Shown here: piece by piece, positions 1 through 64,000 of the stretch
Layout of the letters: every line of letters begins with the position of its first letter
Numbering within the stretch: position 1 is the stretch's first letter
The notes under the pieces: model-generated
The model's input: the letters and a program-made list of their open reading frames with translations, nothing else
Databases searched by the model: none
Told to the model about the DNA's origin: nothing
Program-made: the position numbers and the translations under genes
Assembly: GCF_009734385.1 (NCBI RefSeq)
Contig: NZ_CP046452.1
Span: 1,736,001 to 1,800,000, forward strand
Length of the DNA stretch: 64,000 nt
Direction of reading: 5' to 3'
Source of the DNA: Corynebacterium kalinowskii
GTDB lineage: Bacteria; Actinomycetota; Actinomycetes; Mycobacteriales; Mycobacteriaceae

Positions 1-614
1 ACCTTCCCGATTCGGTGGCCAACTGGTTTTACTACCACGACTCCGTACTGAAATTCCATGCCTCGCTCACTAGCTCCAGCGGACACTCCCACCCCTGGGA
101 TTCCAAGCCGTGGTCCTGGCTCGTCGCCTCTCGCCCGGTGCTCTACTACTCCCAAACTGGCGAAAGCTGCGAGGGCATGGATAACTGCCGTCGCATGATC
201 TACCTCTTCGGTGCTCCGGCCATCTGGTGGCTGACCGTTCCCGTGGTGCTGTGGGCGTTATGGCGTCTGATCATCCACAAGGATCGTCGCTTCTTCGTGC
301 CACTGGTCGGTTTCGCCGCCAGCTTCGTTCCATGGCTCATCGCCTATGACCGCCAAATGTACTTCTTCTACGCCATTCCACTCGTGCCATTTACCATCGT
401 GATGCTCGCGCTCACGTTGGGTCTCATCGCGAACTCGCAAGCGACGTTCCGAATTCCGGGCATCAAAGAACCGCTAACCCTAGGAAAGTCCATCGTGATC
501 GGCTACCTAGCCCTGGTAATTATCGGCTTCTTCTACTTCAGCCCGATCTATTACGGCACGCTCATGACCGAGGAGCACTACAACTCGATCATGTGGCTGC
601 GCAGCTGGCGCTAG
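1..614 (+). CDS. pmt: Protein O-mannosyltransferase, C-terminal part (cut by window start)
   Basis: The reading frame is open to the left edge, so only about the last 200 residues are here. They include hydrophobic stretches consistent with several membrane helices and the pattern YDRQMYFFYAIP, typical of the C-terminal membrane domain of actinobacterial GT39 protein mannosyltransferases. The family transfers mannose from polyprenyl-phosphate-mannose to Ser/Thr of proteins being exported through Sec, in the plasma membrane. The catalytic N-terminal loop (DE motif) is outside the window, so activity cannot be judged. It ends one base before the convergent zinc-finger gene, with no terminator between them. 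Confidence 0.85.
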   Translation, partial: LPDSVANWFYYHDSVLKFHASLTSSSGHSHPWDSKPWSWLVASRPVLYYSQTGESCEGMDNCRRMIYLFGAPAIWWLTVPVVLWALWRLIIHKDRRFFVPLVGFAASFVPWLIAYDRQMYFFYAIPLVPFTIVMLALTLGLIANSQATFRIPGIKEPLTLGKSIVIGYLALVIIGFFYFSPIYYGTLMTEEHYNSIMWLRSWR

Positions 615-1328
615 CTAGAAATCGCCCTGTGGGGCAGCCGTCACCGAGCGCACCAGTCGGTCAACGGTGCCCTGCTGGAGGGTGGTGATCCATGCGCTGA
701 GCACGACGACCGCTGTCACCAGCATCAGCCCGATACCGAAGATGTCGCTTGCGGAGGCGAAGCCAAGCACCATATCGCGTACCGCGAAGCCCAGGCTGAA
801 CATGAGCAGCGCGCCGAACACTGGGAATAGCCCGGCCGCGCTGTTAGGGCGCCACGCAGCAAAGAAAAGTCCGAAGGCCAGAGCGATGCGGAAGGCTGCG
901 GCGTCGAAAAGCAGACCCGCAAGCACCGGGTCGTCGGAAGATAGCAAGGTTCCCGAAGGCAGTCCGCCGGTGGCAAGCGCCACGACCCCGGTGAGGAGCG
1001 CTACCGCCCATGCCACGTAGGTCACGCCCAGCACCGCGAGCAAGACCCGCACGGCGACCCCGCTGAGGGCGATACGGGCAGCTTGTCGACGCCGCACCGG
1101 CTCCACTCCCGCCAGGATCTCCGCCGACAGATCAGGGGCCTCCAATTGATCCATGGTGGCGGTGTCTTGGAACGTGAGCATGCGGCTGAGCGCAGTGGCA
1201 CGCTCAAAGAATTCTTGGCAGTCACTGCAGCCAGACAGGTGGGCATCCACGATGTCATCGTCGACTCCACTGGGTTCCCCATCGAGTCGGGCTGACAGGG
1301 CCGCTTGGACTTGCGCGCAGCTGATCAT
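615..1328 (-). CDS. Zinc-finger (anti-sigma-like) membrane protein
   Basis: The 237-residue protein has C4 and the motif H30-x3-C34-x2-C37, the pattern of the zinc-binding anti-sigma (zf-HC2) domain. About four to five hydrophobic segments follow after residue 85. Such domains usually hold an ECF sigma factor at the membrane, but no sigma factor gene adjoins it here. The start codon overlaps the stop of the upstream DoxX gene (TGATG), so the two are translationally coupled. The domain call is good; an anti-sigma function is inference only. Confidence 0.7.
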   Translation of the reverse strand: MISCAQVQAALSARLDGEPSGVDDDIVDAHLSGCSDCQEFFERATALSRMLTFQDTATMDQLEAPDLSAEILAGVEPVRRRQAARIALSGVAVRVLLAVLGVTYVAWAVALLTGVVALATGGLPSGTLLSSDDPVLAGLLFDAAAFRIALAFGLFFAAWRPNSAAGLFPVFGALLMFSLGFAVRDMVLGFASASDIFGIGLMLVTAVVVLSAWITTLQQGTVDRLVRSVTAAPQGDF

Positions 1329-1729
1329 CAGCTCAGCGCCCCGTCAATACTTGCCCGACCCGAGCCGAAGACAACGACGACGAACAGCGCAGCGACGAGG
1401 ATAGCGGTGAATTCAATCCCACCCTGCGCCACGAAAATGCCGTTTTCCAGGTGGACGAAATACAATGCGGCTGCCATCAGCAGTGCGAGCGCCCCGGCCA
1501 CCAGCGTGGTGAGCAGTCCGATGACGAGCAGCGCTCCGCCAATCAATTCCGTGGTGCCCACCAAGTAGGCTGAGAGCTTGGGCTGTGGGATACCCAGCGC
1601 GCTGAACTGGCCGGTAGTTTCGACCATGCCGGTGATGAAGTATTTGTCCCACCCGTGAGCGATGAAAACAAAGCCCAAGACTGCGCGGAGCAGGAGCAGG
1701 GTGATGTCTCTAACGACCGGCTTATCCAT
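1328..1729 (-). CDS. DoxX family membrane protein
   Basis: The 133-residue protein has four predicted helices and the DoxX-type start LLLRAVLGFVFIAHGWDKYF, followed by GTTELIGGALLVIGL. DoxX proteins are small inner-membrane proteins; in mycobacteria one member works with superoxide dismutase and a thiol-redox partner, but the role of this copy is unknown. It is the first gene of a two-gene unit with the zinc-finger protein. A -10-like TACGCT lies seven bases before the ATG on the minus strand, consistent with a leaderless transcript. Confidence 0.8.
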   Translation of the reverse strand: MDKPVVRDITLLLLRAVLGFVFIAHGWDKYFITGMVETTGQFSALGIPQPKLSAYLVGTTELIGGALLVIGLLTTLVAGALALLMAAALYFVHLENGIFVAQGGIEFTAILVAALFVVVVFGSGRASIDGALS

Positions 1730-1736
1730 GGCACAT

Positions 1737-1742
1737 AGCGTA
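1737..1742 (-). promoter_or_regulatory. Leaderless -10 element of the DoxX gene
   Basis: TACGCT on the minus strand fits the corynebacterial -10 pattern TANNNT and ends seven bases before the ATG at 1729. No Shine-Dalgarno sequence fits between them. Confidence 0.45.
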
Positions 1743-1759
1743 CAACGAAGCCGCCTGGG

Positions 1760-2866
1760 TTAGCCCACTCGGCGTGGCTCGGACTCGGCGTGGTGGTCCA
1801 ACTGCGGCTCAAATGCTGCCCGAGTTTCTGGCAGGTCAGCGAAATCAGCGCTATCGTCATCGAGTTCGAGCACAACGGCACCTGGACGTCGAAGTCGAGA
1901 AGGCAGGCCTAGCTCCTGGCTTTCCGCGGAGCGGACACCCATGCGTGCGCGACGCATGTGGCGGATACGGCGAGCACGTAAGGCCTGTTCTTGGTGCACC
2001 TGTTGGCGAAGTGCAAACAAGTACACAGCGGTGAGGATGACGGCCACGGCAGGGGCGATCCACGCCAGTCCGCCTATGATTGCAGCAACCACGGCGCTGA
2101 TCAGAACCGCCGCCACCAAAATGAGGAGGGTGCGTTGACGCTGCTTGAAACGTTGGGCGGTGGCTTCGGCGTCAGCTTCTGGGTCGTAGCCACCGCGTCC
2201 GCGACGGCGTGCGGCGAACTCTAGGTCTTCGACGGAAAGTTCATCGTCCGCGAAAGACTCCTCAACGTTGTCCTCTTCCGTGTATTCCGGCTCGTACGTC
2301 TCTGCCGTCTCATAAGTGGCATCGTCGTGGAGGAAATCAGCCGGAGAAAGGTAGGCATCGTCGTAAGGATAGGTGTCGTACTCTTCGTCATCCTCAAACG
2401 CAGACACCGGAACGGCGTCCCCCGGCTCTTGGTCCAGATCTTTGGAGCGCGGCAGTTCTGCCACCACGGCGCCGTCAACGACGTCGTAGGAATCGACTCG
2501 AACAGCAGTACCCTGCGGGGCATCGTCCTCACTGATTTCTGCCGTCTTCGGACGCCCAAAACGCCCGAACGCGTGACCGATCCGATCGCCGAGACGAGGA
2601 GCATCGGCATCAGTGTCGATCAAGATGTCATCGGGCTCAACATACTCCAGGTCTTCTTCAGTCCCCTCGCTCACGTGCATATCTGCAGGTGTTAGACGTG
2701 GACGACGTCGCTGCGCTTGCAGTTCCTCGCCGCCGGCGTGAATCACGCGAGTTTCTTCAAAGGCTTCGTTGGTATGGCGAATCGGTTTGCGGCCACGAAG
2801 TGCGATCGGGGTCAGGACAAACAGCCACACCACCACGATCAGAACGATGGGGAGAGTTCCGGACAC
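1760..2866 (-). CDS. glpR: GlpR, membrane receptor of the gephyrin-like protein Glp
   Basis: The 368-residue protein has one N-terminal membrane helix (residues 5-23, LPIVLIVVVWLFVLTPIAL), then about 200 acidic, low-complexity residues, two more helices near 245-290, and a basic then acidic tail. This architecture and the gene order glp-rimJ-glpR match the C. glutamicum Glp/GlpR pair, in which GlpR anchors the gephyrin-like Glp (a partner of FtsZ) at the septum. Translation probably starts at a GTG. It is the last gene of the galU operon. The name rests on context and topology, since the long middle part is too unconserved to read motifs. Confidence 0.72.
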   Translation of the reverse strand: MSGTLPIVLIVVVWLFVLTPIALRGRKPIRHTNEAFEETRVIHAGGEELQAQRRRPRLTPADMHVSEGTEEDLEYVEPDDILIDTDADAPRLGDRIGHAFGRFGRPKTAEISEDDAPQGTAVRVDSYDVVDGAVVAELPRSKDLDQEPGDAVPVSAFEDDEEYDTYPYDDAYLSPADFLHDDATYETAETYEPEYTEEDNVEESFADDELSVEDLEFAARRRGRGGYDPEADAEATAQRFKQRQRTLLILVAAVLISAVVAAIIGGLAWIAPAVAVILTAVYLFALRQQVHQEQALRARRIRHMRRARMGVRSAESQELGLPSRLRRPGAVVLELDDDSADFADLPETRAAFEPQLDHHAESEPRRVG

Positions 2867-2982
2867 GTGGGAGCACCCTGCCTTTCACGATAGGTAAATA
2901 CGTTGAGCTATACCTTTCAGAGGTTAACGAGCTGCTTCCGCACCGCAGTGGTGCCACGCCGTGCAGCCACGTAAGAATGTCC

Positions 2983-3675
2983 TTAAGCGATAACGCCGTT
3001 ATCTCGGAGCCGGTCGACACAGCTGCGCTCAAAATCATCTTCGACCTGCGCCATGAAGATGTGATCCTGCCATTGGCCGTCGATATGCAAATTGCGACGT
3101 AGCACCCCCTCCTCGACGAAGCCATTTGCCGCCAAGACCACACCTGACGCAGGGTTCGACGGCAAATAGGTAGCCGTGACGCGATGCAGCCCGATTCGCT
3201 GAAAAGCAAGGTCGGTACCGAGCGCCACCGCCGCCTTAGCGACGCCCCTTCCCGTCACCTCACTATGAACCCAATAGCCAATCCAGCCCTCGTTGGACAC
3301 CCCGCGTTGAATATTGCCGAGCGTCAGCTGTCCGACGAACTTCCCCTCCAGTTCGATCACCATAGGCACGATACTGCCTTCCCCGGCACCCATCCGGAGG
3401 TACGAGAATGTGCGGTTCCAGGCTTGTCGCGTATGCGCATTTTCCCAGGTGCTCGACACGGTGGGTTCGACTGGCTGGAGAAACTGCTGATTTGCCAGCC
3501 TGAGCTGTCGCCAAGCGGCACCATCACTATTTAAGAGCGGGCGGAGGCGGAGGGACGCGCCGTCAGCCAGCGTGACCCCATGAGTACTTTCCGGCCAACC
3601 CGGATGGACGGGGTGTCGAGGATCTTCGGCTTCCCGGACCTTAATCCTGGGGAAGCCAAAAAATGGCACAACCAT
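2983..3675 (-). CDS. rimJ: GNAT N-acetyltransferase, RimJ/RimL type
   Basis: The 230-residue protein has the GNAT core: an N-terminal region LRLRPLLNSDGAAWRQLR, the acetyl-CoA loop GYWVHSEVTGRGVAKAAVAL (Q/RxxGxG/A type), and HRVTATYLPSNPASGVVLAANGF near the end. RimJ/RimL enzymes acetylate protein N-termini, classically ribosomal S5 or L12; the substrate here is unknown. Its ATG overlaps the stop of glp (TAATG), so it is coupled to it. The same position is held by rimJ in mycobacteria (galU-moeA1-rimJ). Confidence 0.85.
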   Translation of the reverse strand: MVVPFFGFPRIKVREAEDPRHPVHPGWPESTHGVTLADGASLRLRPLLNSDGAAWRQLRLANQQFLQPVEPTVSSTWENAHTRQAWNRTFSYLRMGAGEGSIVPMVIELEGKFVGQLTLGNIQRGVSNEGWIGYWVHSEVTGRGVAKAAVALGTDLAFQRIGLHRVTATYLPSNPASGVVLAANGFVEEGVLRRNLHIDGQWQDHIFMAQVEDDFERSCVDRLRDNGVIA

Positions 3676-4961
3676 TAGCTGCCCAGGCCGAGGAAGATCA
3701 CGTCGACGACATCGCCTGGTCGCACCTCTGCCACCGATTCTGGGATGCGGATCAGAGCGTTCGCTTCCGACATACCCGCCAGCAGGTGGGCCGGGGCGCC
3801 GGTAGCCCCGCCAAGTCCCTCGACCAAGTAGTCCTGAGTTTCCGCATCGCGCATGAGGCGGGCTCGGACGTAACCGCGACGGCCTTCCTTCGAAGAGATT
3901 GGTGCCAGTGCCCTGGCGCGCACATGACGACGTCGTGTGGAACTTTTACCCAATGCTGCGCGAATACAAGGGCGAACAAAAATCTCAAAGCTCACCAGCG
4001 CCGAGACCGGGTTGCTGGGCAGAAGGAAAGTCGGGATGCGGGCGTCGCCAAGCAGGCCAAATCCCTGAACCGAACCGGGGTGCATCGCCACGCGAGAGAT
4101 GTCGAGCTCACCCAGCTCCCCGAGCAGCTCGCGGGCACGCTGCGACGCAGCGCCACCAACCGCTCCGGAAATGACCACGATCTCACTGCGCATGAGCTGG
4201 CCTTCAATGATTTCGCGCAGGCGTCGCGGCTCGCCGGCTGCCACACCAACCCGGTGCACCTCGGCATCTGCCTCGCGGGCCGCCGCTGCCAGTGCGTAGG
4301 AATTCACGTCATAGACCTGGCCGAGACCCGGCTCGCGATCAATATCCACCAGTTCAGGACCGATGGAGACGATGGACACCCGCGGCTTCGGATACACCAA
4401 CACTTTGCTTCGCCCGACGGCAGCCAACAAGCCGATATGTGCGGGGCCGAGAATTGACCCAGGGGTCACTGCGACATCGCCCGGCTGAATGTCGTCGCCA
4501 ACGCGGCGCACAAACTCACCTGATTTCACCGGTCGGTGCGCGATGACCCGTTTGGTACCACGATCGGACCATTCGAGAGGCAAGACGGCATCAGCCAGCG
4601 CGGGAAGCGGGGCACCCGTATGTACACGAACTGCCTGCTTGGGCTGCAAACGCAGCGGCTGTTGTGAACCTGCAGCCACTTCCCCCACTACGGGGAGTGA
4701 CTTTTCCACCACCACCGCTGGCTGCCCCTCGGCATCCTCTGGCGCTGGATTTCGATTGGTCAGGGCGCGAGCGCCACCAACATCTACGGCACGGACGGCG
4801 TAGCCATCGATGGCGGCTTGCGGGAACCCTGGAAGGGCACGAGACGCTTGAACTTCCTCCGCACACATCAGGCCATGGGCCTCAGCGATGGCGATGCGGA
4901 CAGGTTCAGGTGTGATCACCGCTTGGGTGACCATGTCCAGTTGCTGTTCTACGGAGCGCAC
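3675..4961 (-). CDS. glp: Glp, gephyrin-like molybdotransferase (MoeA family)
   Basis: The 428-residue protein has full-length MoeA architecture: an N-terminal domain with LPGFPQAAIDGYAVRA, a central MoCF domain (VSIVSIGPELVDIDRE, then the region IVVISGAVGGAASQRARELL), and a C-terminal beta domain. MoeA enzymes insert molybdate into molybdopterin. In corynebacteria this copy, sitting between galU and rimJ-glpR, is the gephyrin-like Glp that binds FtsZ and helps couple division to polar growth. It has a GTG start. Its start lies 31 bp after galU. The MoCF signature GGxS/G appears as SGAVGG, so catalytic competence should not be assumed. Confidence 0.8.
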   Translation of the reverse strand: MRSVEQQLDMVTQAVITPEPVRIAIAEAHGLMCAEEVQASRALPGFPQAAIDGYAVRAVDVGGARALTNRNPAPEDAEGQPAVVVEKSLPVVGEVAAGSQQPLRLQPKQAVRVHTGAPLPALADAVLPLEWSDRGTKRVIAHRPVKSGEFVRRVGDDIQPGDVAVTPGSILGPAHIGLLAAVGRSKVLVYPKPRVSIVSIGPELVDIDREPGLGQVYDVNSYALAAAAREADAEVHRVGVAAGEPRRLREIIEGQLMRSEIVVISGAVGGAASQRARELLGELGELDISRVAMHPGSVQGFGLLGDARIPTFLLPSNPVSALVSFEIFVRPCIRAALGKSSTRRRHVRARALAPISSKEGRRGYVRARLMRDAETQDYLVEGLGGATGAPAHLLAGMSEANALIRIPESVAEVRPGDVVDVIFLGLGS

Positions 4962-4992
4962 GCGCGTGAAGTTCCTTCCCCGCCGTTGAGGC

Positions 4993-5904
4993 TTAGCTGT
5001 CGCTTTCGGCGAGCAACTCGGTGATGTAGTGCTTTAGACCCTTGCCATACACCGGGTGCTTCAAACCGAAGTCTACGCAGGCACGAATGTAGCCACCAGG
5101 ATTTCCGAGGTCGTGGCGAATGCCATCGTGCACCAAGATGTGAACTGGGTGGCCATCCTCGATGAGCAACTCGATGGCGTCGGTCAGCTGCAGTTCGCCG
5201 CCCTTACCAGGCTTGATCTTGCGCAGCGCGTCGAAGATCTCGCGGTCGAGGAGGTAACGTCCAGTGGCCACGAAGTTGGAAGGGGCGTCTTCGGCGTCTG
5301 GCTTCTCTACCATGCCACGCACCTTCTTCACATGGTCCTCGCCACATTCCTCGATGTCGAAGACACCGTAGTTAGAAACTTCTTCCAGAGGCACCTCAAC
5401 AGCGCAGAGCACGCTGCCACCGAATTGTGCGCGTACCTCTGCCATCTTCTCCATCGCGCCAGTAGGCAGGACAAGATCGTCGGGAAGCATGACAGCTACG
5501 ACATCTTCGTCCTCATCTAGTACAGCTTCCGCAAGTCCCACCGCGTGACCTAGGCCCAACGGACGTTCCTGCTCTACCGCCACTGCCTTGATCAGCTCAG
5601 GGGCGCGACGCACTTTAGCCAGCTGTTCTTCCTTGCCGCGTTCGCTCAGCGTCTCTTCAAGCTCTGGATACGGATCGAAATGAGCCATGACGCCCTGCTT
5701 CTTCGGAGCGGTGATGATAGCAAGACGGGTTGCACCCAAGCTTGCGGCCTCTTCGGCGATCATCTCGATACCAGGGGTGTCTACCACCGGCAACAGCTCT
5801 TTTGGCACCGTCTTGGTAGCAGGCAGAAAACGGGTGCCCATGCCCGCTGCAGGAACAATCACTGTCTTCACTGCATACTTATGCTCTTGGATGGGAAGGG
5901 TCAT
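4993..5904 (-). CDS. galU: UTP-glucose-1-phosphate uridylyltransferase
   Basis: The 303-residue protein has the nucleotidyltransferase signature AAGMGTRFLPATKTVPKELL near residues 19-38, and VMLPDDLVLP further on. It makes UDP-glucose from UTP and glucose-1-phosphate in the cytoplasm, feeding arabinogalactan, trehalose and glycan synthesis. It is the first gene of the galU-glp-rimJ-glpR unit and divergent from the formyl-THF cyclo-ligase gene. A -10-like TATTCT lies eight bases before the ATG. Confidence 0.95.
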   Translation of the reverse strand: MTLPIQEHKYAVKTVIVPAAGMGTRFLPATKTVPKELLPVVDTPGIEMIAEEAASLGATRLAIITAPKKQGVMAHFDPYPELEETLSERGKEEQLAKVRRAPELIKAVAVEQERPLGLGHAVGLAEAVLDEDEDVVAVMLPDDLVLPTGAMEKMAEVRAQFGGSVLCAVEVPLEEVSNYGVFDIEECGEDHVKKVRGMVEKPDAEDAPSNFVATGRYLLDREIFDALRKIKPGKGGELQLTDAIELLIEDGHPVHILVHDGIRHDLGNPGGYIRACVDFGLKHPVYGKGLKHYITELLAESDS

Positions 5905-5912
5905 AATCCCAA

Positions 5913-5918
5913 AGAATA
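5913..5918 (-). promoter_or_regulatory. Leaderless -10 element of galU
   Basis: TATTCT on the minus strand ends eight bases before the galU ATG. It belongs to a compact divergent promoter region of about 60 bp shared with the formyl-THF cyclo-ligase gene. Confidence 0.4.
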
Positions 5919-5953
5919 CCTGTCCGCCTTCTGTTTCCGGGCAACGACTCGGC

Positions 5954-5959
5954 TAGTGT
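5954..5959 (+). promoter_or_regulatory. Leaderless -10 element of the formyl-THF cyclo-ligase gene
   Basis: TAGTGT ends seven bases before the ATG at 5967. This supports the ATG over the GTG at 5958, which overlaps the hexamer itself. Confidence 0.45.
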
Positions 5960-5966
5960 GGCAGGT

Positions 5967-6572
5967 ATGACACAGCCTGCCAGTAAGCAGGAGCTGCGCA
6001 GGCGACTTCTCGACGCCCGCCGGTCGCAGTCACCTGCCACCCGTTCGACCGAAAACGCAGGTCTTCGCACACATGTGGCCACTTTTCTCCATAAACGTGG
6101 TGCTCACCGCGTCGCCGCTTATATGCCAGTAGATACCGAGCCTGGCGGTATCGATTTCGCCCTATTCCTCCATGCACTTGGATTTGAGGTCATCATCCCG
6201 GTGTCCAACCCCGACTTCAGCATGAGCTGGGTCGAGTACTCGGAAAACCTGGCGTTTCGGCCTGGAGCTTTTGGAATTGCGGAGCCGGACGGCCCCTTGT
6301 TGCCCGGCCACCCTTTGGACAGCGTTGACATCATCATTGTTCCTGCTCTGGCCGCCGATCGTGATGGATATCGGCTGGGCAAGGGCGGTGGCTACTATGA
6401 TCGAGCGCTCGCAACGCTTGCCGCCCCAGTGACCGTATCGCTGTTGTTCAGCCACGAGCTCTTAGACTCAGTCCCCCATGAGCCTCACGACGCACCGATG
6501 TCTGCGATCATCACCCCGCAAGAAATTTTCTGTGTGACGGAACCTTTTCAAGGCGCGCGTCAGTCTAACTAA
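5967..6572 (+). CDS. 5-formyltetrahydrofolate cyclo-ligase family protein
   Basis: The 201-residue protein carries the family motif GYRLGKGGGYYDRAL near residues 135-149, the ATP/folate-binding GxxxGxGxGYYDR block, and an N-terminal KQELRRRLLDARRS. The enzyme converts 5-formyl-THF to 5,10-methenyl-THF with ATP in the cytoplasm. The start was chosen at 5967 (MTQPASKQEL) because of the -10 element just before it. It is followed after two bases by the SAF-domain gene. Confidence 0.88.
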   Translation: MTQPASKQELRRRLLDARRSQSPATRSTENAGLRTHVATFLHKRGAHRVAAYMPVDTEPGGIDFALFLHALGFEVIIPVSNPDFSMSWVEYSENLAFRPGAFGIAEPDGPLLPGHPLDSVDIIIVPALAADRDGYRLGKGGGYYDRALATLAAPVTVSLLFSHELLDSVPHEPHDAPMSAIITPQEIFCVTEPFQGARQSN

Positions 6573-6574
6573 GT

Positions 6575-7207
6575 GTGGACACTTTTATTCAACGCATTCC
6601 GCTTTCCCTGCGCGCGCCGAGTTGGCGCCGCACCCAATTCGCGCGCCGTCTCCTCGCCATCGTGCTATTCGTCATTGCCGCAGCACTATTTGTCGGCGAG
6701 CGACTCGGAGCCACGCATCGCTACGTAGTGGTCACCGCAGAGCTTGTCCCCGGCTCGATCATCAAGGCTGAGCACCTCGCATCCACTTCGCTGCCCCAAA
6801 AGCTCGAGTTCTCTTCCGGTGTTCTGGTGCCCGAGGATGCAGTTGGCCGAGTGGTAGCAACTCCACTCCGTCCAGGAGACTTCCTCCAGGAACACCACTT
6901 ACTGGGCCCCGAGCTCAGCGCCGCATTCGGTGCTGGTGCTGACACCTTGGTACCGATCAAGCTGGTAGACCCAGCTGCGGCCGAACTCGCTATCCCAGGC
7001 GCACAGGTGTCGGTTGTCTCTGCCCCTTCTAGCGCAGAGGCCACAACTATCGCCGAAGGCGCGAGAGTTATATTCGGAACCGCCCGAAAGACAGATAGTA
7101 CGGAAGCTGGAACCGTATTGCTTGCCATGGATAAGCCCAGTGCAGAGCGGGTTGCCGCAGCGTCATTAGGAACTGCGCTGACCGTCGTCCTGACACCCTT
7201 GGCGTGA
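6575..7207 (+). CDS. SAF-domain membrane-anchored protein
   Basis: The 210-residue protein has a short cytoplasmic N-terminus, one membrane helix (about residues 26-43) and an SAF domain (VVVTAELVPGSIIKAEHLAS ... VGRVVATPLRPGDFLQ), as in CpaB-like proteins. The remaining C-terminal half would be outside. No Flp pilus genes are nearby, so a pilus role is not supported. The GTG start lies two bases after the preceding stop, so both genes are probably one transcript. Confidence 0.65.
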   Translation: MDTFIQRIPLSLRAPSWRRTQFARRLLAIVLFVIAAALFVGERLGATHRYVVVTAELVPGSIIKAEHLASTSLPQKLEFSSGVLVPEDAVGRVVATPLRPGDFLQEHHLLGPELSAAFGAGADTLVPIKLVDPAAAELAIPGAQVSVVSAPSSAEATTIAEGARVIFGTARKTDSTEAGTVLLAMDKPSAERVAAASLGTALTVVLTPLA

Positions 7208-7381
7208 CTTATCCCACTCCTAATGCCCGAATCTGTGAACATTACAGTTAATGCTCGGTCGTTCTATTGCCATTCCCTCACTAATATCGGATACAGTTGC
7301 TTCGTCATGCAAATCAATGGCAGGTGCCATAGGGTTTGCAACGTAAAACTTTTCAATACCTTAAATTAGAGGAGCAAATTC

Positions 7382-7786
7382 ATGCTTAAGGGCTTTAAAG
7401 ACTTCCTGATGCGCGGCAATGTTGTCGATCTTGCTGTCGCCGTTGTTATCGGTACCGCGTTCACCGCCATTGTGACCGCCTTCACCACAAACATCATCAA
7501 CCCACTCATCGCTGCGCTGGGCGGCGCAGAGGTAAAGGGCCTCGGCTTCTATGTCGTCTCCGGCAACGAAAACACCTTCGTTGACTTCGGCGCCATCATC
7601 ACCGCCGCTCTGAACTTCCTCATCATTGCTGCAGTGGTTTACTTCATCCTGGTTGCTCCGATGAATAAGCTCAAGGAAATCCAGGCTGCTCGCATGGGCG
7701 CAAACGAGGACGATGAGACCCCTGCTTCCATCGAAGCTGAGCTCCTCGAGGAGATCCGCGACCTGCTGAAGTCCCGCAACGTCTAA
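7382..7786 (+). CDS. mscL: Large-conductance mechanosensitive channel MscL
   Basis: The 134-residue protein has the MscL N-terminal helix and TM1 (FLMRGNVVDLAVAVVIGTAF), a periplasmic loop (ENTFVDFGAI), TM2 (ALNFLIIAAVVYFILVAPMNKL) and the C-terminal helical bundle. It forms a homopentameric pore that releases solutes on hypo-osmotic shock. A Shine-Dalgarno AGAGGAG precedes the ATG. The 170 bp upstream are gene-free and presumably hold the promoter. It ends at a strong bidirectional terminator. Confidence 0.95.
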   Translation: MLKGFKDFLMRGNVVDLAVAVVIGTAFTAIVTAFTTNIINPLIAALGGAEVKGLGFYVVSGNENTFVDFGAIITAALNFLIIAAVVYFILVAPMNKLKEIQAARMGANEDDETPASIEAELLEEIRDLLKSRNV

Positions 7787-7800
7787 GCTTTCCTAAACGT

Positions 7801-7834
7801 CAACCCGGTACCAGTAGGTACCGGGTTGTTGTGT
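7801..7834. terminator. Bidirectional terminator between mscL and the moaB-linked gene
   Basis: Twelve-bp perfect stem CAACCCGGTACC / GGTACCGGGTTG with loop AGTA, followed by a T-rich run. It serves mscL and possibly the convergent small gene ending at 7848. Confidence 0.8.
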
Positions 7835-7847
7835 TTTCACTAGATAT

Positions 7848-8096
7848 TTAGCCGGAATGAGGAGGGCGCTGGTCCTTCCAGAATTCCTCATCGAGTTCAC
7901 CGTTGTCTGGTGTGTCGTCTGCCTCGGAATCATCGAGTACCACGATAAAGTCGTCGCTCGCGCGGGGGTCGCTCACATCCGCAGCGTCGGCGAACAGCTC
8001 AGCAGCTTCTGGACTATCCCATGAACGATCAATGTCTTCCGCATCCGACGGGCGAACGGCCCGTCGTCGTCTGCGCGGTCCGGAGCTTTCTTCCAT
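7848..8096 (-). CDS. Small acidic hypothetical protein downstream of moaB
   Basis: The 82-residue product starts with a basic patch (GPRRRRRAVR) and is then strongly acidic (DDSEADDTPDNGELDEEF); it is probably disordered. I chose the ATG at 8096 because AGAAGGA precedes it and a longer frame would overlap the moaB end. No known domain is recognised. It probably shares the moaB transcript. Confidence 0.55.
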   Translation of the reverse strand: MEESSGPRRRRRAVRPSDAEDIDRSWDSPEAAELFADAADVSDPRASDDFIVVLDDSEADDTPDNGELDEEFWKDQRPPHSG

Positions 8097-8121
8097 TGAG
8101 TTCCTTCTAGGTTGTCCGTGC

Positions 8122-8754
8122 TTAGTCCACGGAGACGGTCTGGAGTTGGTCAATCACGAAGTGAACCAGCGGACCTAAAGTAGCCATGCCATCACGCACT
8201 GCAGCGCGAGAAGCAGCCATGTTAACGATTACCGTCGAACCGGACACACCTGCCACCCCACGGGAAGTCACGGCATCGATAGCGCCACAAGCAAGACCAG
8301 AGGCTCGCAGTGCTTGCGAAATGCCAGGAAGCAACTGATCCAAAACTGCACGAGTAGCATCTGGCGTCCTGTCACGAGGGCCGACACCCACACCACCCAC
8401 GGTCAAGACGAGGTCCACTCCGCCCACGACTCCAGTTTCGATAGCTTTCCGAATGGTTGCTTTCTTCGCGCGAACCTCCACCACAGCATCAACAGCGAAA
8501 CCATCCTCGGCAAGCAATTCGGCGACCAAACGATCAGCGTCCTCTCCCGTGCACAGGGAATGATCCGCCACCAGAACCACGAGGGCGCGACGTGGCGCCG
8601 AAGCCTTTAGCGCCTCGTTTTCCTGCGCGATTAGGAAGTCTGCATCGGGCTCATCGACGCCATCTAACAGAGCAGTGCTGAGACCGGTGTCAGGGATTAC
8701 GTCCCTTTCAATGAGATCGTCGGTGAATTCCCCCGAGGTCGCCTGGCTTGGCAT
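8122..8754 (-). CDS. MogA/MoaB-family molybdopterin-binding protein
   Basis: The 210-residue protein has the MoCF fold motif VLTVGGVGVGPRDRTPDATR (TGGTGxxxRDxTPE family) at about residues 117-136. MogA/MoaB proteins adenylylate molybdopterin or act as accessory cofactor proteins. Position after htrA matches moaB2 after pepD in mycobacteria. An N-terminal extension of about 55 residues precedes the fold. The start ATG at 8754 is preceded by AAGGA at a long spacing. Confidence 0.82.
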   Translation of the reverse strand: MPSQATSGEFTDDLIERDVIPDTGLSTALLDGVDEPDADFLIAQENEALKASAPRRALVVLVADHSLCTGEDADRLVAELLAEDGFAVDAVVEVRAKKATIRKAIETGVVGGVDLVLTVGGVGVGPRDRTPDATRAVLDQLLPGISQALRASGLACGAIDAVTSRGVAGVSGSTVIVNMAASRAAVRDGMATLGPLVHFVIDQLQTVSVD

Positions 8755-8862
8755 AGTGTTCGTGTCCTTTACAAGTGAAGTTTTGTGGGCGCTACTAGTT
8801 AAATTCTCTTATTCGAAGAATAAACCGACGCAACTAGAAAAGATACCGAAAGGGCTGGTTTG

Positions 8863-10293
8863 TTACTCCGAAGGCAAGGTGACCTCTACCGTTCGAGTTT
8901 GCTTCGAGTTCGGATTAGTAACCTCCAACTTGATCGTCTCACCAAAGTCGTGCGAACGCACAGCGGCGATGAGAGCATCAGCATTGTCGATAAGCCGATC
9001 GTTGACCTTAGTAATCAGATCTCCTTCAGAAATACCCGCCTTACCAGCAGGCCCCTGGGCATCTACTCCCGCAATCAACGCACCGCGATAGTTGGAGTTT
9101 TGTGATACCTTCACGCCGATCATTGGCTGCTTGACCTGGCCGCCCTTGACCAATTGGTCTGCGATCCGCTTCGCCTGATTGGCAGGAATTGCAAAGCCCA
9201 AACCAATGGAACCGGACTGCTCGCCACTGCCCTGACTCATCGAGGCAATAACAGAGTTCATACCAATCAAGTTGCCCTCCATGTCCACGAGCGGGCCACC
9301 CGAATTACCGGGGTTGATGGCGGCGTCGGTTTGGATGGCGTCGATAAGCGAGCTTTCGCCGCCGTTACCACCTGAGGCGCGTACTGGTCGGTTGAGCGCG
9401 GACACGATGCCCGAAGTAACGGTCGCAGACAACCCCAAAGGCGAACCGATGGCGACAACTTCCTGGCCAACGGTCACTTCATCAGAATTACCGAAGGACA
9501 GCGTCGGCAAGCCGGAGACATCTCTGATCTTGATTACTGCAATGTCGGTGCTCGCATCGCCGGCGATGAGATCCGCCGGGTGAACTGACCCATCGTTGAG
9601 ATTGACCTCAATCGCACCCCCCTGCTTAGCGTCACCTACGACGTGATTGTTGGTCAGTACGAGCCCATCCGAGGAAATGATCGAGCCCGAGCCTTCACCA
9701 AATCCATTGCGGGTAGAGACCTGGATGGACACAACCGCAGGTAGGACCCGATGCGCCACTTCTTCAACGGAACCCGGCTGTGCGGTGCTCGCGCGAGACA
9801 CTGAATCCTGCTGCAGAGAGCTGTACACGGTACCGCTTGGCGACGCCTGGTTGAGCGCAACCGCAGTGATTACACCGGTACCCACTGACGCCGCAAGCAT
9901 CAGCGCCAATGCAGCGCCCAGCCCCACCTTGCGACCCTCCTTCTTCGGTGCCGCAAAGTGCTGAGGTTCCTGGGCTTGGCCGATAGCTGGCTCGGCTTGC
10001 TGTGTCTGTAAGTTTCCGGTCCCCGTGTCTGGTTCCCATTGAGAGAACTGCGTGGTATTTGCGCTTTGCGGGGTCGCATTGCCGAGCGGAGCTTCAGGCG
10101 ATTGTGGGGCTGAAGTGTTCGGCGCATTCTCCGAACCGGCCGGCCCCCACTGTGTGTACTGCTGCGTGTGTTGCGGCGATTGTGGGTTATTTCCACCGCT
10201 TAGTTGTGCGTAGGGGTTTCGTGGAGCGTCGCCGCTAGCCGTCGCATCAAGTGGCTGGCCATCGTTCGGATAGGACCCAGAATTATTGTTCAT
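8863..10293 (-). CDS. htrA: HtrA-like serine protease with PDZ domain (PepD type)
   Basis: The 476-residue protein has a Gln/Pro/Asn-rich cytoplasmic N-terminus, one membrane helix near 123-148, and an extracytoplasmic trypsin-like domain with H217 (TNNHVV), D250 (STDIAV) and S331 (NPGNSGGPL). A C-terminal PDZ domain follows. This is the actinobacterial HtrA/PepD layout, an envelope quality-control protease. The ATG at 10293 gives MNNNSG; a longer frame to 10344 is possible but covers likely promoter DNA. A terminator separates it from mprB, so it should have its own promoter; two direct repeats lie there. Confidence 0.88.
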   Translation of the reverse strand: MNNNSGSYPNDGQPLDATASGDAPRNPYAQLSGGNNPQSPQHTQQYTQWGPAGSENAPNTSAPQSPEAPLGNATPQSANTTQFSQWEPDTGTGNLQTQQAEPAIGQAQEPQHFAAPKKEGRKVGLGAALALMLAASVGTGVITAVALNQASPSGTVYSSLQQDSVSRASTAQPGSVEEVAHRVLPAVVSIQVSTRNGFGEGSGSIISSDGLVLTNNHVVGDAKQGGAIEVNLNDGSVHPADLIAGDASTDIAVIKIRDVSGLPTLSFGNSDEVTVGQEVVAIGSPLGLSATVTSGIVSALNRPVRASGGNGGESSLIDAIQTDAAINPGNSGGPLVDMEGNLIGMNSVIASMSQGSGEQSGSIGLGFAIPANQAKRIADQLVKGGQVKQPMIGVKVSQNSNYRGALIAGVDAQGPAGKAGISEGDLITKVNDRLIDNADALIAAVRSHDFGETIKLEVTNPNSKQTRTVEVTLPSE

Positions 10294-10344
10294 GTGACTA
10301 TTGAACCTTTCTCCACTGTTGAAGCTCTGAAACCGCTCCAGCAC

Positions 10345-10376
10345 TTAACTGAACACTTACTGTACGTTAGCTGAAC
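10345..10376 (-). promoter_or_regulatory. Direct repeat upstream of htrA, possible MprA site
   Basis: On the minus strand GTTCAGCTAA and GTTCAGTTAA occur 22 bases apart (two helical turns), 52-83 bp before the htrA ATG. Direct repeats are the usual target of OmpR-type regulators such as the adjacent MprA. The binding protein is inferred. Confidence 0.4.
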
Positions 10377-10377
10377 C

Positions 10378-10416
10378 AAAAAAGTCCCCGCCAGCACTAC
10401 TGCACTGGGGGAACTT
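10378..10416 (-). terminator. Terminator after mprB
   Basis: On the minus strand the arms AAGTTCCCCC and GGGGACTT are followed by a run of T. It separates mprAB from htrA. Confidence 0.65.
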
Positions 10417-10421
10417 GAGTT

Positions 10422-11876
10422 CTATCGGGACGCGATCCGAGCAGAAGCTTGACCGGCTTCCGGGGTGGAACCACCCGGGAGAGTGATCTGCATCAAGGTG
10501 CCACCGTCGTCGGAATCCCGCACCTCAATGGTGCCATTGTGGCGCTCGATCACCTGCTTCACAATCGACAGGCCGAGCCCGGAACCCGGCATCGAACGAG
10601 CTTGAACCGAGCGGTAGAAGCGCTCGAAGACTTTCGAACGTTCGTCGTTTGGAATTCCTGGGCCAGAGTCCGCGACCTTGACATGGATCGAATGCTCGTT
10701 GATAGGTTCCATCGAGAGCCGGACGACCCCATTCGGTGGCGACCACTTAGCTGCGTTGTCCATCAGGTTGACGGTGGCACGGCCTAGCGCAAAGGAATCA
10801 CCCTTGAGGAACCACTCGGCGCGTTCGAAAGTGAATTGTACGTCAGGGCGTCGGCGACGCACTCGCTCTAGAGAGCTCGCCATGGTGTCTTCGAGATCAA
10901 CAAGTTCCATCTCGCCTTGCTTTGCATCCTCGCGGGCGAGGTCGACCAGGTCACCGATCAAGGTAGACAGCTCATCGATCTGTGCGATCACGTCCTTTTC
11001 CAGGTCATGTAAGTCCGCAGAGGAGAAGTTCGGGGTCGGCGACTTGCTCACCATCATGAGCAGTTCGATGTTGGTGCGTAGCGATGTCAACGGAGTCTTC
11101 AGCTCATGTCCTGCATCTGCGACAAGCTCAGTTTGGCGCCTTCTCGACGCATCGAGCGACTCCAGCATGTCATTGAAGCTTCGAGTTAGTTGCGCCAGTT
11201 CGTCTCGACCATGAACCTCAATCGGCTCCAGGGAGTCCGTAGCAGTCACATGCTCGACTGCGCGTTGCAGCCGAGTCACGGGACGCAGACCAGTAGTCGA
11301 AACAACCATGCCGGCTGCAATAGCCATCAATGTACCCAGTCCGGCGATAATGAGGAGCACCATGCCGAGGGAACTGACCAACGTGTAGGTCGGGCCGAGG
11401 TCTTGCGAGAGAACAACGGTTGAACCGGCCGGATTATTCATGGCAATGACGCGCTCATCACCCTGATTTCGCAGGGTCATGCTGGTCTCGCCACGAATTA
11501 CTTGGCCTTCAACAACGAGGACGATGTCATCACCGATTCCCTGCGCGGCACCAGGAGGGAAAAATTGGATCTGAATGTCTGGATTGTAGTTTTTGAACAC
11601 CGCCAGTTCGCGATGGATTTCTTTTTGAAACTCCGGGTCTTCGCTCCTCGTGAGCACCGACTGCGCGGTCGTCGTGAGGTTGCTGTCGACTGTGCGGTTG
11701 AGGGATGTAGACACCGTCCAATAGGCAACGATAGTCATGACACTCACCGCGGCAGCAACCATTACCGCAGTGACGATCGCCAACTGCCAGCGCAATGGAG
11801 CTTTGCTCCAGGAACTGCGCTGCCAATTGTCCCTAGGTAGCGGCACGTCCTCCGCCGCTGGATTCGTGAGAATCAC
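10422..11876 (-). CDS. mprB: Sensor histidine kinase MprB
   Basis: The 484-residue kinase has TM1 near 31-54, an extracytoplasmic domain of about 110 residues, TM2 near 168-192, a HAMP linker, the phospho-acceptor H257 in [13 protein letters not shown], and HATPase boxes ([30 protein letters not shown]). It matches the mycobacterial MprB, a cell-envelope stress sensor. It overlaps mprA by four bases. In mycobacteria this pair controls pepD/htrA, sigma factor genes and itself; here that is inferred from gene order. Confidence 0.88.
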
Positions 11877-12568
11877 TGCGCATTCTCACGCAATACATAT
11901 CCGACGCCACGAGCAGTGTGGATCAGACGGGATTCTCCTTCCGCCTCGGTCTTGCGACGCAAATACCCAATGTAAACTTCCAGGGCATTACCGGACGTTG
12001 GGAAATCGTAACCCCACACTTCTTCCAAGATCAGGGTGCGACTCAGCACCCGACGAGGGTTCGACAACAGCAACTCAAGCAATGCAAACTCGGTGCGAGT
12101 CAGGCTGATTTGACGCTCACCACGGTAGACCTCGCGGGTCTCGGTGTTGAGACGTAGATCTTCGAAAACAAGCTCTGCGCTCTGCTCTTCTGCGCCGTTA
12201 GACTCATTGAAAGAGCGACGTAGCAGCGAACGAACTCGAGCCAGGAGCTCCTCAAGGGCGAATGGTTTCGGGAGGTAGTCGTCAGCACCCGCATCCAGGC
12301 CAGCAACTCGGTCCGAGACACCATCACGAGCAGTCAAGACGAGGATTGGCCGATTGTCGCCACCGCTACGGAGCGTGCGGCACACTTCAAGTCCGTCCAG
12401 AATGGGCATCATCACGTCGAGGATGACCAGATCTGGTTGCTCTTTATGGATCATTTCGAGTGCAGCAGCGCCATTGTCGGCCAAGTGCACCTCGTATCCA
12501 TTGAAGGAGAGGGAGCGACGCAGGGACTCGCGAACGGCCTGTTCGTCATCGACAACAAGGAGTTTCAT
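11873..12568 (-). CDS. mprA: OmpR-family response regulator MprA
   Basis: The 231-residue regulator has a receiver domain with D7, D8 and phospho-acceptor D51 (LVILDVMMP), and K101-type PKPF, then an OmpR/PhoB winged helix ([16 protein letters not shown] ... [13 protein letters not shown]). It is the first gene of the mprAB unit. The intergenic 12,569-12,648 should contain the promoter; the segment is AT-rich but no box is clear enough to mark. Confidence 0.9.
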
Positions 12569-12644
12569 GGGGTTATTCGCCTGACTAGATAAATGAGATG
12601 GTCCGAATACTCGGTTTTGTCTGTATATTCTAAAGCATCAACAT

Positions 12645-12696
12645 AAGTAAAAGCCGACCCAATCCTTAAAAGTGTTATCAGGATTGAATCGGCTTT
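12645..12696 (-). terminator. Terminator of the rpmE-rpmF operon
   Basis: Two-part stem AAAGCCGA..AATCCT / AGGATT..TCGGCTTT, followed on the minus strand by TTTT. It insulates the ribosomal genes from mprA. Confidence 0.7.
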
Positions 12697-12724
12697 AAAT
12701 TTTTAGCCAGAATTCGCTAAAAGC

Positions 12725-12898
12725 TTAGAACTGCTCTACGTCTACAAGACCGAGCTGAGCTGCCTTGACCAGGCGACGTGGGATCTGAACCTCACGGCCA
12801 TCGATCTTGACGGTCTGGAGGGCGACATTGTCAGCCTTCCACTGGGAACGACGTGCGTGGGTGTTTGCACGCGACATACGACGCTTTGGAACTGCCAT
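12725..12898 (-). CDS. rpmF: 50S ribosomal protein L32
   Basis: The 57-residue product [20 protein letters not shown].. is L32. The usual four zinc cysteines of the C+ form are absent. The gene was found by reading the minus strand; AAGGAGGG precedes the ATG. It lies 18 bp after rpmE. Confidence 0.93.
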
Positions 12899-12916
12899 TT
12901 TGTTTTCCCTCCTTCT

Positions 12917-13183
12917 TTACTTGGTCTTCTTACGGCGCGCGAGTGCACCGTAACGCTGGTTGAACTTCTCGACGCGGCCAGCGGTGTCCATGACACGCTG
13001 CGCACCGGTCCAGAATGGGTGAGATTCGCTGGTGACGTCAACGACGATGAGTGGGTACTCGTTGCCGTCTTCCCACTCGATGGTGCGCTCGCCCTTGGCG
13101 GTGGACTTGGTCAGGAACTTAAAGCCCGTACCTGCGTCCTGGAATACCACTGGGTGGTAATCCGGGTGGATATCCTTCTTCAT
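12917..13183 (-). CDS. rpmE: 50S ribosomal protein L31, type B
   Basis: The 88-residue protein [20 protein letters not shown].. is the long type B L31, with [21 protein letters not shown]. It has no cysteine and so does not bind zinc. It is first in a two-gene unit with rpmF. GAGGGAA precedes the ATG. No clear Zur palindrome was found in the 140 bp upstream. Confidence 0.93.
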
Positions 13184-13324
13184 ATTTTTATTCCCTCAGG
13201 ATTGAACTTCAGGTCGCTTCTGCATGGCCATTATTTAAGGCGGCCACCGATCGTGCCTGAGTTGGGATTGTCAAAGTACAGCTGACAAAAGTCAGCACCG
13301 CAAAGACTATACACCCTGCTGAAG

Positions 13325-14185
13325 TCAGGAAGAAATTACATTTGCTTGCCGACGACGCTTCCCGAATTTCAACAGTCCCACAGCCACCACGAGGTACCCC
13401 GTTCCGATCACTACCCAGTCAATGGCGACCATACTGGACGGCATCACAAACGCAGAAAGTACCGTGCCCACGTGAAATCCGCCGTGGATTCCTGCAGCCT
13501 GCCAGAAGTTTCCTGTCTGCATGACCAGCGTTCCCGCGAGCAATCCGAAGCCGAGCGGCAGCATCAGATAAAGGAAGCGATCGAGTGTGCTTTGCTGTCC
13601 GCCATTGGAAATGAGGTGAATGACGGTGAATACGGCCGTCGTGAAGGCAAGTGTAACTTTCGGCCGCTGTGGCAACAGCTGAAACAGCCAGCCGCGAAAC
13701 AGCAGCTCTTCTGGAATCCCCTGCAAGAAAAAGGCTCGCCCCAGAATGAAGACGGTGAATGTCAACCAGGTCGCTTCACCTAGTTGCGATCCATCGATAA
13801 CTTCGCGCGGTGCATTCGGAAACAAAGACGTGGAAAGCGCTCGCGTTGCGACGACAATTGCCGCGCTCAGCAGCGTGCCAACGGCGAGCCCACTTGCCCA
13901 CTTCCGGTGGAAACGCATTCCCGTGATGCTGAATGGGCGGCGCTCAACCAGCTTGATCCACGTTGCGACGGCAGCCCACACCAGCAGGAACACAATAATG
14001 AAGATTGCCGACACAGCCCACAATTGTTGATAGTGGCTGAGATTATCGCTGGGCACCACCTTGTAGACGATCGCGCCGGCGGCGATATTCGCGCCAAATA
14101 GGATGCCCACTGCCACGATGCTGCGCAAGGCCAGCCCCCACCAGGTGGGTGGCACCAAGGGCTTAGGAAGAGATGGTGTAGTCAT
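13325..14185 (-). CDS. CPBP-family intramembrane metalloprotease
   Basis: The 286-residue polytopic protein has the CPBP/Abi motifs: PEELLFRGWLFQLLP (EExxxR), FTVIHL (second-motif His) and IHGGFHVGTVL. Such proteins are Rce1-like membrane proteases; in bacteria their substrates are mostly unknown, with roles in bacteriocin immunity or envelope signalling. The ATG at 14185 (MTTPSLPKPL) was chosen over an upstream GTG because it keeps the regulatory palindrome outside the gene. It is divergent from the two-component system and may be its target. Confidence 0.8.
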   Translation of the reverse strand: MTTPSLPKPLVPPTWWGLALRSIVAVGILFGANIAAGAIVYKVVPSDNLSHYQQLWAVSAIFIIVFLLVWAAVATWIKLVERRPFSITGMRFHRKWASGLAVGTLLSAAIVVATRALSTSLFPNAPREVIDGSQLGEATWLTFTVFILGRAFFLQGIPEELLFRGWLFQLLPQRPKVTLAFTTAVFTVIHLISNGGQQSTLDRFLYLMLPLGFGLLAGTLVMQTGNFWQAAGIHGGFHVGTVLSAFVMPSSMVAIDWVVIGTGYLVVAVGLLKFGKRRRQANVISS

Positions 14186-14241
14186 GCTTTTAGTCTCTGA
14201 CGGCTTCCCCCTGACGGCCACGCCCTCCAGTCATGACAACC

Positions 14242-14257
14242 CATGACCGTGGTCATG
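14242..14257. promoter_or_regulatory. Palindrome between the CPBP gene and the LiaSR-type system
   Basis: CATGACC-GT-GGTCATG, a seven-bp inverted repeat, lies 36-51 bases before the kinase start. A further half site TCATGAC lies at 14231-14237. The place and shape suit a dimeric LuxR/NarL-type response regulator acting on both divergent genes; the protein is inferred. Confidence 0.5.
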
Positions 14258-14279
14258 AGTTTTTGCACTGCCTGCTACC

Positions 14280-14285
14280 TACACT
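14280..14285 (+). promoter_or_regulatory. Leaderless -10 element of the sensor kinase gene
   Basis: TACACT ends seven bases before the ATG at 14293. This is why that start was preferred to an in-frame ATG at 14233. Confidence 0.5.
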
Positions 14286-14292
14286 CGAAGGT

Positions 14293-15423
14293 ATGGCTGG
14301 TCGTTCCTTCCGCAACAGCGTCATTGACCCCAAACTTTTCGACGCTTTTTTCTACATCACCATTGCCCTTTATCTACGCGTCTTTGGATATGTCGAGGAC
14401 ACCCTCGGATGGGTCCTTTCTGTTAGCACTCTCGCGGTGATGATTGTGACGTGGCACCGCTGGAAGCGTGCGCCACAATCGTCGCCGGTGACGGCTGTCT
14501 TTTTCACCCTGGCATCCACGGTGGGCTTCATCCTCATTGGCAATTTGCTCGGGATGGCGATGTTGTGGCTAGCGTTGACCCAGCTGATCTTCAGTGTGAA
14601 TAGCCGGTGGGCATGGGGATACCTTTTCCTTCTATCCGCCTCGACCTTTGTGTTGCACGCCGTTGTGGGCGGAAATGTGATCCGCGGGGTGTGGGAAGCA
14701 ACTGCGATGGCACTTCTCATGGCGTGTGGCCTCAATTTCGCATTGCTGCTCAAAGGTGCGGTGCAGTTAGACGAGGAACGAGCAAACGCATACGCCAAAC
14801 TGCAGCACCAGCTGGAACAAAGCCAAGACTTGGCTATCAATGAAGAACGCGCGCGCATCGCGAGCACCTTGCATGATGGCCTTGGACATAAGCTCACTGC
14901 GGTGTGCATGAGCTTGGATTACGTAGCTAAGACGATGTCTACGCGCCCGGAGCGGGCTCTAGAGGAAACTCGTATCGCCCGCGATCTCACCTCCGAGGCC
15001 ATCGATGACATGCGAAAAGTGGTACGCGCGATGAACCCAATCGCCATCGACAACAACCCGCTTACTACTATCCGCACGCTTGCGGACTCCTTTTCCACCA
15101 CGAGTTTGAAGGTGAGCTTTGAATCTGACGTTGAGGCTCTCTCAGAAGAGCAGGCTCTCCTGGCGCTCCGGTTCGCACAGGAAGCACTAACGAATGTGGT
15201 GCGCCACTCCGATGCCACTGAGATCCACATGAGCCTGCGCTCGGGCTCCCCCATCGAGTTCCGAATCCGAGATAACGGCCATGTGGTTGGTGACATTTCG
15301 CCAGGGTTCGGTCTTCGATCGTTAAGAGACCGCGCCGCTGAGCTCGGTGCGTCGCTCGCCTTCGACACTTCGAGCGGCTTCACCCTATCGCTCACTTTGC
15401 CGCAGGTAGAGGTAGTGGCATGA
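14293..15423 (+). CDS. NarL/LiaS-type sensor histidine kinase
   Basis: The 376-residue kinase has an N-terminal membrane domain with about five helices and no large outer loop, a coiled-coil linker, a HisKA_3 domain with H194 (IASTLHDGLGHKLTAV), and an HATPase domain (RFAQEALTNVVRHSDA, DNGHVVG, GFGLRSLRDRAAELG). Kinases of this build sense envelope stress or small hydrophobic signals. Its stop overlaps the regulator gene by four bases. The signal cannot be read from sequence. Confidence 0.85.
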   Translation: MAGRSFRNSVIDPKLFDAFFYITIALYLRVFGYVEDTLGWVLSVSTLAVMIVTWHRWKRAPQSSPVTAVFFTLASTVGFILIGNLLGMAMLWLALTQLIFSVNSRWAWGYLFLLSASTFVLHAVVGGNVIRGVWEATAMALLMACGLNFALLLKGAVQLDEERANAYAKLQHQLEQSQDLAINEERARIASTLHDGLGHKLTAVCMSLDYVAKTMSTRPERALEETRIARDLTSEAIDDMRKVVRAMNPIAIDNNPLTTIRTLADSFSTTSLKVSFESDVEALSEEQALLALRFAQEALTNVVRHSDATEIHMSLRSGSPIEFRIRDNGHVVGDISPGFGLRSLRDRAAELGASLAFDTSSGFTLSLTLPQVEVVA

Positions 15424-16019
15424 TTCGCATCGTTCTCGTAGACGACCATGAGCTCCTGCTCCGTGGCATGCAGCTCATGTTTGAAGAGGTGCCCGATATC
15501 GAGGTCGTCGGTGCCGCCCACAACGGTAACCAGGCTCTCGCCGTCATCAACTCGATTCAGCCTGATGTCGTGGTCACCGATGCTCGTATGCCCGAGCTTG
15601 ACGGGCTCGGCCTGGTTCGCAGCTGCCGAGATCGCCACCCAGGGATCCAGTTGCTTGTTCTGACTACCTTCGAGGATGCCCGAGCCGTCTCGCAGCTTAT
15701 CGACGCGGGTGCTTCCGGATACCTGTTGAAAGATGTCGAGCTCGACAAACTTGTGGAAGCCATCAAGGCAGTTGCTGACGGCGGTTTGGTGCTCGACCCT
15801 CGGGTCGCACGCTTCGCACGCCATGATGAGCTCTCCATTCTCACTCCTGCGGAATCTCGAGTGGCCAGACTGGTTGCGCTCGGAATGAACAATCGCGAGA
15901 TCGCCGCTAAACTCTTCCTTGCTGAGGGAACTGTGAAGAATCACGTTTCTCAATTGTTGCGAAAATTCGACGTTTCGGATCGAACTCAATTGGCTCTGAA
16001 ACTCGCTCGGGCGATGTGA
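15420..16019 (+). CDS. NarL/LuxR-family response regulator
   Basis: The 199-residue regulator has a receiver domain with D8, D9 and phospho-acceptor D54 (VVVTDARMP), then a LuxR helix-turn-helix (LTPAESRVARLVALGMNNREIAAKLFLAEGTVKNHVSQLLRKF). It is the partner of the kinase just upstream (ATGA overlap). The palindrome at 14242-14257 is a candidate autoregulatory site. Confidence 0.9.
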   Translation: MIRIVLVDDHELLLRGMQLMFEEVPDIEVVGAAHNGNQALAVINSIQPDVVVTDARMPELDGLGLVRSCRDRHPGIQLLVLTTFEDARAVSQLIDAGASGYLLKDVELDKLVEAIKAVADGGLVLDPRVARFARHDELSILTPAESRVARLVALGMNNREIAAKLFLAEGTVKNHVSQLLRKFDVSDRTQLALKLARAM

Positions 16020-16150
16020 TTGTGACTGGTGTGGCGTCGATAAGCGTGCTCGACTAGGCAATTAGGTTTTTTATCCTGCAAGCGGTAAGGTTTCCCCTTG
16101 CTGTTGTCGAAATATTCGTTTTCGCCCTCCTCAGCCGACTCAAGTGCGCC

Positions 16151-16168
16151 CCTAACCTGTTAGTTAGG
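16151..16168 (+). repeat. Small inverted repeat in the rpmB leader region
   Basis: CCTAAC-N6-GTTAGG lies 51-68 bp before rpmB, followed by the GC-rich CGCGGCGCC. It could be part of an mRNA leader hairpin or a binding site; nothing more can be said. Confidence 0.3.
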
Positions 16169-16218
16169 CGCGGCGCCTTTCGTCTAGTTGCAGGTGGGCG
16201 GCTAGGAGAAAGAAAGTT

Positions 16219-16455
16219 ATGTCGGCTATTTGCCAGGTAACGGGACGGAAGCCAAGTTTTGGCAAGACCGTTTCCCACTCGCACCGACGCACGTCTCGCC
16301 GTTGGAACCCCAACGTGCAGCGTCGTAAGTTTTTCGTGCCGTCCTTGGGACGCACCATCACCCTGACCGTATCCACCAAGGGCCTGAAGGTCATCGACCG
16401 CGACGGCATCGAGTCCGTCGTCGCTCAGATCCGCGCACGTGGGGAGAAGATCTAA
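16219..16455 (+). CDS. rpmB: 50S ribosomal protein L28
   Basis: The 78-residue protein [20 protein letters not shown].. is L28. It has a single cysteine (C5) and lacks the CxxC pairs of the zinc-binding form. AGGAGAAAG precedes the ATG. It heads the rpmB-rpmG-rpsN-rpsR operon, whose genes are 3-18 bp apart. Confidence 0.93.
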
Positions 16456-16458
16456 CCC

Positions 16459-16623
16459 ATGGCACGTAATGACATTCGTCCAATCATCAAGCTGAAGTCT
16501 ACGGCTGGCACCGGTTACACCTACGTCACCCGTAAGAACAAGCGCAACAACCCGGACCGTATGACCATGAAGAAGTACGATCCGATCGTCCGCAAGCACG
16601 TCGAATTCCGCGAGGAGCGATAA
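16459..16623 (+). CDS. rpmG: 50S ribosomal protein L33
   Basis: The 54-residue product starts [20 protein letters not shown] and ends HVEFREER. It has no cysteine, so it is the zinc-independent form. The gene begins three bases after rpmB and ends three bases before rpsN. Confidence 0.93.
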
Positions 16624-16626
16624 TCT

Positions 16627-16932
16627 ATGGCTAAGAAGTCTAAGATCGCCAAGAACGAGCAGCGCAAGGAAATCGTCGCCCGCTACGCGGAGCGTCGCGC
16701 TGAGCTCAAGGCTATTATCAAGAACCCTAATTCCACTGACGAAGAGCGTCTCGACGCCCAGTTCGAGTTGAACCGTCAGCCACGTGACGCTTCCCCAGCA
16801 CGCGTTCGCAACCGCGACGCAGCTGATGGCCGTCCACGCGGCTTCCTTCGTAAGTTCGGTCTGTCCCGTGTCCGCATGCGCGAAATGGCTCACCGCGGTG
16901 AGCTGCCGGGCGTCCGTAAGTCCAGCTGGTAA
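16627..16932 (+). CDS. rpsN: 30S ribosomal protein S14, zinc-independent long form
   Basis: The 101-residue protein has the long S14 N-terminus and the C-terminal [20 protein letters not shown]. The two CxxC pairs of the short zinc form are absent. Confidence 0.93.
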
Positions 16933-16950
16933 TAGGGAGATTTGCCTACA

Positions 16951-17199
16951 ATGAAGCGCACTAACATGAAGAAGGCGCGGATCGAGCAGTCCCGCCGCCC
17001 AAAGAAGAACCCACTCAAGGCAGCTGGCGTTGAGAAGGTCGACTACAAGGACATCAACACCCTTCGCCTTTTCATCTCCGACCGCCACAAGATCCGCTCT
17101 CGTCGCGTCACGGGCTTGACCCCTCAGCAGCAGCGCCAGGTCGCTACCGCTGTGAAGAACGCCCGCGAGATGGCTCTCCTGCCGTTCACCAGCCGTTAA
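16951..17199 (+). CDS. rpsR: 30S ribosomal protein S18
   Basis: The 82-residue protein begins [20 protein letters not shown] and ends [10 protein letters not shown]. It has no cysteine, unlike the CPFC-type S18. The ATG at 16951 is preceded by GGGAG at 11 bases; an in-frame TTG at 16942 is less likely. Confidence 0.92.
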
Positions 17200-17306
17200 G
17201 TCGACTGAGTCAACGCTAAAACGCTCTGCCACTGGTTAGATTCGGTGGCTAATCGATAACACAGCGAGCTTGTGCCGCTGACCATCGTGACACGGCACAA
17301 CTTTTG

Positions 17307-17343
17307 AAAGAGGCCCTTGGTTTTTACCGAGGGCCTCTTTTTT
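17307..17343 (+). terminator. Terminator of the ribosomal protein operon
   Basis: Stem AAAGAGGCCCT / AGGGCCTCTTT, extendable through TGG/CCG to the loop TTTTTA, then TTT. From here to 17,512 there is no gene; the last part must hold the promoter of the next gene. Confidence 0.85.
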
Positions 17344-17512
17344 GTTTGTTGCTGGAGCCCGTCATCTCACAGACTGGCTATCCCTCGAGATCGAGGCAGC
17401 ATTGGACATCGGACGCCACTTTGCCGCAACCACAATGCTTTTCAACGAGCATAGAAGTAGTCTCAAACTAGAGTAAAACGAGGTAGCGTCTCCTAGGGCA
17501 GTAGGAACAGCA

Positions 17513-18346
17513 ATGAACGTAAAAAGCCGGTGGCTAGTGGCAGGCACCGAGGAATCCAGTCCGTGGGATTGGGCAATTTTGGGGCTTTTGGTCGCCTTGT
17601 GGCTGAACTTGATGTTGTTCCCGCCTGCCGACCCGGATCACTTCTCACTTCGCCCTAATTATTGGACGATCCACTCAGAGCCTTTTGCCTGGGTAACAGC
17701 TGCGCTTCTTCTTGCGACTTTAGGACTGTCATTCTGGCTCAGCCGAAGAAATGTGAGCTGGGGAATGGCAGTATTCGCAGTGGTTCTTAACTTGCTGGGG
17801 CTTCTGACCACGGCCATTGTTTCTGTCCCCACCTACGTGATCCCGGGACTTCATGACATTGGGCTCGATTTAGTCTCGGTGGGCGTCGTTATTGCAGCGC
17901 TGCTCTACGGTCCCCGGTATGCGGTCTGCACCACCCTAGCCGTCTCTTTCGTTTTACTTCCCATCGATCCGCCTTCTGCAGCCCTCGCCTCCGGTGTCGG
18001 CATCAGCGGGTGGTGTTTCGGCAAGCTGCGTCAAATCGGCGGAATGGACAGCTATCTCAACTCGATGCTGGGCGGTTTGATCGTTGGCCTATTTAGCCTG
18101 TTCCACATGGTGGGTGTCTACACGTTCGTCTTCAATCAGGATCAACTCGAAGGCGTCTCCCCTACTGTGCGACTACTCGATCAATTCCGCAGGTATGGCA
18201 TCGGCATTTTCACAGGCGAAGGCCATTCCTATCTCGTATCGGGCGTTGTTGAAGGGTTGCTCGCCTACTGGATCGCCATCACTTTGCTCTACCGCCGTGT
18301 CCACGGCGAACAACCTCCGGAGGTCCAAGAAATCCCCCAAAACTAA
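17513..18346 (+). CDS. Polytopic membrane protein, possibly ECF-transporter-like
   Basis: The 277-residue protein has about seven to eight hydrophobic helices. The central part (LDLVSVGVVIAALLYGPRYAVCTTLAVSF) and GVGISGWCFGKLR loosely recall substrate-binding S components of ECF vitamin transporters, but no ATPase or T component lies nearby, and I do not recognise a family with certainty. It stands alone upstream of the etf operon. Confidence 0.5.
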   Translation: MNVKSRWLVAGTEESSPWDWAILGLLVALWLNLMLFPPADPDHFSLRPNYWTIHSEPFAWVTAALLLATLGLSFWLSRRNVSWGMAVFAVVLNLLGLLTTAIVSVPTYVIPGLHDIGLDLVSVGVVIAALLYGPRYAVCTTLAVSFVLLPIDPPSAALASGVGISGWCFGKLRQIGGMDSYLNSMLGGLIVGLFSLFHMVGVYTFVFNQDQLEGVSPTVRLLDQFRRYGIGIFTGEGHSYLVSGVVEGLLAYWIAITLLYRRVHGEQPPEVQEIPQN

Positions 18347-18393
18347 CAATTCCCGAAAAACGTTGCCTAGATCACATCGCATCCGCTAAATTG

Positions 18394-18409
18394 GTTAATG
18401 ACCATTAAC
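18394..18409. promoter_or_regulatory. TetR-type operator upstream of etfBA (copy 1 of 3)
   Basis: GTTAATGACCATTAAC: six-bp arms, four-bp spacer, 44-59 bases before the etfB start. It matches the palindromes at 32,512 and 34,124 that flank the catabolic locus and its TetR gene. Confidence 0.65.
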
Positions 18410-18452
18410 TGAAACACCCGCACCCTCGAACGACCTGCGGAAAGGATGCATT

Positions 18453-19220
18453 GTGAAGATCGTCGTGCTCGTAAAGGAAGTCCCTGACACCTACGGTGAA
18501 CGCCACCTCAGCCCAGAAACGGGTCTGACCGATCGCGAAAATGCCGACAACGTCCTTGATGAGATCTGTGAGCGCGCCATCGAGGCAGCGCTGGGTCTTA
18601 AACGGGATGGCGACGAGGTTCACCTCCTCGCCATGGCCCCTGCCAGCGCCGAAAAGAGCATCCGCAAAGGTCTGGCCATGGGCGCAGATGAAGCCGTGCA
18701 TATCGCAGATGAAAATCTGAAGGGCGCAGATCTCACGCTCACTGCGGAGGTGCTGGCCAAGGCCGTCGAAAAGCAGGGCTATGACCTGGTCGTGGCGGGC
18801 AACCTTTCCACGGACGGCAACGCCGGCGTACTCCCGACGATGATCGCGGAGCACCTGGGATGGCCCTACTTGACCCAGCTCACGGAGCTGAGCCTGGATC
18901 AGACTGCGAAAGGCAAGCGTTCCACGGAGGACGCGACCCAGGAGGTCGAAGCCGAGCTTCCCGTGGTTGTCTCCCTTACCGAGTCCTTTCCTGATCCGCG
19001 CTACCCGAACTTCAAGGGAATTATGGCTGCGAAGAAGAAGCCACTCACCACGCTGACCTGCACAGATCTCGGCGTAGACCCCGAGGATTTCTCCCACCCG
19101 CGCCTGATTATGACCGAGGCGTCCCAACGCCCACCGCGCGAAGCAGGCACGAAGATTACCGATGACGGTACCGCTGCCGCACAGCTCGCCGATTTCCTCG
19201 CCGCCAATTCCCTCATTTAA
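18453..19220 (+). CDS. etfB: Electron transfer flavoprotein, beta subunit
   Basis: The 255-residue protein has the ETF-beta features [30 protein letters not shown] and [16 protein letters not shown]. With EtfA it carries electrons from acyl-CoA dehydrogenases to the membrane quinone pool. The GTG start is preceded by AAAGGA. It is followed 10 bp later by etfA. The upstream operator suggests co-regulation with the acyl-CoA operon at 22.5-32.5 kb. Confidence 0.94.
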
Positions 19221-19230
19221 GGAGCCTGCC

Positions 19231-20130
19231 ATGAATATCCTCGTCATCACCTCCTCCCCTGCCGACGCCGCCGAGCTCCTCGGTGCCGCTGCTCAACTCG
19301 GCTCCCCCATCGCCCTCGCCGCCGACGCCAGCGGGCTCGCTGAGCTGGGCGCCGAGAAGATCTTCACTGCCCCAGCCGAGGCGCTTATCGACGCCGCCGA
19401 GCAGGTCTACGCCTCGGAGGCCCCCGCCGCTATCATCATTTCCAACTCGGCCACGGGTCGTGACATCGCTGCTCGCCTGTCGGTGCGTCTCAAGCTCGCG
19501 CTGGCTACCGATGCCATTGGGGTATCCCAGGACGAAGAAGGCATCATCATCAAGCACTCCGTCTTCGGCGGTGGCTACAACGTGACTTCTGCGCCAACGT
19601 TTGGCGCGCCGATCGTGACGCTGCGCAAGGGCGCCGTCAGCGAGCGAGCTGCGGCGGGTGCGGGCACGGTGTCAACGGTGGATGTCTCCGCGGGCGAGCG
19701 TCGCCTCGCTACTGTCCTGAATTCCTCCCCGATTGAAGCCAATACTGGCCGCCCAGCGCTGGTGGGAGCGAAGAAGGTTGTCTCCGGCGGTCGCGGTTTC
19801 GGCTCCCCTGAGGGATTCGAGCTGGTGGGCAAGCTTGCTGATTCCCTCGGCGCTGCGGTCGGCGCTTCCCGTGCTGCGGTGGATGCTGGCTATATCGAAC
19901 ACAACGCTCAGGTCGGACAGACCGGTGTCTCCATCTCTCCTGATTTGTACCTGGCGCTGGGTATTTCCGGCGCGATCCAACACCTGGCAGGCATGCAGAC
20001 CTCCAAGAACATCGTCGCGATTAACAAGGACCCAGAAGCTCCAATCTTCGAGATCGCAGACTTTGGCATCGTAGGCGACGTCTTCGAAATCGTGCCCAAG
20101 CTGATTGAGGAAATCGAGGCCCGCCGATGA
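19231..20130 (+). CDS. etfA: Electron transfer flavoprotein, alpha subunit
   Basis: The 299-residue protein has the FAD-binding C-terminal signature of ETF-alpha: [40 protein letters not shown] and [28 protein letters not shown] precedes the ATG at 19231; an in-frame upstream start would run inside etfB. It overlaps the next gene by four bases. Confidence 0.94.
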
Positions 20131-21557
20131 CAGCGCCCGCTTTGCGACGAGGACTGCCCCGGATCCCCGGTGGCGAGCCGTGGCCTCCTGAAGGCGTCTT
20201 CACTCCACCGGCCGCCGCGGAGCCAGTCGCCGCGACTGTAGCTTCTGCCATACCTCAGGAGGCACCAGCAGCTCCGGCTGTCACAACCCAGGAGCAGAGT
20301 CTGCGCCAAGGATTGCCACGCGTGCCAGGCGGCGAGCCGTGGCCGCCTGCTGCCGCGGTCGCTATTGCGGCTGCCCCGGTGACTGCAGCGACTGCCGCGC
20401 CGGAACCTGCTGCAGCTCAGCCAGCGGAGGTGAAGCGAGACGTCACCTATACCGATGTTTCCCTGCGCCGCGGTTTGCCACGCGTGCCAGGCGGCCAGCC
20501 ATGGCCAGAGATCACGAACGCCCAGGTCGCGCAGGTAGTTAAATCAAGTGTCCCGGTCGCGCCAGCAGCACCAGCTGCGGCGGCACCTGTCGCCACGGCG
20601 GTGCCAACTGCCGCACCGGCGGCTGCCGCACCGGTGGCAAAGCCAGCCAAGCAGCCAGCGCAGCAGGCGAAACAGGTAAAGAAGGAACCGGCCGTCGAAA
20701 AGCCAGCGTGGCTCGGAAAGGCCATCGCAGCGGGCATCGGCGTGTTGGCGTTGCTCGTTGTCGCGGTATTTGCCGCGCGCGGGTTCATGAACAATTCGGA
20801 CTTTACGCAGCGCTACACGGGTGTCGCACCGATGCCGGACAATGCGCCGGTGGGACTGCCTGCGTGGCTGGGCTGGTCACACTTCTTCAACATGTTCCTG
20901 ATGGTGATGATCATCCGCACCGGCCTGCAGATTCGTGGTGAGCGCAAACCACCTGCGTTCTTCACCTCGAAGTCCGGGAAGAAGGTCTCGCTGACGATTT
21001 GGTTCCATACGTCGCTGGACTTGTTGTGGCTGCTCAACGGTGCAGTGTTCATCGTGCTGCTGTTCGCTACCGGCCAGTGGATGCGCATCGTGCCGACGAG
21101 TTGGGAGATCTTCCCGAACATGGCCTCTGCCGCGATCCAGTACTTGTCTCTGGATTGGCCGGCCGAAAATGGTTGGATCCACTACAACGCGCTACAGCAG
21201 GTGGCGTACTTCATCACTGTATTCATAGCAGCACCACTCGCAGCTGCCACGGGCTTCCGCATGAGCAACTGGTGGCCGAAGAAGTGGACTTTCTTCCCAG
21301 TGGAGATTGCTCGTAAGCTGCACTTCCCGACGATGCTCTACTTCGTCCTCTTCATCATCGGCCACGTATTCCTCGTGTTTGCCACGGGCGTCAAGAAGAA
21401 TCTGGGACACATGTTCGCTGCTTCCCCGGACGGTGGCTGGCTCGGGATCATCTTGTTCCTGGTTGCCGTGCTTGTCACTGTCGGCGCCGCTTTCGCCGCC
21501 AAGCCACTGGTGCTCGCGCAGATCGCGCGACCATTCGGTGAGGTGACCAACCGCTAG
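20127..21557 (+). CDS. Cytochrome b-like membrane protein with triple N-terminal repeat, coupled to ETF
   Basis: The 476-residue protein has two parts. Residues 1-190 are Ala/Pro-rich and hold three copies of a 15-residue motif, LRxGLPRxPGGxPWP, near positions 6, 58 and 113. Residues 195-470 hold about six helices with paired histidines in membrane segments ([44 protein letters not shown]), as in two-haem cytochrome b/b561-type proteins. The ATGA overlap with etfA suggests it receives ETF electrons at the membrane. That role is inferred from gene order; a thiosulfate-reductase or formate-dehydrogenase gamma-like function is an alternative. Confidence 0.7.
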
Positions 21558-21569
21558 CGCCCAACAATT

Positions 21570-21605
21570 GGGGCAGTTCTCACGTTTCGAGAGCTGCCCC
21601 TTTTT
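21570..21605. terminator. Terminator after the etf operon
   Basis: Stem GGGGCAG..CTC / GAG..CTGCCCC followed by TTTTT. It lies between two convergent genes. Confidence 0.85.
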
Positions 21606-22310
21606 CTATTGCTGCTTGAGCTTTTGAACTAACAGCTCTGCAAGTTCCACCGACGACTGTGGATTCTGACCGGTGTACAGATTGCCGTCCGTCACCACGT
21701 GCGACCAGTAAGGGAAGGTGGCCTTTTGATAGTTGATTCCCGCATCTTTCAGCTCGGTCTCAAGCAGCCACCTTGCTTTCCAGGAGAAATAGTTCATCCG
21801 TTCCTCCACATTGGAAAGCGCGGTGAGAGTTCGACCCGCGAATGGGTTGTGTCCGTTTTCGTCATGCGCTGCAAGTACGGCTGCTGGGGCGTGACATAGC
21901 AACGCAAGCGGTCGGTCAGACAAAAGTCGGTTTCGGAGCAAGGCACCGGAAACGAGATCCACCGCGAGATCTTCCATCGGCCCATGCCCACCTGGATAAA
22001 ACACGAGATCAAATTCCGATTCAGCGACTTCATCCAACCGCATCGGCGACTCGAGCCAGCCTGAAATCTTGTCCAAGTAGGCGCGAATTTTCTCGCGTTT
22101 GGCCGGGGTACCTCCCATGAGCCCAAGGCTGAGCTTATCGACGACCGGCACTTGTCCACCCGGCGTCGCCAGAGTCAACTCAAATCCCGCCTCAGTAAAA
22201 ATCCTGTGTGGCTCGGCTAGTTCCTCGGCCCAGAATCCGGTGGGATGCTGGCTCCCATCCTTGAGAGTCCAGTGATCTGCAGCGGACACGACGAAAAGTA
22301 CTGTGGTCAT
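21606..22310 (-). CDS. DJ-1/PfpI superfamily protein, Hsp31-like
   Basis: The 234-residue protein has FYPGGHGPMEDLA with the conserved Glu region and the nucleophile elbow ALLCHAPAAVLAA, giving the catalytic Cys followed by His. This is the Hsp31-type layout of proteins with glyoxalase III or deglycase-like activity on methylglyoxal. It stands alone. Confidence 0.85.
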   Translation of the reverse strand: MTTVLFVVSAADHWTLKDGSQHPTGFWAEELAEPHRIFTEAGFELTLATPGGQVPVVDKLSLGLMGGTPAKREKIRAYLDKISGWLESPMRLDEVAESEFDLVFYPGGHGPMEDLAVDLVSGALLRNRLLSDRPLALLCHAPAAVLAAHDENGHNPFAGRTLTALSNVEERMNYFSWKARWLLETELKDAGINYQKATFPYWSHVVTDGNLYTGQNPQSSVELAELLVQKLKQQ

Positions 22311-22403
22311 TATTCGTCATCCTTTCTAGGTCGCTTGAGCATTGTGTGCCCCTTTATACCGACCTTCCTGCAGTACGCCTAGGACTTTTGAAGTCTGTTA
22401 TCG

Positions 22404-22432
22404 AAAAAGGGAGCGACCCTAAGGTCACTCCC
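22404..22432 (-). terminator. Terminator downstream of the catabolic operon
   Basis: On the minus strand the stem GGGAGTGACC / GGTCGCTCCC is followed by TTTTTCG. One mismatch lies in the middle of the stem. It lies 123 bp beyond the last gene of the long operon. Confidence 0.7.
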
Positions 22433-22492
22433 AGCCGAAAAAGATGATGTGGTTCGCCCTTGGCTTTAGGCTTGCAACTCATGTCTTCATGC

Positions 22493-22530
22493 CGTGGGTA
22501 TCTGCTGGGGCTAACAAACAGATACCCACG
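22493..22530. repeat. Perfect 12-bp hairpin after the catabolic operon
   Basis: CGTGGGTATCTG / CAGATACCCACG with a 14-base loop and no T tract. It may protect the 3' end of the operon mRNA. Confidence 0.5.
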
Positions 22531-22554
22531 ACAAGGACACTCATTCGCCGCTGA

Positions 22555-23334
22555 CTACATTTTGCGCAGCGTCAATGATTGCTCCGCGCGTCCGACCGGG
22601 CCGTTGATATCGTGCAAGGTCGATGCCGTGAGCCCAATCCCGTGCGGCCCCCACGTCACAGCTGTATCGAGCCCGGTCCACTCGCCCGCAGGCTGCCGGA
22701 ACAGGTGAATCGTGAGATCCACATTCGGAAACGCCCACTCTTCGGAAGACTGCCGAGGATTAATGCCGTTAGCCGGATCAACCCGACAGATGAATTCGGC
22801 GAGTGGGATGGGGTCATCGCCGTCGACAAGCGTGTGCGGCGAGGTCAACCAGGTCGCTCCCCGACCAGCGCGCTTTCGGGTGGCCTGGCGCGCAACGATC
22901 TGCCCGATGTATCCGCCGTCCCATTCCTGGCTGAACGCCCGCTCGGGACAGTCCTCGGGCGCTGGAAGCGGTTCGTACTCAACGCCTTCCACTGCCGAAG
23001 TATCCGAGGTAGCGAGGTACCAAGCGCGGGCAATGATAACCGGTCGATCACCGATGGTCGCAACAGCCTCCACCAGCTCAATCGTACGACCGGGGCGCTT
23101 TACTTCCACGGCGATGGAAACCGCTTGTAACGGCAGTCGCCCCAGAATGTCGAAAGAGATTCGGCTCAGGTCGAGCTTTCCGCCGTCATGCTGAACACGG
23201 TGCTGCTCAATCACATGCGTAACCAAGCCCGCGAGACTAGCGAAGTGATAATCCTCGGTTGACCAGGCCCCTTCCGCATGAATGGTTGGCTGGTAGGTGT
23301 CGCCCGAGATTCGAGTGAAGAATGAGGTTGTCAT
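22555..23334 (-). CDS. Acyl-CoA thioesterase family protein (double hotdog)
   Basis: The 259-residue protein resembles TesB-like double hotdog thioesterases of actinobacteria: N-terminal hotdog with SLAGLVTHVIEQHR and RISFDILGRLPL, C-terminal hotdog with FPNVDLTIHLFRQPAGEW and the ending GPVGRAEQSLTLRK. The start at 23334 lies four bases after the scoB stop. As the last gene of the operon it may release free acids or CoA from stalled intermediates. Substrate unknown. Confidence 0.7.
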   Translation of the reverse strand: MTTSFFTRISGDTYQPTIHAEGAWSTEDYHFASLAGLVTHVIEQHRVQHDGGKLDLSRISFDILGRLPLQAVSIAVEVKRPGRTIELVEAVATIGDRPVIIARAWYLATSDTSAVEGVEYEPLPAPEDCPERAFSQEWDGGYIGQIVARQATRKRAGRGATWLTSPHTLVDGDDPIPLAEFICRVDPANGINPRQSSEEWAFPNVDLTIHLFRQPAGEWTGLDTAVTWGPHGIGLTASTLHDINGPVGRAEQSLTLRKM

Positions 23335-23338
23335 CCCG

Positions 23339-23992
23339 CTACTCCGGCAATGCGTCGTCAAGCTCGACACGATAGTTAGCTGCGGTGTTCTTCTCGATAT
23401 CCATGAGCGTCACCTCGGGCGCGAGCTGACGGAGCACTAGGTGATCACCGTCGACGTCGAAGACCCCTAGGTCGGTGATGATGCGCTGCACCACTCCGAC
23501 ACCGGTCAGCGGCAACGTGCATTCGCGCACCAACTTCGGGGAGCCGTCTTTGGCCACGTGATCAGTGATGACCACTACGCGAGGGGTGCCGGCGACCAGA
23601 TCCATCGCACCACCCATGCCCTTGACCATCTTGCCCGGGATCATCCAGTTGGCCAGGTCGCCGTTCTGTGCGACCTCCATCGCCCCAAGGACAGCCATCT
23701 TGACCTTGCCACCACGGATCATGGCGAAGCTGGTGGCAGAGTCGAAGGTGGCAGCGCCCGGGATGAGGGTGACGGTCTGCTTACCTGCGTTAATAGTGTC
23801 GGCGTCTTCCTCGCCCTCGTACGGGAACGGCCCCATTCCAAGGATGCCGTTTTCACTTTGCAGCACGACCGACACCCCAGGTGGCAGGTGGTTAGCCACC
23901 ATGGTGGGGATTCCGATGCCGAGGTTGACGTAGTCGCCGTCTTTCAGTTCGGCAGCTGCCAGAGCTGCCATTTCATCACGAGTCCAAGGCAT
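23339..23992 (-). CDS. scoB: CoA-transferase subunit B
   Basis: The 217-residue family I CoA-transferase beta subunit has the catalytic Glu in [12 protein letters not shown], about residues 46-57, and [16 protein letters not shown] at the start. Such enzymes move CoA from succinyl-CoA to an organic acid, usually acetoacetate. Leucine breakdown yields acetoacetate, which fits; in M. tuberculosis the equivalent pair is also linked to itaconate activation. A 3-oxoadipate transferase (PcaJ) is the sequence alternative but no beta-ketoadipate genes are near. Confidence 0.88.
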
Positions 23993-24687
23993 TACCGGCT
24001 CCTTACCGTGCGTTGCTCAATCTGCTTGTCCAGGTCGGTGACCACCATGTGGTCGATGTGTACGCCCGGGGTGTGAATGAGGTCCGGATCGATCTCACCG
24101 ATACCAACGAGGTTTTCCACCTCGGCGATCGTCACCTGCCCTGACTCCGCGCAGAGCGGGTTGAAGTTGCGGGCGGTGCGGCGGTAGATGAGGTTTCCGG
24201 CTTCATCGCCCTGGTAGGCGTGCACGAGAGCAACATCGGCGACGATGCCACGCTCCATCACATACTCCCGCCCGTCGAATTCTGCGGTCGGCTTCCCCTC
24301 AGCGACAAGCGTGCCGACGCCCGTCGCCGTGTAAAACGCTGGAATACCTGCGCCACCAGCGCGAAGCCGTTCGGCAAGCGTGCCCTGCGGATTGAACTCA
24401 ACCTCTAATTCCCCAGCGAGGAACTGGCGAGCAAATTCCTTGTTCTCGCCGACATAAGACGAGAGCACCTTGCGGACCTGGCCGTTTTCCAGCAGCAGGC
24501 CGAGGCCTTTGCCGTCGACACCCATGTTATTGCTCACCACGGTGAGATCGCGGCGACCGACGTCGCGAAGCGCCTCGATGAGGAGGAACGGGACGCCGCA
24601 GAGGCCGAACCCGCCGACCGCGATGGTCATGCCGTCTTGGACAACGTCGCCGACCAATTCCTTGACGTTGGAGCGAACCTTATCCAT
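23992..24687 (-). CDS. scoA: CoA-transferase subunit A
   Basis: The 231-residue alpha subunit has the CoA-transferase start signature [22 protein letters not shown] and [25 protein letters not shown]. It pairs with scoB (one-base overlap) and begins directly after the acyl-CoA synthetase stop. Confidence 0.88.
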
Positions 24688-26397
24688 TTACACCCACCCC
24701 AATACACGTGGTGCCATTTCGCGCAGCTCGACCTTACGGACCTTGCCGGAGACCGTCATCGGGTAGGAATCCACGATGTGGACGTACTTCGGGATCTTGT
24801 GGCGCGACAGCTTACCCTGCGCGAACTCGGCAATTTCGTCTACCGTGAGGTCCTCTGTTTCATCATCGAGGATGATCCACGCCATGATTTCCTCGCCGTA
24901 CTTATCGTCCGGTACACCGATGACCTGCGCATCCACCACGTTCGGGTGGGTGAAGAGGAATTCTTCAATCTCGCGTGGGTAGATGTTCTCGCCGCCGCGG
25001 ATGAGCATATCCTTCAGGCGACCGGTGACCATGAGGTAGCCGTCTTCATCGAAGGTTCCAAGGTCGCCGGAACGCATCCAGCCATCCTCGCTGATGGCTT
25101 CAGCGGTCTTCTCAGGGTGCTCCCAGTAGCCCTGCATCACTGAGTAGCCGCGGACGTAGATCTCGCCTTGGGTACCAACGGGCACCGTTTCGCCGGTTTC
25201 TTCGTCGACAAGCTTGCACTCAATGTGCGGCATGATCTGACCGACGGTGGCGACGCGCTTTTCCAGAGGTGCATCGGAGCGGGTTTGGAAAGACACCGGG
25301 GAGGTTTCCGTCATGCCGTAGCAGATCGAAATGTCCTTCATATTGAACTTGTCCATCACCTCGCGCATCGTCTTGGACGGGCATGAGGTGCCGGACATGA
25401 TACCGGTGCGCAGGGTATCCAGGCCGTAGGGAGAGCCGTATTCCTCGTGGTCGTGTGCCTCGTCGAGCTCTTTGATGAACATGGTTGGTACGCCGTAGAG
25501 CGAGGTAGCCTTCGCCGCCTGCACCGCCATGAGGGTTTCGCGTGGCTTGAAAGATGGCGCGGGGACAATGAGGCAACCACCGTGGGAAAAGATGCCGATG
25601 GTGGCCATGACCATGCCGAAGCAGTGGAAGAATGGCACCGGCGCGCAGACGCGGTCTTCCTCGGTGTAGCCCAGGTTCTCGCCCACAAAGAAGCCATTGT
25701 TCAAAATATTGCGGTGCGTGAGCGTGGCGCCCTTCGGGAAGCCCGTGGTGCCAGAGGTGAACTGGATGTTGATCGCATCGGTGTTCTTCACCTCAGCCAC
25801 GTACTCGGACAGGTCATCGATGTCGCCGTGCATCGCGTCGTACCACTCGGAACCGCCGAAGTAGATAACTTCCTTCAGCTGAGATCCACGCTGCTTGCGG
25901 GCCTCATTGAGCATTGTGCGGTATTCCGAGTCCTTGAAGCGACGAGCCGCGAACACGAGCTTGATGCCGGCCTTTTCCACCACATAGTTCAGTTCGGACT
26001 GGCGGTAGGCCGGGTTAATGTTGACCAGCACCAGGCCGAGGTGGTGGCAGGTCCACTGCACCACGAGCCACTCCCAGCGGTTCGTCGACCAAATTCCGAT
26101 GCGATCCCCACGCCGGTAGCCGCGGCGAATCAGCTCACTGGAAAGTCGCAGGACGCGGTTGTAGAAGCGTTCGTAGGTGAAGGACACGTCCGCGTACACG
26201 TCCACGATGCAGTCGCGGGACGGGTACTTTTCCACCATCTGTCGCAGGATCTGGCCCAAGGTTTCCTCACGCAGCGGCGCGGCACCCTGGTCTACTCCAG
26301 CCCCAATGACGTGGGACATCAGCTGTCCGTTGTCGTCCACCACGATGGAACCGTAGGACGTTGACTTGGTCTTGATAGTGCTCAGTGAGGTTGTCAT
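24688..26397 (-). CDS. Acyl-CoA synthetase (AMP-forming), FadD35-like
   Basis: The 569-residue ligase has IQFTSGTTGFPKGATLTHRN (P-loop), YGMTETSPVS (adenine site), and MRSGDLGTFDEDGYLMVTGR followed by KDMLIRGGENIYPREIEE (hinge). It activates a carboxylic acid to acyl-CoA. Position between citE and scoA parallels fadD35 of the mycobacterial leucine locus. No branched-chain ketoacid dehydrogenase genes are in the window, so this ligase may feed isovalerate or another short acid into the operon. Confidence 0.88.
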   Translation of the reverse strand: MTTSLSTIKTKSTSYGSIVVDDNGQLMSHVIGAGVDQGAAPLREETLGQILRQMVEKYPSRDCIVDVYADVSFTYERFYNRVLRLSSELIRRGYRRGDRIGIWSTNRWEWLVVQWTCHHLGLVLVNINPAYRQSELNYVVEKAGIKLVFAARRFKDSEYRTMLNEARKQRGSQLKEVIYFGGSEWYDAMHGDIDDLSEYVAEVKNTDAINIQFTSGTTGFPKGATLTHRNILNNGFFVGENLGYTEEDRVCAPVPFFHCFGMVMATIGIFSHGGCLIVPAPSFKPRETLMAVQAAKATSLYGVPTMFIKELDEAHDHEEYGSPYGLDTLRTGIMSGTSCPSKTMREVMDKFNMKDISICYGMTETSPVSFQTRSDAPLEKRVATVGQIMPHIECKLVDEETGETVPVGTQGEIYVRGYSVMQGYWEHPEKTAEAISEDGWMRSGDLGTFDEDGYLMVTGRLKDMLIRGGENIYPREIEEFLFTHPNVVDAQVIGVPDDKYGEEIMAWIILDDETEDLTVDEIAEFAQGKLSRHKIPKYVHIVDSYPMTVSGKVRKVELREMAPRVLGWV

Positions 26398-26403
26398 GGC
26401 GGT

Positions 26404-27234
26404 CTAACTTTCTGTGCGAACTCGATTGATAATGGCTTGTGCTTGTCTAAACAGCGGTTCATCGACCATGCGGCCGTCGAAGGAGAAGGCACCTTGGTTC
26501 TTCTCGGCTTCCTTGAGCAATCGTGTCGCCCACTCAACTTTTTCCGGGGTGGGCTGGTAAGCCTCCCGAATCACCTCAACCTGCGAAGGGTGGATGCAGA
26601 CTGTCGCCGCGTAGCCGAGCGCGGCAGCGTCCTCTACTTCTGCCCGCAACCCGTCCTTGTTCGGGATGTCGATGTACACCGAATCCAGCGCGGCTTTGTC
26701 GAAAGCAGCGGCGGCCAGTTGCACACGCGCACGGGCATGCTTTGCGACGTCCCGATACGTGCCATCCGCATGCCGCGACGCGGTACCCGATAGGCCAGCT
26801 ACCAGGTCCTCAGCTCCCCAAAACATGGCCACGACGGCAGGCGCTTCAGCCACATCGTCGGCACGCAGCACTCCCCGCGGGGTCTCAATGAGAGCGATGA
26901 CTTGGGCGTCGTTAAGCACTGCGGTGACGGCGGCGATATCGGCAGTGCCTTCCGCCTTGGGCACCATCACCTGGCGAAATGGGGTCCTGGCTACGCTGGC
27001 CAAGTCGAGCGCACCGTCCGTGGAATGTGGCGGATTGATGCGCACGATGACCTTCGCTGGGTCGAGCTCGCAGGCTTCGATTGCCCGGCGCGCCTGTTCG
27101 CGGTTGGCTGGCTGGCAGCCATCCTCCAGGTCAAGGATGACCATGTCGGCGCGCTCGGCCGCCTTGTCGAAGCGATCCGCTCGATCGGCCGGGGTGAACA
27201 GGATCGCAGGCCCTAGCGGAGTCCAGCCACTCAT
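26404..27234 (-). CDS. citE: CitE-family beta-hydroxyacyl-CoA lyase
   Basis: The 276-residue TIM-barrel lyase has ILFTPADRADRFDKAAERAD, VILDLEDGCQP (acidic metal ligand), PKAEGTADI and MFWGAEDLVAGLSG. Citrate lyase alpha and gamma subunits are absent. The mycobacterial equivalent next to a MaoC gene (Rv2498c) cleaves (R)-HMG-CoA and (S)-citramalyl-CoA. The ATG at 27234 overlaps the maoC stop as ATGA, which decided the start. Confidence 0.85.
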   Translation of the reverse strand: MSGWTPLGPAILFTPADRADRFDKAAERADMVILDLEDGCQPANREQARRAIEACELDPAKVIVRINPPHSTDGALDLASVARTPFRQVMVPKAEGTADIAAVTAVLNDAQVIALIETPRGVLRADDVAEAPAVVAMFWGAEDLVAGLSGTASRHADGTYRDVAKHARARVQLAAAAFDKAALDSVYIDIPNKDGLRAEVEDAAALGYAATVCIHPSQVEVIREAYQPTPEKVEWATRLLKEAEKNQGAFSFDGRMVDEPLFRQAQAIINRVRTES

Positions 27235-27713
27235 GACTGCCCCTCCGGATCGCATTGCACCAAAGTCTTGCGAACGGCCTTGCAGACAATATCGCCGTGC
27301 TGGTTACGACCGATGTGCTCGAGCTCCACGATGCCTTGACCCGGGCGGGAGTTAGACAGGCGCTTGGATTTGCACACAGTTTCCGCGTAGAGGGTGTCGC
27401 CGTGGAACATCGGCTTAGGGAATGCGATTTCGTCGAAGCCGAGGTTGGCGACGATGGTGCCCAAGGTGAGTTGGCCAACAGACAGACCGACCACGGTGGA
27501 CAGGGTCCACATCGAGTTGACCAGGCGCTCGCCACCGAAGCCCGGCTGCTGGGAGGACCAGTGCGCGTCGAGGTGCAGTGGCTGGGTGTTCATGGTGAGG
27601 GTGGTGAACACGACATCATCGGTCTCGGTGACGGTGCGGCCAGGGCGGTGCAGGTAGCGCGCGCCTTCCTCGTATTCTTCGAACCAAAGTCCGCGCTGAA
27701 CAATATCGGCCAT
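27231..27713 (-). CDS. MaoC-like hydratase (itaconyl-CoA/methylglutaconyl-CoA hydratase type)
   Basis: The 160-residue single-hotdog protein has TMNTQPLHLDAHW, the hydratase loop carrying the catalytic Asn/Asp-x4-His, and PMFHGDTLYAET. It resembles Rv2499c, which hydrates itaconyl-CoA and 3-methylglutaconyl-CoA. It lies between the dehydrogenase and citE, exactly where that step belongs. The precise substrate is inferred. Confidence 0.8.
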   Translation of the reverse strand: MADIVQRGLWFEEYEEGARYLHRPGRTVTETDDVVFTTLTMNTQPLHLDAHWSSQQPGFGGERLVNSMWTLSTVVGLSVGQLTLGTIVANLGFDEIAFPKPMFHGDTLYAETVCKSKRLSNSRPGQGIVELEHIGRNQHGDIVCKAVRKTLVQCDPEGQS

Positions 27714-27715
27714 GA

Positions 27716-28873
27716 CTACAGCCCCAGTCCGCGGGCGATCAGCATGAGCTGCACCTCGGTGGTGCCCTCGCCGATTTCGAGGATCTTGGAATCACGGTAG
27801 TGGCGGGACACGCGGTACTCGTTCATGAAGCCGTAGCCACCGTGGATCTGAGTTGCGTCACGGGCGTTGTCCATGGCTGCCTCGGAGGAAACCAGCTTGG
27901 CGATGTACGCCTCTTTGCGGAAGTCCAGGCCCTTGGCCATGCGAGCTGCAGCAGCCATCCATGCCAAACGTGCGGTGTGCGCACGTGCCTCCATGCGAGC
28001 GATCTTGAAGGAAATCGCCTGGTACTCGCCGATGGCGCGGCCCATGGAGGTGCGCTCCTTGGCGTACTTGACGGACTCATCCACGCAACCCTGTGCGGCA
28101 CCGGTAGCAAGGGCTGCGATGGCGACGCGCCCCTCGGCCAGGATGGACAGGAAGTTGGCGAAGCCACGACCTCGCTCACCCAGCAGGTTCTCCTGTGGCA
28201 CACGGCAATCCGCGAAGGTCAGTGGGTGGGTGTCGGAGGCGTTCCAGCCAACCTTGTCGTAGGCCGGCTCGGCAACGAAACCAGGGGTGTCGGTCGGCAC
28301 GATGATGGTGGAGATTTCCTTCTTGCCGTCGCGCTCGCCGGTGACAGCAGTCACGGTGTTCAAAGAGGTGATGTTCGTGCCGGAGTTGGTGATGAACTGC
28401 TTGGAGCCGTTGATGATGAAGTCGGAGCCGTCTTCCACAGCGGTGGTACGAGTAGCACCGGCGTCGGAACCCGCGCCTGGCTCGGTGAGGCCGAAGCCTG
28501 CCAGCTTGGTGCCGGCGGTGAGCTCTGGGAGCCACTTTTCCTTCTGAGCGTCATTACCGAAGTGGAAAATCGGCATTGCACCCAGGCCGACACCAGCTTC
28601 CAAGGTGATGGCAACGGACTGGTCGACGCGAGCCAGCTCCTCCAGAGCGATACCGAAGGAGAGGTAGTCACCGCCCATGCCGCCAACTTCTTCAGGGAAT
28701 GGCAGTCCGAACAGGCCCATCTCGGCCATCCCGGAGACGATCTCGTATGGGAAAGAGTGGTCCTTGTCATGCTGGTAGGACACTGGGTCCACAACCTCGT
28801 TGGCAAACTCGCGGACGACGGTCTGCAGCTCGCGGTACTCTTCTGGCAGGTCGGAGATGTTGATATCAGTCAT
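27716..28873 (-). CDS. Acyl-CoA dehydrogenase, short branched-chain type (FadE19-like)
   Basis: The 385-residue flavoenzyme has LTEPGAGSDAGATRTTA (FAD/substrate), ATQIHGGYGFMNEYRVSRHYRD and LEIGEGTTEVQ. The Glu in GFMNEYRVSR sits at the position of the catalytic base of ordinary acyl-CoA dehydrogenases, whereas human isovaleryl-CoA dehydrogenase uses another position. So isovaleryl-, isobutyryl- or 2-methylbutyryl-CoA are all possible. It passes electrons to ETF, whose genes carry the same operator. Confidence 0.88.
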   Translation of the reverse strand: MTDINISDLPEEYRELQTVVREFANEVVDPVSYQHDKDHSFPYEIVSGMAEMGLFGLPFPEEVGGMGGDYLSFGIALEELARVDQSVAITLEAGVGLGAMPIFHFGNDAQKEKWLPELTAGTKLAGFGLTEPGAGSDAGATRTTAVEDGSDFIINGSKQFITNSGTNITSLNTVTAVTGERDGKKEISTIIVPTDTPGFVAEPAYDKVGWNASDTHPLTFADCRVPQENLLGERGRGFANFLSILAEGRVAIAALATGAAQGCVDESVKYAKERTSMGRAIGEYQAISFKIARMEARAHTARLAWMAAAARMAKGLDFRKEAYIAKLVSSEAAMDNARDATQIHGGYGFMNEYRVSRHYRDSKILEIGEGTTEVQLMLIARGLGL

Positions 28874-28886
28874 TTTTGGTGCCTTT

Positions 28887-30905
28887 CTAGTTCTGTGGTT
28901 CTACGGTTGCGAGGAGTTTTCCGGCCGGGACTTGTTCGCCCGGCTGGGCGTGGAAAGTGACAGTGCCGTCGACAGCGGCGCGGAGGGTGTGCTCCATCTT
29001 CATGGCCTCCACCACCAGGACTGCGTCGCCAGCTGCGACCTGAGCGCCGTCTTCGACCGAATGGGCGATGAGCGTGCCCGGCATTGGGGAGGTCAGTTCG
29101 GTATCGCCAGCGCCACCGTCGTCACTTGCGGATCGCACCACTTCAGTGCGGCGCAGCTCGAAGGAGCCTTCCGGCCCGGAGAGGACGATGTGGGCGAAGT
29201 CCGGCGCGAGTTCGGCAAGCGACCATTTGGCGGAGGTGCCGTCGATGGTCACGCGCCACTGCTGGCCCAATTGGTGGATCGTGGCGCGGACCGTGACTGG
29301 CTGCTGTTCGTCGGTATCAGCGGCATGGCCAGCGATGTGGTCGTGCACAGTCACTTCGGCGTCCGCCGGTGATCCTTGGATGGTGACCAACGTGTCGCCC
29401 TTGCCATAGGCAAACCGAATGCGCTGCGGTGCGGTACGACCTGGTCGCCAGCCATCTGGGGTGGCCCAGGCAGAGACCGAGCCGGATGGCCAGCGCTGAG
29501 CGATCCACATGAGGGCAGCTGCGACGAGTGCATCATCGGACACTGCAGTGGCTTCATATCCGTCGGTGACTCGGTCCAGCAGCCCGGTATCCAGGTCTCC
29601 GGAAACAACCTCCGGCACCTTCATCAGGTAGCGGCAGAAGTCCGTGTTCACGGTGACACCGGCAACGGTGGTTTCGGCCAAGGCCTTATCGAGCTTGGCG
29701 AGCGCATCCGCACGGTCGGAGCCGTGAACGATGACCTTCATCAACATCGGGTCATAGAGCGAAGAGATCTCGGAGCCGTCGGTGATGCCGGAATCCACGC
29801 GCACACCTGGTCCGGTTGGCTCAGTCACGGAAACAACGCGGCCGCCGGTTGGCAGGAATCCCTGGGCTGGGTCCTCGGCGTAGATGCGGGCTTCGATAGC
29901 GTGGCCAGTGAGCTGGATGTCCTCCTGAGTTATCGGGAGCTGCTCTCCCCTAGCCACGGTCAGCTGAAGAGCGACGAGATCCTGACCAGTGACCTCTTCG
30001 GTTACTGGGTGCTCGACCTGAAGGCGAGTGTTCATCTCCATGAAGAAGAACTGGTCCGGGCGGGCGGATGGCACGATGAACTCAACGGTGCCAGCGCCAA
30101 CGTAACCCACCGATCGCGCTGCATCGCAGGCTGCCTGGCCGATGCGCTCGCGGGTCTCGGCGTCGAGAAGCGGCGATGGCGCTTCTTCGATGACCTTCTG
30201 GTGGCGGCGCTGGAGAGAGCACTCGCGCTCGCCGAGGTGGATGACGTTGCCGTGCGTATCGGCCATGACCTGCACCTCAATGTGGCGCGGGGTGTCCACA
30301 AAGTGCTCGAGGAAGAGGGTGTCGTCACCGAATGCGCCCGCTGCTTCTCGACGCGCCGTCTTCAAAGCCTCCGCCAGGTCTTCGATTCTCTCCACGCGGT
30401 GCATACCCTTGCCACCGCCGCCTGCGGATGGCTTGATGAGCACTGGGAAACCGATGCCGGGAGCTGCCTCGATGATCTCCTGATCGGATAATCCAGGGCG
30501 GGAAATGCCTGGAACAGTTGGCACATCACGGGCCTCGACGGCAGCGCGGGCAGAAATCTTGTCGCCCATGGTCTCGATCGCTCTGGCCGGCGGGCCGATG
30601 AACACAATGTCGTTGGCAGCGCAGGCGTGGGCGAACTCGGCGTTCTCGGACAGGAAGCCATAGCCAGGGTGGATGGCTTGGGCGCCGGAGCGCTTGGCGG
30701 CGTCGATGATTTTGTCGATCACCAAGTAGGACTCGCGAGCAGGAGATGGTCCGATGTGGATCGCGATGTCGGCTTCCCGCACGTGTGGTGCATCGGCGTC
30801 GGCATCGGAGTACACGGCGACGGAGGTGACGCCCTGTTCTTTCAGGGTACGGATGACGCGGCAGGCGATTTCGCCGCGATTGGCTACTAATACGGTATCT
30901 ATCAT
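28887..30905 (-). CDS. accA1: Acyl-CoA carboxylase alpha subunit (biotin carboxylase-BCCP), methylcrotonyl type
   Basis: The 672-residue protein has a biotin carboxylase domain (VLVANRGEIACRVIRTL, PSAGGGGKGMH, MEMNTRLQVEHPVTE) in residues 1-450, a linker domain, and a biotinyl domain with the biotin Lys near 636 in VEAMKMEHT. The ATG at 30905 is preceded by GGAGAAA; a much longer open frame upstream merely overlaps accD and is not used. It works with the beta subunit just upstream. Confidence 0.92.
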   Translation of the reverse strand: MIDTVLVANRGEIACRVIRTLKEQGVTSVAVYSDADADAPHVREADIAIHIGPSPARESYLVIDKIIDAAKRSGAQAIHPGYGFLSENAEFAHACAANDIVFIGPPARAIETMGDKISARAAVEARDVPTVPGISRPGLSDQEIIEAAPGIGFPVLIKPSAGGGGKGMHRVERIEDLAEALKTARREAAGAFGDDTLFLEHFVDTPRHIEVQVMADTHGNVIHLGERECSLQRRHQKVIEEAPSPLLDAETRERIGQAACDAARSVGYVGAGTVEFIVPSARPDQFFFMEMNTRLQVEHPVTEEVTGQDLVALQLTVARGEQLPITQEDIQLTGHAIEARIYAEDPAQGFLPTGGRVVSVTEPTGPGVRVDSGITDGSEISSLYDPMLMKVIVHGSDRADALAKLDKALAETTVAGVTVNTDFCRYLMKVPEVVSGDLDTGLLDRVTDGYEATAVSDDALVAAALMWIAQRWPSGSVSAWATPDGWRPGRTAPQRIRFAYGKGDTLVTIQGSPADAEVTVHDHIAGHAADTDEQQPVTVRATIHQLGQQWRVTIDGTSAKWSLAELAPDFAHIVLSGPEGSFELRRTEVVRSASDDGGAGDTELTSPMPGTLIAHSVEDGAQVAAGDAVLVVEAMKMEHTLRAAVDGTVTFHAQPGEQVPAGKLLATVEPQN

Positions 30906-30916
30906 GGGAGTTTCTC

Positions 30917-32491
30917 CTACATCCGGAAGACGCCGAAGGCGGTATCTGGCAATGGGGATCCGGCGGCCACGTCGAGTGCGAGGCCGAGGATGCGGCGGGT
31001 ATCGGCTGGGTCGATGACGCCGTCGTCCCACAGTCGGGCGGTTGAGTAGTACGGGCTGGACTGGCGCTCGAATTGATCGCGGATCGGCTTCTCGAACTCC
31101 TCCTGCGCCTCTGCGGACCAGGTATCCCCTCCGCGCTCGATTTGATTCCGACGGACGGTGGACATGGTCATAGCAGCCTGTGGGCCGCCCATCACCGAGA
31201 TGCGAGCATTCGGCCACATCCACAAGAAACGCGGGCTGTAGGCGCGGCCACACATGGAGTAGTTGCCAGCACCGAAGGCACCGCCGATGACAACGGTGAA
31301 TTTCGGAACGCGGGCCGTGGCGACGGCGTTGACCATCTTGGCGCCGTGCTTCGCGATGCCGCCAGCCTCGTATTCGCGGCCCACCATGAAGCCGGTGGTG
31401 TTCTGCAAGAAGATGAGCGGAATGCCACGCTGGTCGCACAGCTCAATGAAGTGCGCCCCCTTCTGCGCTGCCTCACTCATCAGGATGCCGTTGTTGGCGA
31501 TGATGCCGACGCGGTGTCCGTAGATTCGGGCGAATGCAGTGACCAGGGTGGTACCGTACTCGGATTTGAATTCCTGGTACTCGCCGCCATCGGCAATGAT
31601 TTCGATGACTTCACGTACGTCATAAGGAACTTTGGCATCCACTGGGACGACGTCGTACAGCTCCTTTTGGTCACGCACCGGTTCGGACGGCTCAGAAACA
31701 TCCCACTCTGGTTGCTTGTCTTGCGGGAAGGTATCCACGATCTTACGAACGCGGTGCAGGGCGTCAGCATCGTCAAGCGCGAGGTGATCAGTCACGCCGG
31801 AGGTCTTGGAGTGCAGATCACCGCCGCCAAGATCTTCTGGAGTGACGTCTTCGCCGGTGGCAGCCTTCACGAGTGGCGGGCCCGCCAGGAAGATGGTGCC
31901 TTGCTCCTTCACAATCACAGCTTCGTCCGACATCGCCGGCACATAGGCGCCACCAGCGGTGCAGGAACCGAGCACAGCGGCTATCTGTGGGATCCCAGCC
32001 GCAGACATGCGAGCCTGGTTAAAGAAGATGCGGCCGAAGTGGTCGCGATCCGGGAACACCTCGTCTTGGTTCAGGAGCATTGCGCCACCGGAGTCCACCA
32101 GGTAGATACATGGGAGACGATTCTCGGCTGCAATTTCCTGGGCACGCAGGTGCTTCTTTACGGTCATCGGGTAGTAAGTACCGCCGGAGACCGTTGCGTC
32201 GTTGGCAACGATCATGCAGCGGCGCCCCTGAACGAGACCGATGCCGGCGACGGCACCCGCAGCAGGAACCTTTCCTTCGTACATGTCGCCTGCGGCAAGT
32301 GGAGCTACCTCGAGGAATGGGCTACCCGGATCCAGGAGTTCCTGAATGCGCTGACGTGGCAGCAGTTTGCCACGGCTCACGTGTCGTTCGCGGGCACGCT
32401 CCGAGCCACCTTGGGCGGCGGTGGATACCTTTTCGCGCAGTTCCGCGACGAGTTCTTCGTGGCGCTGGCGGTTCGTTTGTGGTGCTGTCAT
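30917..32491 (-). CDS. accD1: Acyl-CoA carboxylase beta subunit, methylcrotonyl-CoA type
   Basis: The 524-residue carboxyltransferase has [59 protein letters not shown] and [20 protein letters not shown]. These follow methylcrotonyl-CoA carboxylase beta subunits more than propionyl-CoA ones. It is the first gene of the nine-gene operon. A TetR-type palindrome lies 21-36 bases before its ATG and overlaps the expected promoter. Confidence 0.9.
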
Positions 32492-32511
32492 GGGTTCGCT
32501 TCCAACTTTCA

Positions 32512-32527
32512 GTTAATGACGATTAAC
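32512..32527. promoter_or_regulatory. TetR-type operator upstream of the carboxylase operon (copy 2 of 3)
   Basis: GTTAATGACGATTAAC, extendable by one base each side to AGTTAAT-N4-ATTAACT. It lies 21-36 bases before accD1, where a repressor would block transcription. Confidence 0.7.
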
Positions 32528-32584
32528 TTAAAACAGAGCGTACCCAGTTATGTGACCCAGAACACTAAGGTCTCGTTGTTAATT

Positions 32585-32615
32585 TTGCGTCACACACGTT
32601 TGCAAAGTGTGACGC
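32585..32615. promoter_or_regulatory. Inverted repeat holding a RamB-like motif upstream of accD1
   Basis: Ten-bp perfect arms TGCGTCACAC / GTGTGACGCA with an 11-base spacer. On the minus strand 32,598-32,610 reads CACACTTTGCAAA, close to the published corynebacterial RamB motif ending ACTTTGCAAA. A carbon-source regulator could act here; this is inference. Confidence 0.35.
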
Positions 32616-32617
32616 AT

Positions 32618-32644
32618 GAAAAAAGGGTGCTATATGCACCCTTT
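32618..32644 (-). terminator. Terminator of the citE2-tetR operon
   Basis: AAAAGGGTGC / GCACCCTTTT with loop TATAT, followed on the minus strand by TTTTTT. It separates the regulator from the downstream carboxylase operon. Confidence 0.85.
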
Positions 32645-32669
32645 TCGTCCCCAGCCCAAGTGATCCACG

Positions 32670-33278
32670 TCACCCCTTGCGAATACCCCCAGAGAGCAGC
32701 GCATCGACAGCCATCAGATAAGCCTGTTCCCGCACCAGATCTTCCCCAGCCCAATGAATCACGTAGCGCACCGAGTTAATGAGGCCTGCAGCCAGCTGAA
32801 CACGAAGGCGCGCAGTGGCGCGGCCCAGGTCCGGCCGACACTCCAGCAACACATCAGTCCACAGGCGCAGATAGGTCAGCTGCAACGAACGCACCTTAGT
32901 TAGTGCTTCCGGTTCCAGATTGTGAATTTCGCGCCCTTGCACCCTAATAATGTCCGGCTCATTCGAAGCGAACTCCACATGGCGCGTTACGAGGGCGCGC
33001 ATCAGATCTTCTGGGTCCGTTGAACCAGATTCCGCATGCTCCGCCATGGCGGCTCGAGCGCCGTCGACAAGCCTGATCGAGATATCTACCAGCAGCATCT
33101 CCAGCAACTCATCCTTGCTGGCGAAGTGGCGCAGCACGCCCGGGCCAGAGATGCCCACCTCGGCACCGACATCACTCAGACGGGTTTGATGGAAGCCCCG
33201 CACCGCCATGATGCGAGCCGCCGCAGCCAGCAGTTCCTTACGACGCTGAATCTTGGCAAGTTCCCTAGCTGTTGGCAC
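32670..33278 (-). CDS. TetR-family regulator, BkaR-like
   Basis: The 202-residue protein has an N-terminal TetR helix-turn-helix (AARIMAVRGFHQTRLSDVGAE, GISGPGVLRHFASKDELL) and a helical ligand domain. The GTG start overlaps citE2 by 14 bases. Its place next to accD1/accA1 matches the mycobacterial regulator of branched-chain ketoacid catabolism (Rv2506/BkaR). The three GTTAAT-N4-ATTAAC palindromes, one before its own operon, are the likely targets; an acyl-CoA is the likely ligand. Confidence 0.82.
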   Translation of the reverse strand: MPTARELAKIQRRKELLAAAARIMAVRGFHQTRLSDVGAEVGISGPGVLRHFASKDELLEMLLVDISIRLVDGARAAMAEHAESGSTDPEDLMRALVTRHVEFASNEPDIIRVQGREIHNLEPEALTKVRSLQLTYLRLWTDVLLECRPDLGRATARLRVQLAAGLINSVRYVIHWAGEDLVREQAYLMAVDALLSGGIRKG

Positions 33279-34104
33279 GCGCCACCACCCGTTTCGCCTG
33301 GGAAATCAGTGGCGCGTCGATCATCTCCCCATCGAGCTTGAATGCGCCCGGAAAGTTCTGCGCCTCCGCAACGACCCGGCGCGCCCACTCAAGTTGCTCC
33401 GGGGCAGGCGCGAATGCGCGACGCACCACGTCTAGCTGCAGCGGATGAATGCAGGCGAAACCGATGAAGCCAGAACGGGCAGCGTCCACCGCCTCCAAGA
33501 ACAGGCCCTCTTCATCGCGAAAGTCTGCATGAACTGCGTCAATGACGAACTTTCCATGCGCGGCAGCATGGATCTGCATCAGAGATCGGGTGAGCGCCAT
33601 GGCGTTGCGGTACGGACCTGGTCGACTGGCAGGCGCCCCCTCATCCAGCTGCAACCTCGAGTGCGTGCCGCCAAGAAGCACGGTGAGATCCTCGGCACCC
33701 CAGAACATGCCGACTACATCGGGGTGCGCAGCAAGCTCGGGAAGCTTCACGACGGCCTGTGGTGTCTCCACCATTGCGATGACCTGCAGCCCGGATAGCT
33801 CGGCCGGGATATGGTCGACAACTTTAGGCACCATGACCAGCGAATACGGGGTGGTCCGCACGAATTCAACGTCATTGGTGAAGTGCTCGGAGTCAGGCCC
33901 CACCACGCGGACGATGGTCTTTTGGGGATCAAGCCCACATTCCGCAATATTGCGGTAGGCCTCTTCCCTGTCGATATCTCCTGCCCCGTCCTCGAGGTCA
34001 AGAATGACCATGTCCGCCTTTGCCGCAGCCTTAGGGATAATGTCTGCACGCCCTGCTGGGGCAAACAAGATAGCGGGACCCGCGATGAGATGGTCGAAGT
34101 GCAT
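33265..34104 (-). CDS. Second CitE-family lyase, co-transcribed with the TetR gene
   Basis: The 279-residue protein is a paralogue of the CitE at 26.4 kb: AILFAPAGRADIIPKAAAKAD, VILDLEDGAGDIDREEA, VVGMFWGAEDLTVLLGG and GFACIHPLQLDVVRRAF. It is clearly diverged from the other copy, so it may act on a different beta-hydroxyacyl-CoA. It is the first gene before tetR and has the third operator 20 bases upstream. Confidence 0.82.
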   Translation of the reverse strand: MHFDHLIAGPAILFAPAGRADIIPKAAAKADMVILDLEDGAGDIDREEAYRNIAECGLDPQKTIVRVVGPDSEHFTNDVEFVRTTPYSLVMVPKVVDHIPAELSGLQVIAMVETPQAVVKLPELAAHPDVVGMFWGAEDLTVLLGGTHSRLQLDEGAPASRPGPYRNAMALTRSLMQIHAAAHGKFVIDAVHADFRDEEGLFLEAVDAARSGFIGFACIHPLQLDVVRRAFAPAPEQLEWARRVVAEAQNFPGAFKLDGEMIDAPLISQAKRVVARANS

Positions 34105-34123
34105 GTCAGGCTCCTTGGGCGTT

Positions 34124-34141
34124 AGTTAATCTCGGTTAACT
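34124..34141. promoter_or_regulatory. TetR-type operator upstream of citE2-tetR (copy 3 of 3)
   Basis: AGTTAATCTCGGTTAACT, one mismatch between the arms, same four-base spacer as the other two copies. It starts 20 bases before the citE2 ATG and suggests autoregulation. Confidence 0.65.
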
Positions 34142-34276
34142 AAAGAATAGAGCACAACCTTCGCCTTGCGGGTGCCCCCACCGGAATAAACTTGTGTCAA
34201 TTTAATGTTCTCCTAAACGTCAGTTCGTGGGACACTGGAAGTAAGTGTTCCCATCTCGATCCCCTAGGAGATAAGT

Positions 34277-34462
34277 ATGTGCAGTGCAGCAAAGTGCCCA
34301 AAGTGTGGCAAGACCACGTGGACCGGTTGTGGCAGCCACGTTGATCAAGTGATGGCTAGCGTTGCCCCCGCCAACCGTTGCAAGTGCAACCCACAAACCA
34401 CTGCCGAGGCTCGCGCGTCCAAGGGCGGCGGCTTCCTTTCCAACCTATTCGGGGGCCGCTAA
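34277..34462 (+). CDS. Small cysteine-rich protein
   Basis: The 61-residue protein begins MCSAAKCPKCGKTTWTGCGS and has six cysteines (C2, C7, C10, C18 and two in CKC). It resembles a widespread actinobacterial small protein of unknown role and may form a zinc ribbon or react with thiol stress. AGGAGAT precedes the ATG. Its stop is directly followed by the CoA-disulfide reductase ATG, so both are co-translated. Confidence 0.7.
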   Translation: MCSAAKCPKCGKTTWTGCGSHVDQVMASVAPANRCKCNPQTTAEARASKGGGFLSNLFGGR

Positions 34463-36091
34463 ATGTCACGCACCATCATCGTCGGCGGTGTTGCGGGTGG
34501 CATGTCCACTGCGACCCGTCTGCGTCGCAACGACGAACACCGCGACATCACTGTCTTTGAACGTTCCGGCTACGTCTCCTTCGCCAACTGCGGTCTCCCC
34601 TACCACCTCGGTGGCGTGATTGAAAACCGCGAAGCGCTGCTGTTGCAGACCCCAGAGTCACTGAACGATCGCTTCAATATTGACGTGCGCGTGCTCCACG
34701 AGGTCATCTCGATCGACACCGCCGCCAACACCGTGGTGGTGCGCGACCTCGCCACCGGCAACGAGTCTGTTGAGTCCTACGACGACCTCGTCCTCGCACC
34801 AGGCGCACAGCCATTCATCCCGCCGATCCCAGGCATCGAGCGCGCCGCGTCGCTGCGCACTGTGGAAGACCTCGACCACATCAAGTCCCTGGTCTCCCCA
34901 GATGTGAAGACTGCCGTCGTTATCGGCGGTGGTTTCATCGGCGTTGAGGTGGCAGAAAACCTGCAGCACCGTGGTCTTTCGGTCACCCTGATCGAGGCAG
35001 CCCCGCAGGTCATGGCGCCATTCGATCCAGAGATCGCCATCTTGCTGCAGCGTGTTTTGGAGCAGAACGGCATCGATGTCCGCACCAACGCCATGGTCAC
35101 GGCCATTGGCGAGAAGGACGTGACAGCTGGCGATGAGCAGTTCCCTGCCGACATCGTCATCGCAGCTATCGGCGTGCGCCCAGATGCCGCATTCATTGCC
35201 GAAGCTGGCATCACGACGGCCAAGTCTGGTCACATCCTGGTTGACGAGTTCGGCCGCACCAATGTGCCGAACATCTACGCCTTGGGCGACGCCGTCATGA
35301 AGCGCGACTTCCTCGACGGCTCCGACAACCCGCTGCCCCTGGCTCAGAATGCGAACCGACATGGTCGCGTCATCGCCGATGTGATTGCCGGTCGTCCGGT
35401 AACCACGCGCCCAGTTTTCGGCACCTCCATCATCGGAGCCTTCGGCTTTGCTGTCGCAGGAACCGGCTGGAACGAAAAGCGCCTGCAGGCTGCCGGCCGC
35501 GAATACCGCGCGATCCACACTCACCCGATCAACCACGCTGGTTACTACCCGGGCGCGAAGCAATTGGCCCTCAAGTTGCTGGTTGATCCCGCCACCGACG
35601 CCATCTTGGGCGCTCAGGCTGCGGGCGAGGCGGGCGTCGACAAGCGTATCGACGTCATCCTCACCGCCATGACCGGTGGCCTGACGGCCTCCGATCTAGC
35701 CGACCTCGAGCTGGCTTATGCTCCGCAGTTCGGCATGGCCAAGGACCCAGTTGCGCTCATCGGCATGGTGAACGACAACATGGTCGCAGGTGAGAAGACG
35801 ATCCAGTGGCACGAGCTTGCCTCTTCTGAGCTGCCACTCATCGACGTGCGCACCCCCGGCGAGTTCGAGGCCGAGCCGATCCCTGGCGCCGTGAACATCC
35901 CGGTGGATGATCTGCGCGAGCGCATCGAAGAGGTACGTGAACTCGCGAACGGTGGCCCTGTGGTGGTTTTCTGTCGCGTGGGGCTGCGTGGCCACATCGC
36001 AATCCGGACTCTTGCTGGCCTGGGTATCGAAGCTATCAACCTCGATGGCGGCTACGTAACCTGGGAAGCTGGCATCGCTTCGCAGAAGTAA
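34463..36091 (+). CDS. CoA-disulfide reductase with C-terminal rhodanese domain
   Basis: The 542-residue flavoprotein has the FAD site IIVGGVAGGMSTATRLRR, the single redox cysteine C43 in SFANCGLPYHLGG, a NAD(P)H site (VVIGGGFIGVEVAENL), the second FAD motif NIYALGDAV, and a rhodanese domain from about 455 with C504 in VVFCRVGLRGH. Such fusions reduce CoA disulfide or CoA/polysulfide. The lower thiol (CoA) context fits the many CoA genes next door. Confidence 0.88.
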   Translation: MSRTIIVGGVAGGMSTATRLRRNDEHRDITVFERSGYVSFANCGLPYHLGGVIENREALLLQTPESLNDRFNIDVRVLHEVISIDTAANTVVVRDLATGNESVESYDDLVLAPGAQPFIPPIPGIERAASLRTVEDLDHIKSLVSPDVKTAVVIGGGFIGVEVAENLQHRGLSVTLIEAAPQVMAPFDPEIAILLQRVLEQNGIDVRTNAMVTAIGEKDVTAGDEQFPADIVIAAIGVRPDAAFIAEAGITTAKSGHILVDEFGRTNVPNIYALGDAVMKRDFLDGSDNPLPLAQNANRHGRVIADVIAGRPVTTRPVFGTSIIGAFGFAVAGTGWNEKRLQAAGREYRAIHTHPINHAGYYPGAKQLALKLLVDPATDAILGAQAAGEAGVDKRIDVILTAMTGGLTASDLADLELAYAPQFGMAKDPVALIGMVNDNMVAGEKTIQWHELASSELPLIDVRTPGEFEAEPIPGAVNIPVDDLRERIEEVRELANGGPVVVFCRVGLRGHIAIRTLAGLGIEAINLDGGYVTWEAGIASQK

Positions 36092-36190
36092 TTAGCTCGA
36101 GTAGCAGCTGGGAACCTGTTATTGGAGACAGGGCGCCCAGCTGTTTTGCATTGGCCAGACTGATCACAGCTTCTTTGATTGAATGGAACT

Positions 36191-36607
36191 ATGCCTGCAA
36201 CATTTTCTGGACGAGCATTGGGCTACTTTGTTGACATCTGGACCGTTGGGATTGTTCGGACCCTGGTCCTGTATTTCACCTCGGACACGCTCCTCTGGGA
36301 TGCTCCCGCGATCAGTTCCTTGAGTTTCTACGCATACAAGGTTGTGTTGGAGACGCTTTGGGGCACCACGATCGGAAAGCTCGGACTCAAGGTGATCCCC
36401 GACCGCTACCCCGCCCTAATTACTGCAGTTATCCGGAACTCTTGGCTCCTGCTTCCGGGCCTAGTCATGCTGCTGAATGAGAGCATTGGGCAGATAGTCG
36501 GTACCGTCACGCTTCTGTTGCTGATCGCCACTTTGTACAAATCACAGGATCGTCGCTCAATCTTCGATGAATGGGCCGGTGCCCGAGTGATTGTTGGAAG
36601 GAAATAG
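36191..36607 (+). CDS. RDD-family membrane protein 1
   Basis: The 138-residue protein has the RDD pattern: GRALGYFVDIWTVGIVR at the start, TTIGKLGLKVIPDRYP in the middle and RRSIFDEWAGARVI at the end. The ATG at 36191 was chosen over an upstream TTG. Function unknown; RDD proteins are sometimes linked to transport or ion exchange. The next gene overlaps by one base. Confidence 0.65.
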   Translation: MPATFSGRALGYFVDIWTVGIVRTLVLYFTSDTLLWDAPAISSLSFYAYKVVLETLWGTTIGKLGLKVIPDRYPALITAVIRNSWLLLPGLVMLLNESIGQIVGTVTLLLLIATLYKSQDRRSIFDEWAGARVIVGRK

Positions 36608-36981
36608 TGCAGCAAGAACCAACCTCTCGGCTTATCGCATTTATCATTGATGCCAGCGTCTTCGCCGCGATTTTCGCGCTGATCCCCTGGGAACTAAAGC
36701 CCTGGTACGGGTCCATTTTCGGTAGCTATAAGATCCTGTGCGAACTGATAGCCCGGCGCTCTATCGGCCAAGCACTGCTCGGCATGGAGGTGGTATACGC
36801 CCGCGGTCGTAGGTGGTCGATCGTCCGCAACCTCTGGTGGTTCGTCCCGCTCGGCTTTCAGGCGCTCGTCTTCGTGAAGGGGATCATTGCCTACCTCAGA
36901 AATGACAACCTTATGGACACTTTGGCAAAAGCAAAGGTGCTGAAGGAAGTCCCTTCAGCACCCTGTCCTACTTGCGCCTAA
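36607..36981 (+). CDS. RDD-family membrane protein 2
   Basis: The 124-residue product starts at the GTG overlapping the previous stop (QQEPTSRLIAFIIDASVFAA), has RRSIGQALLGMEVVY and DTLAKAKVL. It is a second, diverged RDD protein. Its last codons hold the purH terminator, and its stop directly abuts the purH stop. Confidence 0.65.
   Translation: MQQEPTSRLIAFIIDASVFAAIFALIPWELKPWYGSIFGSYKILCELIARRSIGQALLGMEVVYARGRRWSIVRNLWWFVPLGFQALVFVKGIIAYLRNDNLMDTLAKAKVLKEVPSAPCPTCA
36936..36962 (-). terminator. purH terminator inside the 3' end of the RDD2 gene
   Basis: Perfect 11-bp stem GGTGCTGAAGG / CCTTCAGCACC with loop AAGTC, then TTTGCTTTTG on the minus strand. It lies within the coding sequence of the convergent gene. 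Confidence 0.75.
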
Positions 36982-38514
36982 TTAGTGCGAGAAGTGACGC
37001 ACTCCGGTGACGTACATGGTGACGCCAGCCTTGTTTGCTGCTTCGAAGACCTCAGCATCGCGGATAGAGCCACCAGGCTGGACGACAGCCTTGATGCCAG
37101 CATTCAGCAGTACCTCGAGGCCATCGGCAAATGGGAAGAAAGCATCGGAAGCGGCGTAAGAGCCACGGGCGCGCTCTTCACCTTCGGCCAGCGTGTTGGC
37201 GCGTTCGACGGCCAGCTTGGCGGAGTCGACGCGGTTGACCTGGCCCATGCCGACGCCCACAGCCGCGCCATCCTTGGTCAGGATGATGGCGTTGGACTTG
37301 ACGGCGCGGACGGAGCGCCATGCAAATTCGAGCTCGGCTAGCTCTTCAACAGAAAGAGCCTCGCCGGAAACGAGCTGCCAGTTTTCGGTCTTGTCGCCCT
37401 CAGCCTGGTAGAGGTCTGGTTCCTGGGTAAGAACGCCACCGGAGATGAACTTGCGTTCCTCGGTAGGTGCCTCGTACTCGGCGACCAGGATTCGGATGTT
37501 CTTCTTGGTAGCCAGAACCTCTACTGCGCCTTCTTCGTAGGAAGGAGCGAGGATGACCTCGGTGAAGATGTCCTTGACCTGGTTGGCCATCTCGACGGAC
37601 ACCTCGCGGTTGACGGCGATAACGCCACCATATGCCGACACTGGGTCGCAGGCGTGTGCTTTGCGGTGCGCATCAGCGATGGACTCGTCGGATACGGCAA
37701 CGCCACAAGGGTTAGCGTGCTTGATGATGGCCACGCAAGGGCGCTGGTGATCCCACGCGGCTCGCCAAGCAGCCTCGGCGTCCTGGTAGTTGTTGTAGGA
37801 CATTTCCTTGCCGTGCAGCTGCTTGGCGTTGGCCAGCCCCTTGGTACCAATGCGGGTGACGGTGGCGGACTGGTGAGAGTTCTCGCCGTAACGCAGCGTA
37901 GCGGTCGTATCAGCCTCAGAAAGCTGGGCGACAAACCACTCGGACACGGCGGTGTCGTAGGAGGCAGTGTGCAGGAATGCATCGCGAGCGAGTTCCCGGC
38001 GTTCCTGGACAGTGAATCCGCCCTTGCCGAGAGCTTCGATGACGTTGCCGTAGCGGGCTGGATCTACGACGATAGCCACGGATGGGTGGTTCTTTGCTGC
38101 TGCGCGAACCATGGATGGGCCTCCGATGTCGATCTGCTCGACACAGCCGTCGAAGTCGGCACCGGAAGCGACGGTCTCACGGAATGGGTACAGGTTGACC
38201 ACAACGAGCTGGAAGGCGGCAATGCCCAGGTCAGCGAGCTGGTTCAGATGGTCTTCCTTGCGGGTGTCAGCGAGGATACCCGCATGAACACGTGGGTGCA
38301 GAGTCTTCACGCGACCTTCAAGGCACTCTGGAAACTCGGTGAGCTGCTCTACTGGGGTGACTGGAATACCCAGGTCCGCGATTTTTGCAGCCGTGGAACC
38401 GGTGGACACGATCTCCACCCCAGCCTCGTTGAGTGCACGCGCGAGGTCCTCGAGACCGGTCTTGTCATAGACCGACACGAGCGCGCGCTTAATGTCCTTG
38501 CGATCTTCGCTCAT
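36982..38514 (-). CDS. purH: AICAR transformylase/IMP cyclohydrolase
   Basis: The 510-residue bifunctional enzyme has the IMP cyclohydrolase part ([29 protein letters not shown]) and the transformylase part with [24 protein letters not shown] and [11 protein letters not shown]. It makes the last two steps to IMP. The ATG at 38514 was used rather than the TTG one codon before. It follows purN by 45 bp. Confidence 0.95.
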
Positions 38515-38559
38515 CAAACGTCCAACCCTTTCCCAGATGTGTGGTAGTCGACTTCGATA

Positions 38560-39129
38560 CTATTGCGCTGCAAAGGGATTAGACGAATTCAGTACCCGCA
38601 CAATGAGGGCACGCTCCGCAACCTTGATGCGTTCGTGCAGGGTTTCCTCGGTATCCCCGATCTCGACTGCCACCGGAACCTGGGCAATGATCGGGCCCGT
38701 ATCGACGCCCGCATCTACGACATGCACCGTCGATCCAGTTACTCGCACCCCGTAATCGAGAGCATCGCGAACGGCGTGGCCACCTTTGAAGGAAGGCAAC
38801 AGGGCCGGGTGGGTGTTGATGATCTTTCCGCCAAATCGCTCCAATACTGGTTCGCCCAGAATGCGCATAAAACCAGCCGAAACGATGAGGTCAGGGGTGA
38901 ATGCAGCGATGGCGTCGACAAGCGCGCGGTTCCATTCCTCGCGAGCGTCGTAGTCCTTATATATAACAGCCTCAAAAGCCACACCATTATCGCGAGCAAC
39001 ATCCATAGCTCTGCACTCACGATCAACAATCACCCCAACAACTTGGTAGCCATCTCCAGCGCTGCGGATGATGGATTCTGCGAGCGTGCCGGTACCCGAC
39101 GCAAGGATTACTACTGATCTACTTGCCAT
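38560..39129 (-). CDS. purN: Phosphoribosylglycinamide formyltransferase
   Basis: The 189-residue enzyme has VILASGTGTLAESII, IINTHPALLPSFKGGHAVRDAL (catalytic Asn-His) and VHVVDAGVDTGPIIAQ (Asp). It forms FGAR in purine synthesis. The ATG at 39129 overlaps the PerM-like gene by 11 bases. Confidence 0.95.
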   Translation of the reverse strand: MASRSVVILASGTGTLAESIIRSAGDGYQVVGVIVDRECRAMDVARDNGVAFEAVIYKDYDAREEWNRALVDAIAAFTPDLIVSAGFMRILGEPVLERFGGKIINTHPALLPSFKGGHAVRDALDYGVRVTGSTVHVVDAGVDTGPIIAQVPVAVEIGDTEETLHERIKVAERALIVRVLNSSNPFAAQ

Positions 39130-40519
39130 CACTGGATTCCCCTTCAATCTCTTCCTCGCCACTACCCTCTTCTTCCGGCTCCGCTAACTCCGCAGCCTCG
39201 TCGGAACTAGTTTCCTCGAGCTCTTCCGACGCCTTTGGCTCCAGCTCCTCGACAGGCTCCTCAACCGGCTCATCGATCAACTCCTCAACCGGCGCTCGGG
39301 AATCGAGGAACCAGCCGACGGACGCAATAATAAGGCCCGCTCCCCACAGACACACTGGCGCGGTGACAAGAGCTAGCCACCACACCGGGCCTACTACTCC
39401 ATAGCCGCCAAGCTTGCCAGTTGAGAAAGCCAGGGCAACGAGTGCGATCAGCAGGCTCCAGAGACCTATGATTCCCGCGTCTCGAAACGGGTGAGCGGCT
39501 GCGCGCAGGTATTTGTATTGGGCCAGCGCTGCGAAAACCAACGGGACCAGAAGGATAAGCCAGGCATAGTTCCACACGCTGCCCGGGACGGCAGCCAGAA
39601 TCGGTAGTGGTGGGAGCGGAACAAGGTAGGCACCGAACAGGCTGAAACTACCGTCAGCAAGAGCGATCTCACCACCGAGGAGCACAAATGCAAGCCCGAT
39701 GAGAATATTGGGCCAGTACAGCACACTAAGGGCTGTGAGACCGACCGCAGATCCAGGACCACTGAGCTGGCGATAAACCTCGCTTGCGGCATCAGCGTGC
39801 ATCGCCAGCGAGATTACAACAATGACCAAGGCAGCTGCGATCAATGAGCCCCAGAACCGCAACGCCACTTTAAAGGTGTCAAACAGTGGCAGATCCGGCG
39901 CATAGCGGCGCCCGAGCGCCTGCCACAGCCGGGGCCCCATACCCACACCCATTGCTATTCCATGAACCAGCAAGGTGCGACCGAGCGCCACGCCCGCGTT
40001 GGGGACGGCGACGGGCAGGACGGTTGCGGCGTCGAGAAGCATGGCGAGCGCGGTGAGGGTGAGCAACAGCGGCACGCCCAGCACGCACGCCACCAGAATC
40101 GCCAGATCGGCGAGAGAGACTTTTTCCTTCACTACTGAATAGACGCGCCAAGCAACTATTGAGATGACTCCCATTGCCGGCAGCAGCGGAACGAAACCGA
40201 GTTCTGCACTGGAACTTGCGACCGGCGAGGCATTAGCAACGAGCCACAGTTGCGCGATGCTCGCGGGCAACGCTACGAAGCTGGAACTCGTGAGCAAAAG
40301 GCCCGCCAACGCCAACACAATCAAGAATGAGACGATGATCACATTAGCAATGAGCGTGAGCGGAAGAAACTCACGCAAGCGCGCCACATTATCGGTTCTA
40401 TCGGGCGCTGGACCCTTTTTGTTACGAGCGCGCTTACCGACGTCCGGGGTCAAATTATCACGTTTGCGACCGCGCACCTTTCGGGCCGGACGTGCCTGTG
40501 GACTAGTGTTTTTACTCAT
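39119..40519 (-). CDS. PerM-like polytopic membrane protein (DUF6350)
   Basis: The 466-residue protein has a basic N-terminus, about ten membrane helices and a highly acidic Glu/Pro tail. Gene order perM-purN-purH is the same in M. tuberculosis (Rv0955-0957), where PerM supports the divisome. The ATG at 40519 with GGAAGAG before it was chosen. Function by homology is reasonable but not proven for corynebacteria. Confidence 0.72.
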   Translation of the reverse strand: MSKNTSPQARPARKVRGRKRDNLTPDVGKRARNKKGPAPDRTDNVARLREFLPLTLIANVIIVSFLIVLALAGLLLTSSSFVALPASIAQLWLVANASPVASSSAELGFVPLLPAMGVISIVAWRVYSVVKEKVSLADLAILVACVLGVPLLLTLTALAMLLDAATVLPVAVPNAGVALGRTLLVHGIAMGVGMGPRLWQALGRRYAPDLPLFDTFKVALRFWGSLIAAALVIVVISLAMHADAASEVYRQLSGPGSAVGLTALSVLYWPNILIGLAFVLLGGEIALADGSFSLFGAYLVPLPPLPILAAVPGSVWNYAWLILLVPLVFAALAQYKYLRAAAHPFRDAGIIGLWSLLIALVALAFSTGKLGGYGVVGPVWWLALVTAPVCLWGAGLIIASVGWFLDSRAPVEELIDEPVEEPVEELEPKASEELEETSSDEAAELAEPEEEGSGEEEIEGESSDGK

Positions 40520-40748
40520 CTCTTCCACTGTGCCACGCCGCGACAACAGAGACGGGCAAGGCACTTGGAAATGTCGCAAAATTTGCGCAATCTATGAATT
40601 AGCTGAGATACTACTTAACAAGTGAAAAGCACCGCGAGGGCGGCTAACTTTCAACCTCACCTTTAAACTTCTGCCACTAATCGGGAAGTATTTTTTCCGA
40701 TTCGGAGGAATTCACTTGCCGAGGTTGTAACGAACCGCTATCGTAATC

Positions 40749-40790
40749 TCTCGTTAGGTAACGAGACGGTCACAAAATGTTGTTTTGTGA
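40749..40790. promoter_or_regulatory. Two perfect dyads before the M23 peptidase gene
   Basis: TCTCGTTA-GG-TAACGAGA at 40,749-40,766 and TCACAAAA-N5-TTTTGTGA at 40,770-40,790 stand in tandem 22-63 bases before the ATG. They are operator-like or leader hairpins. Confidence 0.5.
40758..40773 (+). promoter_or_regulatory. MtrA-like box before the M23 peptidase gene
   Basis: GTAAC-N6-GTCAC matches the direct-repeat pattern reported for the actinobacterial regulator MtrA. Further GTAACGA copies lie at 40,727 and 40,791. MtrA is known to control wall peptidase genes in corynebacteria. Confidence 0.45.
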
Positions 40791-40811
40791 GTAACGATGG
40801 AAGAAGGCTAC

Positions 40812-41537
40812 ATGCACAAGCGCGCAACGCGGACCGGCGCCGGTCGCCACCGCAAGCAGAGCGTTTCGCCGACGACCAAAGGACGCGTCGCACTCGTCGC
40901 AGTCGCAACTGGCGCAGCATCCACAGCAGGTGCAGGCGGAATTGCGGTAGCTGAAGCTACCAACGCTGAGGTGCAAGCTCAGCCACAGATCGAACTTGCT
41001 GCAGATGCAGCCCCGGTTCTCTCCAATGAGACCCCACAGATCCTTGCTATCGCAGAGTTCAAGCCAATGGCTAACCTGAACGAGCAGATCAACAAAGCTA
41101 TCCAGTACAACCAGGAGCGCGTCGCCGCTGATCTCGCAGCTCGCGCCCCACAGGTAGCAAAGCCAGCCGAAGGTGCATTCACCTCTCCATTCGGTCCTCG
41201 CTGGGGAACCAACCACAATGGCATTGATATCGCCAACTCCATTGGCACCCCAATCATCTCTGTCATGGACGGCACCGTTCTGGAGTCCGGCCCAGCTTCC
41301 GGCTACGGCAACTGGATTCGCGTTCAGCACGAGGATGGCTCCGTAGCCATCTACGGCCACATGGAGACCCTGGATGTCGCTGCAGGCCAGAAGGTCACCG
41401 CAGGCCAGAAGATCGCTGGCATGGGTAGCCGTGGCTTCTCCACCGGTTCCCACCTGCACTTCGAGATCCACCCAGATGGCAAGACCCCAGTCGATCCAGT
41501 TCCTTGGTTCGCTCAGCGCGGAATCACCATCTCTTAG
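40812..41537 (+). CDS. Secreted M23 peptidoglycan endopeptidase
   Basis: The 241-residue protein has a basic N-terminus, a hydrophobic segment (VALVAVATGAASTAGAGGIAVA) acting as signal or anchor, a linker, and an LytM domain with HNGIDIA (zinc His/Asp), YGHM and SHLHFEIH (zinc His). All four metal residues are present, so it should be active in cleaving peptide stems in the wall. GAAGAAGG precedes the ATG at 40812, which is preferred to an ATG five codons upstream. Confidence 0.88.
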   Translation: MHKRATRTGAGRHRKQSVSPTTKGRVALVAVATGAASTAGAGGIAVAEATNAEVQAQPQIELAADAAPVLSNETPQILAIAEFKPMANLNEQINKAIQYNQERVAADLAARAPQVAKPAEGAFTSPFGPRWGTNHNGIDIANSIGTPIISVMDGTVLESGPASGYGNWIRVQHEDGSVAIYGHMETLDVAAGQKVTAGQKIAGMGSRGFSTGSHLHFEIHPDGKTPVDPVPWFAQRGITIS

Positions 41538-41550
41538 TTCTTCGGGTTTA

Positions 41551-41591
41551 AGCAGTAGGGCCGTCTCGTTCGAGACGGCCCTACTGCTTTG
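41551..41591 (+). terminator. Strong terminator after the M23 gene
   Basis: Eighteen-bp perfect arms AGCAGTAGGGCCGTCTCG and its complement with only TT between them, then TTTGTC. Confidence 0.85.
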
Positions 41592-41631
41592 TCATTTGGC
41601 AGCAATCAGAGAGATTCCGGGGCGCTCCGAC

Positions 41632-41662
41632 ATGAAATTTGATGTCGAGCGACAAATTTCAT
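41632..41662. repeat. AT-rich inverted repeat downstream of pcrA
   Basis: ATGAAATTT / AAATTTCAT with an inner GTCG-AG-CGAC. No T tract follows on either strand, so it is not a typical terminator. Confidence 0.45.
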
Positions 41663-41691
41663 CGAGCCAAGCGCCGCCCCAACAACCAGCG

Positions 41692-44055
41692 CTACAGCTT
41701 CTCCATCGGCACGCCACCGATGAGCATCAGACGAACAGTGCCCGAGGAACCGAAGTCGATCGTGACGGTTGCCCTTGGGCCTGAACCGTCAACTGACAGC
41801 ACTTTTCCGAGGCCATACTTGTCGTGATTCACGCGGTCCCCCACTACCAAGTGGAGATCATTGTTGCGCTTCGGAGCTTTCGGCATGGTTGAACGAGTTG
41901 GGGCCGAACGCTCTGCTGGTCGCTGCCAACCAGAACTCTGGTTACCCCACGCCGATCCATAGGAACCAGTTGGCTCCTCACGTTTCCAGTCAACAAGGTC
42001 CGACGGGATCTCACCTAGGAATCGCGATGCCGGGTTGGTCAGCGGATTGCCCCAGGAACTACGCAGCATCGCTCGGGTGAGATACAAGCGCTTCCGGGCG
42101 CGGGTAATGCCCACATAGGCCAAACGACGTTCTTCAGCGAGCTCGACTGGATCGCCAAGAGCGCGCAAGTGCGGGAACTGGCCATCTTCCCATCCGGTGA
42201 CGAACACGACCGGGAACTCCAGTCCCTTGGCGGTGTGGAGTGTCATGAGGGTCACCACGCCCTGCTCGTTGTCAGGAATCTCGTCAGAATCGGCCACGAG
42301 GGACACTCGTTCCAGGAAGGCCTGTAGTGAACCCGGTACGGGTTCCCCTTCCACCGGTTCGTAGTCCTCAAATGCCAGCAGATTCATGGCCTCGGAGGTG
42401 AACTCACGGGCGATGGAGACGAGCTCGTTGAGGTTATCCAGGCGAGCGCCATCCTGTGGATCATTGGATGCCTCCAGCTCGGCTTTGTAGCCGGTCACAT
42501 CTAAGACACTGGAAACCACGGCGCCAAGGTTCGGCGATTCATCAGTAAAAAGCGACGTACGCAGCGAGTCCATCATCTCGTTGAACTTGGCCACGGCGTT
42601 GCGGCCACGGCCTCCCAACAGGTTGACGTCGCCTTTGGCGGCGTCGATAAGCGCATCACCGAAGGAGATACCGTGCTGCTGGGCGTGCACGCCGATGAAC
42701 GCTAGGGCGCGGTCACCGATGCCGCGGCGCGGGGTGTTGATGATGCGTCGCAGCGATATTTCGTCGCCCGGGTTGTCGAGCACGCGCAGGTAGGCGACGA
42801 TGTCGCGGATTTCCTTGCGCTCGTAGAAGCGGGTTCCGCCCACCACCTTGTAAGGAACGCCGGTGCGCATGAACACATCTTCCAGTGCGCGGGAGGCGTT
42901 GTTGGTGCGGTACATGACGGCGATGTCGCCGAAGTTCATGCCGCCATCCACCAAGCGATCGATCTCGGAGGCGACGAAGCGGGCCTCATCGTGCTCGTTG
43001 TCGGCGACGTAGCCGACGATGGGTTCGCCGGTGCCCAGGGCTGTCCACAGCTGCTTTTCGCGTCGGTTCTCGTTCTGTGCGATCACTGCGTTCGCGGCAG
43101 AGAGAATAGTCTGCGTAGAACGGTAATTCTGCTCCAGGAGGATGGTTCGCGCCTCCGGATAGTCCTTCTCGAACTCCTCAATGTTGCGAATCGTCGCGCC
43201 ACGGAAGGCATAGATCGATTGGTCGGCGTCGCCCACCACAGCAAGCTCGGCCGGCGGCACCGCGTTCGGATCGTCGGAAGGCCGCCCCACCAGGGTGGCA
43301 ACCAGCATGTATTGGGCGTGGTTGGTGTCCTGGTACTCGTCGATGAGCACGTGGCGGAAGCGACGCCGGTAGTGCTCCGCGATCTCCGGGTGCGCCTGCA
43401 ACAGGAACACGACCTCGCCGATCAAGTCATCAAAGTCCACGGCATTCGCGCCGCGCAACCGGCGCTGGTACTCGGCGAATACCTTTGCCACCGTGGTTGC
43501 ATAGGGCTCGCCGCCAGCCTGAGCGAGCGCTTCCTCGGGCCCGACCAGCTCATTTTTGTGATTCGAGATCGCATTGGCCAGGCCGCGGGAGGTAAACCGC
43601 TTGGCGTCCAGATCGAAATCCTTCGCGATCATCGTCAGCAGACGCTTCGAATCGTCACTGTCGTAGATGGTGAAGTTCGTGTTGAGGCCGTCGATAAGCC
43701 CAGCTTGCTGCCGCAGGATCCGTACGCAGGTGGAGTGGAATGTGGACACCCACATGCGCTCCGCCTCGGGCCCGACCAGGCTGATCACGCGCTCGCGCAT
43801 CTCCGCCGCGGCTTTGTTGGTGAAGGTGATGGCGAGGATTTGGCCCGGGTGTACGCCCTGGGTCAGCAGGTAGGCGATGCGGCGCGTGAGCACTGCGGTC
43901 TTGCCGGACCCTGCGCCGGCCACGATGAGCAGCGGGACGCCACGGTGTTCAACCGCCGCTTGTTGCTGCGGGTTCAGCTCCATGAGAAGGTCCGCACTGC
44001 TTATCGACGCCCGCTGCCGCCCAAACGGGCTCCCAGAACTCACACTATTGTTCAT
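41692..44055 (-). CDS. pcrA: ATP-dependent DNA helicase PcrA/UvrD1
   Basis: The 787-residue SF1A helicase has LNPQQQAAVEHRGVPLLIVA (Q motif), GAGSGKTAVLTRR (motif I), VDFDDL, LIDEYQDTN (motif II), VGDADQSIYAFRGA (III), LEQNYRST (IV), VTLMTLHTAKGLEFPVVFVT (V) and RRLAYVGITRA (VI). It acts in repair and replication. The start MNNSVSSGSP at 44055 avoids overlap with the divergent chorismate mutase gene. Confidence 0.94.
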   Translation of the reverse strand: MNNSVSSGSPFGRQRASISSADLLMELNPQQQAAVEHRGVPLLIVAGAGSGKTAVLTRRIAYLLTQGVHPGQILAITFTNKAAAEMRERVISLVGPEAERMWVSTFHSTCVRILRQQAGLIDGLNTNFTIYDSDDSKRLLTMIAKDFDLDAKRFTSRGLANAISNHKNELVGPEEALAQAGGEPYATTVAKVFAEYQRRLRGANAVDFDDLIGEVVFLLQAHPEIAEHYRRRFRHVLIDEYQDTNHAQYMLVATLVGRPSDDPNAVPPAELAVVGDADQSIYAFRGATIRNIEEFEKDYPEARTILLEQNYRSTQTILSAANAVIAQNENRREKQLWTALGTGEPIVGYVADNEHDEARFVASEIDRLVDGGMNFGDIAVMYRTNNASRALEDVFMRTGVPYKVVGGTRFYERKEIRDIVAYLRVLDNPGDEISLRRIINTPRRGIGDRALAFIGVHAQQHGISFGDALIDAAKGDVNLLGGRGRNAVAKFNEMMDSLRTSLFTDESPNLGAVVSSVLDVTGYKAELEASNDPQDGARLDNLNELVSIAREFTSEAMNLLAFEDYEPVEGEPVPGSLQAFLERVSLVADSDEIPDNEQGVVTLMTLHTAKGLEFPVVFVTGWEDGQFPHLRALGDPVELAEERRLAYVGITRARKRLYLTRAMLRSSWGNPLTNPASRFLGEIPSDLVDWKREEPTGSYGSAWGNQSSGWQRPAERSAPTRSTMPKAPKRNNDLHLVVGDRVNHDKYGLGKVLSVDGSGPRATVTIDFGSSGTVRLMLIGGVPMEKL

Positions 44056-44107
44056 AATGCCTAACAGCCTACTTGGGCAGCTAAGCGAGGTGGCACAATA
44101 GTTATCC

Positions 44108-44404
44108 ATGAGCGAACAATTTGAAATTCGGATGCCCTCCGGGACCGACGATCCACTTTCCGATGCGGAAATCCAGAAGTACCGTGAGGAAATCAACCGC
44201 TTGGATCAGGTCATTCTCGAGGCCGTCAAGCGTCGCACCGAAGTCTCCCAAGCAATCGGACGCACCCGCATGGGATCCGGTGGCACGCGACTCGTCCACA
44301 CCCGCGAGGTGGCCATTATCAACCATTTCCGCGATGAGATCGGAGAAGAAGGCCCAGCTCTGGCCGCAATTTTGCTCCGAATGGGGCGAGGCAAACTAGG
44401 TTAA
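44108..44404 (+). CDS. Chorismate mutase, AroQ-delta type
   Basis: The 98-residue helical protein has YREEINRLDQVILEAVKRRTEVSQAIGRTR and ends in LLRMGRGKLG. It matches the intracellular mycobacterial enzyme Rv0948c, which becomes fully active when bound by DAHP synthase. It converts chorismate to prephenate. Pgi follows 72 bp later. Confidence 0.9.
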   Translation: MSEQFEIRMPSGTDDPLSDAEIQKYREEINRLDQVILEAVKRRTEVSQAIGRTRMGSGGTRLVHTREVAIINHFRDEIGEEGPALAAILLRMGRGKLG

Positions 44405-44476
44405 CAGCGCGATCGCGCATACCGAACTACTGTGGAGCTAAGTTATACACCTTTAACCTTTGGGAGCTTGAGCACC

Positions 44477-46111
44477 ATGGATATCACCACCACCCCACAG
44501 TGGAACGAACTGGCACAGCAGTACGACACTTTCTCCGGCAGCACCCTGCGTGAGCTGTTCGCCGCCGATGCGGAGCGCGCCTCGAAGTTGACCTTCGATG
44601 CCGCTGGTCTGCGTGTCGACCTGTCCAAGAACCTCGTGGACTCTGCCGTGATTGATCGACTGATCGCCGTTGCAGAAGCAGCTCAGCTCAAAGAGCGCAC
44701 CGAGGACATGTTCACCGGCAAGCACCTGAACAACACCGAAGATCGCGCCGTCCTGCACACCGCGCTGCGCATGCCGGTGGAGGCATCCCTCGAGGTCGAC
44801 GGCCAGGACATCGCGGCCGATGTGCACGAGGTACTCGGCCGCATGCGCGACTTCGCCCGCGACCTGCGTTCTGGCGAATGGCTCGGCCACACTGGCCACA
44901 CCATCAAGACCATCGTCAACATCGGCATCGGTGGCTCTGACCTCGGTCCTGCCATGGCTGCCAAGGCGCTGCGCCCCTACGCTGTCGCCGGCATCGACGC
45001 ACTGTTCGTCTCCAACGTAGACCCGGCAGACATGTCCGCTACGCTGGAAATCCTCGATCCGGGTTCTACGCTGTTCGTCATTGCCTCCAAGACTTTCACC
45101 ACGCAGGAAACCTTGGCCAACGCTCACGCTGCCAAGCGCTGGCTGCTGGAAGCGTTCGACGGCGACGAGTCCGCGATTGCCAAGCACTTCGTGGCTGTGT
45201 CCACCAATGCCGAGAAGGTCGCAGAATTCGGCATCGACACCAAAAACATGTTCGGCTTCTGGGACTGGGTAGGCGGCCGATACTCCGTGGACTCCGCCAT
45301 CGGACTCTCCCTCATGGCCATGATCGGCCCGATGGACTTCATGCGCTTCCTCGAGGGCTTCCACGCCATGGACCAGCACTTCCGCACCACTCCTTTTGAA
45401 GAGAATGTGCCGGTACTCATGGCGCTGCTCGGCGTCTGGTACTCCAACTTCTACGGCGCAGAAACCCACGCCGTCCTGCCATACTCCCAGGATCTCGCAC
45501 GTTTCCCTGCCTACCTGCAGCAGCTGACCATGGAATCCAATGGCAAGTCGGTGCGTCGCGACGGCTCTGCAGTTTCCTGCAACACCGGCGAGATCTACTG
45601 GGGCGAGCCAGGCACCAACGGCCAGCACGCCTTCTTCCAGCTGATTCACCAGGGCACCCGCCTGGTTCCTGCTGACTTCATTGGCTTCGCTCGCCCGAAG
45701 GAAGACCTGCCAACGGCTACCGGCGAAGGTTCCATGCACGACCTGCTGATGTCTAACTTCTTCGCACAGACCAAGGTGCTCGCATTTGGTAAGAACGCAG
45801 AAGAGATTGCTGCAGAAGGTGTGTCTGCCGAGTTGGTGAACCACAAGGTCATGCCAGGCAACCGCCCAACCACCACCATCCTGGCGGAAGAACTCACCCC
45901 AGCTGTACTCGGTGCACTCATCGCGCTGTACGAGCACATCACCTTTATCCAAGGCGTTATCTGGGATGTCAACTCCTTCGACCAGTGGGGCGTCGAGCTA
46001 GGCAAGAAGCAGGCCGGCGATCTGCTCCCTGCCGTCACTGGCTCCGAAAAGGCTGAATCCGGCGACTCCTCCACCGACGCGCTGATCAACTGGTACCGCG
46101 CGCAGAAGTAG
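44477..46111 (+). CDS. pgi: Glucose-6-phosphate isomerase
   Basis: The 544-residue isomerase has [17 protein letters not shown], the signature [16 protein letters not shown], the catalytic region [12 protein letters not shown] and [14 protein letters not shown]. The ATG at 44477 has GGGAGC before it; a GTG at 44432 would add residues not expected for Pgi. Confidence 0.95.
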
Positions 46112-46127
46112 CAAGACTTTAGTGCAC

Positions 46128-46161
46128 ACCCGGCCCTATCTCAATAGAGATGCGGCCGGGT
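46128..46161 (+). terminator. Terminator of pgi
   Basis: ACCCGGCC / GGCCGGGT with an inner ATCTC-AATA-GAGAT stem. The T tract is weak. Confidence 0.6.
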
Positions 46162-46250
46162 TCACTCTTACCTGTGGATAGCTCGAGTTATCCACAAGAG
46201 CCGGGAGAAGCCGGCGGTCCGGATCATCGTTTTCTGACACTATGCGGGGC

Positions 46251-46739
46251 ATGGGAATCAGACACGACGCTTATGAAATTGATCCACGTTTTCTCGAATT
46301 GGCAGAACTACAATCGGCAAAGTTCTTCATCAACAGCCCCCAATGCGACGCACATTGTTTGATCTTGGCCTGGGCCATGGGATGGCAATTTGAGGAAAGT
46401 CCTCTCAACTCACCAATTGTCTTTGACAACTGGCTCTCGGTGGACAAAGCCTGGCGCCCCTTCCAACAAGTCTTAGCCCCCTCACGTCCCGCATATGCTC
46501 TATTTGAGGGACAAGTTACCCATACGGAATCAGGGTGGATTCCCTACTTCGGAATCGTGTACCCAGATCAACTTCAAGCGGCAGTGTCCGATTTGAAAAC
46601 CCTCACCAATGAGGAAATCGACAAGGCTCTTCCTTGGGAACAGGATCGACAGTGGGTGCGAGATATTTTGGAAAGCCACATCCCAAGGCTCGAAAAGGTC
46701 TGCGCTGCGGGTTGGGGGCTGGCCTATCGTATTGGCTAG
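46251..46739 (+). CDS. Hypothetical protein, DUF1877-like
   Basis: The 162-residue protein has VDKAWRPFQQVL and PDQLQAAVSDLKTLTNEEIDKAL, reminiscent of YfbM/DUF1877 proteins. No catalytic motif is seen. The ATG at 46251 was preferred because GACACT, a weak -10, ends eight bases before it; the ATG at 46242 is possible. Function unknown. Confidence 0.5.
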   Translation: MGIRHDAYEIDPRFLELAELQSAKFFINSPQCDAHCLILAWAMGWQFEESPLNSPIVFDNWLSVDKAWRPFQQVLAPSRPAYALFEGQVTHTESGWIPYFGIVYPDQLQAAVSDLKTLTNEEIDKALPWEQDRQWVRDILESHIPRLEKVCAAGWGLAYRIG

Positions 46740-46847
46740 CCTGGTTCTTTTCGCATTGCGCCCCGCGCTGCCCGCTCTACATGGTGGCCCCCTTCTGATA
46801 CGCTTTCCCGGTACCGACTTCTTTCATAGATAAGGACCTATGCAATC

Positions 46848-47480
46848 TTGTCTTCCATCGTTGACTGGGTAGTTTCTCTCATGGCGACGCTCGGCGCTCC
46901 GGGCGTCGGTGTAGCGATTCTGCTGGAGAACCTGTTCCCGCCGATCCCTTCCGAGGTTGTCCTCCCGCTGGCCGGTTTCACGGCTGCGCAGGGAAAGATG
47001 AACGTCTACCTGGCTTTCATCTTTGCGACCATTGGATCCGTGGTCGGCGCGTACATCCTGTATTGGGTGGGTGCCGCGGTCGGTGCTGAGCGCCTGCGCA
47101 AGATTGCCGATTGGATGTGGCTGACCACCCGCGAGGATGTGGACAAGTCGCTGCATTGGTTCGATAAGTACGGCACGTGGTCAATCCTGATCGGTCGCTT
47201 AATCCCCGGTATTCGTTCCCTGATTTCGATCCCAGCAGGCATCGACCGCATGAATCTATTCCAGTTCGGTCTGTACACCACGATCGGTTCGTCAGTATGG
47301 AATGCGATCCTCGTGACCCTGGGTTACTGGTTGGGCGACCGCTACACGATCGTCGCCGATGTCATCGACAAGTATTCCAACGTGGTCTACGCGATCGTCG
47401 CCGTAGCCTTGGTCTGGCTCTTGGTTTACCTGATCCGTCGCGATATCAAGTCCAAGCGTGCTGCTGAAGCGCAGAACTAA
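46848..47480 (+). CDS. DedA-family membrane protein
   Basis: The 210-residue protein has the DedA/SNARE-associated pattern: ILLENLFPPIPSEVVLPLAGF, WFDKYGTWSILIGRLIPGIRSLISIPAGIDRM and about five helices. DedA proteins are membrane lipid scramblase/flippase-like proteins supporting envelope lipid recycling. The start is a TTG at 46848 with AAGGA 11 bases before it; a nearby ATG at 46840 is in another frame and closes after ten codons. Confidence 0.85.
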   Translation: MSSIVDWVVSLMATLGAPGVGVAILLENLFPPIPSEVVLPLAGFTAAQGKMNVYLAFIFATIGSVVGAYILYWVGAAVGAERLRKIADWMWLTTREDVDKSLHWFDKYGTWSILIGRLIPGIRSLISIPAGIDRMNLFQFGLYTTIGSSVWNAILVTLGYWLGDRYTIVADVIDKYSNVVYAIVAVALVWLLVYLIRRDIKSKRAAEAQN

Positions 47481-47486
47481 AACAAA

Positions 47487-47526
47487 AACCGGACCTGCCA
47501 ACATAGGCAAGGTCCGGTTCTTTTTT
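47487..47526. terminator. Bidirectional terminator after dedA
   Basis: AACCGGACC / GGTCCGGTT with inner TGCC/GGCA, then TTTTTT on the plus strand and TTTTTGTTTT on the minus strand. Confidence 0.85.
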
Positions 47527-47536
47527 AAATGTAGAA

Positions 47537-47950
47537 CTACATTTTGACCATTGGCTCGTAACCGAATGGGATGGCATCAGAGTTGACGATTGTCTTGCCG
47601 AATGGGAAGCACGTGACTGGAATCATCTTGATGTTTGCCCAGGCCAGTGGCAGTCCGATGATGGTGACGGCCTGAGCCGCAGCAGTGGTGACGTGACCAA
47701 CTGCGAGCCACAGACCCGCAACGAGGAACCAAATCACGTTCGACACTGCACCGAGCGGTGAGCTTCCATGAGCTGGTTGGACCACGGTTCGACCGAATGG
47801 CCAGAGCACGTAATTAGCGATGCGGAAGCTCGCCACTCCGGCTGGGATAGTAACGATAAACAGGCAAGCGATAAGCCCGGCTACCCAGTAGCTGAGCGAC
47901 AGCCAAATTCCGCCGGTAATGACCCAGATGATGTTTAAGATGGTCTTCAT
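47537..47950 (-). CDS. YccF-family membrane protein
   Basis: The 137-residue protein has two YccF repeats (NIIWVITGGIWLSLSYWVAG, NVIWFLVAGLWLAVGHVTTA), each followed by a conserved P-x-G or P-L-A turn, and PFGKTIV. Function unknown; a membrane protein. The ATG at 47950 is 27 bases from the divergent DUF1707 gene. Confidence 0.82.
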   Translation of the reverse strand: MKTILNIIWVITGGIWLSLSYWVAGLIACLFIVTIPAGVASFRIANYVLWPFGRTVVQPAHGSSPLGAVSNVIWFLVAGLWLAVGHVTTAAAQAVTIIGLPLAWANIKMIPVTCFPFGKTIVNSDAIPFGYEPMVKM

Positions 47951-47977
47951 ACCCCAAGCATAACTAGGAAGTGCCCA

Positions 47978-48505
47978 GTGAGCCACGACGAACTCAGACT
48001 CTCCGACAATGAACGGATGACCGCCCTCCAAGCGCTCGGCACCCACTACGCCGAAGGCCGACTCGACATCACGGAATTCAATGACCGCACCGAAAAGGCA
48101 GCCGTCGCGCGCACCTTGGGCGAATTGCGCCCGCTTTTCGACGACCTCCCCGGCGGCGTCCCCTTCCAGGCCGGTTCACTCACCCCGCAGCTTCCCGTCG
48201 CACAGCCGTCCGACGCGTCACAGGAACTGATGGAGCTGAAAAAGAAGGGCGAGCTAGTGCAGAGACTCGATGTAGTCTTCAGCGTGGTTGGTGGCGGACT
48301 CTTTTTCCTCGGCCTGATGCTCGGCTGGAGCTATTCCTGGCTAGGCATGTTAGCCGCGGGTGGCGCAATGATGTTGTCTCGGGCTGCGCTGAAGTTCAAT
48401 GAGTCCGACGAGAAGACCTTTGGAAAGCTTGCCAAGCAGGAAGAGAAGGATCGACAAAAACGCTTGCTGGAGGCAAATAACCGCATCAAGGAGCTAGGGC
48501 CCTAG
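47978..48505 (+). CDS. DUF1707-domain membrane protein
   Basis: The 175-residue protein starts with a DUF1707 domain (LRLSDNERMTALQALGTHYAEGRLDITEFNDR), then two helices (VFSVVGGGLFFLGLMLGWSY, WLGMLAAGGAMMLSRAAL) and a charged coiled tail. AGGAAG precedes the GTG. It overlaps the convergent nei2 gene by 12 bases. Confidence 0.8.
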   Translation: MSHDELRLSDNERMTALQALGTHYAEGRLDITEFNDRTEKAAVARTLGELRPLFDDLPGGVPFQAGSLTPQLPVAQPSDASQELMELKKKGELVQRLDVVFSVVGGGLFFLGLMLGWSYSWLGMLAAGGAMMLSRAALKFNESDEKTFGKLAKQEEKDRQKRLLEANNRIKELGP

Positions 48506-49300
48506 CTGGCAGTTCGGGCACCACCAGATAATCCGTTCGAGTTCATCCACGCTCCACTGCAGCGAGCTCTTGAGGATCGGTGTGCCACACCTACGGCAAG
48601 GCCTCCCTTCCCTGCCAAATACATAGCCGTTCTCCCCGGCGCGCTTGACCCCGGTGGTCACGCGAATCGGCGAGTTTCGATTCGCCCACATGATGCGACG
48701 GGAAATCCCCAGTACCTTGTCCAGATCAACGTCAGAGACTGGGGTTGCAGGATGGATTCCCGCGAGGAAACACACTTCTGCGCGGTACTCATTGCCGATG
48801 CCCGCGAGGTTCTTTTGATCGAGCAACGCCGAGCCGATAGGCCGGATCGGGGTTTCGAGGATGCGTCGTTTAGCTTCGGCGAAGCCGTAGTTTTCCCAGT
48901 CGGGGTAGAGCACATCCGGCCCGAGGTATCCCATTCGATCGACGTACTCGTTCGCGGGGAACACCGCCACAAGTCCGAGTTCGAAGCCAACGAGTTCGAT
49001 CGGTGTGGGCTGTTCGGAAAGCACCAACACAACGCGAGCTTTGTAGCCCTGCTTGCGCCACTTCTCCCCTTTCCTGTGTACCGACCAGGTGCCCTCCATT
49101 TTCAAGTGGGTGTGCAACACCTTGCCGCCGGTGAACTGCATGAATAGATGCTTGCCGTAGGGCCAAACGCGTTGCACGCGCTCCCCATCAAAGGACTCCA
49201 GAGCGGTTGCCGGGGTGCGCAGCGACGTGGAAAGCACCTCGCGCCCGCGCATGAACTGCAGGCGTTTGGCCAGTTGGTAGACAGAATCTCCCTCGGGCAT
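48494..49300 (-). CDS. nei2: Fpg/Nei-family DNA glycosylase (Nei2)
   Basis: The 268-residue glycosylase begins MPEGDSVYQLAKRL, with catalytic P2 and E3. It has the helix-two-turn-helix (LDQKNLAGIGNEYRAEVCF) and a C-terminal zinc finger (CRRCGTP...CPNC). It removes oxidised bases and nicks the strand. The ATG overlaps the lhr stop (TAATG), so repair helicase and glycosylase are co-translated. Confidence 0.9.
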   Translation of the reverse strand: MPEGDSVYQLAKRLQFMRGREVLSTSLRTPATALESFDGERVQRVWPYGKHLFMQFTGGKVLHTHLKMEGTWSVHRKGEKWRKQGYKARVVLVLSEQPTPIELVGFELGLVAVFPANEYVDRMGYLGPDVLYPDWENYGFAEAKRRILETPIRPIGSALLDQKNLAGIGNEYRAEVCFLAGIHPATPVSDVDLDKVLGISRRIMWANRNSPIRVTTGVKRAGENGYVFGREGRPCRRCGTPILKSSLQWSVDELERIIWWCPNCQLGP

Positions 49301-52300
49301 TAGCGCCTCCTGCCGAAGGGATTGCCAAAGCTCATTGGAGGAGGGTCATCAAAAGAAATGTCTTCCAGGGTGCGCGTGACTGGTTTCCGGGCAGGGACTG
49401 TCTGCCCACCGATCCGCAGTCCCTTGGGAGTGATCGACGCGCCTGCTGTTTTCAATGCGCCGAGCATCGGCGTGTCGAACACCGACTCACCGTTGATCTT
49501 TTCCACCACAATCCGGCTCATTCGGCCGTGAGATATGACCGCACCCAGCGCCTGGACAACGCGAGTCGCCAGTTGCTCTGTGCTCTCGCCGACACCGTCT
49601 GGGAGTTCGTCGAAAAACAGGTTCAGGGTGCGTCCGCCGCGCCCAAGGTGTGCGAGGAGCAGGCCGTCGACAAGCACCACGAGTGCCCCGGCAGCGCGGG
49701 TGGGGCGCAGTTCGGTGTCCGGCCATGGCAGCGCCGCGCCGTAAGGGTTGGCGGGGTCAGTCGCCGCCAGGACATAGCAGTGGGGGTCGTCGGCGCCGGA
49801 AGGCCAGCCGGAAAGATCGGGGCTATCTGCGAGGCCACGCAGCCTGTCGACGATCGACGGCGTGGAGAACTGGGCGGCGCCCAGCCCCTCGATCAGGTAG
49901 CCGCGTAGGGCCTTGCCGTTTTCTTCGAAGCGCGAAAGCACCTTATACGCCAGTGCAAAGCCGCCGAGCACGTCCTCCGCGACGATCGAACCACGCGTGA
50001 CCACGCCATAGCGATCGAGCCACGCTTCGCCGTGTGCGACCGAACGCGAGGTGGTATCAGTGCTGGGCGTGACGGCAAGCGACCAGCGCCCCAGCATGTC
50101 AGGCGGGGTCCCTTGCTGCTGGCTCTGTGCAAAGGAGGTTCGACCCATGCGCAGGCGGCCGCGGGTGGGGCGCCTGGACGCACGATGTGCGGCGCCCTTG
50201 ACCGAGGTTCCAGAAAGCCGCGCCCGGATAGCACCAAAGCTGTCCGGGGTGACCAGCCCAGCATCGACCAAGCTCCACAGTGCGTCGCGGATTTCGAGAG
50301 CCGGGACATCTAGCTCTGCGAGCAGGTCAGCGAAATAGAAGCCGCCGCCTTTACCCAAGACCTCCACCACCTGCTCCTGCAGCGGCGACAGCGCCGCGTC
50401 GTGCTGTTCGGGGGCAAGTTCGGCAGCGTAGTCTGCTGGCAGCAGCATGATCCACGGATCCTTGGCCGCCGCGACGCCCGCGCCAAGGATGCGGATCTCA
50501 CCGCTGGCAGTGAGCTCGTCGAGCATGCCTTGGTGGTAGTCAGAAATGCGGCTCGGCAGAATGAGCGCTTCCCACGCGCTGGCCGGCAAACGCACGCCGG
50601 CCAGCTGCTCCAGCACTTGAAACACGCCATCGGCGCCGTGCAGTTTTGGGCTTTCCCCGATTGGAGCGACGCCGAGCCACTCGGGCAGGAAACGGGCGAA
50701 CGCACTGGTAGAGACTGGCTCTGCTTCCGCCCGCGCACGAGCTAAGCTCAGCGAGCGAATTCTACGCAGCACTTCAACCGCGCAGTACTCCATTGCCTCA
50801 ACTCCCGCCCGGAAGTGCCCCTCTACCAGTACTTTCTGGCTCAGTGCGCCCTGGATTGCCGCGAGCGCCGTGGAGTGCCCGAGCCCAAAGACCTCAGCCA
50901 ACTCTGCCACTGTGAAGGGCCCCCGGCTGCGGGCATACCTGTTCACCAGCTGTGCCAAAGCGTCAGTGATGACCGTGGCCTGGGCGGAGACACCAGCGGG
51001 GACGGGGATGCCGAGCGCGTCGCGAAGCAGCGGAGCGTCGAGACTTTGGGCGAGGTGGTCGCGGCCAGCGATGCGCACCACCATGACTCGACCTGCGAGC
51101 TGATCAAGGGCAGCACCCAAGGAAACGTCGGTGTGGTTTTCCAGGTCAGACACCGGAATCGGTCCGATGAGACGGAGCGTGTCGGCCAGTTCTTCTGCCG
51201 TGCGGGCGCGCCGGTCAGGGGTGGTGCGCTGCAGCTGAGCATGGATCTCAGCGATGACATCTTGATCGAGCAGTTCACGCAACTCCACCGTTCCGAGCAG
51301 CTTAGCCAGCAAACTTGGATCCAGTGCCAGCGCGGCGGCGCGCTTTTCCGCCAGTGGCGAATCGCCCTCGTACATGAATGCGCCGGTGTAGTTGAACAAC
51401 AGGCTGGAGGCGAAGGGACTCGGCTGTTCGGTCGTGACCTCGGCAATGCGGATGCGCCGCAAGCCGAGATCCTTTTGTACCTGGGTCAGCTCCGGCAGGT
51501 CATAGACATCCTGCAGGCATTCGCGGACGGTTTCCAGGATGATCGGGAAGCTCGGGTACTTTCGGGCGACGTCCAGCAGCTGCGCGGCGCGCTGGCGTTG
51601 CTGCCACAGCGGGGCCCGTTTGCCAGGGTTGCGTCGCGGGAGCAGCAAACCGCGGGCGGCGCACTCACGGAAACGGGAGGCGAATAGCGCCGAGTTTCCT
51701 ACCTGCTCGGTCACGATGTCCCGGATCTCGTCGGCATCGAAGACGAAGAGATCGGCGGAAGGTTCCCGGTCGGACTCGGGCAGGCGCAAGATGATGCCAT
51801 CGTCACCCGCTACTGCCTGCGCGTCCATTCCGGTGGTTTCTGAAATCCGAGCGCCTACTGCGAGCGCCCAAGCTGCGTTCACTCCCCTACCGAACGGCGA
51901 GTGCAACACGACGCGCCAATCGCCCAGCTCATCACGAAAACGCTCCAGCACCAGGGTTTGCTCGTCTGGAATGATGCCGGTTGCTTCCTCTTGTTCGTTC
52001 AGGAATGCGATGAGGTTGTTCCTGGCGCGCTCATCCAAGTCGGTGGCAACGCCGGGGTTCGCGTGCACCTCACGACGGAATGCCCCCACCGCGCGCCCCA
52101 GTTCGGCAGGACGTCCTGCCTGATCGCCGGTCCAGAATGGCAGGCGTCCGGTGTGTCCTGGCGCGGGGCTGACCAGTACCTGGTCGCGCGTGATGTCTTC
52201 GATGCGCCAGCTGGTCGCGCCGAGGGTGAAGACGTCCCCCACGCGGGATTCGTACACCATCTCCTCGTCCAGCTCGCCGACGCGGCGCGGGGCACCCTCG

Positions 52301-54042
52301 GACCCCACGAGGAACACCCCGAACATGCCGCGGTCCGGGATGGTACCGCCACTGGTGACCGCAACGCGCTGCGCACCCGGCCGCCCCTGGAGTGTGCCGG
52401 TGGTGCGATCGAACACTACGCGGGGTTTGAGCTCGGCAAAATCGGTCGACGGGTACACGCCGGAGGCCAGGTCGATGACCGCATCGAAGACGTCGCGAGG
52501 CAGGTCACGATAGGGGTAGGCGCGGCGGACGCACTCGTACCAGGTGTCCACGTGCACATCGCTTATCGACGCCGCCGCCACGGTCTGCTGTAGGAGAACA
52601 TCGAGCGCGTTCTGCGGCACCTTGAGTTCCTCGATGAGCCCTTGGCGCATCCGCTGCACGGTTACCGCGCTTTGCACCAGGTCAGCGCGATGCTTCGGGT
52701 AGAACGAGCCTTGAGATACGGCGCCTACCGAGTGCCCGGCGCGCCCCACGCGCTGCAAACCAGAAGCCACCGACGGTGGGGACTCCACCTGTACCACTAG
52801 GTCCACGGCACCCATGTCAATACCCAGCTCGAGGGAGCTGGTGGCCACGACGCACTTCAATTCGCCTGCTTTCAAGGCGGCTTCCGTCTGGGCGCGTTCC
52901 TCCTTGGACACAGAACCATGGTGAGCGCGAGCAATGATCGCGGGAGCTTTCCCTGCCACATCCACTGATTTCATCAGCTGCGCGGGGTCGCGTCTTAACT
53001 CAGGGCTCAGTGCAGCAGGGTCGTGTTCGATCGCGTAGAGCTCATTCAGGCGTGACGTCAAGCGCTCGGCGCTGCGCCGCGAATTCACGAACACCAGGGT
53101 GGACTGGGCGGCCATAATCTCTTGGTAGAGCTCCTGCTCAATGAATGGCCAGATGGATTTTTGCTGCGGCAGTGCGGACTCCTGTGCCGGTGTCGGGCCG
53201 CCAAAACCGTGCGGATCATCGAGGACCGCTTCCCCGATCGGAGAGCCTTGATCGGGAGTTGGCAGGTCCGACAGGTCATCGACCGGAACATGCACATCCA
53301 GCTGCCAGCGCTTTTCCGACTGCGGGGCAATCAGGCTGACTGGGCGGTCGCCGCCCAGGAACGCCGCCACCCGTTCGAGCGGACGAACCGTGGCGGACAG
53401 GCCGATGCGTTGGAAATCGCCCGCAACCTCGGCCAGTCTTTCCAAAGTGAGAGACAGGTGGACACCACGCTTGGTACCCGCCATGGCGTGAATTTCATCG
53501 ATGATGACGGTGTGGACCTCGTCGAGGATCGCCGCAGCCTTGGACGTGAGCATGAGGTACAGCGACTCTGGAGTGGTGATGAGGATATCCGGCGGAGTTC
53601 TGAGTTGCCGGTTTCGCTCGCTGGCTGGGGTATCTCCGGAGCGCACCCCAACCGTGACTTCCGGCTCTGCCATCTCGAGCCTGGCGGCAACCCTGCTAAT
53701 TCCAAGCAGCGGTGCCCTCAGGTTGTTCTCCACATCCACGCCTAGTGCCTTCAGCGGTGAGATGTACAGCACTTTTACTTTCCCGCCGCGGCGAGTGGGC
53801 CGCAGCGGGGCGTCGATAAGCGCGGGCAAGGCAGGCTGCTCCGGCTGATCGACGAGTGAATTGATCGCCCACAAAAACGCTGCAAGAGTTTTACCGGAGC
53901 CGGTCGGGGCGACAACTAGCGCATGCGACCCGGCCGAAATTTCTTCCCACGCTTGCTCCTGAACGGGCGTCGGAGCTGCGAAAACATCCGTGAACCATGT
54001 CCGCACATGTGGGCGGAAGCGGTCAAGAATGTTCGTAGTCAT
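49300..54042 (-). CDS. lhr: Large DNA helicase Lhr
   Basis: The 1580-residue protein has the SF2 core (FAAPTPVQEQAW; VAPTGSGKTLAAFLW at residues 44-58; VIIDEIHAMAGTKRG; VFVNSRRSAERLTSRL; VGRAGHSVG), a winged-helix Lhr core, and the long C-terminal half typical of bacterial Lhr. In mycobacteria Lhr is a damage-induced 3'-5' RNA:DNA unwinding ATPase. The start MTTNILDRFRP at 54042 was chosen. It precedes nei2. Confidence 0.93.
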   Translation of the reverse strand: MTTNILDRFRPHVRTWFTDVFAAPTPVQEQAWEEISAGSHALVVAPTGSGKTLAAFLWAINSLVDQPEQPALPALIDAPLRPTRRGGKVKVLYISPLKALGVDVENNLRAPLLGISRVAARLEMAEPEVTVGVRSGDTPASERNRQLRTPPDILITTPESLYLMLTSKAAAILDEVHTVIIDEIHAMAGTKRGVHLSLTLERLAEVAGDFQRIGLSATVRPLERVAAFLGGDRPVSLIAPQSEKRWQLDVHVPVDDLSDLPTPDQGSPIGEAVLDDPHGFGGPTPAQESALPQQKSIWPFIEQELYQEIMAAQSTLVFVNSRRSAERLTSRLNELYAIEHDPAALSPELRRDPAQLMKSVDVAGKAPAIIARAHHGSVSKEERAQTEAALKAGELKCVVATSSLELGIDMGAVDLVVQVESPPSVASGLQRVGRAGHSVGAVSQGSFYPKHRADLVQSAVTVQRMRQGLIEELKVPQNALDVLLQQTVAAASISDVHVDTWYECVRRAYPYRDLPRDVFDAVIDLASGVYPSTDFAELKPRVVFDRTTGTLQGRPGAQRVAVTSGGTIPDRGMFGVFLVGSEGAPRRVGELDEEMVYESRVGDVFTLGATSWRIEDITRDQVLVSPAPGHTGRLPFWTGDQAGRPAELGRAVGAFRREVHANPGVATDLDERARNNLIAFLNEQEEATGIIPDEQTLVLERFRDELGDWRVVLHSPFGRGVNAAWALAVGARISETTGMDAQAVAGDDGIILRLPESDREPSADLFVFDADEIRDIVTEQVGNSALFASRFRECAARGLLLPRRNPGKRAPLWQQRQRAAQLLDVARKYPSFPIILETVRECLQDVYDLPELTQVQKDLGLRRIRIAEVTTEQPSPFASSLLFNYTGAFMYEGDSPLAEKRAAALALDPSLLAKLLGTVELRELLDQDVIAEIHAQLQRTTPDRRARTAEELADTLRLIGPIPVSDLENHTDVSLGAALDQLAGRVMVVRIAGRDHLAQSLDAPLLRDALGIPVPAGVSAQATVITDALAQLVNRYARSRGPFTVAELAEVFGLGHSTALAAIQGALSQKVLVEGHFRAGVEAMEYCAVEVLRRIRSLSLARARAEAEPVSTSAFARFLPEWLGVAPIGESPKLHGADGVFQVLEQLAGVRLPASAWEALILPSRISDYHQGMLDELTASGEIRILGAGVAAAKDPWIMLLPADYAAELAPEQHDAALSPLQEQVVEVLGKGGGFYFADLLAELDVPALEIRDALWSLVDAGLVTPDSFGAIRARLSGTSVKGAAHRASRRPTRGRLRMGRTSFAQSQQQGTPPDMLGRWSLAVTPSTDTTSRSVAHGEAWLDRYGVVTRGSIVAEDVLGGFALAYKVLSRFEENGKALRGYLIEGLGAAQFSTPSIVDRLRGLADSPDLSGWPSGADDPHCYVLAATDPANPYGAALPWPDTELRPTRAAGALVVLVDGLLLAHLGRGGRTLNLFFDELPDGVGESTEQLATRVVQALGAVISHGRMSRIVVEKINGESVFDTPMLGALKTAGASITPKGLRIGGQTVPARKPVTRTLEDISFDDPPPMSFGNPFGRRR

Positions 54043-54063
54043 GCTTCTATGTAACCAAACAAC

Positions 54064-54069
54064 TAGCAT
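54064..54069 (+). promoter_or_regulatory. Leaderless -10 element of cysQ
   Basis: TAGCAT ends seven bases before the ATG at 54077 and decides that start. Confidence 0.45.
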
Positions 54070-54076
54070 GAATCAT

Positions 54077-54835
54077 ATGACTGCTTCCATTGATGACGCA
54101 CGCCTTACTTTCCGACTGGCCCTCGGCACCGGTGAGATCCTGAAGGGTGTCCGCGGTGTAGGTCTGCTCCGCGACCGCGCGCTTGGCGACGCCGGCGACG
54201 ACCTCGCACAAAACTGGATCGCCCGGGTAATCGCCCAGCACCGCCCAGAAGACGGCGTGCTCTCCGAAGAGGCCGCGGACGACCAGTCCCGCTTGGCCAA
54301 GGACCGCGTATGGATCATCGACCCACTCGACGGCACCAAGGAGTTCGCTGGTGGCCGCCAGGACTGGGCAGTGCACATCGCGCTGGTAGAAAACGGCCAG
54401 CCGATCCAGGCTGCCGTTGCCCTGCCTGACCTCGGCGTTGTGTTCAGCTCCGAGGAGTCCAAGGCCGTCACCGGCCCGCTCTCCCGCAAGATCGTGGTCT
54501 CTCGTAACCGCGCACCAAAGGTAGCCCAGCACATTGCAGATTCCATGGGCTTCGAGCTCACCCCCATGGGTTCCGCAGGAGCAAAGGCCATGCATGTTCT
54601 GCTTGGCGACGCCGATGCCTACGTCCACGCAGGTGGCCAGTACGAGTGGGACTCCGCCGCACCGGTAGGCGTGGCCAAAGCTGCCGGTCTGCATTGCTCC
54701 CGACTGAACGGTGATCCTTTGTCCTACAACAACAAGGACACCTACATGCCAGATCTGCTCATCTGCCGTCCTGAGCTGGCCGAAGACATCATCGGGCATG
54801 CAGCGGCATACCTCGAATCACATGGTTCTTACTAG
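54077..54835 (+). CDS. cysQ: 3'(2'),5'-bisphosphate nucleotidase CysQ-like
   Basis: The 252-residue inositol-monophosphatase-fold protein has the metal site VLSEEAADD, WIIDPLDGTKEFAGGRQDWAVHIAL and YEWDSAAPVGVAKAAG (third metal Asp). CysQ removes PAP formed in sulfur assimilation; some homologues also act on inositol phosphate. It overlaps the next gene by 14 bases. Confidence 0.85.
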   Translation: MTASIDDARLTFRLALGTGEILKGVRGVGLLRDRALGDAGDDLAQNWIARVIAQHRPEDGVLSEEAADDQSRLAKDRVWIIDPLDGTKEFAGGRQDWAVHIALVENGQPIQAAVALPDLGVVFSSEESKAVTGPLSRKIVVSRNRAPKVAQHIADSMGFELTPMGSAGAKAMHVLLGDADAYVHAGGQYEWDSAAPVGVAKAAGLHCSRLNGDPLSYNNKDTYMPDLLICRPELAEDIIGHAAAYLESHGSY

Positions 54836-55508
54836 TCAACTAGCAACCGTTCTGCGTCCAGCGTTTGCCGAGCTCGCCGACCCCGAGCGAGCGGAGGCAC
54901 AACAGCGGTACCTCAAAACCACCGAACCTATGGTGGGCATGGTCACCGCTGATTTGCGTCGGCTGGTTAATGTGCACTCCCTGGAGGTGCTCGGCGCTGA
55001 TCCTTCCGAAGCTGTACTGCTGGCGGAAGTCAGCGCGCTTTGGACGGAGGCAGCCACTCGCGACGAGCGACGAGCCGCAATATTCACGCTCACGTTGCCG
55101 CGCTATCGGAAACGGCTGACGCTCACCGCCATGGGTTTGGTGAAACAGATCGTCCGCGAGGGCGCCTGGTGGGACTTAGTGGATTCGGTAGTGAAGGTGC
55201 AGGAGCACATGTTCGCTGCCTACCCGACTGAAGCATCAGCCATGATGCGTGAGTGGGCCCGCGATAAGGACATGTGGGTGCGTCGCTACGCCATCATCAG
55301 CCAGCTCCACCGCAAGGCAGATGTGGACACTTCGTTGCTCACCGAGTGCATCGAGCCGAATCTGGCCGACCGCGAGTTTTTCATCGCGAAAGCCATTGGC
55401 TGGGCGCTTCGCGACTACGCCCATTACAACCCATCGTGGGTACGGGCATTTGTCGACGCCCATGAGTTGCAGCCACTTTCCCGGCGCGAGGCGCTCAAGC
55501 ACTTTTAA
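54822..55508 (+). CDS. AlkD-like DNA alkylation repair protein
   Basis: The 228-residue HEAT-repeat protein has MVADLRRL-type region [73 protein letters not shown]. The aromatic and acidic residues WWDLVD and IGWALRDY match AlkD/AlkC-like glycosylases that remove alkylated bases. The ATG at 54822 inside the end of cysQ was chosen. Confidence 0.82.
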
Positions 55509-55583
55509 GCAGGTCCCCGGCGACTACCTCCAATGTTCGTGGGGTCTTCATGGGGCACATCGATATTTCGATGGACTTCCGAC

Positions 55584-55589
55584 TACGGT
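55584..55589 (+). promoter_or_regulatory. Leaderless -10 element of thyA
   Basis: TACGGT ends seven bases before the thyA ATG at 55597. Confidence 0.5.
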
Positions 55590-55596
55590 AGTAGTC

Positions 55597-56394
55597 ATGA
55601 TTTCGACCCCTTATGAAGATTTGTTGGCCAAGATCCTGCGCGAAGGCGCCAAGAAGGATGACCGCACAGGAACCGGCACAACCAGCCTGTTCGGCCAGCA
55701 GATCCGCTTCAACCTCGCAGAGGCGTTCCCGCTGATCACCACCAAGAAGGTGTACTGGAAGGGGATCGTCGGTGAGCTGCTGTGGTTCTTACAGGGCTCA
55801 TCGAACGTGAAGTGGCTACAAGACAACAACATCCATATCTGGGATGAGTGGGCCGCTGAAGACGGCGAACTGGGGCCGGTTTACGGCGTGCAGTGGCGCA
55901 GCTGGCCGACACCTGACGGTGGCCACATTGATCAAATCAGCCAGGCACTGGAGACGCTAAAGAATAACCCGGATTCCAGGCGAAACATCGTCTCTGCGTG
56001 GAACGTTTCGGAAATCAAGAACATGGCGTTGCCACCCTGCCACCTGCTCTTCCAGTTCTACGTCGCGGACGGCAAGCTCAGCTGTCAGCTGTATCAGCGC
56101 AGCGCCGACATGTTCCTCGGGGTACCGTTCAACATCGCCTCCTATTCCCTGCTCACGCACATGTTTGCGCAGCAGGCTGGCCTGGAAGTTGGCGAGTTCA
56201 TCTGGACCGGCGGAGACTGCCACATCTACGACAACCACGTGGAGCAAGTCAAGACTCAGCTGTCCCGCGAGGCACGCGCCTACCCTACGCTGCAGCTGAA
56301 CAAGGCTCACGACCTATTCAGCTACACCTTTGAGGATTGTGTCGTCGAAGGCTACGATCCACACCCTGCGATCAAAGGCCAGGTCGCCGTCTAG
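55597..56394 (+). CDS. thyA: Thymidylate synthase
   Basis: The 265-residue enzyme has [27 protein letters not shown], the nucleophile C148 in [12 protein letters not shown], and [20 protein letters not shown]. It makes dTMP and dihydrofolate. An in-frame upstream start would enter the alkD gene; the ATG with the -10 element is better. It is coupled to folA by a one-base overlap. Confidence 0.95.
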
Positions 56395-56900
56395 TGTTGC
56401 AGGCGATTTGGGCGCAGTCCCGCGACGGAATTATCGGCGACGGCGTCGATATGCCCTGGCACTTGCCGGAGGACCTTAAGCACTTAAAGGCAACAACGCT
56501 GGGATCCCCAGTCATCATGGGCCGTGCTACCTGGGAATCCATTCCCGAGCGCTTCCGCCCACTCCCCGGCCGCGAGAATTACGTGCTATCCAGCCGTGAG
56601 CCCGGCGACTGGTCGCGTGGCGCTCAGGTGATCACCACACTGCCGGACACGGATGCCTGGATCATGGGAGGCGGTCGCGTCTACGCCGATACTCTGCCCC
56701 AGGTCACCCGCGTCATTGTCACGGAAATCGACACGAAGCTGAGCTCAACGAAGAACGCGGTCTATGCGCCAGCGCTGGATGAGTTTAAGCTGGTCGCCGA
56801 GACACCTTGGCAAATCTCCGAACAGGGCCATCTCCTGTCGGATCCAGACAAGACCCCGCTCAATTACCGATTCCTCACCTACGAAAGGAGCTCCCGATGA
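56394..56900 (+). CDS. folA: Dihydrofolate reductase
   Basis: The 168-residue enzyme has AQSRDGIIGDGVDMPWHLPEDLKHLK, the catalytic Asp-type residue in WHLPEDL, VIMGRATWESIP and WIMGGGRVYADTL. It regenerates tetrahydrofolate after ThyA. It starts at a GTG overlapping the thyA stop. Confidence 0.95.
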   Translation: MLQAIWAQSRDGIIGDGVDMPWHLPEDLKHLKATTLGSPVIMGRATWESIPERFRPLPGRENYVLSSREPGDWSRGAQVITTLPDTDAWIMGGGRVYADTLPQVTRVIVTEIDTKLSSTKNAVYAPALDEFKLVAETPWQISEQGHLLSDPDKTPLNYRFLTYERSSR

Positions 56901-57145
56901 GTGAGCTCACCCTGTACACCACCGAATGGTGCCCGTTCTGCCAGAAGCTCGTCGCCGCCCTCGACGAGGCGAAAGTCCCTTACACCAAGATTGATGTCGA
57001 GGAAGACGCCGAGGCTGCGGCGTGGGTCGAGTCCGTCAATGGCGGAGACCGCATCGTGCCGACCGTGAAGTACCCGGACGGCTCCTACGCCACCAATCCG
57101 CTCCCCAAGGTGGCCATGCGCAAGTTCGCGCGACTTACTTCCTAA
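56897..57145 (+). CDS. mrx1: Mycoredoxin (glutaredoxin-like)
   Basis: The 82-residue protein has the redox motif WCPFC at residues 12-16 and SVNGGDRIVPTVKYPDGSYATNP. These match mycoredoxin-1, which reduces mycothiol mixed disulfides. It overlaps folA as ATGA, with a GAAAGGAG before it. Confidence 0.88.
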   Translation: MSELTLYTTEWCPFCQKLVAALDEAKVPYTKIDVEEDAEAAAWVESVNGGDRIVPTVKYPDGSYATNPLPKVAMRKFARLTS

Positions 57146-57851
57146 GTAAGTAAATGTCCATGATCCAGCCGTGCTTTTCTCGAAGCGCGGCTTTTTCTTG
57201 TGCCAGGTCAATGCCGATCTCGGAGACGAGGCCGTGGCGGAGCACTTGCTTGTCGGTCCCCAAGTAGGCACCCCACCAGATCTCTGCATCAGGCGCGTGC
57301 ATCCAGGCAGCCCCACCATCGAGCATGACCACAGCATTCGTCATCGGGCCATCCACCAGCGCGCGGCCAGTGGTGATGCGGATATCTTCGCCAATCCGAT
57401 TGATCAAAATCCCATGGGCGGCAGTCAGCGCCTGCACTGCGGTAATCCCTGGGGTCACGGTCACCGTGGCATTTAGCCCGAGGCCACGCATCCGCTCGAT
57501 GATGCGCAGCGTGGAGTCATACAGTGATGGATCGCCCCAGACCAGGAATGCGGCAGTGCCCTCGGCGGGGAGGGCGTCGAGAAGCAGCTGTGCGCGCTCT
57601 TGGTGCCACCGCTCCACCTCAGCCTTATAGTCGGCGGGGTTGCGGTCGCGCTCGGGGTCGGTCACTGCGACGATCGGGGTGCCGGGCGCATGCTTATCGA
57701 CGATTTCCCGTCGCGCATTGAGCAGATCGGCCTTCGTGTCACCCTTGTCCAGCGCCACCACTACATCCGACCGGCGCAAAGCCTCGACGGCTTGCAGAGT
57801 CAGATGATCTGGGTTTCCGGCACCGATGCCGATGACTTCAATGTGCTGCAT
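57135..57851 (-). CDS. cobF: Precorrin-6A synthase (deacetylating), isolated CobF
   Basis: The 238-residue SAM methyltransferase has IGIGAGNPDHLTLQAVEAL, WGDPSLYDSTLRI and VTPGITAVQALTAAHG, the tetrapyrrole methylase folds of CobF. No other cobalamin gene is near, so it may be an orphan. The ATG at 57851 follows TACAAA at a leaderless distance; an ATG at 57860 also exists. It overlaps mrx1 by 11 bases tail to tail. Confidence 0.85.
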   Translation of the reverse strand: MQHIEVIGIGAGNPDHLTLQAVEALRRSDVVVALDKGDTKADLLNARREIVDKHAPGTPIVAVTDPERDRNPADYKAEVERWHQERAQLLLDALPAEGTAAFLVWGDPSLYDSTLRIIERMRGLGLNATVTVTPGITAVQALTAAHGILINRIGEDIRITTGRALVDGPMTNAVVMLDGGAAWMHAPDAEIWWGAYLGTDKQVLRHGLVSEIGIDLAQEKAALREKHGWIMDIYLLRK

Positions 57852-57870
57852 AGTGTCCATTTGTAGCAAA

Positions 57871-57902
57871 AGAAAAACGCCACCTACTTCATGTGGTGGC
57901 GT
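57871..57902 (-). terminator. Terminator of the small gene at 57.9 kb
   Basis: On the minus strand ACGCCACC / GGTGGCGT with a 10-base loop, then TTTTTCTTTTG. Confidence 0.85.
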
Positions 57903-57916
57903 CGCTTCGTGTGAAA

Positions 57917-58189
57917 CTAGCTCAGATCCTGGAAGATCTCAGCCATCTCCTGTGGAGACAGGGAGCTGGTGTTCTGGTTGAACTGCACAGAGAAGATCTG
58001 CTGCAGGTAAAGCTCGCACATAGCAGAGAGCTGCTTAGCATCGTACTTGTTGAGCAGCATCATGCGCTTGGTGGTGCCGTCCTCAAGGATTTCTTCCACG
58101 GAGAGCACAGGAACGTCGTTCTTAGTGATAATACGAGCCAAGATGTCGCGGCGGTTAACGTCAGTAAAAGTTGGCTTCAGCTCGGCCAT
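57917..58189 (-). CDS. Conserved small hypothetical protein
   Basis: The 90-residue acidic protein (MAELKPTFTDVNRRDILARI ... SSLSPQEMAEIFQDLS) has no known motif. It has its own terminator and looks like a genuine corynebacterial gene. Between it and the tRNA lies 170 bp of promoter-like AT-rich DNA. Confidence 0.6.
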   Translation of the reverse strand: MAELKPTFTDVNRRDILARIITKNDVPVLSVEEILEDGTTKRMMLLNKYDAKQLSAMCELYLQQIFSVQFNQNTSSLSPQEMAEIFQDLS

Positions 58190-58358
58190 GGGAAACACCT
58201 AGTCCTTCTAAGTAATTGACAAATCCTTGTTCTAGCCTAAGCCCAACCGCCCTCGTTTCGCTCGAATTCCAGTATTTCAACCCCCAAAAGTGTCCCCCGA
58301 ACACATGATTTGGTCACCGTTGTCAGTGCGCTAAACTCTTTTCAGCAGCAATTGCGTT

Positions 58359-58431
58359 GCCCTCGTAGCTCAGTGGATAGAGCACGGCTCTCCTAAAGCC
58401 GGTGTCGGAAGTTCGATTCTTCTCGGGGGCA
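58359..58431 (+). tRNA. tRNA-Arg(CCU), left attachment site of an island
   Basis: Seventy-three bases fold as a tRNA: acceptor GCCCTCG / CGGGGGC, anticodon stem CGGCT / AGCCG with loop CTCCTAA (anticodon CCT), T arm GTTCGAT. CCA is not encoded. The gene is intact on the left of the island. Confidence 0.93.
58390..58428 (+). repeat. attL: 39-bp direct repeat inside tRNA-Arg
   Basis: From the anticodon loop to the acceptor, identical over 39 bp to 62,652-62,690. Confidence 0.88.
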
Positions 58432-58438
58432 CATTGTG

Positions 58439-58480
58439 AAGTCTCGAGACATCGTTCCTACGGTGTTTCGGGACTTTTTC
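58439..58480 (+). terminator. Terminator after tRNA-Arg
   Basis: AAGTCTCGA / TCGGGACTT, then TTT. The left arm overlaps the IS-like terminal repeat. Confidence 0.6.
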
Positions 58481-58760
58481 TTTTTGTGTTGCCCCGGGGT
58501 GGGGTGAGTTCGTTGTCTTTTTGGTTGTAGCTGATGGTTTCGTCGTTGAGCGTTTAGGCGGCGATTTTTGCCCCGGTAGCGATGATTCTGATGTCGACGT
58601 GGTGGTCGATGCACATCATGGTGATGGGCTCTCCTGCCCATTGGCGTCCGATATATAGGCGGCGTAGCTGGCTGTGCCAGTAGGGTTTCGATGATGATTG
58701 TGGGTGACGGCTTGCCTGAGTTCTTCATTGTCTATGCATGGTGGAATGATGTCTCAAGAC
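58441..58760. mobile_element. IS481-like insertion sequence remnant with inverted ends
   Basis: GTCTCGAGACATCGTTCC at 58,441-58,458 is repeated inversely as GGAATGATGTCTCAAGAC at 58,743-58,760 (16 of 18 match). About 280 bp of transposase debris lie between. More such half repeats (GGAACGATCTCATAAGACAT) follow near 58,845. The element is internally deleted and dead. Confidence 0.55.
58490..58724 (-). pseudogene. Transposase C-terminal fragment, IS481 type
   Basis: On the minus strand the frame reads LRRLYIGRQWAGEPITMMCI followed by DHHVDIRIIATG and then an in-frame TAA. This fits the end of IS481-family transposases, where the beta-rich tail begins with LRxLxIGRxxAG. Only this piece remains. 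Confidence 0.5.
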
Positions 58761-58890
58761 ACGGGCATTGCCAATTCCTGGGCAGTTCGCCCCATTCGAT
58801 GTGAAACCGGATCGATGTTGTAGGACATCCCTGCAGGCCAAGGCGGAACGATCTCATAAGACATACAGAACGATGTCACCGAACCAGACA

Positions 58891-58903
58891 TTCTCGGGGG
58901 CAC
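58891..58903 (+). repeat. Third copy of the tRNA 3' end, 13 bp
   Basis: TTCTCGGGGGCAC is identical to 58,420-58,432, the exact end of the tRNA. It separates the IS debris from the rest of the island. From here to 59,145 no gene is seen. Confidence 0.55.
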
Positions 58904-59145
58904 TACTACGGTCGTGACCTCACAGCCGTTTTCCAGCTTTACTAAACAATTTGTCTAAAATGCCACTGCCTATGTCACTAGAACAGTGCTTCCCCATCAG
59001 CTTTGGCTGAGTCTGTTATCCCGCCAGCCGACAACGCAACGAACTACATTGATACCCCACTATGCAGGAGGTTCACTGACCGAGTATGAGCCAAATCACT
59101 CTCGACAACCTTGCAGTCGTCAGGACTCAGCGCACCAAGTGGAGC

Positions 59146-60624
59146 CTAGCCTCCATGTTCCCCTTCAGAATCGCTGTTTTGCTCACCAAAGTTAAACACA
59201 TCAGCTCGATTCCAACGATAGTTGCTATTCGCCTTGGTTAACCGAGCGCTTTCCTGTTTCCACTCCTCGTCTGTCAACAAACTTGCCCAGTTGTCATTTG
59301 CTAAATCTTCTTGCGATTTCGGATAAAACTCTTCGATATTGTTTATACGACTCCAGGTGTAATCCATAATCGGATTATCAGGGTCTATTTGGAAACAACA
59401 CCAGGCCCGAAGCCAGTTGATGCCCTGATCTGCTGTTCGAACGATTTCTGCTAGTTCAGGATAGTCATTGTCAGCATGCTTGATACCTTTGTACGCGGCG
59501 TTAAATCGGTTAGCCCATAGTTCAGGATGCATCATTACAATCCTCGGCATGCTGAGACATACCCGTTTCAAATAGACGGGGAAGTTTTCAGCTAGAGTTC
59601 CCCGCTCCGATTGACCTGGGATTCTATGCCCGAATTCCTCTACCGCAACCGCTACATTTAATAGCCGATTTTCCCAAGAAATCTTTTCAGATAAAGCTCG
59701 TTTTAGAGCATCCACACCCGGCTTGTTATTCGCCCAGAACTCTAGCCAGCGAGAAAAAACTTCTGGATTCTCCGTGGAGTATCGAATTAACGCCTCAGGA
59801 TCTCGACCTTCTTCTACATCAAGCAAAGCATCCTCGTTACCTAAGGATTCGACTCTACATTCCCTCCAATAGTCAGGATTGATTGGTTGATGATTGAAGT
59901 TAAGTATCGGATTGCAACTAGAGCTAACACTTCGCTGAGTAAATCCAATTGGTTGACCATATATGATCGAAAGAAATTCCAGAACTGCGGTATGTTCCTC
60001 AATCGCAATATCACGTTCTTCTGATTTATCTAACTTGGTAATAATTCGAGCAATACTAAATGCTTGTATCCCCTTGCCAAGTCCGATTGACTCAGTACGA
60101 GCTTCAAGAATGATCTCATGCTTCAACTGTCCTCGAAACAGAATTGACTTCGATTTCTTGAGATTGATCTCCAGCCAGTTATTGTCGTCTCCGTAGTTCG
60201 AATCGATAAGCTCTGCATCCTCTCGCATCCAGTGCCGCAGCATCGGCACGTACGAGACAACTTCAGATGCGTTCTCCCATGTCTTGCCATTTCCATCGAA
60301 AATTAGGTGTTGAGGTTGCAGTTCCCACCGTTCAACTCCCTGAAATGGCCCCGCGCCACGGACTTGAATTGTCCAGCAGTTTGCTACCTCGACTTGCCCC
60401 AACTCATCTATGAAAAGGAAGTCAAAAGGATGGCTCCAGGCATCGCGAGGATTGACTGAATCTGTCCAACGATTCTCAGGCTCGACGTAATCCGAAACTA
60501 GTGAGATCACACATCGATCTTCTTGTCGTGATAACGCTGCTGAAATTGGCGCTTGGTCATCTGCGATTATCCAACCTTGCCGATCCCGCTCCGAAGTCAA
60601 AACATTCTTGGTTTTCAATTCCAT
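59146..60624 (-). CDS. ApeA-like anti-phage protein with HEPN domain
   Basis: The 492-residue protein resembles ApeA abortive-infection proteins. Residues 1-135 form a beta-rich N-terminal domain (VANCWTIQVRG, ELQPQHLIFDG, EVVSYVPMLRHWM). A helical C-terminal half follows with RLLNVAVAVEEFGHRIPG and NRFNAAYKGIKHADND, where R373 and H383 are candidate HEPN RNase residues. HEPN proteins of this kind cut RNA when a phage is sensed. The ATG follows an AT-rich promoter with a dyad. No partner gene is needed for known ApeA. Family assignment is by pattern and should be checked. Confidence 0.55.
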   Translation of the reverse strand: MELKTKNVLTSERDRQGWIIADDQAPISAALSRQEDRCVISLVSDYVEPENRWTDSVNPRDAWSHPFDFLFIDELGQVEVANCWTIQVRGAGPFQGVERWELQPQHLIFDGNGKTWENASEVVSYVPMLRHWMREDAELIDSNYGDDNNWLEINLKKSKSILFRGQLKHEIILEARTESIGLGKGIQAFSIARIITKLDKSEERDIAIEEHTAVLEFLSIIYGQPIGFTQRSVSSSCNPILNFNHQPINPDYWRECRVESLGNEDALLDVEEGRDPEALIRYSTENPEVFSRWLEFWANNKPGVDALKRALSEKISWENRLLNVAVAVEEFGHRIPGQSERGTLAENFPVYLKRVCLSMPRIVMMHPELWANRFNAAYKGIKHADNDYPELAEIVRTADQGINWLRAWCCFQIDPDNPIMDYTWSRINNIEEFYPKSQEDLANDNWASLLTDEEWKQESARLTKANSNYRWNRADVFNFGEQNSDSEGEHGG

Positions 60625-60960
60625 GCCAATCTGAAAAAGAACTCATTAGCCCTGCAAAAATGGATAACCCCCATTTTAGCTTTACCGTATTACCGTCTGT
60701 TCACGGTTTGCTTGCAACTGCCGACGGAGAATGCAGGTTTCGGCACTCATCGAATGTCTGAAAAGTAGCCGTCGGATGCATGCCAAATGCACCTAGAATG
60801 TAGAAATCGTCGGTCATGAAGTGCGCATGAATTGATCGTAGAATGCTCACAAAGTGCATGAAGACTAACACCGCTAAGTGCCCCGTACCGGCAGAGCCGA
60901 CACCCAAGACAGAGATGACATTATCCCCGCTTCGAAAGGTGTGTCTCATGTCTTCTGCGT
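60625..60960. other. Gene-poor stretch between ApeA-like gene and methylase remnant
   Basis: This holds the ApeA-like promoter and a 91-residue minus-strand frame (60,701-60,976, rich in FMHF/HPTATF) that I cannot relate to any family. It may be the end of a decayed gene. No confident feature besides the dyad. Confidence 0.4.
60657..60677. promoter_or_regulatory. Dyad over the ApeA-like gene promoter
   Basis: AAAATGG-N7-CCATTTT overlaps TAAAAT on the minus strand, a good -10, about 50 bases before the ATG. A repressor or silencer could act here. Confidence 0.4.
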
Positions 60961-61361
60961 CCCCAGTCCGCCTCAATTCTGAAGTCCCTGGTACTCTCGG
61001 CTTCTACGCCACCAACAGCATCGTAGGTGAATCCGGAAATACTTTCTGCATAGTCTTTGAGCGTTTATCACAAGAAAGGTGTAGTAGAGGGCTCTTTCTC
61101 AACTGCAACTACATCAACACTCGTATCTGGAGAAACTTCTTTAATTCGATCAATGACTGTGACAGACAGAATATCGGTACCAGCACCTGGATCAAGCAAC
61201 CTGACAGATTTCCTACAAAAATCTCGACCTACCAGCATATCTGCCATGACCGAAGCTACTGTCGACGCCGTGAAGAACTGTTCGGAAACGTCTAAGTTTT
61301 CTCGCCCAATCTTGTCAAGTGCTTCCACTCTTCAGACTTCTGCACGTTCAACTAATGTCAC
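60961..61361 (-). pseudogene. Broken N-terminal part of a restriction-modification methylase
   Basis: From a GTG at 61361 the frame reads VTLVERAEV, a TGA stop, then RVEALDKIG, SEQFFTASTVASVMADMLV, and VRLLDPGAGTDILS, the SAM-binding motif I (normally DPGAGTG). It ends in VVAVEKEPSTTPFL and a stop. Another frame continues with LKDYAESISGFTYDAV. The layout is that of Eco57I-like methylase-endonucleases. One nonsense codon and one frameshift, and loss of all the rest, make it a dead gene. Confidence 0.65.
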
Positions 61362-61500
61362 CAAGATCCTCGCCTCCAATTCCAAGTATTGTATTACAAG
61401 GATTCACAGCGTTTGCCCTGGCACTCCAGTTGCTGCACATCGAACCAACCGTATTGCGAGGCGTGGGGTGCCCCCAATCTCTTGCTGTCTCGGACGGTTA

Positions 61501-61535
61501 GAAATCCGCAGGAATACCTTTCCCCTGCGGATTTC
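61501..61535. terminator. Strong hairpin upstream of the unknown island gene
   Basis: Perfect 12-bp stem GAAATCCGCAGG / CCTGCGGATTTC with an 11-base loop. It directly follows a TAG that ends a short plus-strand frame, so it may be the terminator left from a deleted gene. Confidence 0.5.
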
Positions 61536-61568
61536 TTCATGTAGAGAAAGATCATGCTCGCCGGTAGA

Positions 61569-61574
61569 TACGAT
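61569..61574 (+). promoter_or_regulatory. Leaderless -10 element of the unknown island gene
   Basis: TACGAT ends six bases before the ATG at 61581. Confidence 0.45.
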
Positions 61575-61580
61575 TAAGCA

Positions 61581-62444
61581 ATGGCAATTCACCCTCACAA
61601 CGCCCTAACTCTCGAAGAAGCCGAATGGCTGGATCGCATTAGGGCGATCGAACCGAAAGCTCAAGAGTGGCTTGAGCTAACTCGCACACCACCGAAACCC
61701 GAGGAACGAAGCTCCTTAGCGTGTGACTCTCTCGGAGAATTGGAAATGGATGTTGCTATCTACTACCAGCTCTGTATTGCGATTGAACACCTCCACTTCG
61801 CAATCACGTCCATCACTCAAATGCAGAGGACTTACCCTACTGCTTACATGACCGTCTGCCGAACTGGATTGATTGCATCAACTAATGCCCTGTGGTTACT
61901 TTCTGGCCCAACCCGGCAAGTCCGACAAAAGCGACTGTGCATCATGAAATCTCAGGAGTTTCAAGAACAGATCGCGGAATTCAATTCAATCCCCCGACTT
62001 GACGGATGGGAACCAGATAAGACGGAATCGCTCGTCGCACAGATAAGGGCAAAACAAGAATGGCTGCAGAAAATCGTTGAAACAGCAGGATTGGGCATCA
62101 ACGTAGAGAAGCAGAAGCTGAATCAAACCGACGTCATTGAGCAAACAATCAAGGAAAACTTTAAGGGCGACGATTCAGACACCAAGTGGTTTCGATACGG
62201 AATCTCGAACCAGTGGAGATCGGGTAGTGCAGCAGCCCATGCCCGCTCCCAATACGGAATGAAGCAACTGGGAGCAAAAGTTCCCGAAGCTATCGCAAAG
62301 GGCCAGAAGATTGTCACGCTTACCGCCAGCTTAGACGGTGAGATCGGTCCTGCAGTTTCCGGAGTATTCATGGTCTTGAAAGAAGCGATCCGAATCTTTG
62401 GACTTCGATCCGTGTGTCACTTACGACCAGGTGACAAGCCATGA
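61581..62444 (+). CDS. Island gene of unknown function, helical
   Basis: The 287-residue protein is mostly alpha-helical without membrane helix or signal. A segment YYQLCIAIEHLHFAITSITQ and, later, KWFRYGISNQWRSGSAAAHARSQYG, with S..AH in a loop between helices, is faintly like HEPN-related proteins such as DUF5677, but no R-x4-6-H motif is certain. It is intact and has its own leaderless promoter, unlike the neighbouring methylase debris. Beside an ApeA-like gene a defence role is possible; unproven. Confidence 0.6.
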   Translation: MAIHPHNALTLEEAEWLDRIRAIEPKAQEWLELTRTPPKPEERSSLACDSLGELEMDVAIYYQLCIAIEHLHFAITSITQMQRTYPTAYMTVCRTGLIASTNALWLLSGPTRQVRQKRLCIMKSQEFQEQIAEFNSIPRLDGWEPDKTESLVAQIRAKQEWLQKIVETAGLGINVEKQKLNQTDVIEQTIKENFKGDDSDTKWFRYGISNQWRSGSAAAHARSQYGMKQLGAKVPEAIAKGQKIVTLTASLDGEIGPAVSGVFMVLKEAIRIFGLRSVCHLRPGDKP

Positions 62445-62533
62445 CACACCGATAGTTCTCGAAGAAAGACTGGCCTCGCGCCCTACGGGTGGAGGCGATT
62501 CTTAAGGGAATCATGCTAGATCACCCCTATCAA

Positions 62534-62610
62534 CTGTGCCGCGGCAGAAAGATAGATGGTCCTGCGGGCCTAGGCGGGCTTTGCCTGCAATCTTTTGGGC
62601 CGCGGCACAG
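62534..62610. repeat. Large hairpin next to attR
   Basis: CTGTGCCGCGGC / GCCGCGGCACAG (12 bp perfect) continue inward with AAAGAT / ATCTTT; the centre has GCGGGCCTAGGCGGGC. The structure spans 77 bases, 41 bp from attR. It may be a structured RNA, a terminator or an element end. The remaining bases 62,445-62,651 hold nothing else recognisable. Confidence 0.6.
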
Positions 62611-62651
62611 CCCCAGGAAGACCCAGTTGCGGCAGGTTAAGATCAGATAGG

Positions 62652-62690
62652 CTCCTAAAGCCGGTGTCGGAAGTTCGATTCTTCTCGGGG
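62652..62690 (+). repeat. attR: 39-bp copy of the tRNA-Arg 3' half
   Basis: Identical to 58,390-58,428. Directly after it the sequence reads CACA while attL has GCACA, so one G is missing. It lacks the 5' half and is not a tRNA gene. Confidence 0.88.
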
Positions 62691-62841
62691 CACATATATT
62701 AGGCCGAATTCCCATTGCTCAATGTTGGGGATTCGACTTTCACATTTCTCCACTCCCCTAGCCACCACCCCATCTAGTTGCTATTGTGACTGTTGTTCAT
62801 AAAAAGAACTCATGAGTTAATAAAAGCAACTGGAGTTTCCT

Positions 62842-63732
62842 GTGGTCCTCTCTCGTCGTTCGTTCCTCAAAGCCAGCGCCCTGGCCGCTGTTGCGCCAAT
62901 CGCTGCCAGCGCCGTCGATAAGCTCCCTGCAGCTCACGCACTCGGCGCGCCCGTCGGCACTGTTATCGACTACTCCGGCGGCGTACCAAACGCGCAGGAT
63001 GTCAAGGCGCGGGGCCACCTCGGCGCTGTCCGCTACGTATCCGAGCGACGCCCGGGTGCTAACTGGATGCTCGGCAAGCCAGTTCGGATCGATGAGACCA
63101 AGGCTTTCTCCAACGCAGGCCTCGAGGTTGCATCTGTGTACCAGTTCGGTCGCGCTGAAACCGCAGACTGGCTCCAGGGCGCTGCAGGCGCGGCTATCCA
63201 CGCCCCACAGGCCATCGCCCTGCACACCGCTGCCGGCGGCCCAACCGGACGCCCGATCTACGTCGCGATCGATGACAACCCAACCCGCGCCCAATACGAC
63301 GGCCAGATCCGCCCCTACCTGCGCGCGTTCAAGACCGCACTGGAAGGTGCCGGCCTGCGACTAGGCATTTATGGCAACTACAACGTCATCGACTGGGCTA
63401 TCGCCGACGGCCTCGGCGAATTCTTCTGGATGCACGACTGGGGCTCCGCCGGCCGCATCCACCCCCGCACCACCATCCACCAGAAGGCCAAGTGGCAAGA
63501 AAATATCAGTGGCGTTGAGGTCGACATCAACAACGTGTACGCACACGACTGGGGCCAGTGGAAGCCAGGCTATGCCCCAACCCCTGCGCCGGGGCAGATC
63601 CCCGCTATCCCGAACACGGATCAGCTCTCCAGCATGCTGCCACCACAGCTTGGCAATGTGAAGCTCCCAAGCCAGCAGCAGATTAACGACGCCATCAACA
63701 TGGTGAACAAGGCACGCGGCCTATCGAGCTAG
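62842..63732 (+). CDS. Tat-exported DUF1906 protein, Rv2525c-like
   Basis: The 296-residue protein starts with a twin-arginine signal (SRRSFLKASALAAVAPIAAS), then a glycoside-hydrolase-like DUF1906 domain: GTVIDYSGGVPNAQDVKARG, VRYVSERRPG, IYVAIDDNPT, LRLGIYGNYNVIDWA and FWMHDWGS. A Pro-rich then helical tail follows. The mycobacterial homologue Rv2525c is a Tat substrate of the cell wall. The GTG start at 62842 has no clear ribosome site, but the signal begins right there. Confidence 0.85.
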   Translation: MVLSRRSFLKASALAAVAPIAASAVDKLPAAHALGAPVGTVIDYSGGVPNAQDVKARGHLGAVRYVSERRPGANWMLGKPVRIDETKAFSNAGLEVASVYQFGRAETADWLQGAAGAAIHAPQAIALHTAAGGPTGRPIYVAIDDNPTRAQYDGQIRPYLRAFKTALEGAGLRLGIYGNYNVIDWAIADGLGEFFWMHDWGSAGRIHPRTTIHQKAKWQENISGVEVDINNVYAHDWGQWKPGYAPTPAPGQIPAIPNTDQLSSMLPPQLGNVKLPSQQQINDAINMVNKARGLSS

Positions 63733-64000
63733 TACAGGTTCCACATGACGCTTGACCAGCGCGGTCAGGTCGTCCGCGGACCCCTGCACGGCGGCGGCTA
63801 CCACGAAGTCGTCGCCGAAGCTTACCGACGAGTGCAACTCCCTATCATCCGACCATCCCCATTTCGTGCCCCGTGCACCCGGGAGGGTCGAGGTGCCAAA
63901 GTTCTGCTGGTAGCCGTCGTACGCAAACTCGTGGCTATAGTGCATCGCATCCAGGAGATCGGAATCCGGATCGTGCTGCAATTTCAATCGCAGGAACTTC
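63721..64000 (-). CDS. C-terminal part of a hypothetical protein (cut by window end)
   Basis: The frame is open to the right edge, so about 92 residues are seen, ending VSFGDDFVVAAAVQGSADDLTALVKRHVEPVLAR. The visible part fits an extracytoplasmic domain but no family is recognised. It overlaps the DUF1906 gene end by 12 bases, tail to tail. Confidence 0.55.
   Translation of the reverse strand, partial: KFLRLKLQHDPDSDLLDAMHYSHEFAYDGYQQNFGTSTLPGARGTKWGWSDDRELHSSVSFGDDFVVAAAVQGSADDLTALVKRHVEPVLAR

Follow-up and report, generated by a model that had tools for sequence, protein, structure and literature searches.

Predicted BkaR-type operators before a second electron transfer flavoprotein unit, the leucine operon and the repressor gene of Corynebacterium kalinowskii

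In Corynebacterium kalinowskii, a nearly identical palindrome stands before three transcription units of one chromosomal neighborhood, and the three copies are very probably the operators of a single BkaR-type repressor that would govern the leucine operon, citE2-tetR and a second electron transfer flavoprotein (ETF) unit, and that would be released by an acyl-CoA of the pathway. The three units lie within a stretch of 64,000 nucleotides, hereafter the window (NZ_CP046452.1, positions 1,736,001 to 1,800,000), and their features are collected in Table 1. Systems of this kind are already known, and what this one adds is a second ETF, together with its cytochrome, among the predicted targets of the repressor. 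Sequence comparison establishes the sites, their rarity and conservation, their identity with the BkaR operator, the homology and locus of the TetR protein, and the presence of two ETFs.

Table 1. Predicted features of the three units and their control regions (positions in the window).
Feature	Position	Strand	Basis or detail
Inferred promoter, etfB2	18362..18392	+	-35 TTGCCT (18363-18368), 18 nt, -10 TAAATT (18387-18392) abutting operator
Half-kept GlxR-like box GTT-N8-CAC	18362-18375	+	alignment by eye
Predicted BkaR-type operator, etfB2 unit (GGTTAATGACCATTAACT)	18393..18410	+	motif match
etfB2, electron transfer flavoprotein beta subunit	18453..19220	+	PF01012
etfA2, electron transfer flavoprotein alpha subunit	19162..20130 (ORF; true start maybe further in)	+	PF00766, PF01012
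Cytochrome-b561-like membrane protein	20127..21557	+	PF01292 below cut-off, repeats
Terminator-like hairpin ending etfB2A2-cytb unit	21570..21600	+	12 pairs, T tail
Terminator-like hairpin ending accD1 operon	22409..22432	-	10 pairs, T tail
Probable leucine-degradation operon accD1-accA1-acyl-CoA dehydrogenase-maoC-citE1-fadD-scoA-scoB-acyl-CoA thioesterase	22555..32491	-	
Predicted BkaR-type operator, accD1 operon	32511..32528	-	exact
GlxR (CRP)-like box GTG-N8-CAC upstream of accD1 operator	32552..32565	-	
tetR, BkaR/SACE_7040-type repressor gene	32670..33278	-	behind and overlapping citE2
citE2, HpcH/HpaI-type C-C lyase	33265..34104	-	first gene of tetR unit
Predicted BkaR-type operator, citE2-tetR	34124..34141	-	autoregulation

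When the window was scanned with AGTTAATNNNNATTAACT at up to three mismatches, the exact copy before accD1 was accompanied by the copies before etfB2 and citE2, each with one mismatch, and by a match at 9255 whose three mismatches are of chance grade; shuffled windows gave a mean of 0.39 matches at this threshold, and four were reached in 0 of 100. The palindrome that the first-pass annotation had placed at three promoters is real, and in the whole genome (2,510,218 bases) the three sites are the sole matches at zero or one mismatch. Its coordinate for the citE2 copy (34124) is correct, whereas those given for the other two 18-mers, 18394 and 32512, should each be lowered by one. The GAC shared by two spacers, which it had pointed out, carries no weight, because etfB and accD1 are transcribed from opposite strands, which leaves the two GACs in different orientations, and the spacer varies among relatives. 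The many unrelated copies that would have spoken against joint control by the TetR did not appear in the genome-wide search, which added three matches at two mismatches. The three sites lie 42 nt before the start codon of etfB and 19 nt before those of both accD1 and citE2.

The window motif is the same as the operator described for mycobacterial BkaR, GTTA(N)T(N4)A(N)TAAC, represented by AGTTAATGACGACTAACT in M. smegmatis and AGTTAATGATAATTAACT in M. tuberculosis (PMC3920632). This core is exact at 18394 and 32512 and one position off at 34125 (GTTAATCTCGGTTAAC); with up to one mismatch the 16-bp core has four matches in the genome, the fourth at C1:1055242, against one for the control. The TetR protein of the window is the only strong SACE_7040/BkaR-type protein of the genome (162.5 bits vs 41.6 for the next), with 46.9 bits for PF00440 and a PDB sequence match to 4g12 (5e-32), possibly a mycobacterial BkaR; its score against NF050111 (163 bits) is the best of the genome by far and lies under the curated NCBIfam cut-off of 250, and the family assignment comes from these profiles and the PDB match. 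Its gene adjoins the accD1-accA1 operon, whose products form methylcrotonyl-CoA carboxylase in mycobacteria (PMC4347857), and its own promoter bears one copy of the operator, an arrangement that recurs before citE2-tetR in G045 (L111). By homology, locus and operator, this TetR is the Corynebacterium counterpart of mycobacterial BkaR, and both the regulator and the operator type were already known from mycobacteria. The BkaR regulon (Rv2506 / MSMEG_4718) shares with the window a TetR gene beside accD1-accA1, the 16-bp operator core, autoregulation and control of a neighbouring operon (PMC3920632). In the window, however, tetR comes second in an operon with citE2, its promoter carries one operator instead of the two found in mycobacterial species, and a second etfBA-cytochrome unit also bears the operator; no etf target is named for BkaR in the text of PMC3920632 available to us, where 'etf' occurs 0 times.

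The operator before accD1 is conserved well beyond this species. TetR is carried by 29 of 121 genomes of the genus, and in all 26 of these with a readable accD1 start beside it, our own included, the operator was found before accD1 at up to two mismatches. Across the order, 41 of 61 genomes (again with our own) have TetR relatives; accD1 stands beside TetR in 21 of the 29 loci read, with the operator upstream at up to two mismatches in 19 of them and exact in 10. Some of these 19 matches may be due to chance, since the pattern fixes 10 bases and seven of the matches depart from it at two of these. In G086, neither accD1 nor an operator was found at the TetR locus.

Two ETFs, falling into deeply separate clades of the tree, are encoded in the genome, the other etfB being at C1:973359, and the ETF domains PF01012 and PF00766 (alpha FAD-binding domain) are present in the etfBA2 products of the window. 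Two etfB genes occur in 8 of the 121 congeners, all of which have TetR, and each has one of its two etfB genes no more than about 17 kb from tetR. Five of these eight tetR-linked copies have their own operator, one is inside the accD1 operon and two show neither arrangement; no operator was found for the remaining 32 of the 40 etfB copies read. Where a separate etfB2 unit lies near the accD1 operon, the etfB2 operator is kept at zero or one mismatch in all five species (G045, G088, G089, G019 and our own) amid differing flanks, and in G019 it is exact. In G117, etfB2A2-cytb has no site of its own and follows scoB within the accD1 operon at a distance of 23 nt, which is another route to the same coupling of ETF and leucine operon. 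In G031 and G109, where etfB2A2-cytb adjoins TetR, the 19.9 kb examined contained neither accD1 nor an operator at up to one mismatch, and G020 has TetR, accD1 and the operator, its sole ETF (type-A, with cytochrome, far off on the chromosome) being without a site. From its clade and linkage, the etfBA of the window is a second, cluster-linked ETF, neither the housekeeping ETF nor the only one of the cell.

The promoter regions hold further elements. None of the three operator sites gave a promoter in an E. coli-type scan; the etfB2 elements were read by eye from an alignment of five etfB2 upstream regions, the C. glutamicum consensus being TTGNCA / GNTANANTNG (PMC3917453). GTG-N8-CAC upstream of the accD1 operator is exact in 23 of 26 Corynebacterium and in none of 19 loci of other genera, and in 24 of the 26 accD1 promoters the best match to a GlxR TGTGANNTANNTCACA-like dyad (ten outer bases, TA centre unscored) has one to three mismatches. 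GlxR is encoded in the genome (C1:2241980), and the accD1 promoter in Corynebacterium would probably also answer to GlxR-cAMP. Before etfB2 the half-kept form alone is seen (p 0.11-0.28). Terminator-like hairpins number three in the region, against 1.1 expected, and two of them close the etfB2A2-cytb unit and the accD1 operon.

A chance repeat of a short palindrome might be considered, the motif being A+T-rich and showing no excess over the reversed control pattern at up to three mismatches (28 matches each genome-wide), yet the probability of this reading is practically nil. Sixteen genomes of the same size were simulated, eight with a first-order and eight with a third-order Markov model of the window, and had means of 0 and 0.125 matches at up to one mismatch. 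The real genome has three where 0-0.13 would be expected, far more than chance allows; each stands at the head of a unit, and the sites are conserved in relatives. At up to two mismatches the simulated means are 1.0 and 1.4, and at up to three 19.6 and 20.5, the genomic sites with two and three mismatches being at chance level. A chance origin is refuted by the genome search, the simulations and the conservation before accD1 in the genus.

It is also improbable that TetR reads just the accD1 and citE2 sites, the etfB site being left to a different TetR-type protein whose operator is similar, so that there is no joint control. The genome does contain 13 further TetR-like matches to the same family model, and the etfB copy is one base off in its first arm; all 13 are nevertheless far weaker, the site is kept before etfB2 in relatives as described, and none of the 40 etfB copies read has it outside the TetR-carrying genomes. 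Somewhat less improbable, but still unlikely, is that the second ETF is a general carrier merely placed near the leucine genes, with the operator a leftover of rearrangement and the main dehydrogenase partner another. Type-A etfBA is indeed the only ETF in 18 congeners of the tree, 17 of them without TetR and none with the site, and a further acyl-CoA dehydrogenase is encoded in the genome at C1:261916. Against this stand the type-A copy near tetR in all eight two-ETF genomes and its position inside the accD1 operon in G117.

Under the preferred reading of one repressor for three units, a TetR dimer would sit on each operator at the transcription start of the accD1 operon, citE2-tetR and etfB2-etfA2-cytochrome b. 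Build-up of a pathway acyl-CoA would release the repressor from its operators and open all three units to transcription at once. The acyl-CoA dehydrogenase step (isovaleryl-CoA, to judge from the context) would then have an electron acceptor to itself, and probably a membrane outlet as well, separate from the housekeeping ETF; binding, repression and the inducing ligand are here what we infer. Joint control by the encoded TetR, proposed by the first-pass annotation, gains support from the BkaR operator match, the sole strong TetR and the few copies, with the amendment that the ETF concerned is the additional one.

The third gene of the etf unit encodes a cytochrome-b561-like membrane protein (PF01292, 28.9 bits, cut-off 30.1) with three N-terminal LRRGLPRxPGGxPWP repeats. 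LRRGLPR repeats occur in every etf-linked member examined, 18 in all (17 identified by pattern, one by eye), and in none of six unlinked members that resemble it about equally well in the membrane part. The protein can be compared with mycobacterial EtfD, the membrane outlet passing ETF electrons to menaquinone and containing heme b; EtfD, however, has iron-sulfur clusters (PMC13083937), and a Pfam search of the window cytochrome yielded no 4Fe-4S or CCG domain, the weak cytochrome b561 match being the only one, so that its domains are not those of an EtfD-type ETF:menaquinone oxidoreductase. An EtfD-like protein of 878 aa is encoded elsewhere in the genome. We tentatively suggest, as a possibility with rather less than even chances, that leucine catabolism in these corynebacteria has a private co-induced outlet, in which the second ETF would deliver to a dedicated b-type cytochrome holding it by the tandem LRRGLPRxPGGxPWP peptides and replacing the EtfD of the housekeeping ETF.

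Regulons of the LiuR/LiuQ type can include etf genes. In Proteobacteria, LiuR (MerR) and LiuQ (TetR) likewise place several units of branched-chain amino acid catabolism under one regulator, though LiuR, unlike the window repressor, is not a TetR protein, and 'etf' occurs 0 times in the texts of both sources as available to us (PMC5343134, PMC3223726). PccD of Mycolicibacterium and its homologues AccR and BkdR belong to the family of the window TetR and have a comparable operator next to genes for acyl-CoA carboxylases; PccD has been studied for propionyl-CoA metabolism, and the accessible part of the source mentions no ETF target (PMC11596240).

With one operator before the leucine genes, the repressor gene and the second ETF genes, the pathway and its electron exit are therefore probably switched on together. 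A repressor regulon known for carbon chemistry would take in electron handling as well, and the case suggests that an ETF can belong to a single pathway and be co-induced with it. The short repeat of the cytochrome may be a docking peptide for that ETF.

A single palindrome had been proposed in the first-pass annotation to stand at three promoters, before etfB, accD1 and citE2, and to place the corresponding genes under joint control of the encoded TetR. A search of the window with this palindrome bears out the three sites, with 1, 0 and 1 mismatches, respectively; the start given for the citE2 site, 34,124, was right, and the other two were one base too high. A further match in the window, at 9255, has 3 mismatches. 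Across the genome, searched as the single contig of 2,510,218 bases that contains the window, only these three sites have 0-1 mismatch, and the up-to-two-mismatch search suggested earlier adds three with 2 mismatches; simulated genomes give 1.0-1.4 at this threshold (0-0.13 at up to 1 mismatch, about 20 at up to 3). When up to 3 mismatches are allowed, the palindrome and its reversed control both have 28 matches, and thus only the three sites exceed background. In a relative, G045, two extra operator-like sites with 1 mismatch lie off the cluster (C1:309036 and C1:1036844).

Predicted transcription units and regulatory sites in the window
Feature	Position	Strand	Remarks
Operator before etfB	18393-18410		42 nt from start codon
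etfB, etfA, 476-aa membrane protein		plus	Membrane-protein gene at 20127-21557
12-pair hairpin ending etf unit	21570-21600
Terminator-like hairpin ending accD1 unit	22432-22409	minus
accD1 unit	32491 to 22555	minus	accD1, accA1, acyl-CoA dehydrogenase, MaoC hydratase, citE1, CoA ligase, two CoA-transferase subunits, acyl-CoA thioesterase
Operator before accD1	32511-32528		19 nt from start codon
GlxR-like box	32552-32565		GTG-N8-CAC 5' of accD1 operator
citE2-tetR			Two-gene unit; gene ends overlap
Operator before citE2	34124-34141		19 nt from start codon

The type of regulator is already known from mycobacteria, where BkaR is reported, on gel-shift, reporter and array data, to recognize a 16-bp core, GTTA(N)T(N4)A(N)TAAC, and to control both its own gene and the accD1 operon (PMC3920632); the window sites agree with this core. 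Mycobacterial AccD1-AccA1 is described as the methylcrotonyl-CoA carboxylase of leucine breakdown (PMC4347857). By PF02770, the genome has a single acyl-CoA dehydrogenase besides that of the window, at C1:261916. With the SACE_7040 model, the window TetR scores 162.5 bits, below the curated cut-off of 250 bits, and the second-best protein of the genome 41.6 bits. Across the order, 41 of 61 genomes, own included, encode TetR relatives (E <= 1e-20). Among 29 order-level loci read from the matches listed, own locus excluded, accD1 adjoins TetR in 21, and some others show other pathway genes; 19 of the 21, all outside the genus, have the operator (up to 2 mismatches) within 250 nt 5' of accD1 (10 exact, 2 with one mismatch and 7 with two, the pattern having 10 fixed bases, so that a two-mismatch match is weak on its own). 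Within Corynebacterium, 29 of 121 genomes, own included, carry TetR, and all 26 carriers with a readable accD1 start have the operator (up to 2 of 14 bases mismatched) in the 260 nt 5' of accD1: 6 exact, 12 with one mismatch and 8 with two, these cases not being independent, as several are near-copies (e.g., G069, G034, G101, G098). In G031, G109 and G086, the fetched stretch holds neither accD1 nor an operator at up to 1 mismatch near TetR; G031 has one two-mismatch match, within an adjacent gene. In the stretches of G031 and G109 (L116, L117), which lack accD1 and a clear operator, etfB2A2-cytb adjoins TetR. The TetR match crosses one TAG in G039, G020 and G117 (L046, L048, L051).

All 121 genus genomes encode etfB (E <= 1e-20; 129 matches), and the eight with two copies all carry TetR, with one copy within about 17 kb of tetR; the chance of this is about 5e-6 assuming independent draws, but related genomes are not independent. 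In a tree of the 40 copies read out of 129, which split into 13 type-B and 27 type-A copies, a branch with support 100/100 separates the window copy from its own genome's housekeeping copy. The operator (up to 2 mismatches) lies just 5' of etfB in 5 of 30 copies scanned (the window, G019, G089, G088 and G045) and is absent in the remaining 35 of the 40 read, namely all 13 type-B copies, all 18 type-A copies that are the sole ETF of their genome, the copies linked to tetR in G117, G031 and G109, and the additional type-A copy that G117 has. Where read, TetR carriers with a type-B ETF alone (G069, G056, G001, G086, G112, G107, G039) have no etf site. In G117 the linked etfB2A2-cytb lies within the accD1 operon, 23 nt 3' of scoB, and therefore needs no operator of its own. 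A strict rule is argued against by G031 and G109, linked without a site, and by G020, which has TetR and the accD1 operator, yet whose type-A ETF is unlinked and lacks a site. Across the etfB copies read, the predicted control of etf by TetR is thus confined to the second ETF that is linked to tetR.

The five etfB2 upstream regions, aligned by eye, share TTGCNN, 17-19 nt, TANNNT and then the operator, an order resembling the C. glutamicum housekeeping promoter, given as TTGNCA, GNTANANTNG (PMC3917453); an E. coli-type promoter scan gave no match. We infer that the operator abuts the 3' side of the -10 hexamer, so that its occupation by the repressor would block RNA polymerase. At accD1, an exact GTG-N8-CAC lies up to 75 nt 5' of the operator in 23 of 26 genus genomes (0.33 expected from shuffles), 20-33 nt away in 21 of the 23; none of 19 loci of other genera has it (0.39 expected). 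This box resembles the binding site of GlxR, a CRP-type regulator, which is reported as TGTGANNTANNTCACA (PMC4254451), and the genome encodes a protein closely related to GlxR of C. glutamicum (about 427 bits over 221 residues against 4cyd, 4byy and 3r6s, given as GlxR in PMC4254451). Over the ten outer consensus bases, regions taken singly reach p < 0.05 in 14 of 26 accD1 and 0 of 5 etfB2 cases; the etfB2 promoters have GTT-N8-CAC only, which could just as well be a conserved -35 element, and no box was seen by eye at citE2. GlxR may act in either direction at the accD1 box: the box overlaps the -35 region if the promoter placement is right, which would fit repression, whereas GlxR is described as mostly an activator (PMC4254451).

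The membrane protein encoded third in the etf unit has a weak cytochrome b561 match (28.9 bits, cut-off 30.1) and three LRRGLPRxPGGxPWP repeats N-terminal of the membrane part. Relatives (E <= 1e-15, some partial) occur in 62 of 121 genus genomes, and by coordinates the gene adjoins etfBA in 17 of the 18 lone-type-A-ETF genomes of the tree; G002 has no match at this threshold. The comparison set 18 stretches with the cytochrome beside etfBA against 6 unlinked ones (among the 24 the window, L111-L117 and L146-L156). GLPR..GG is present in 17 of the 18 linked proteins and in none of the 6 unlinked, and the eighteenth linked protein (L112) has, by eye, three altered copies; in its membrane part, the window protein shares 51-77% identity with the remaining linked proteins and 46-60% with those that are unlinked. 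The unlinked L146 protein reads LHDGLPDKEG after its first two residues, possibly a repeat remnant. Our guess is that the repeat docks ETF; three letter strings of it were found in no text of the open-licence papers searched. The genome also encodes an EtfD-like protein of 878 aa (C1:276000-284000), so the housekeeping ETF probably keeps its usual electron outlet. This protein has a long C-terminal tail of PPVATPPVA type.

Searches of the open-licence literature, themselves weak evidence of novelty, returned no paper joining BkaR with 'electron transfer flavoprotein', nor one combining Corynebacterium, leucine degradation, TetR and electron transfer flavoprotein. The main point of the earlier proposal, joint TetR control of etfBA, accD1 and citE2-tetR, holds as a prediction from the BkaR-type core, the rarity of the sites and their conservation. 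The system type is known; as far as we have seen, what would be new is that the predicted targets include a linked second ETF and its cytochrome, as well as the added GlxR-like box.
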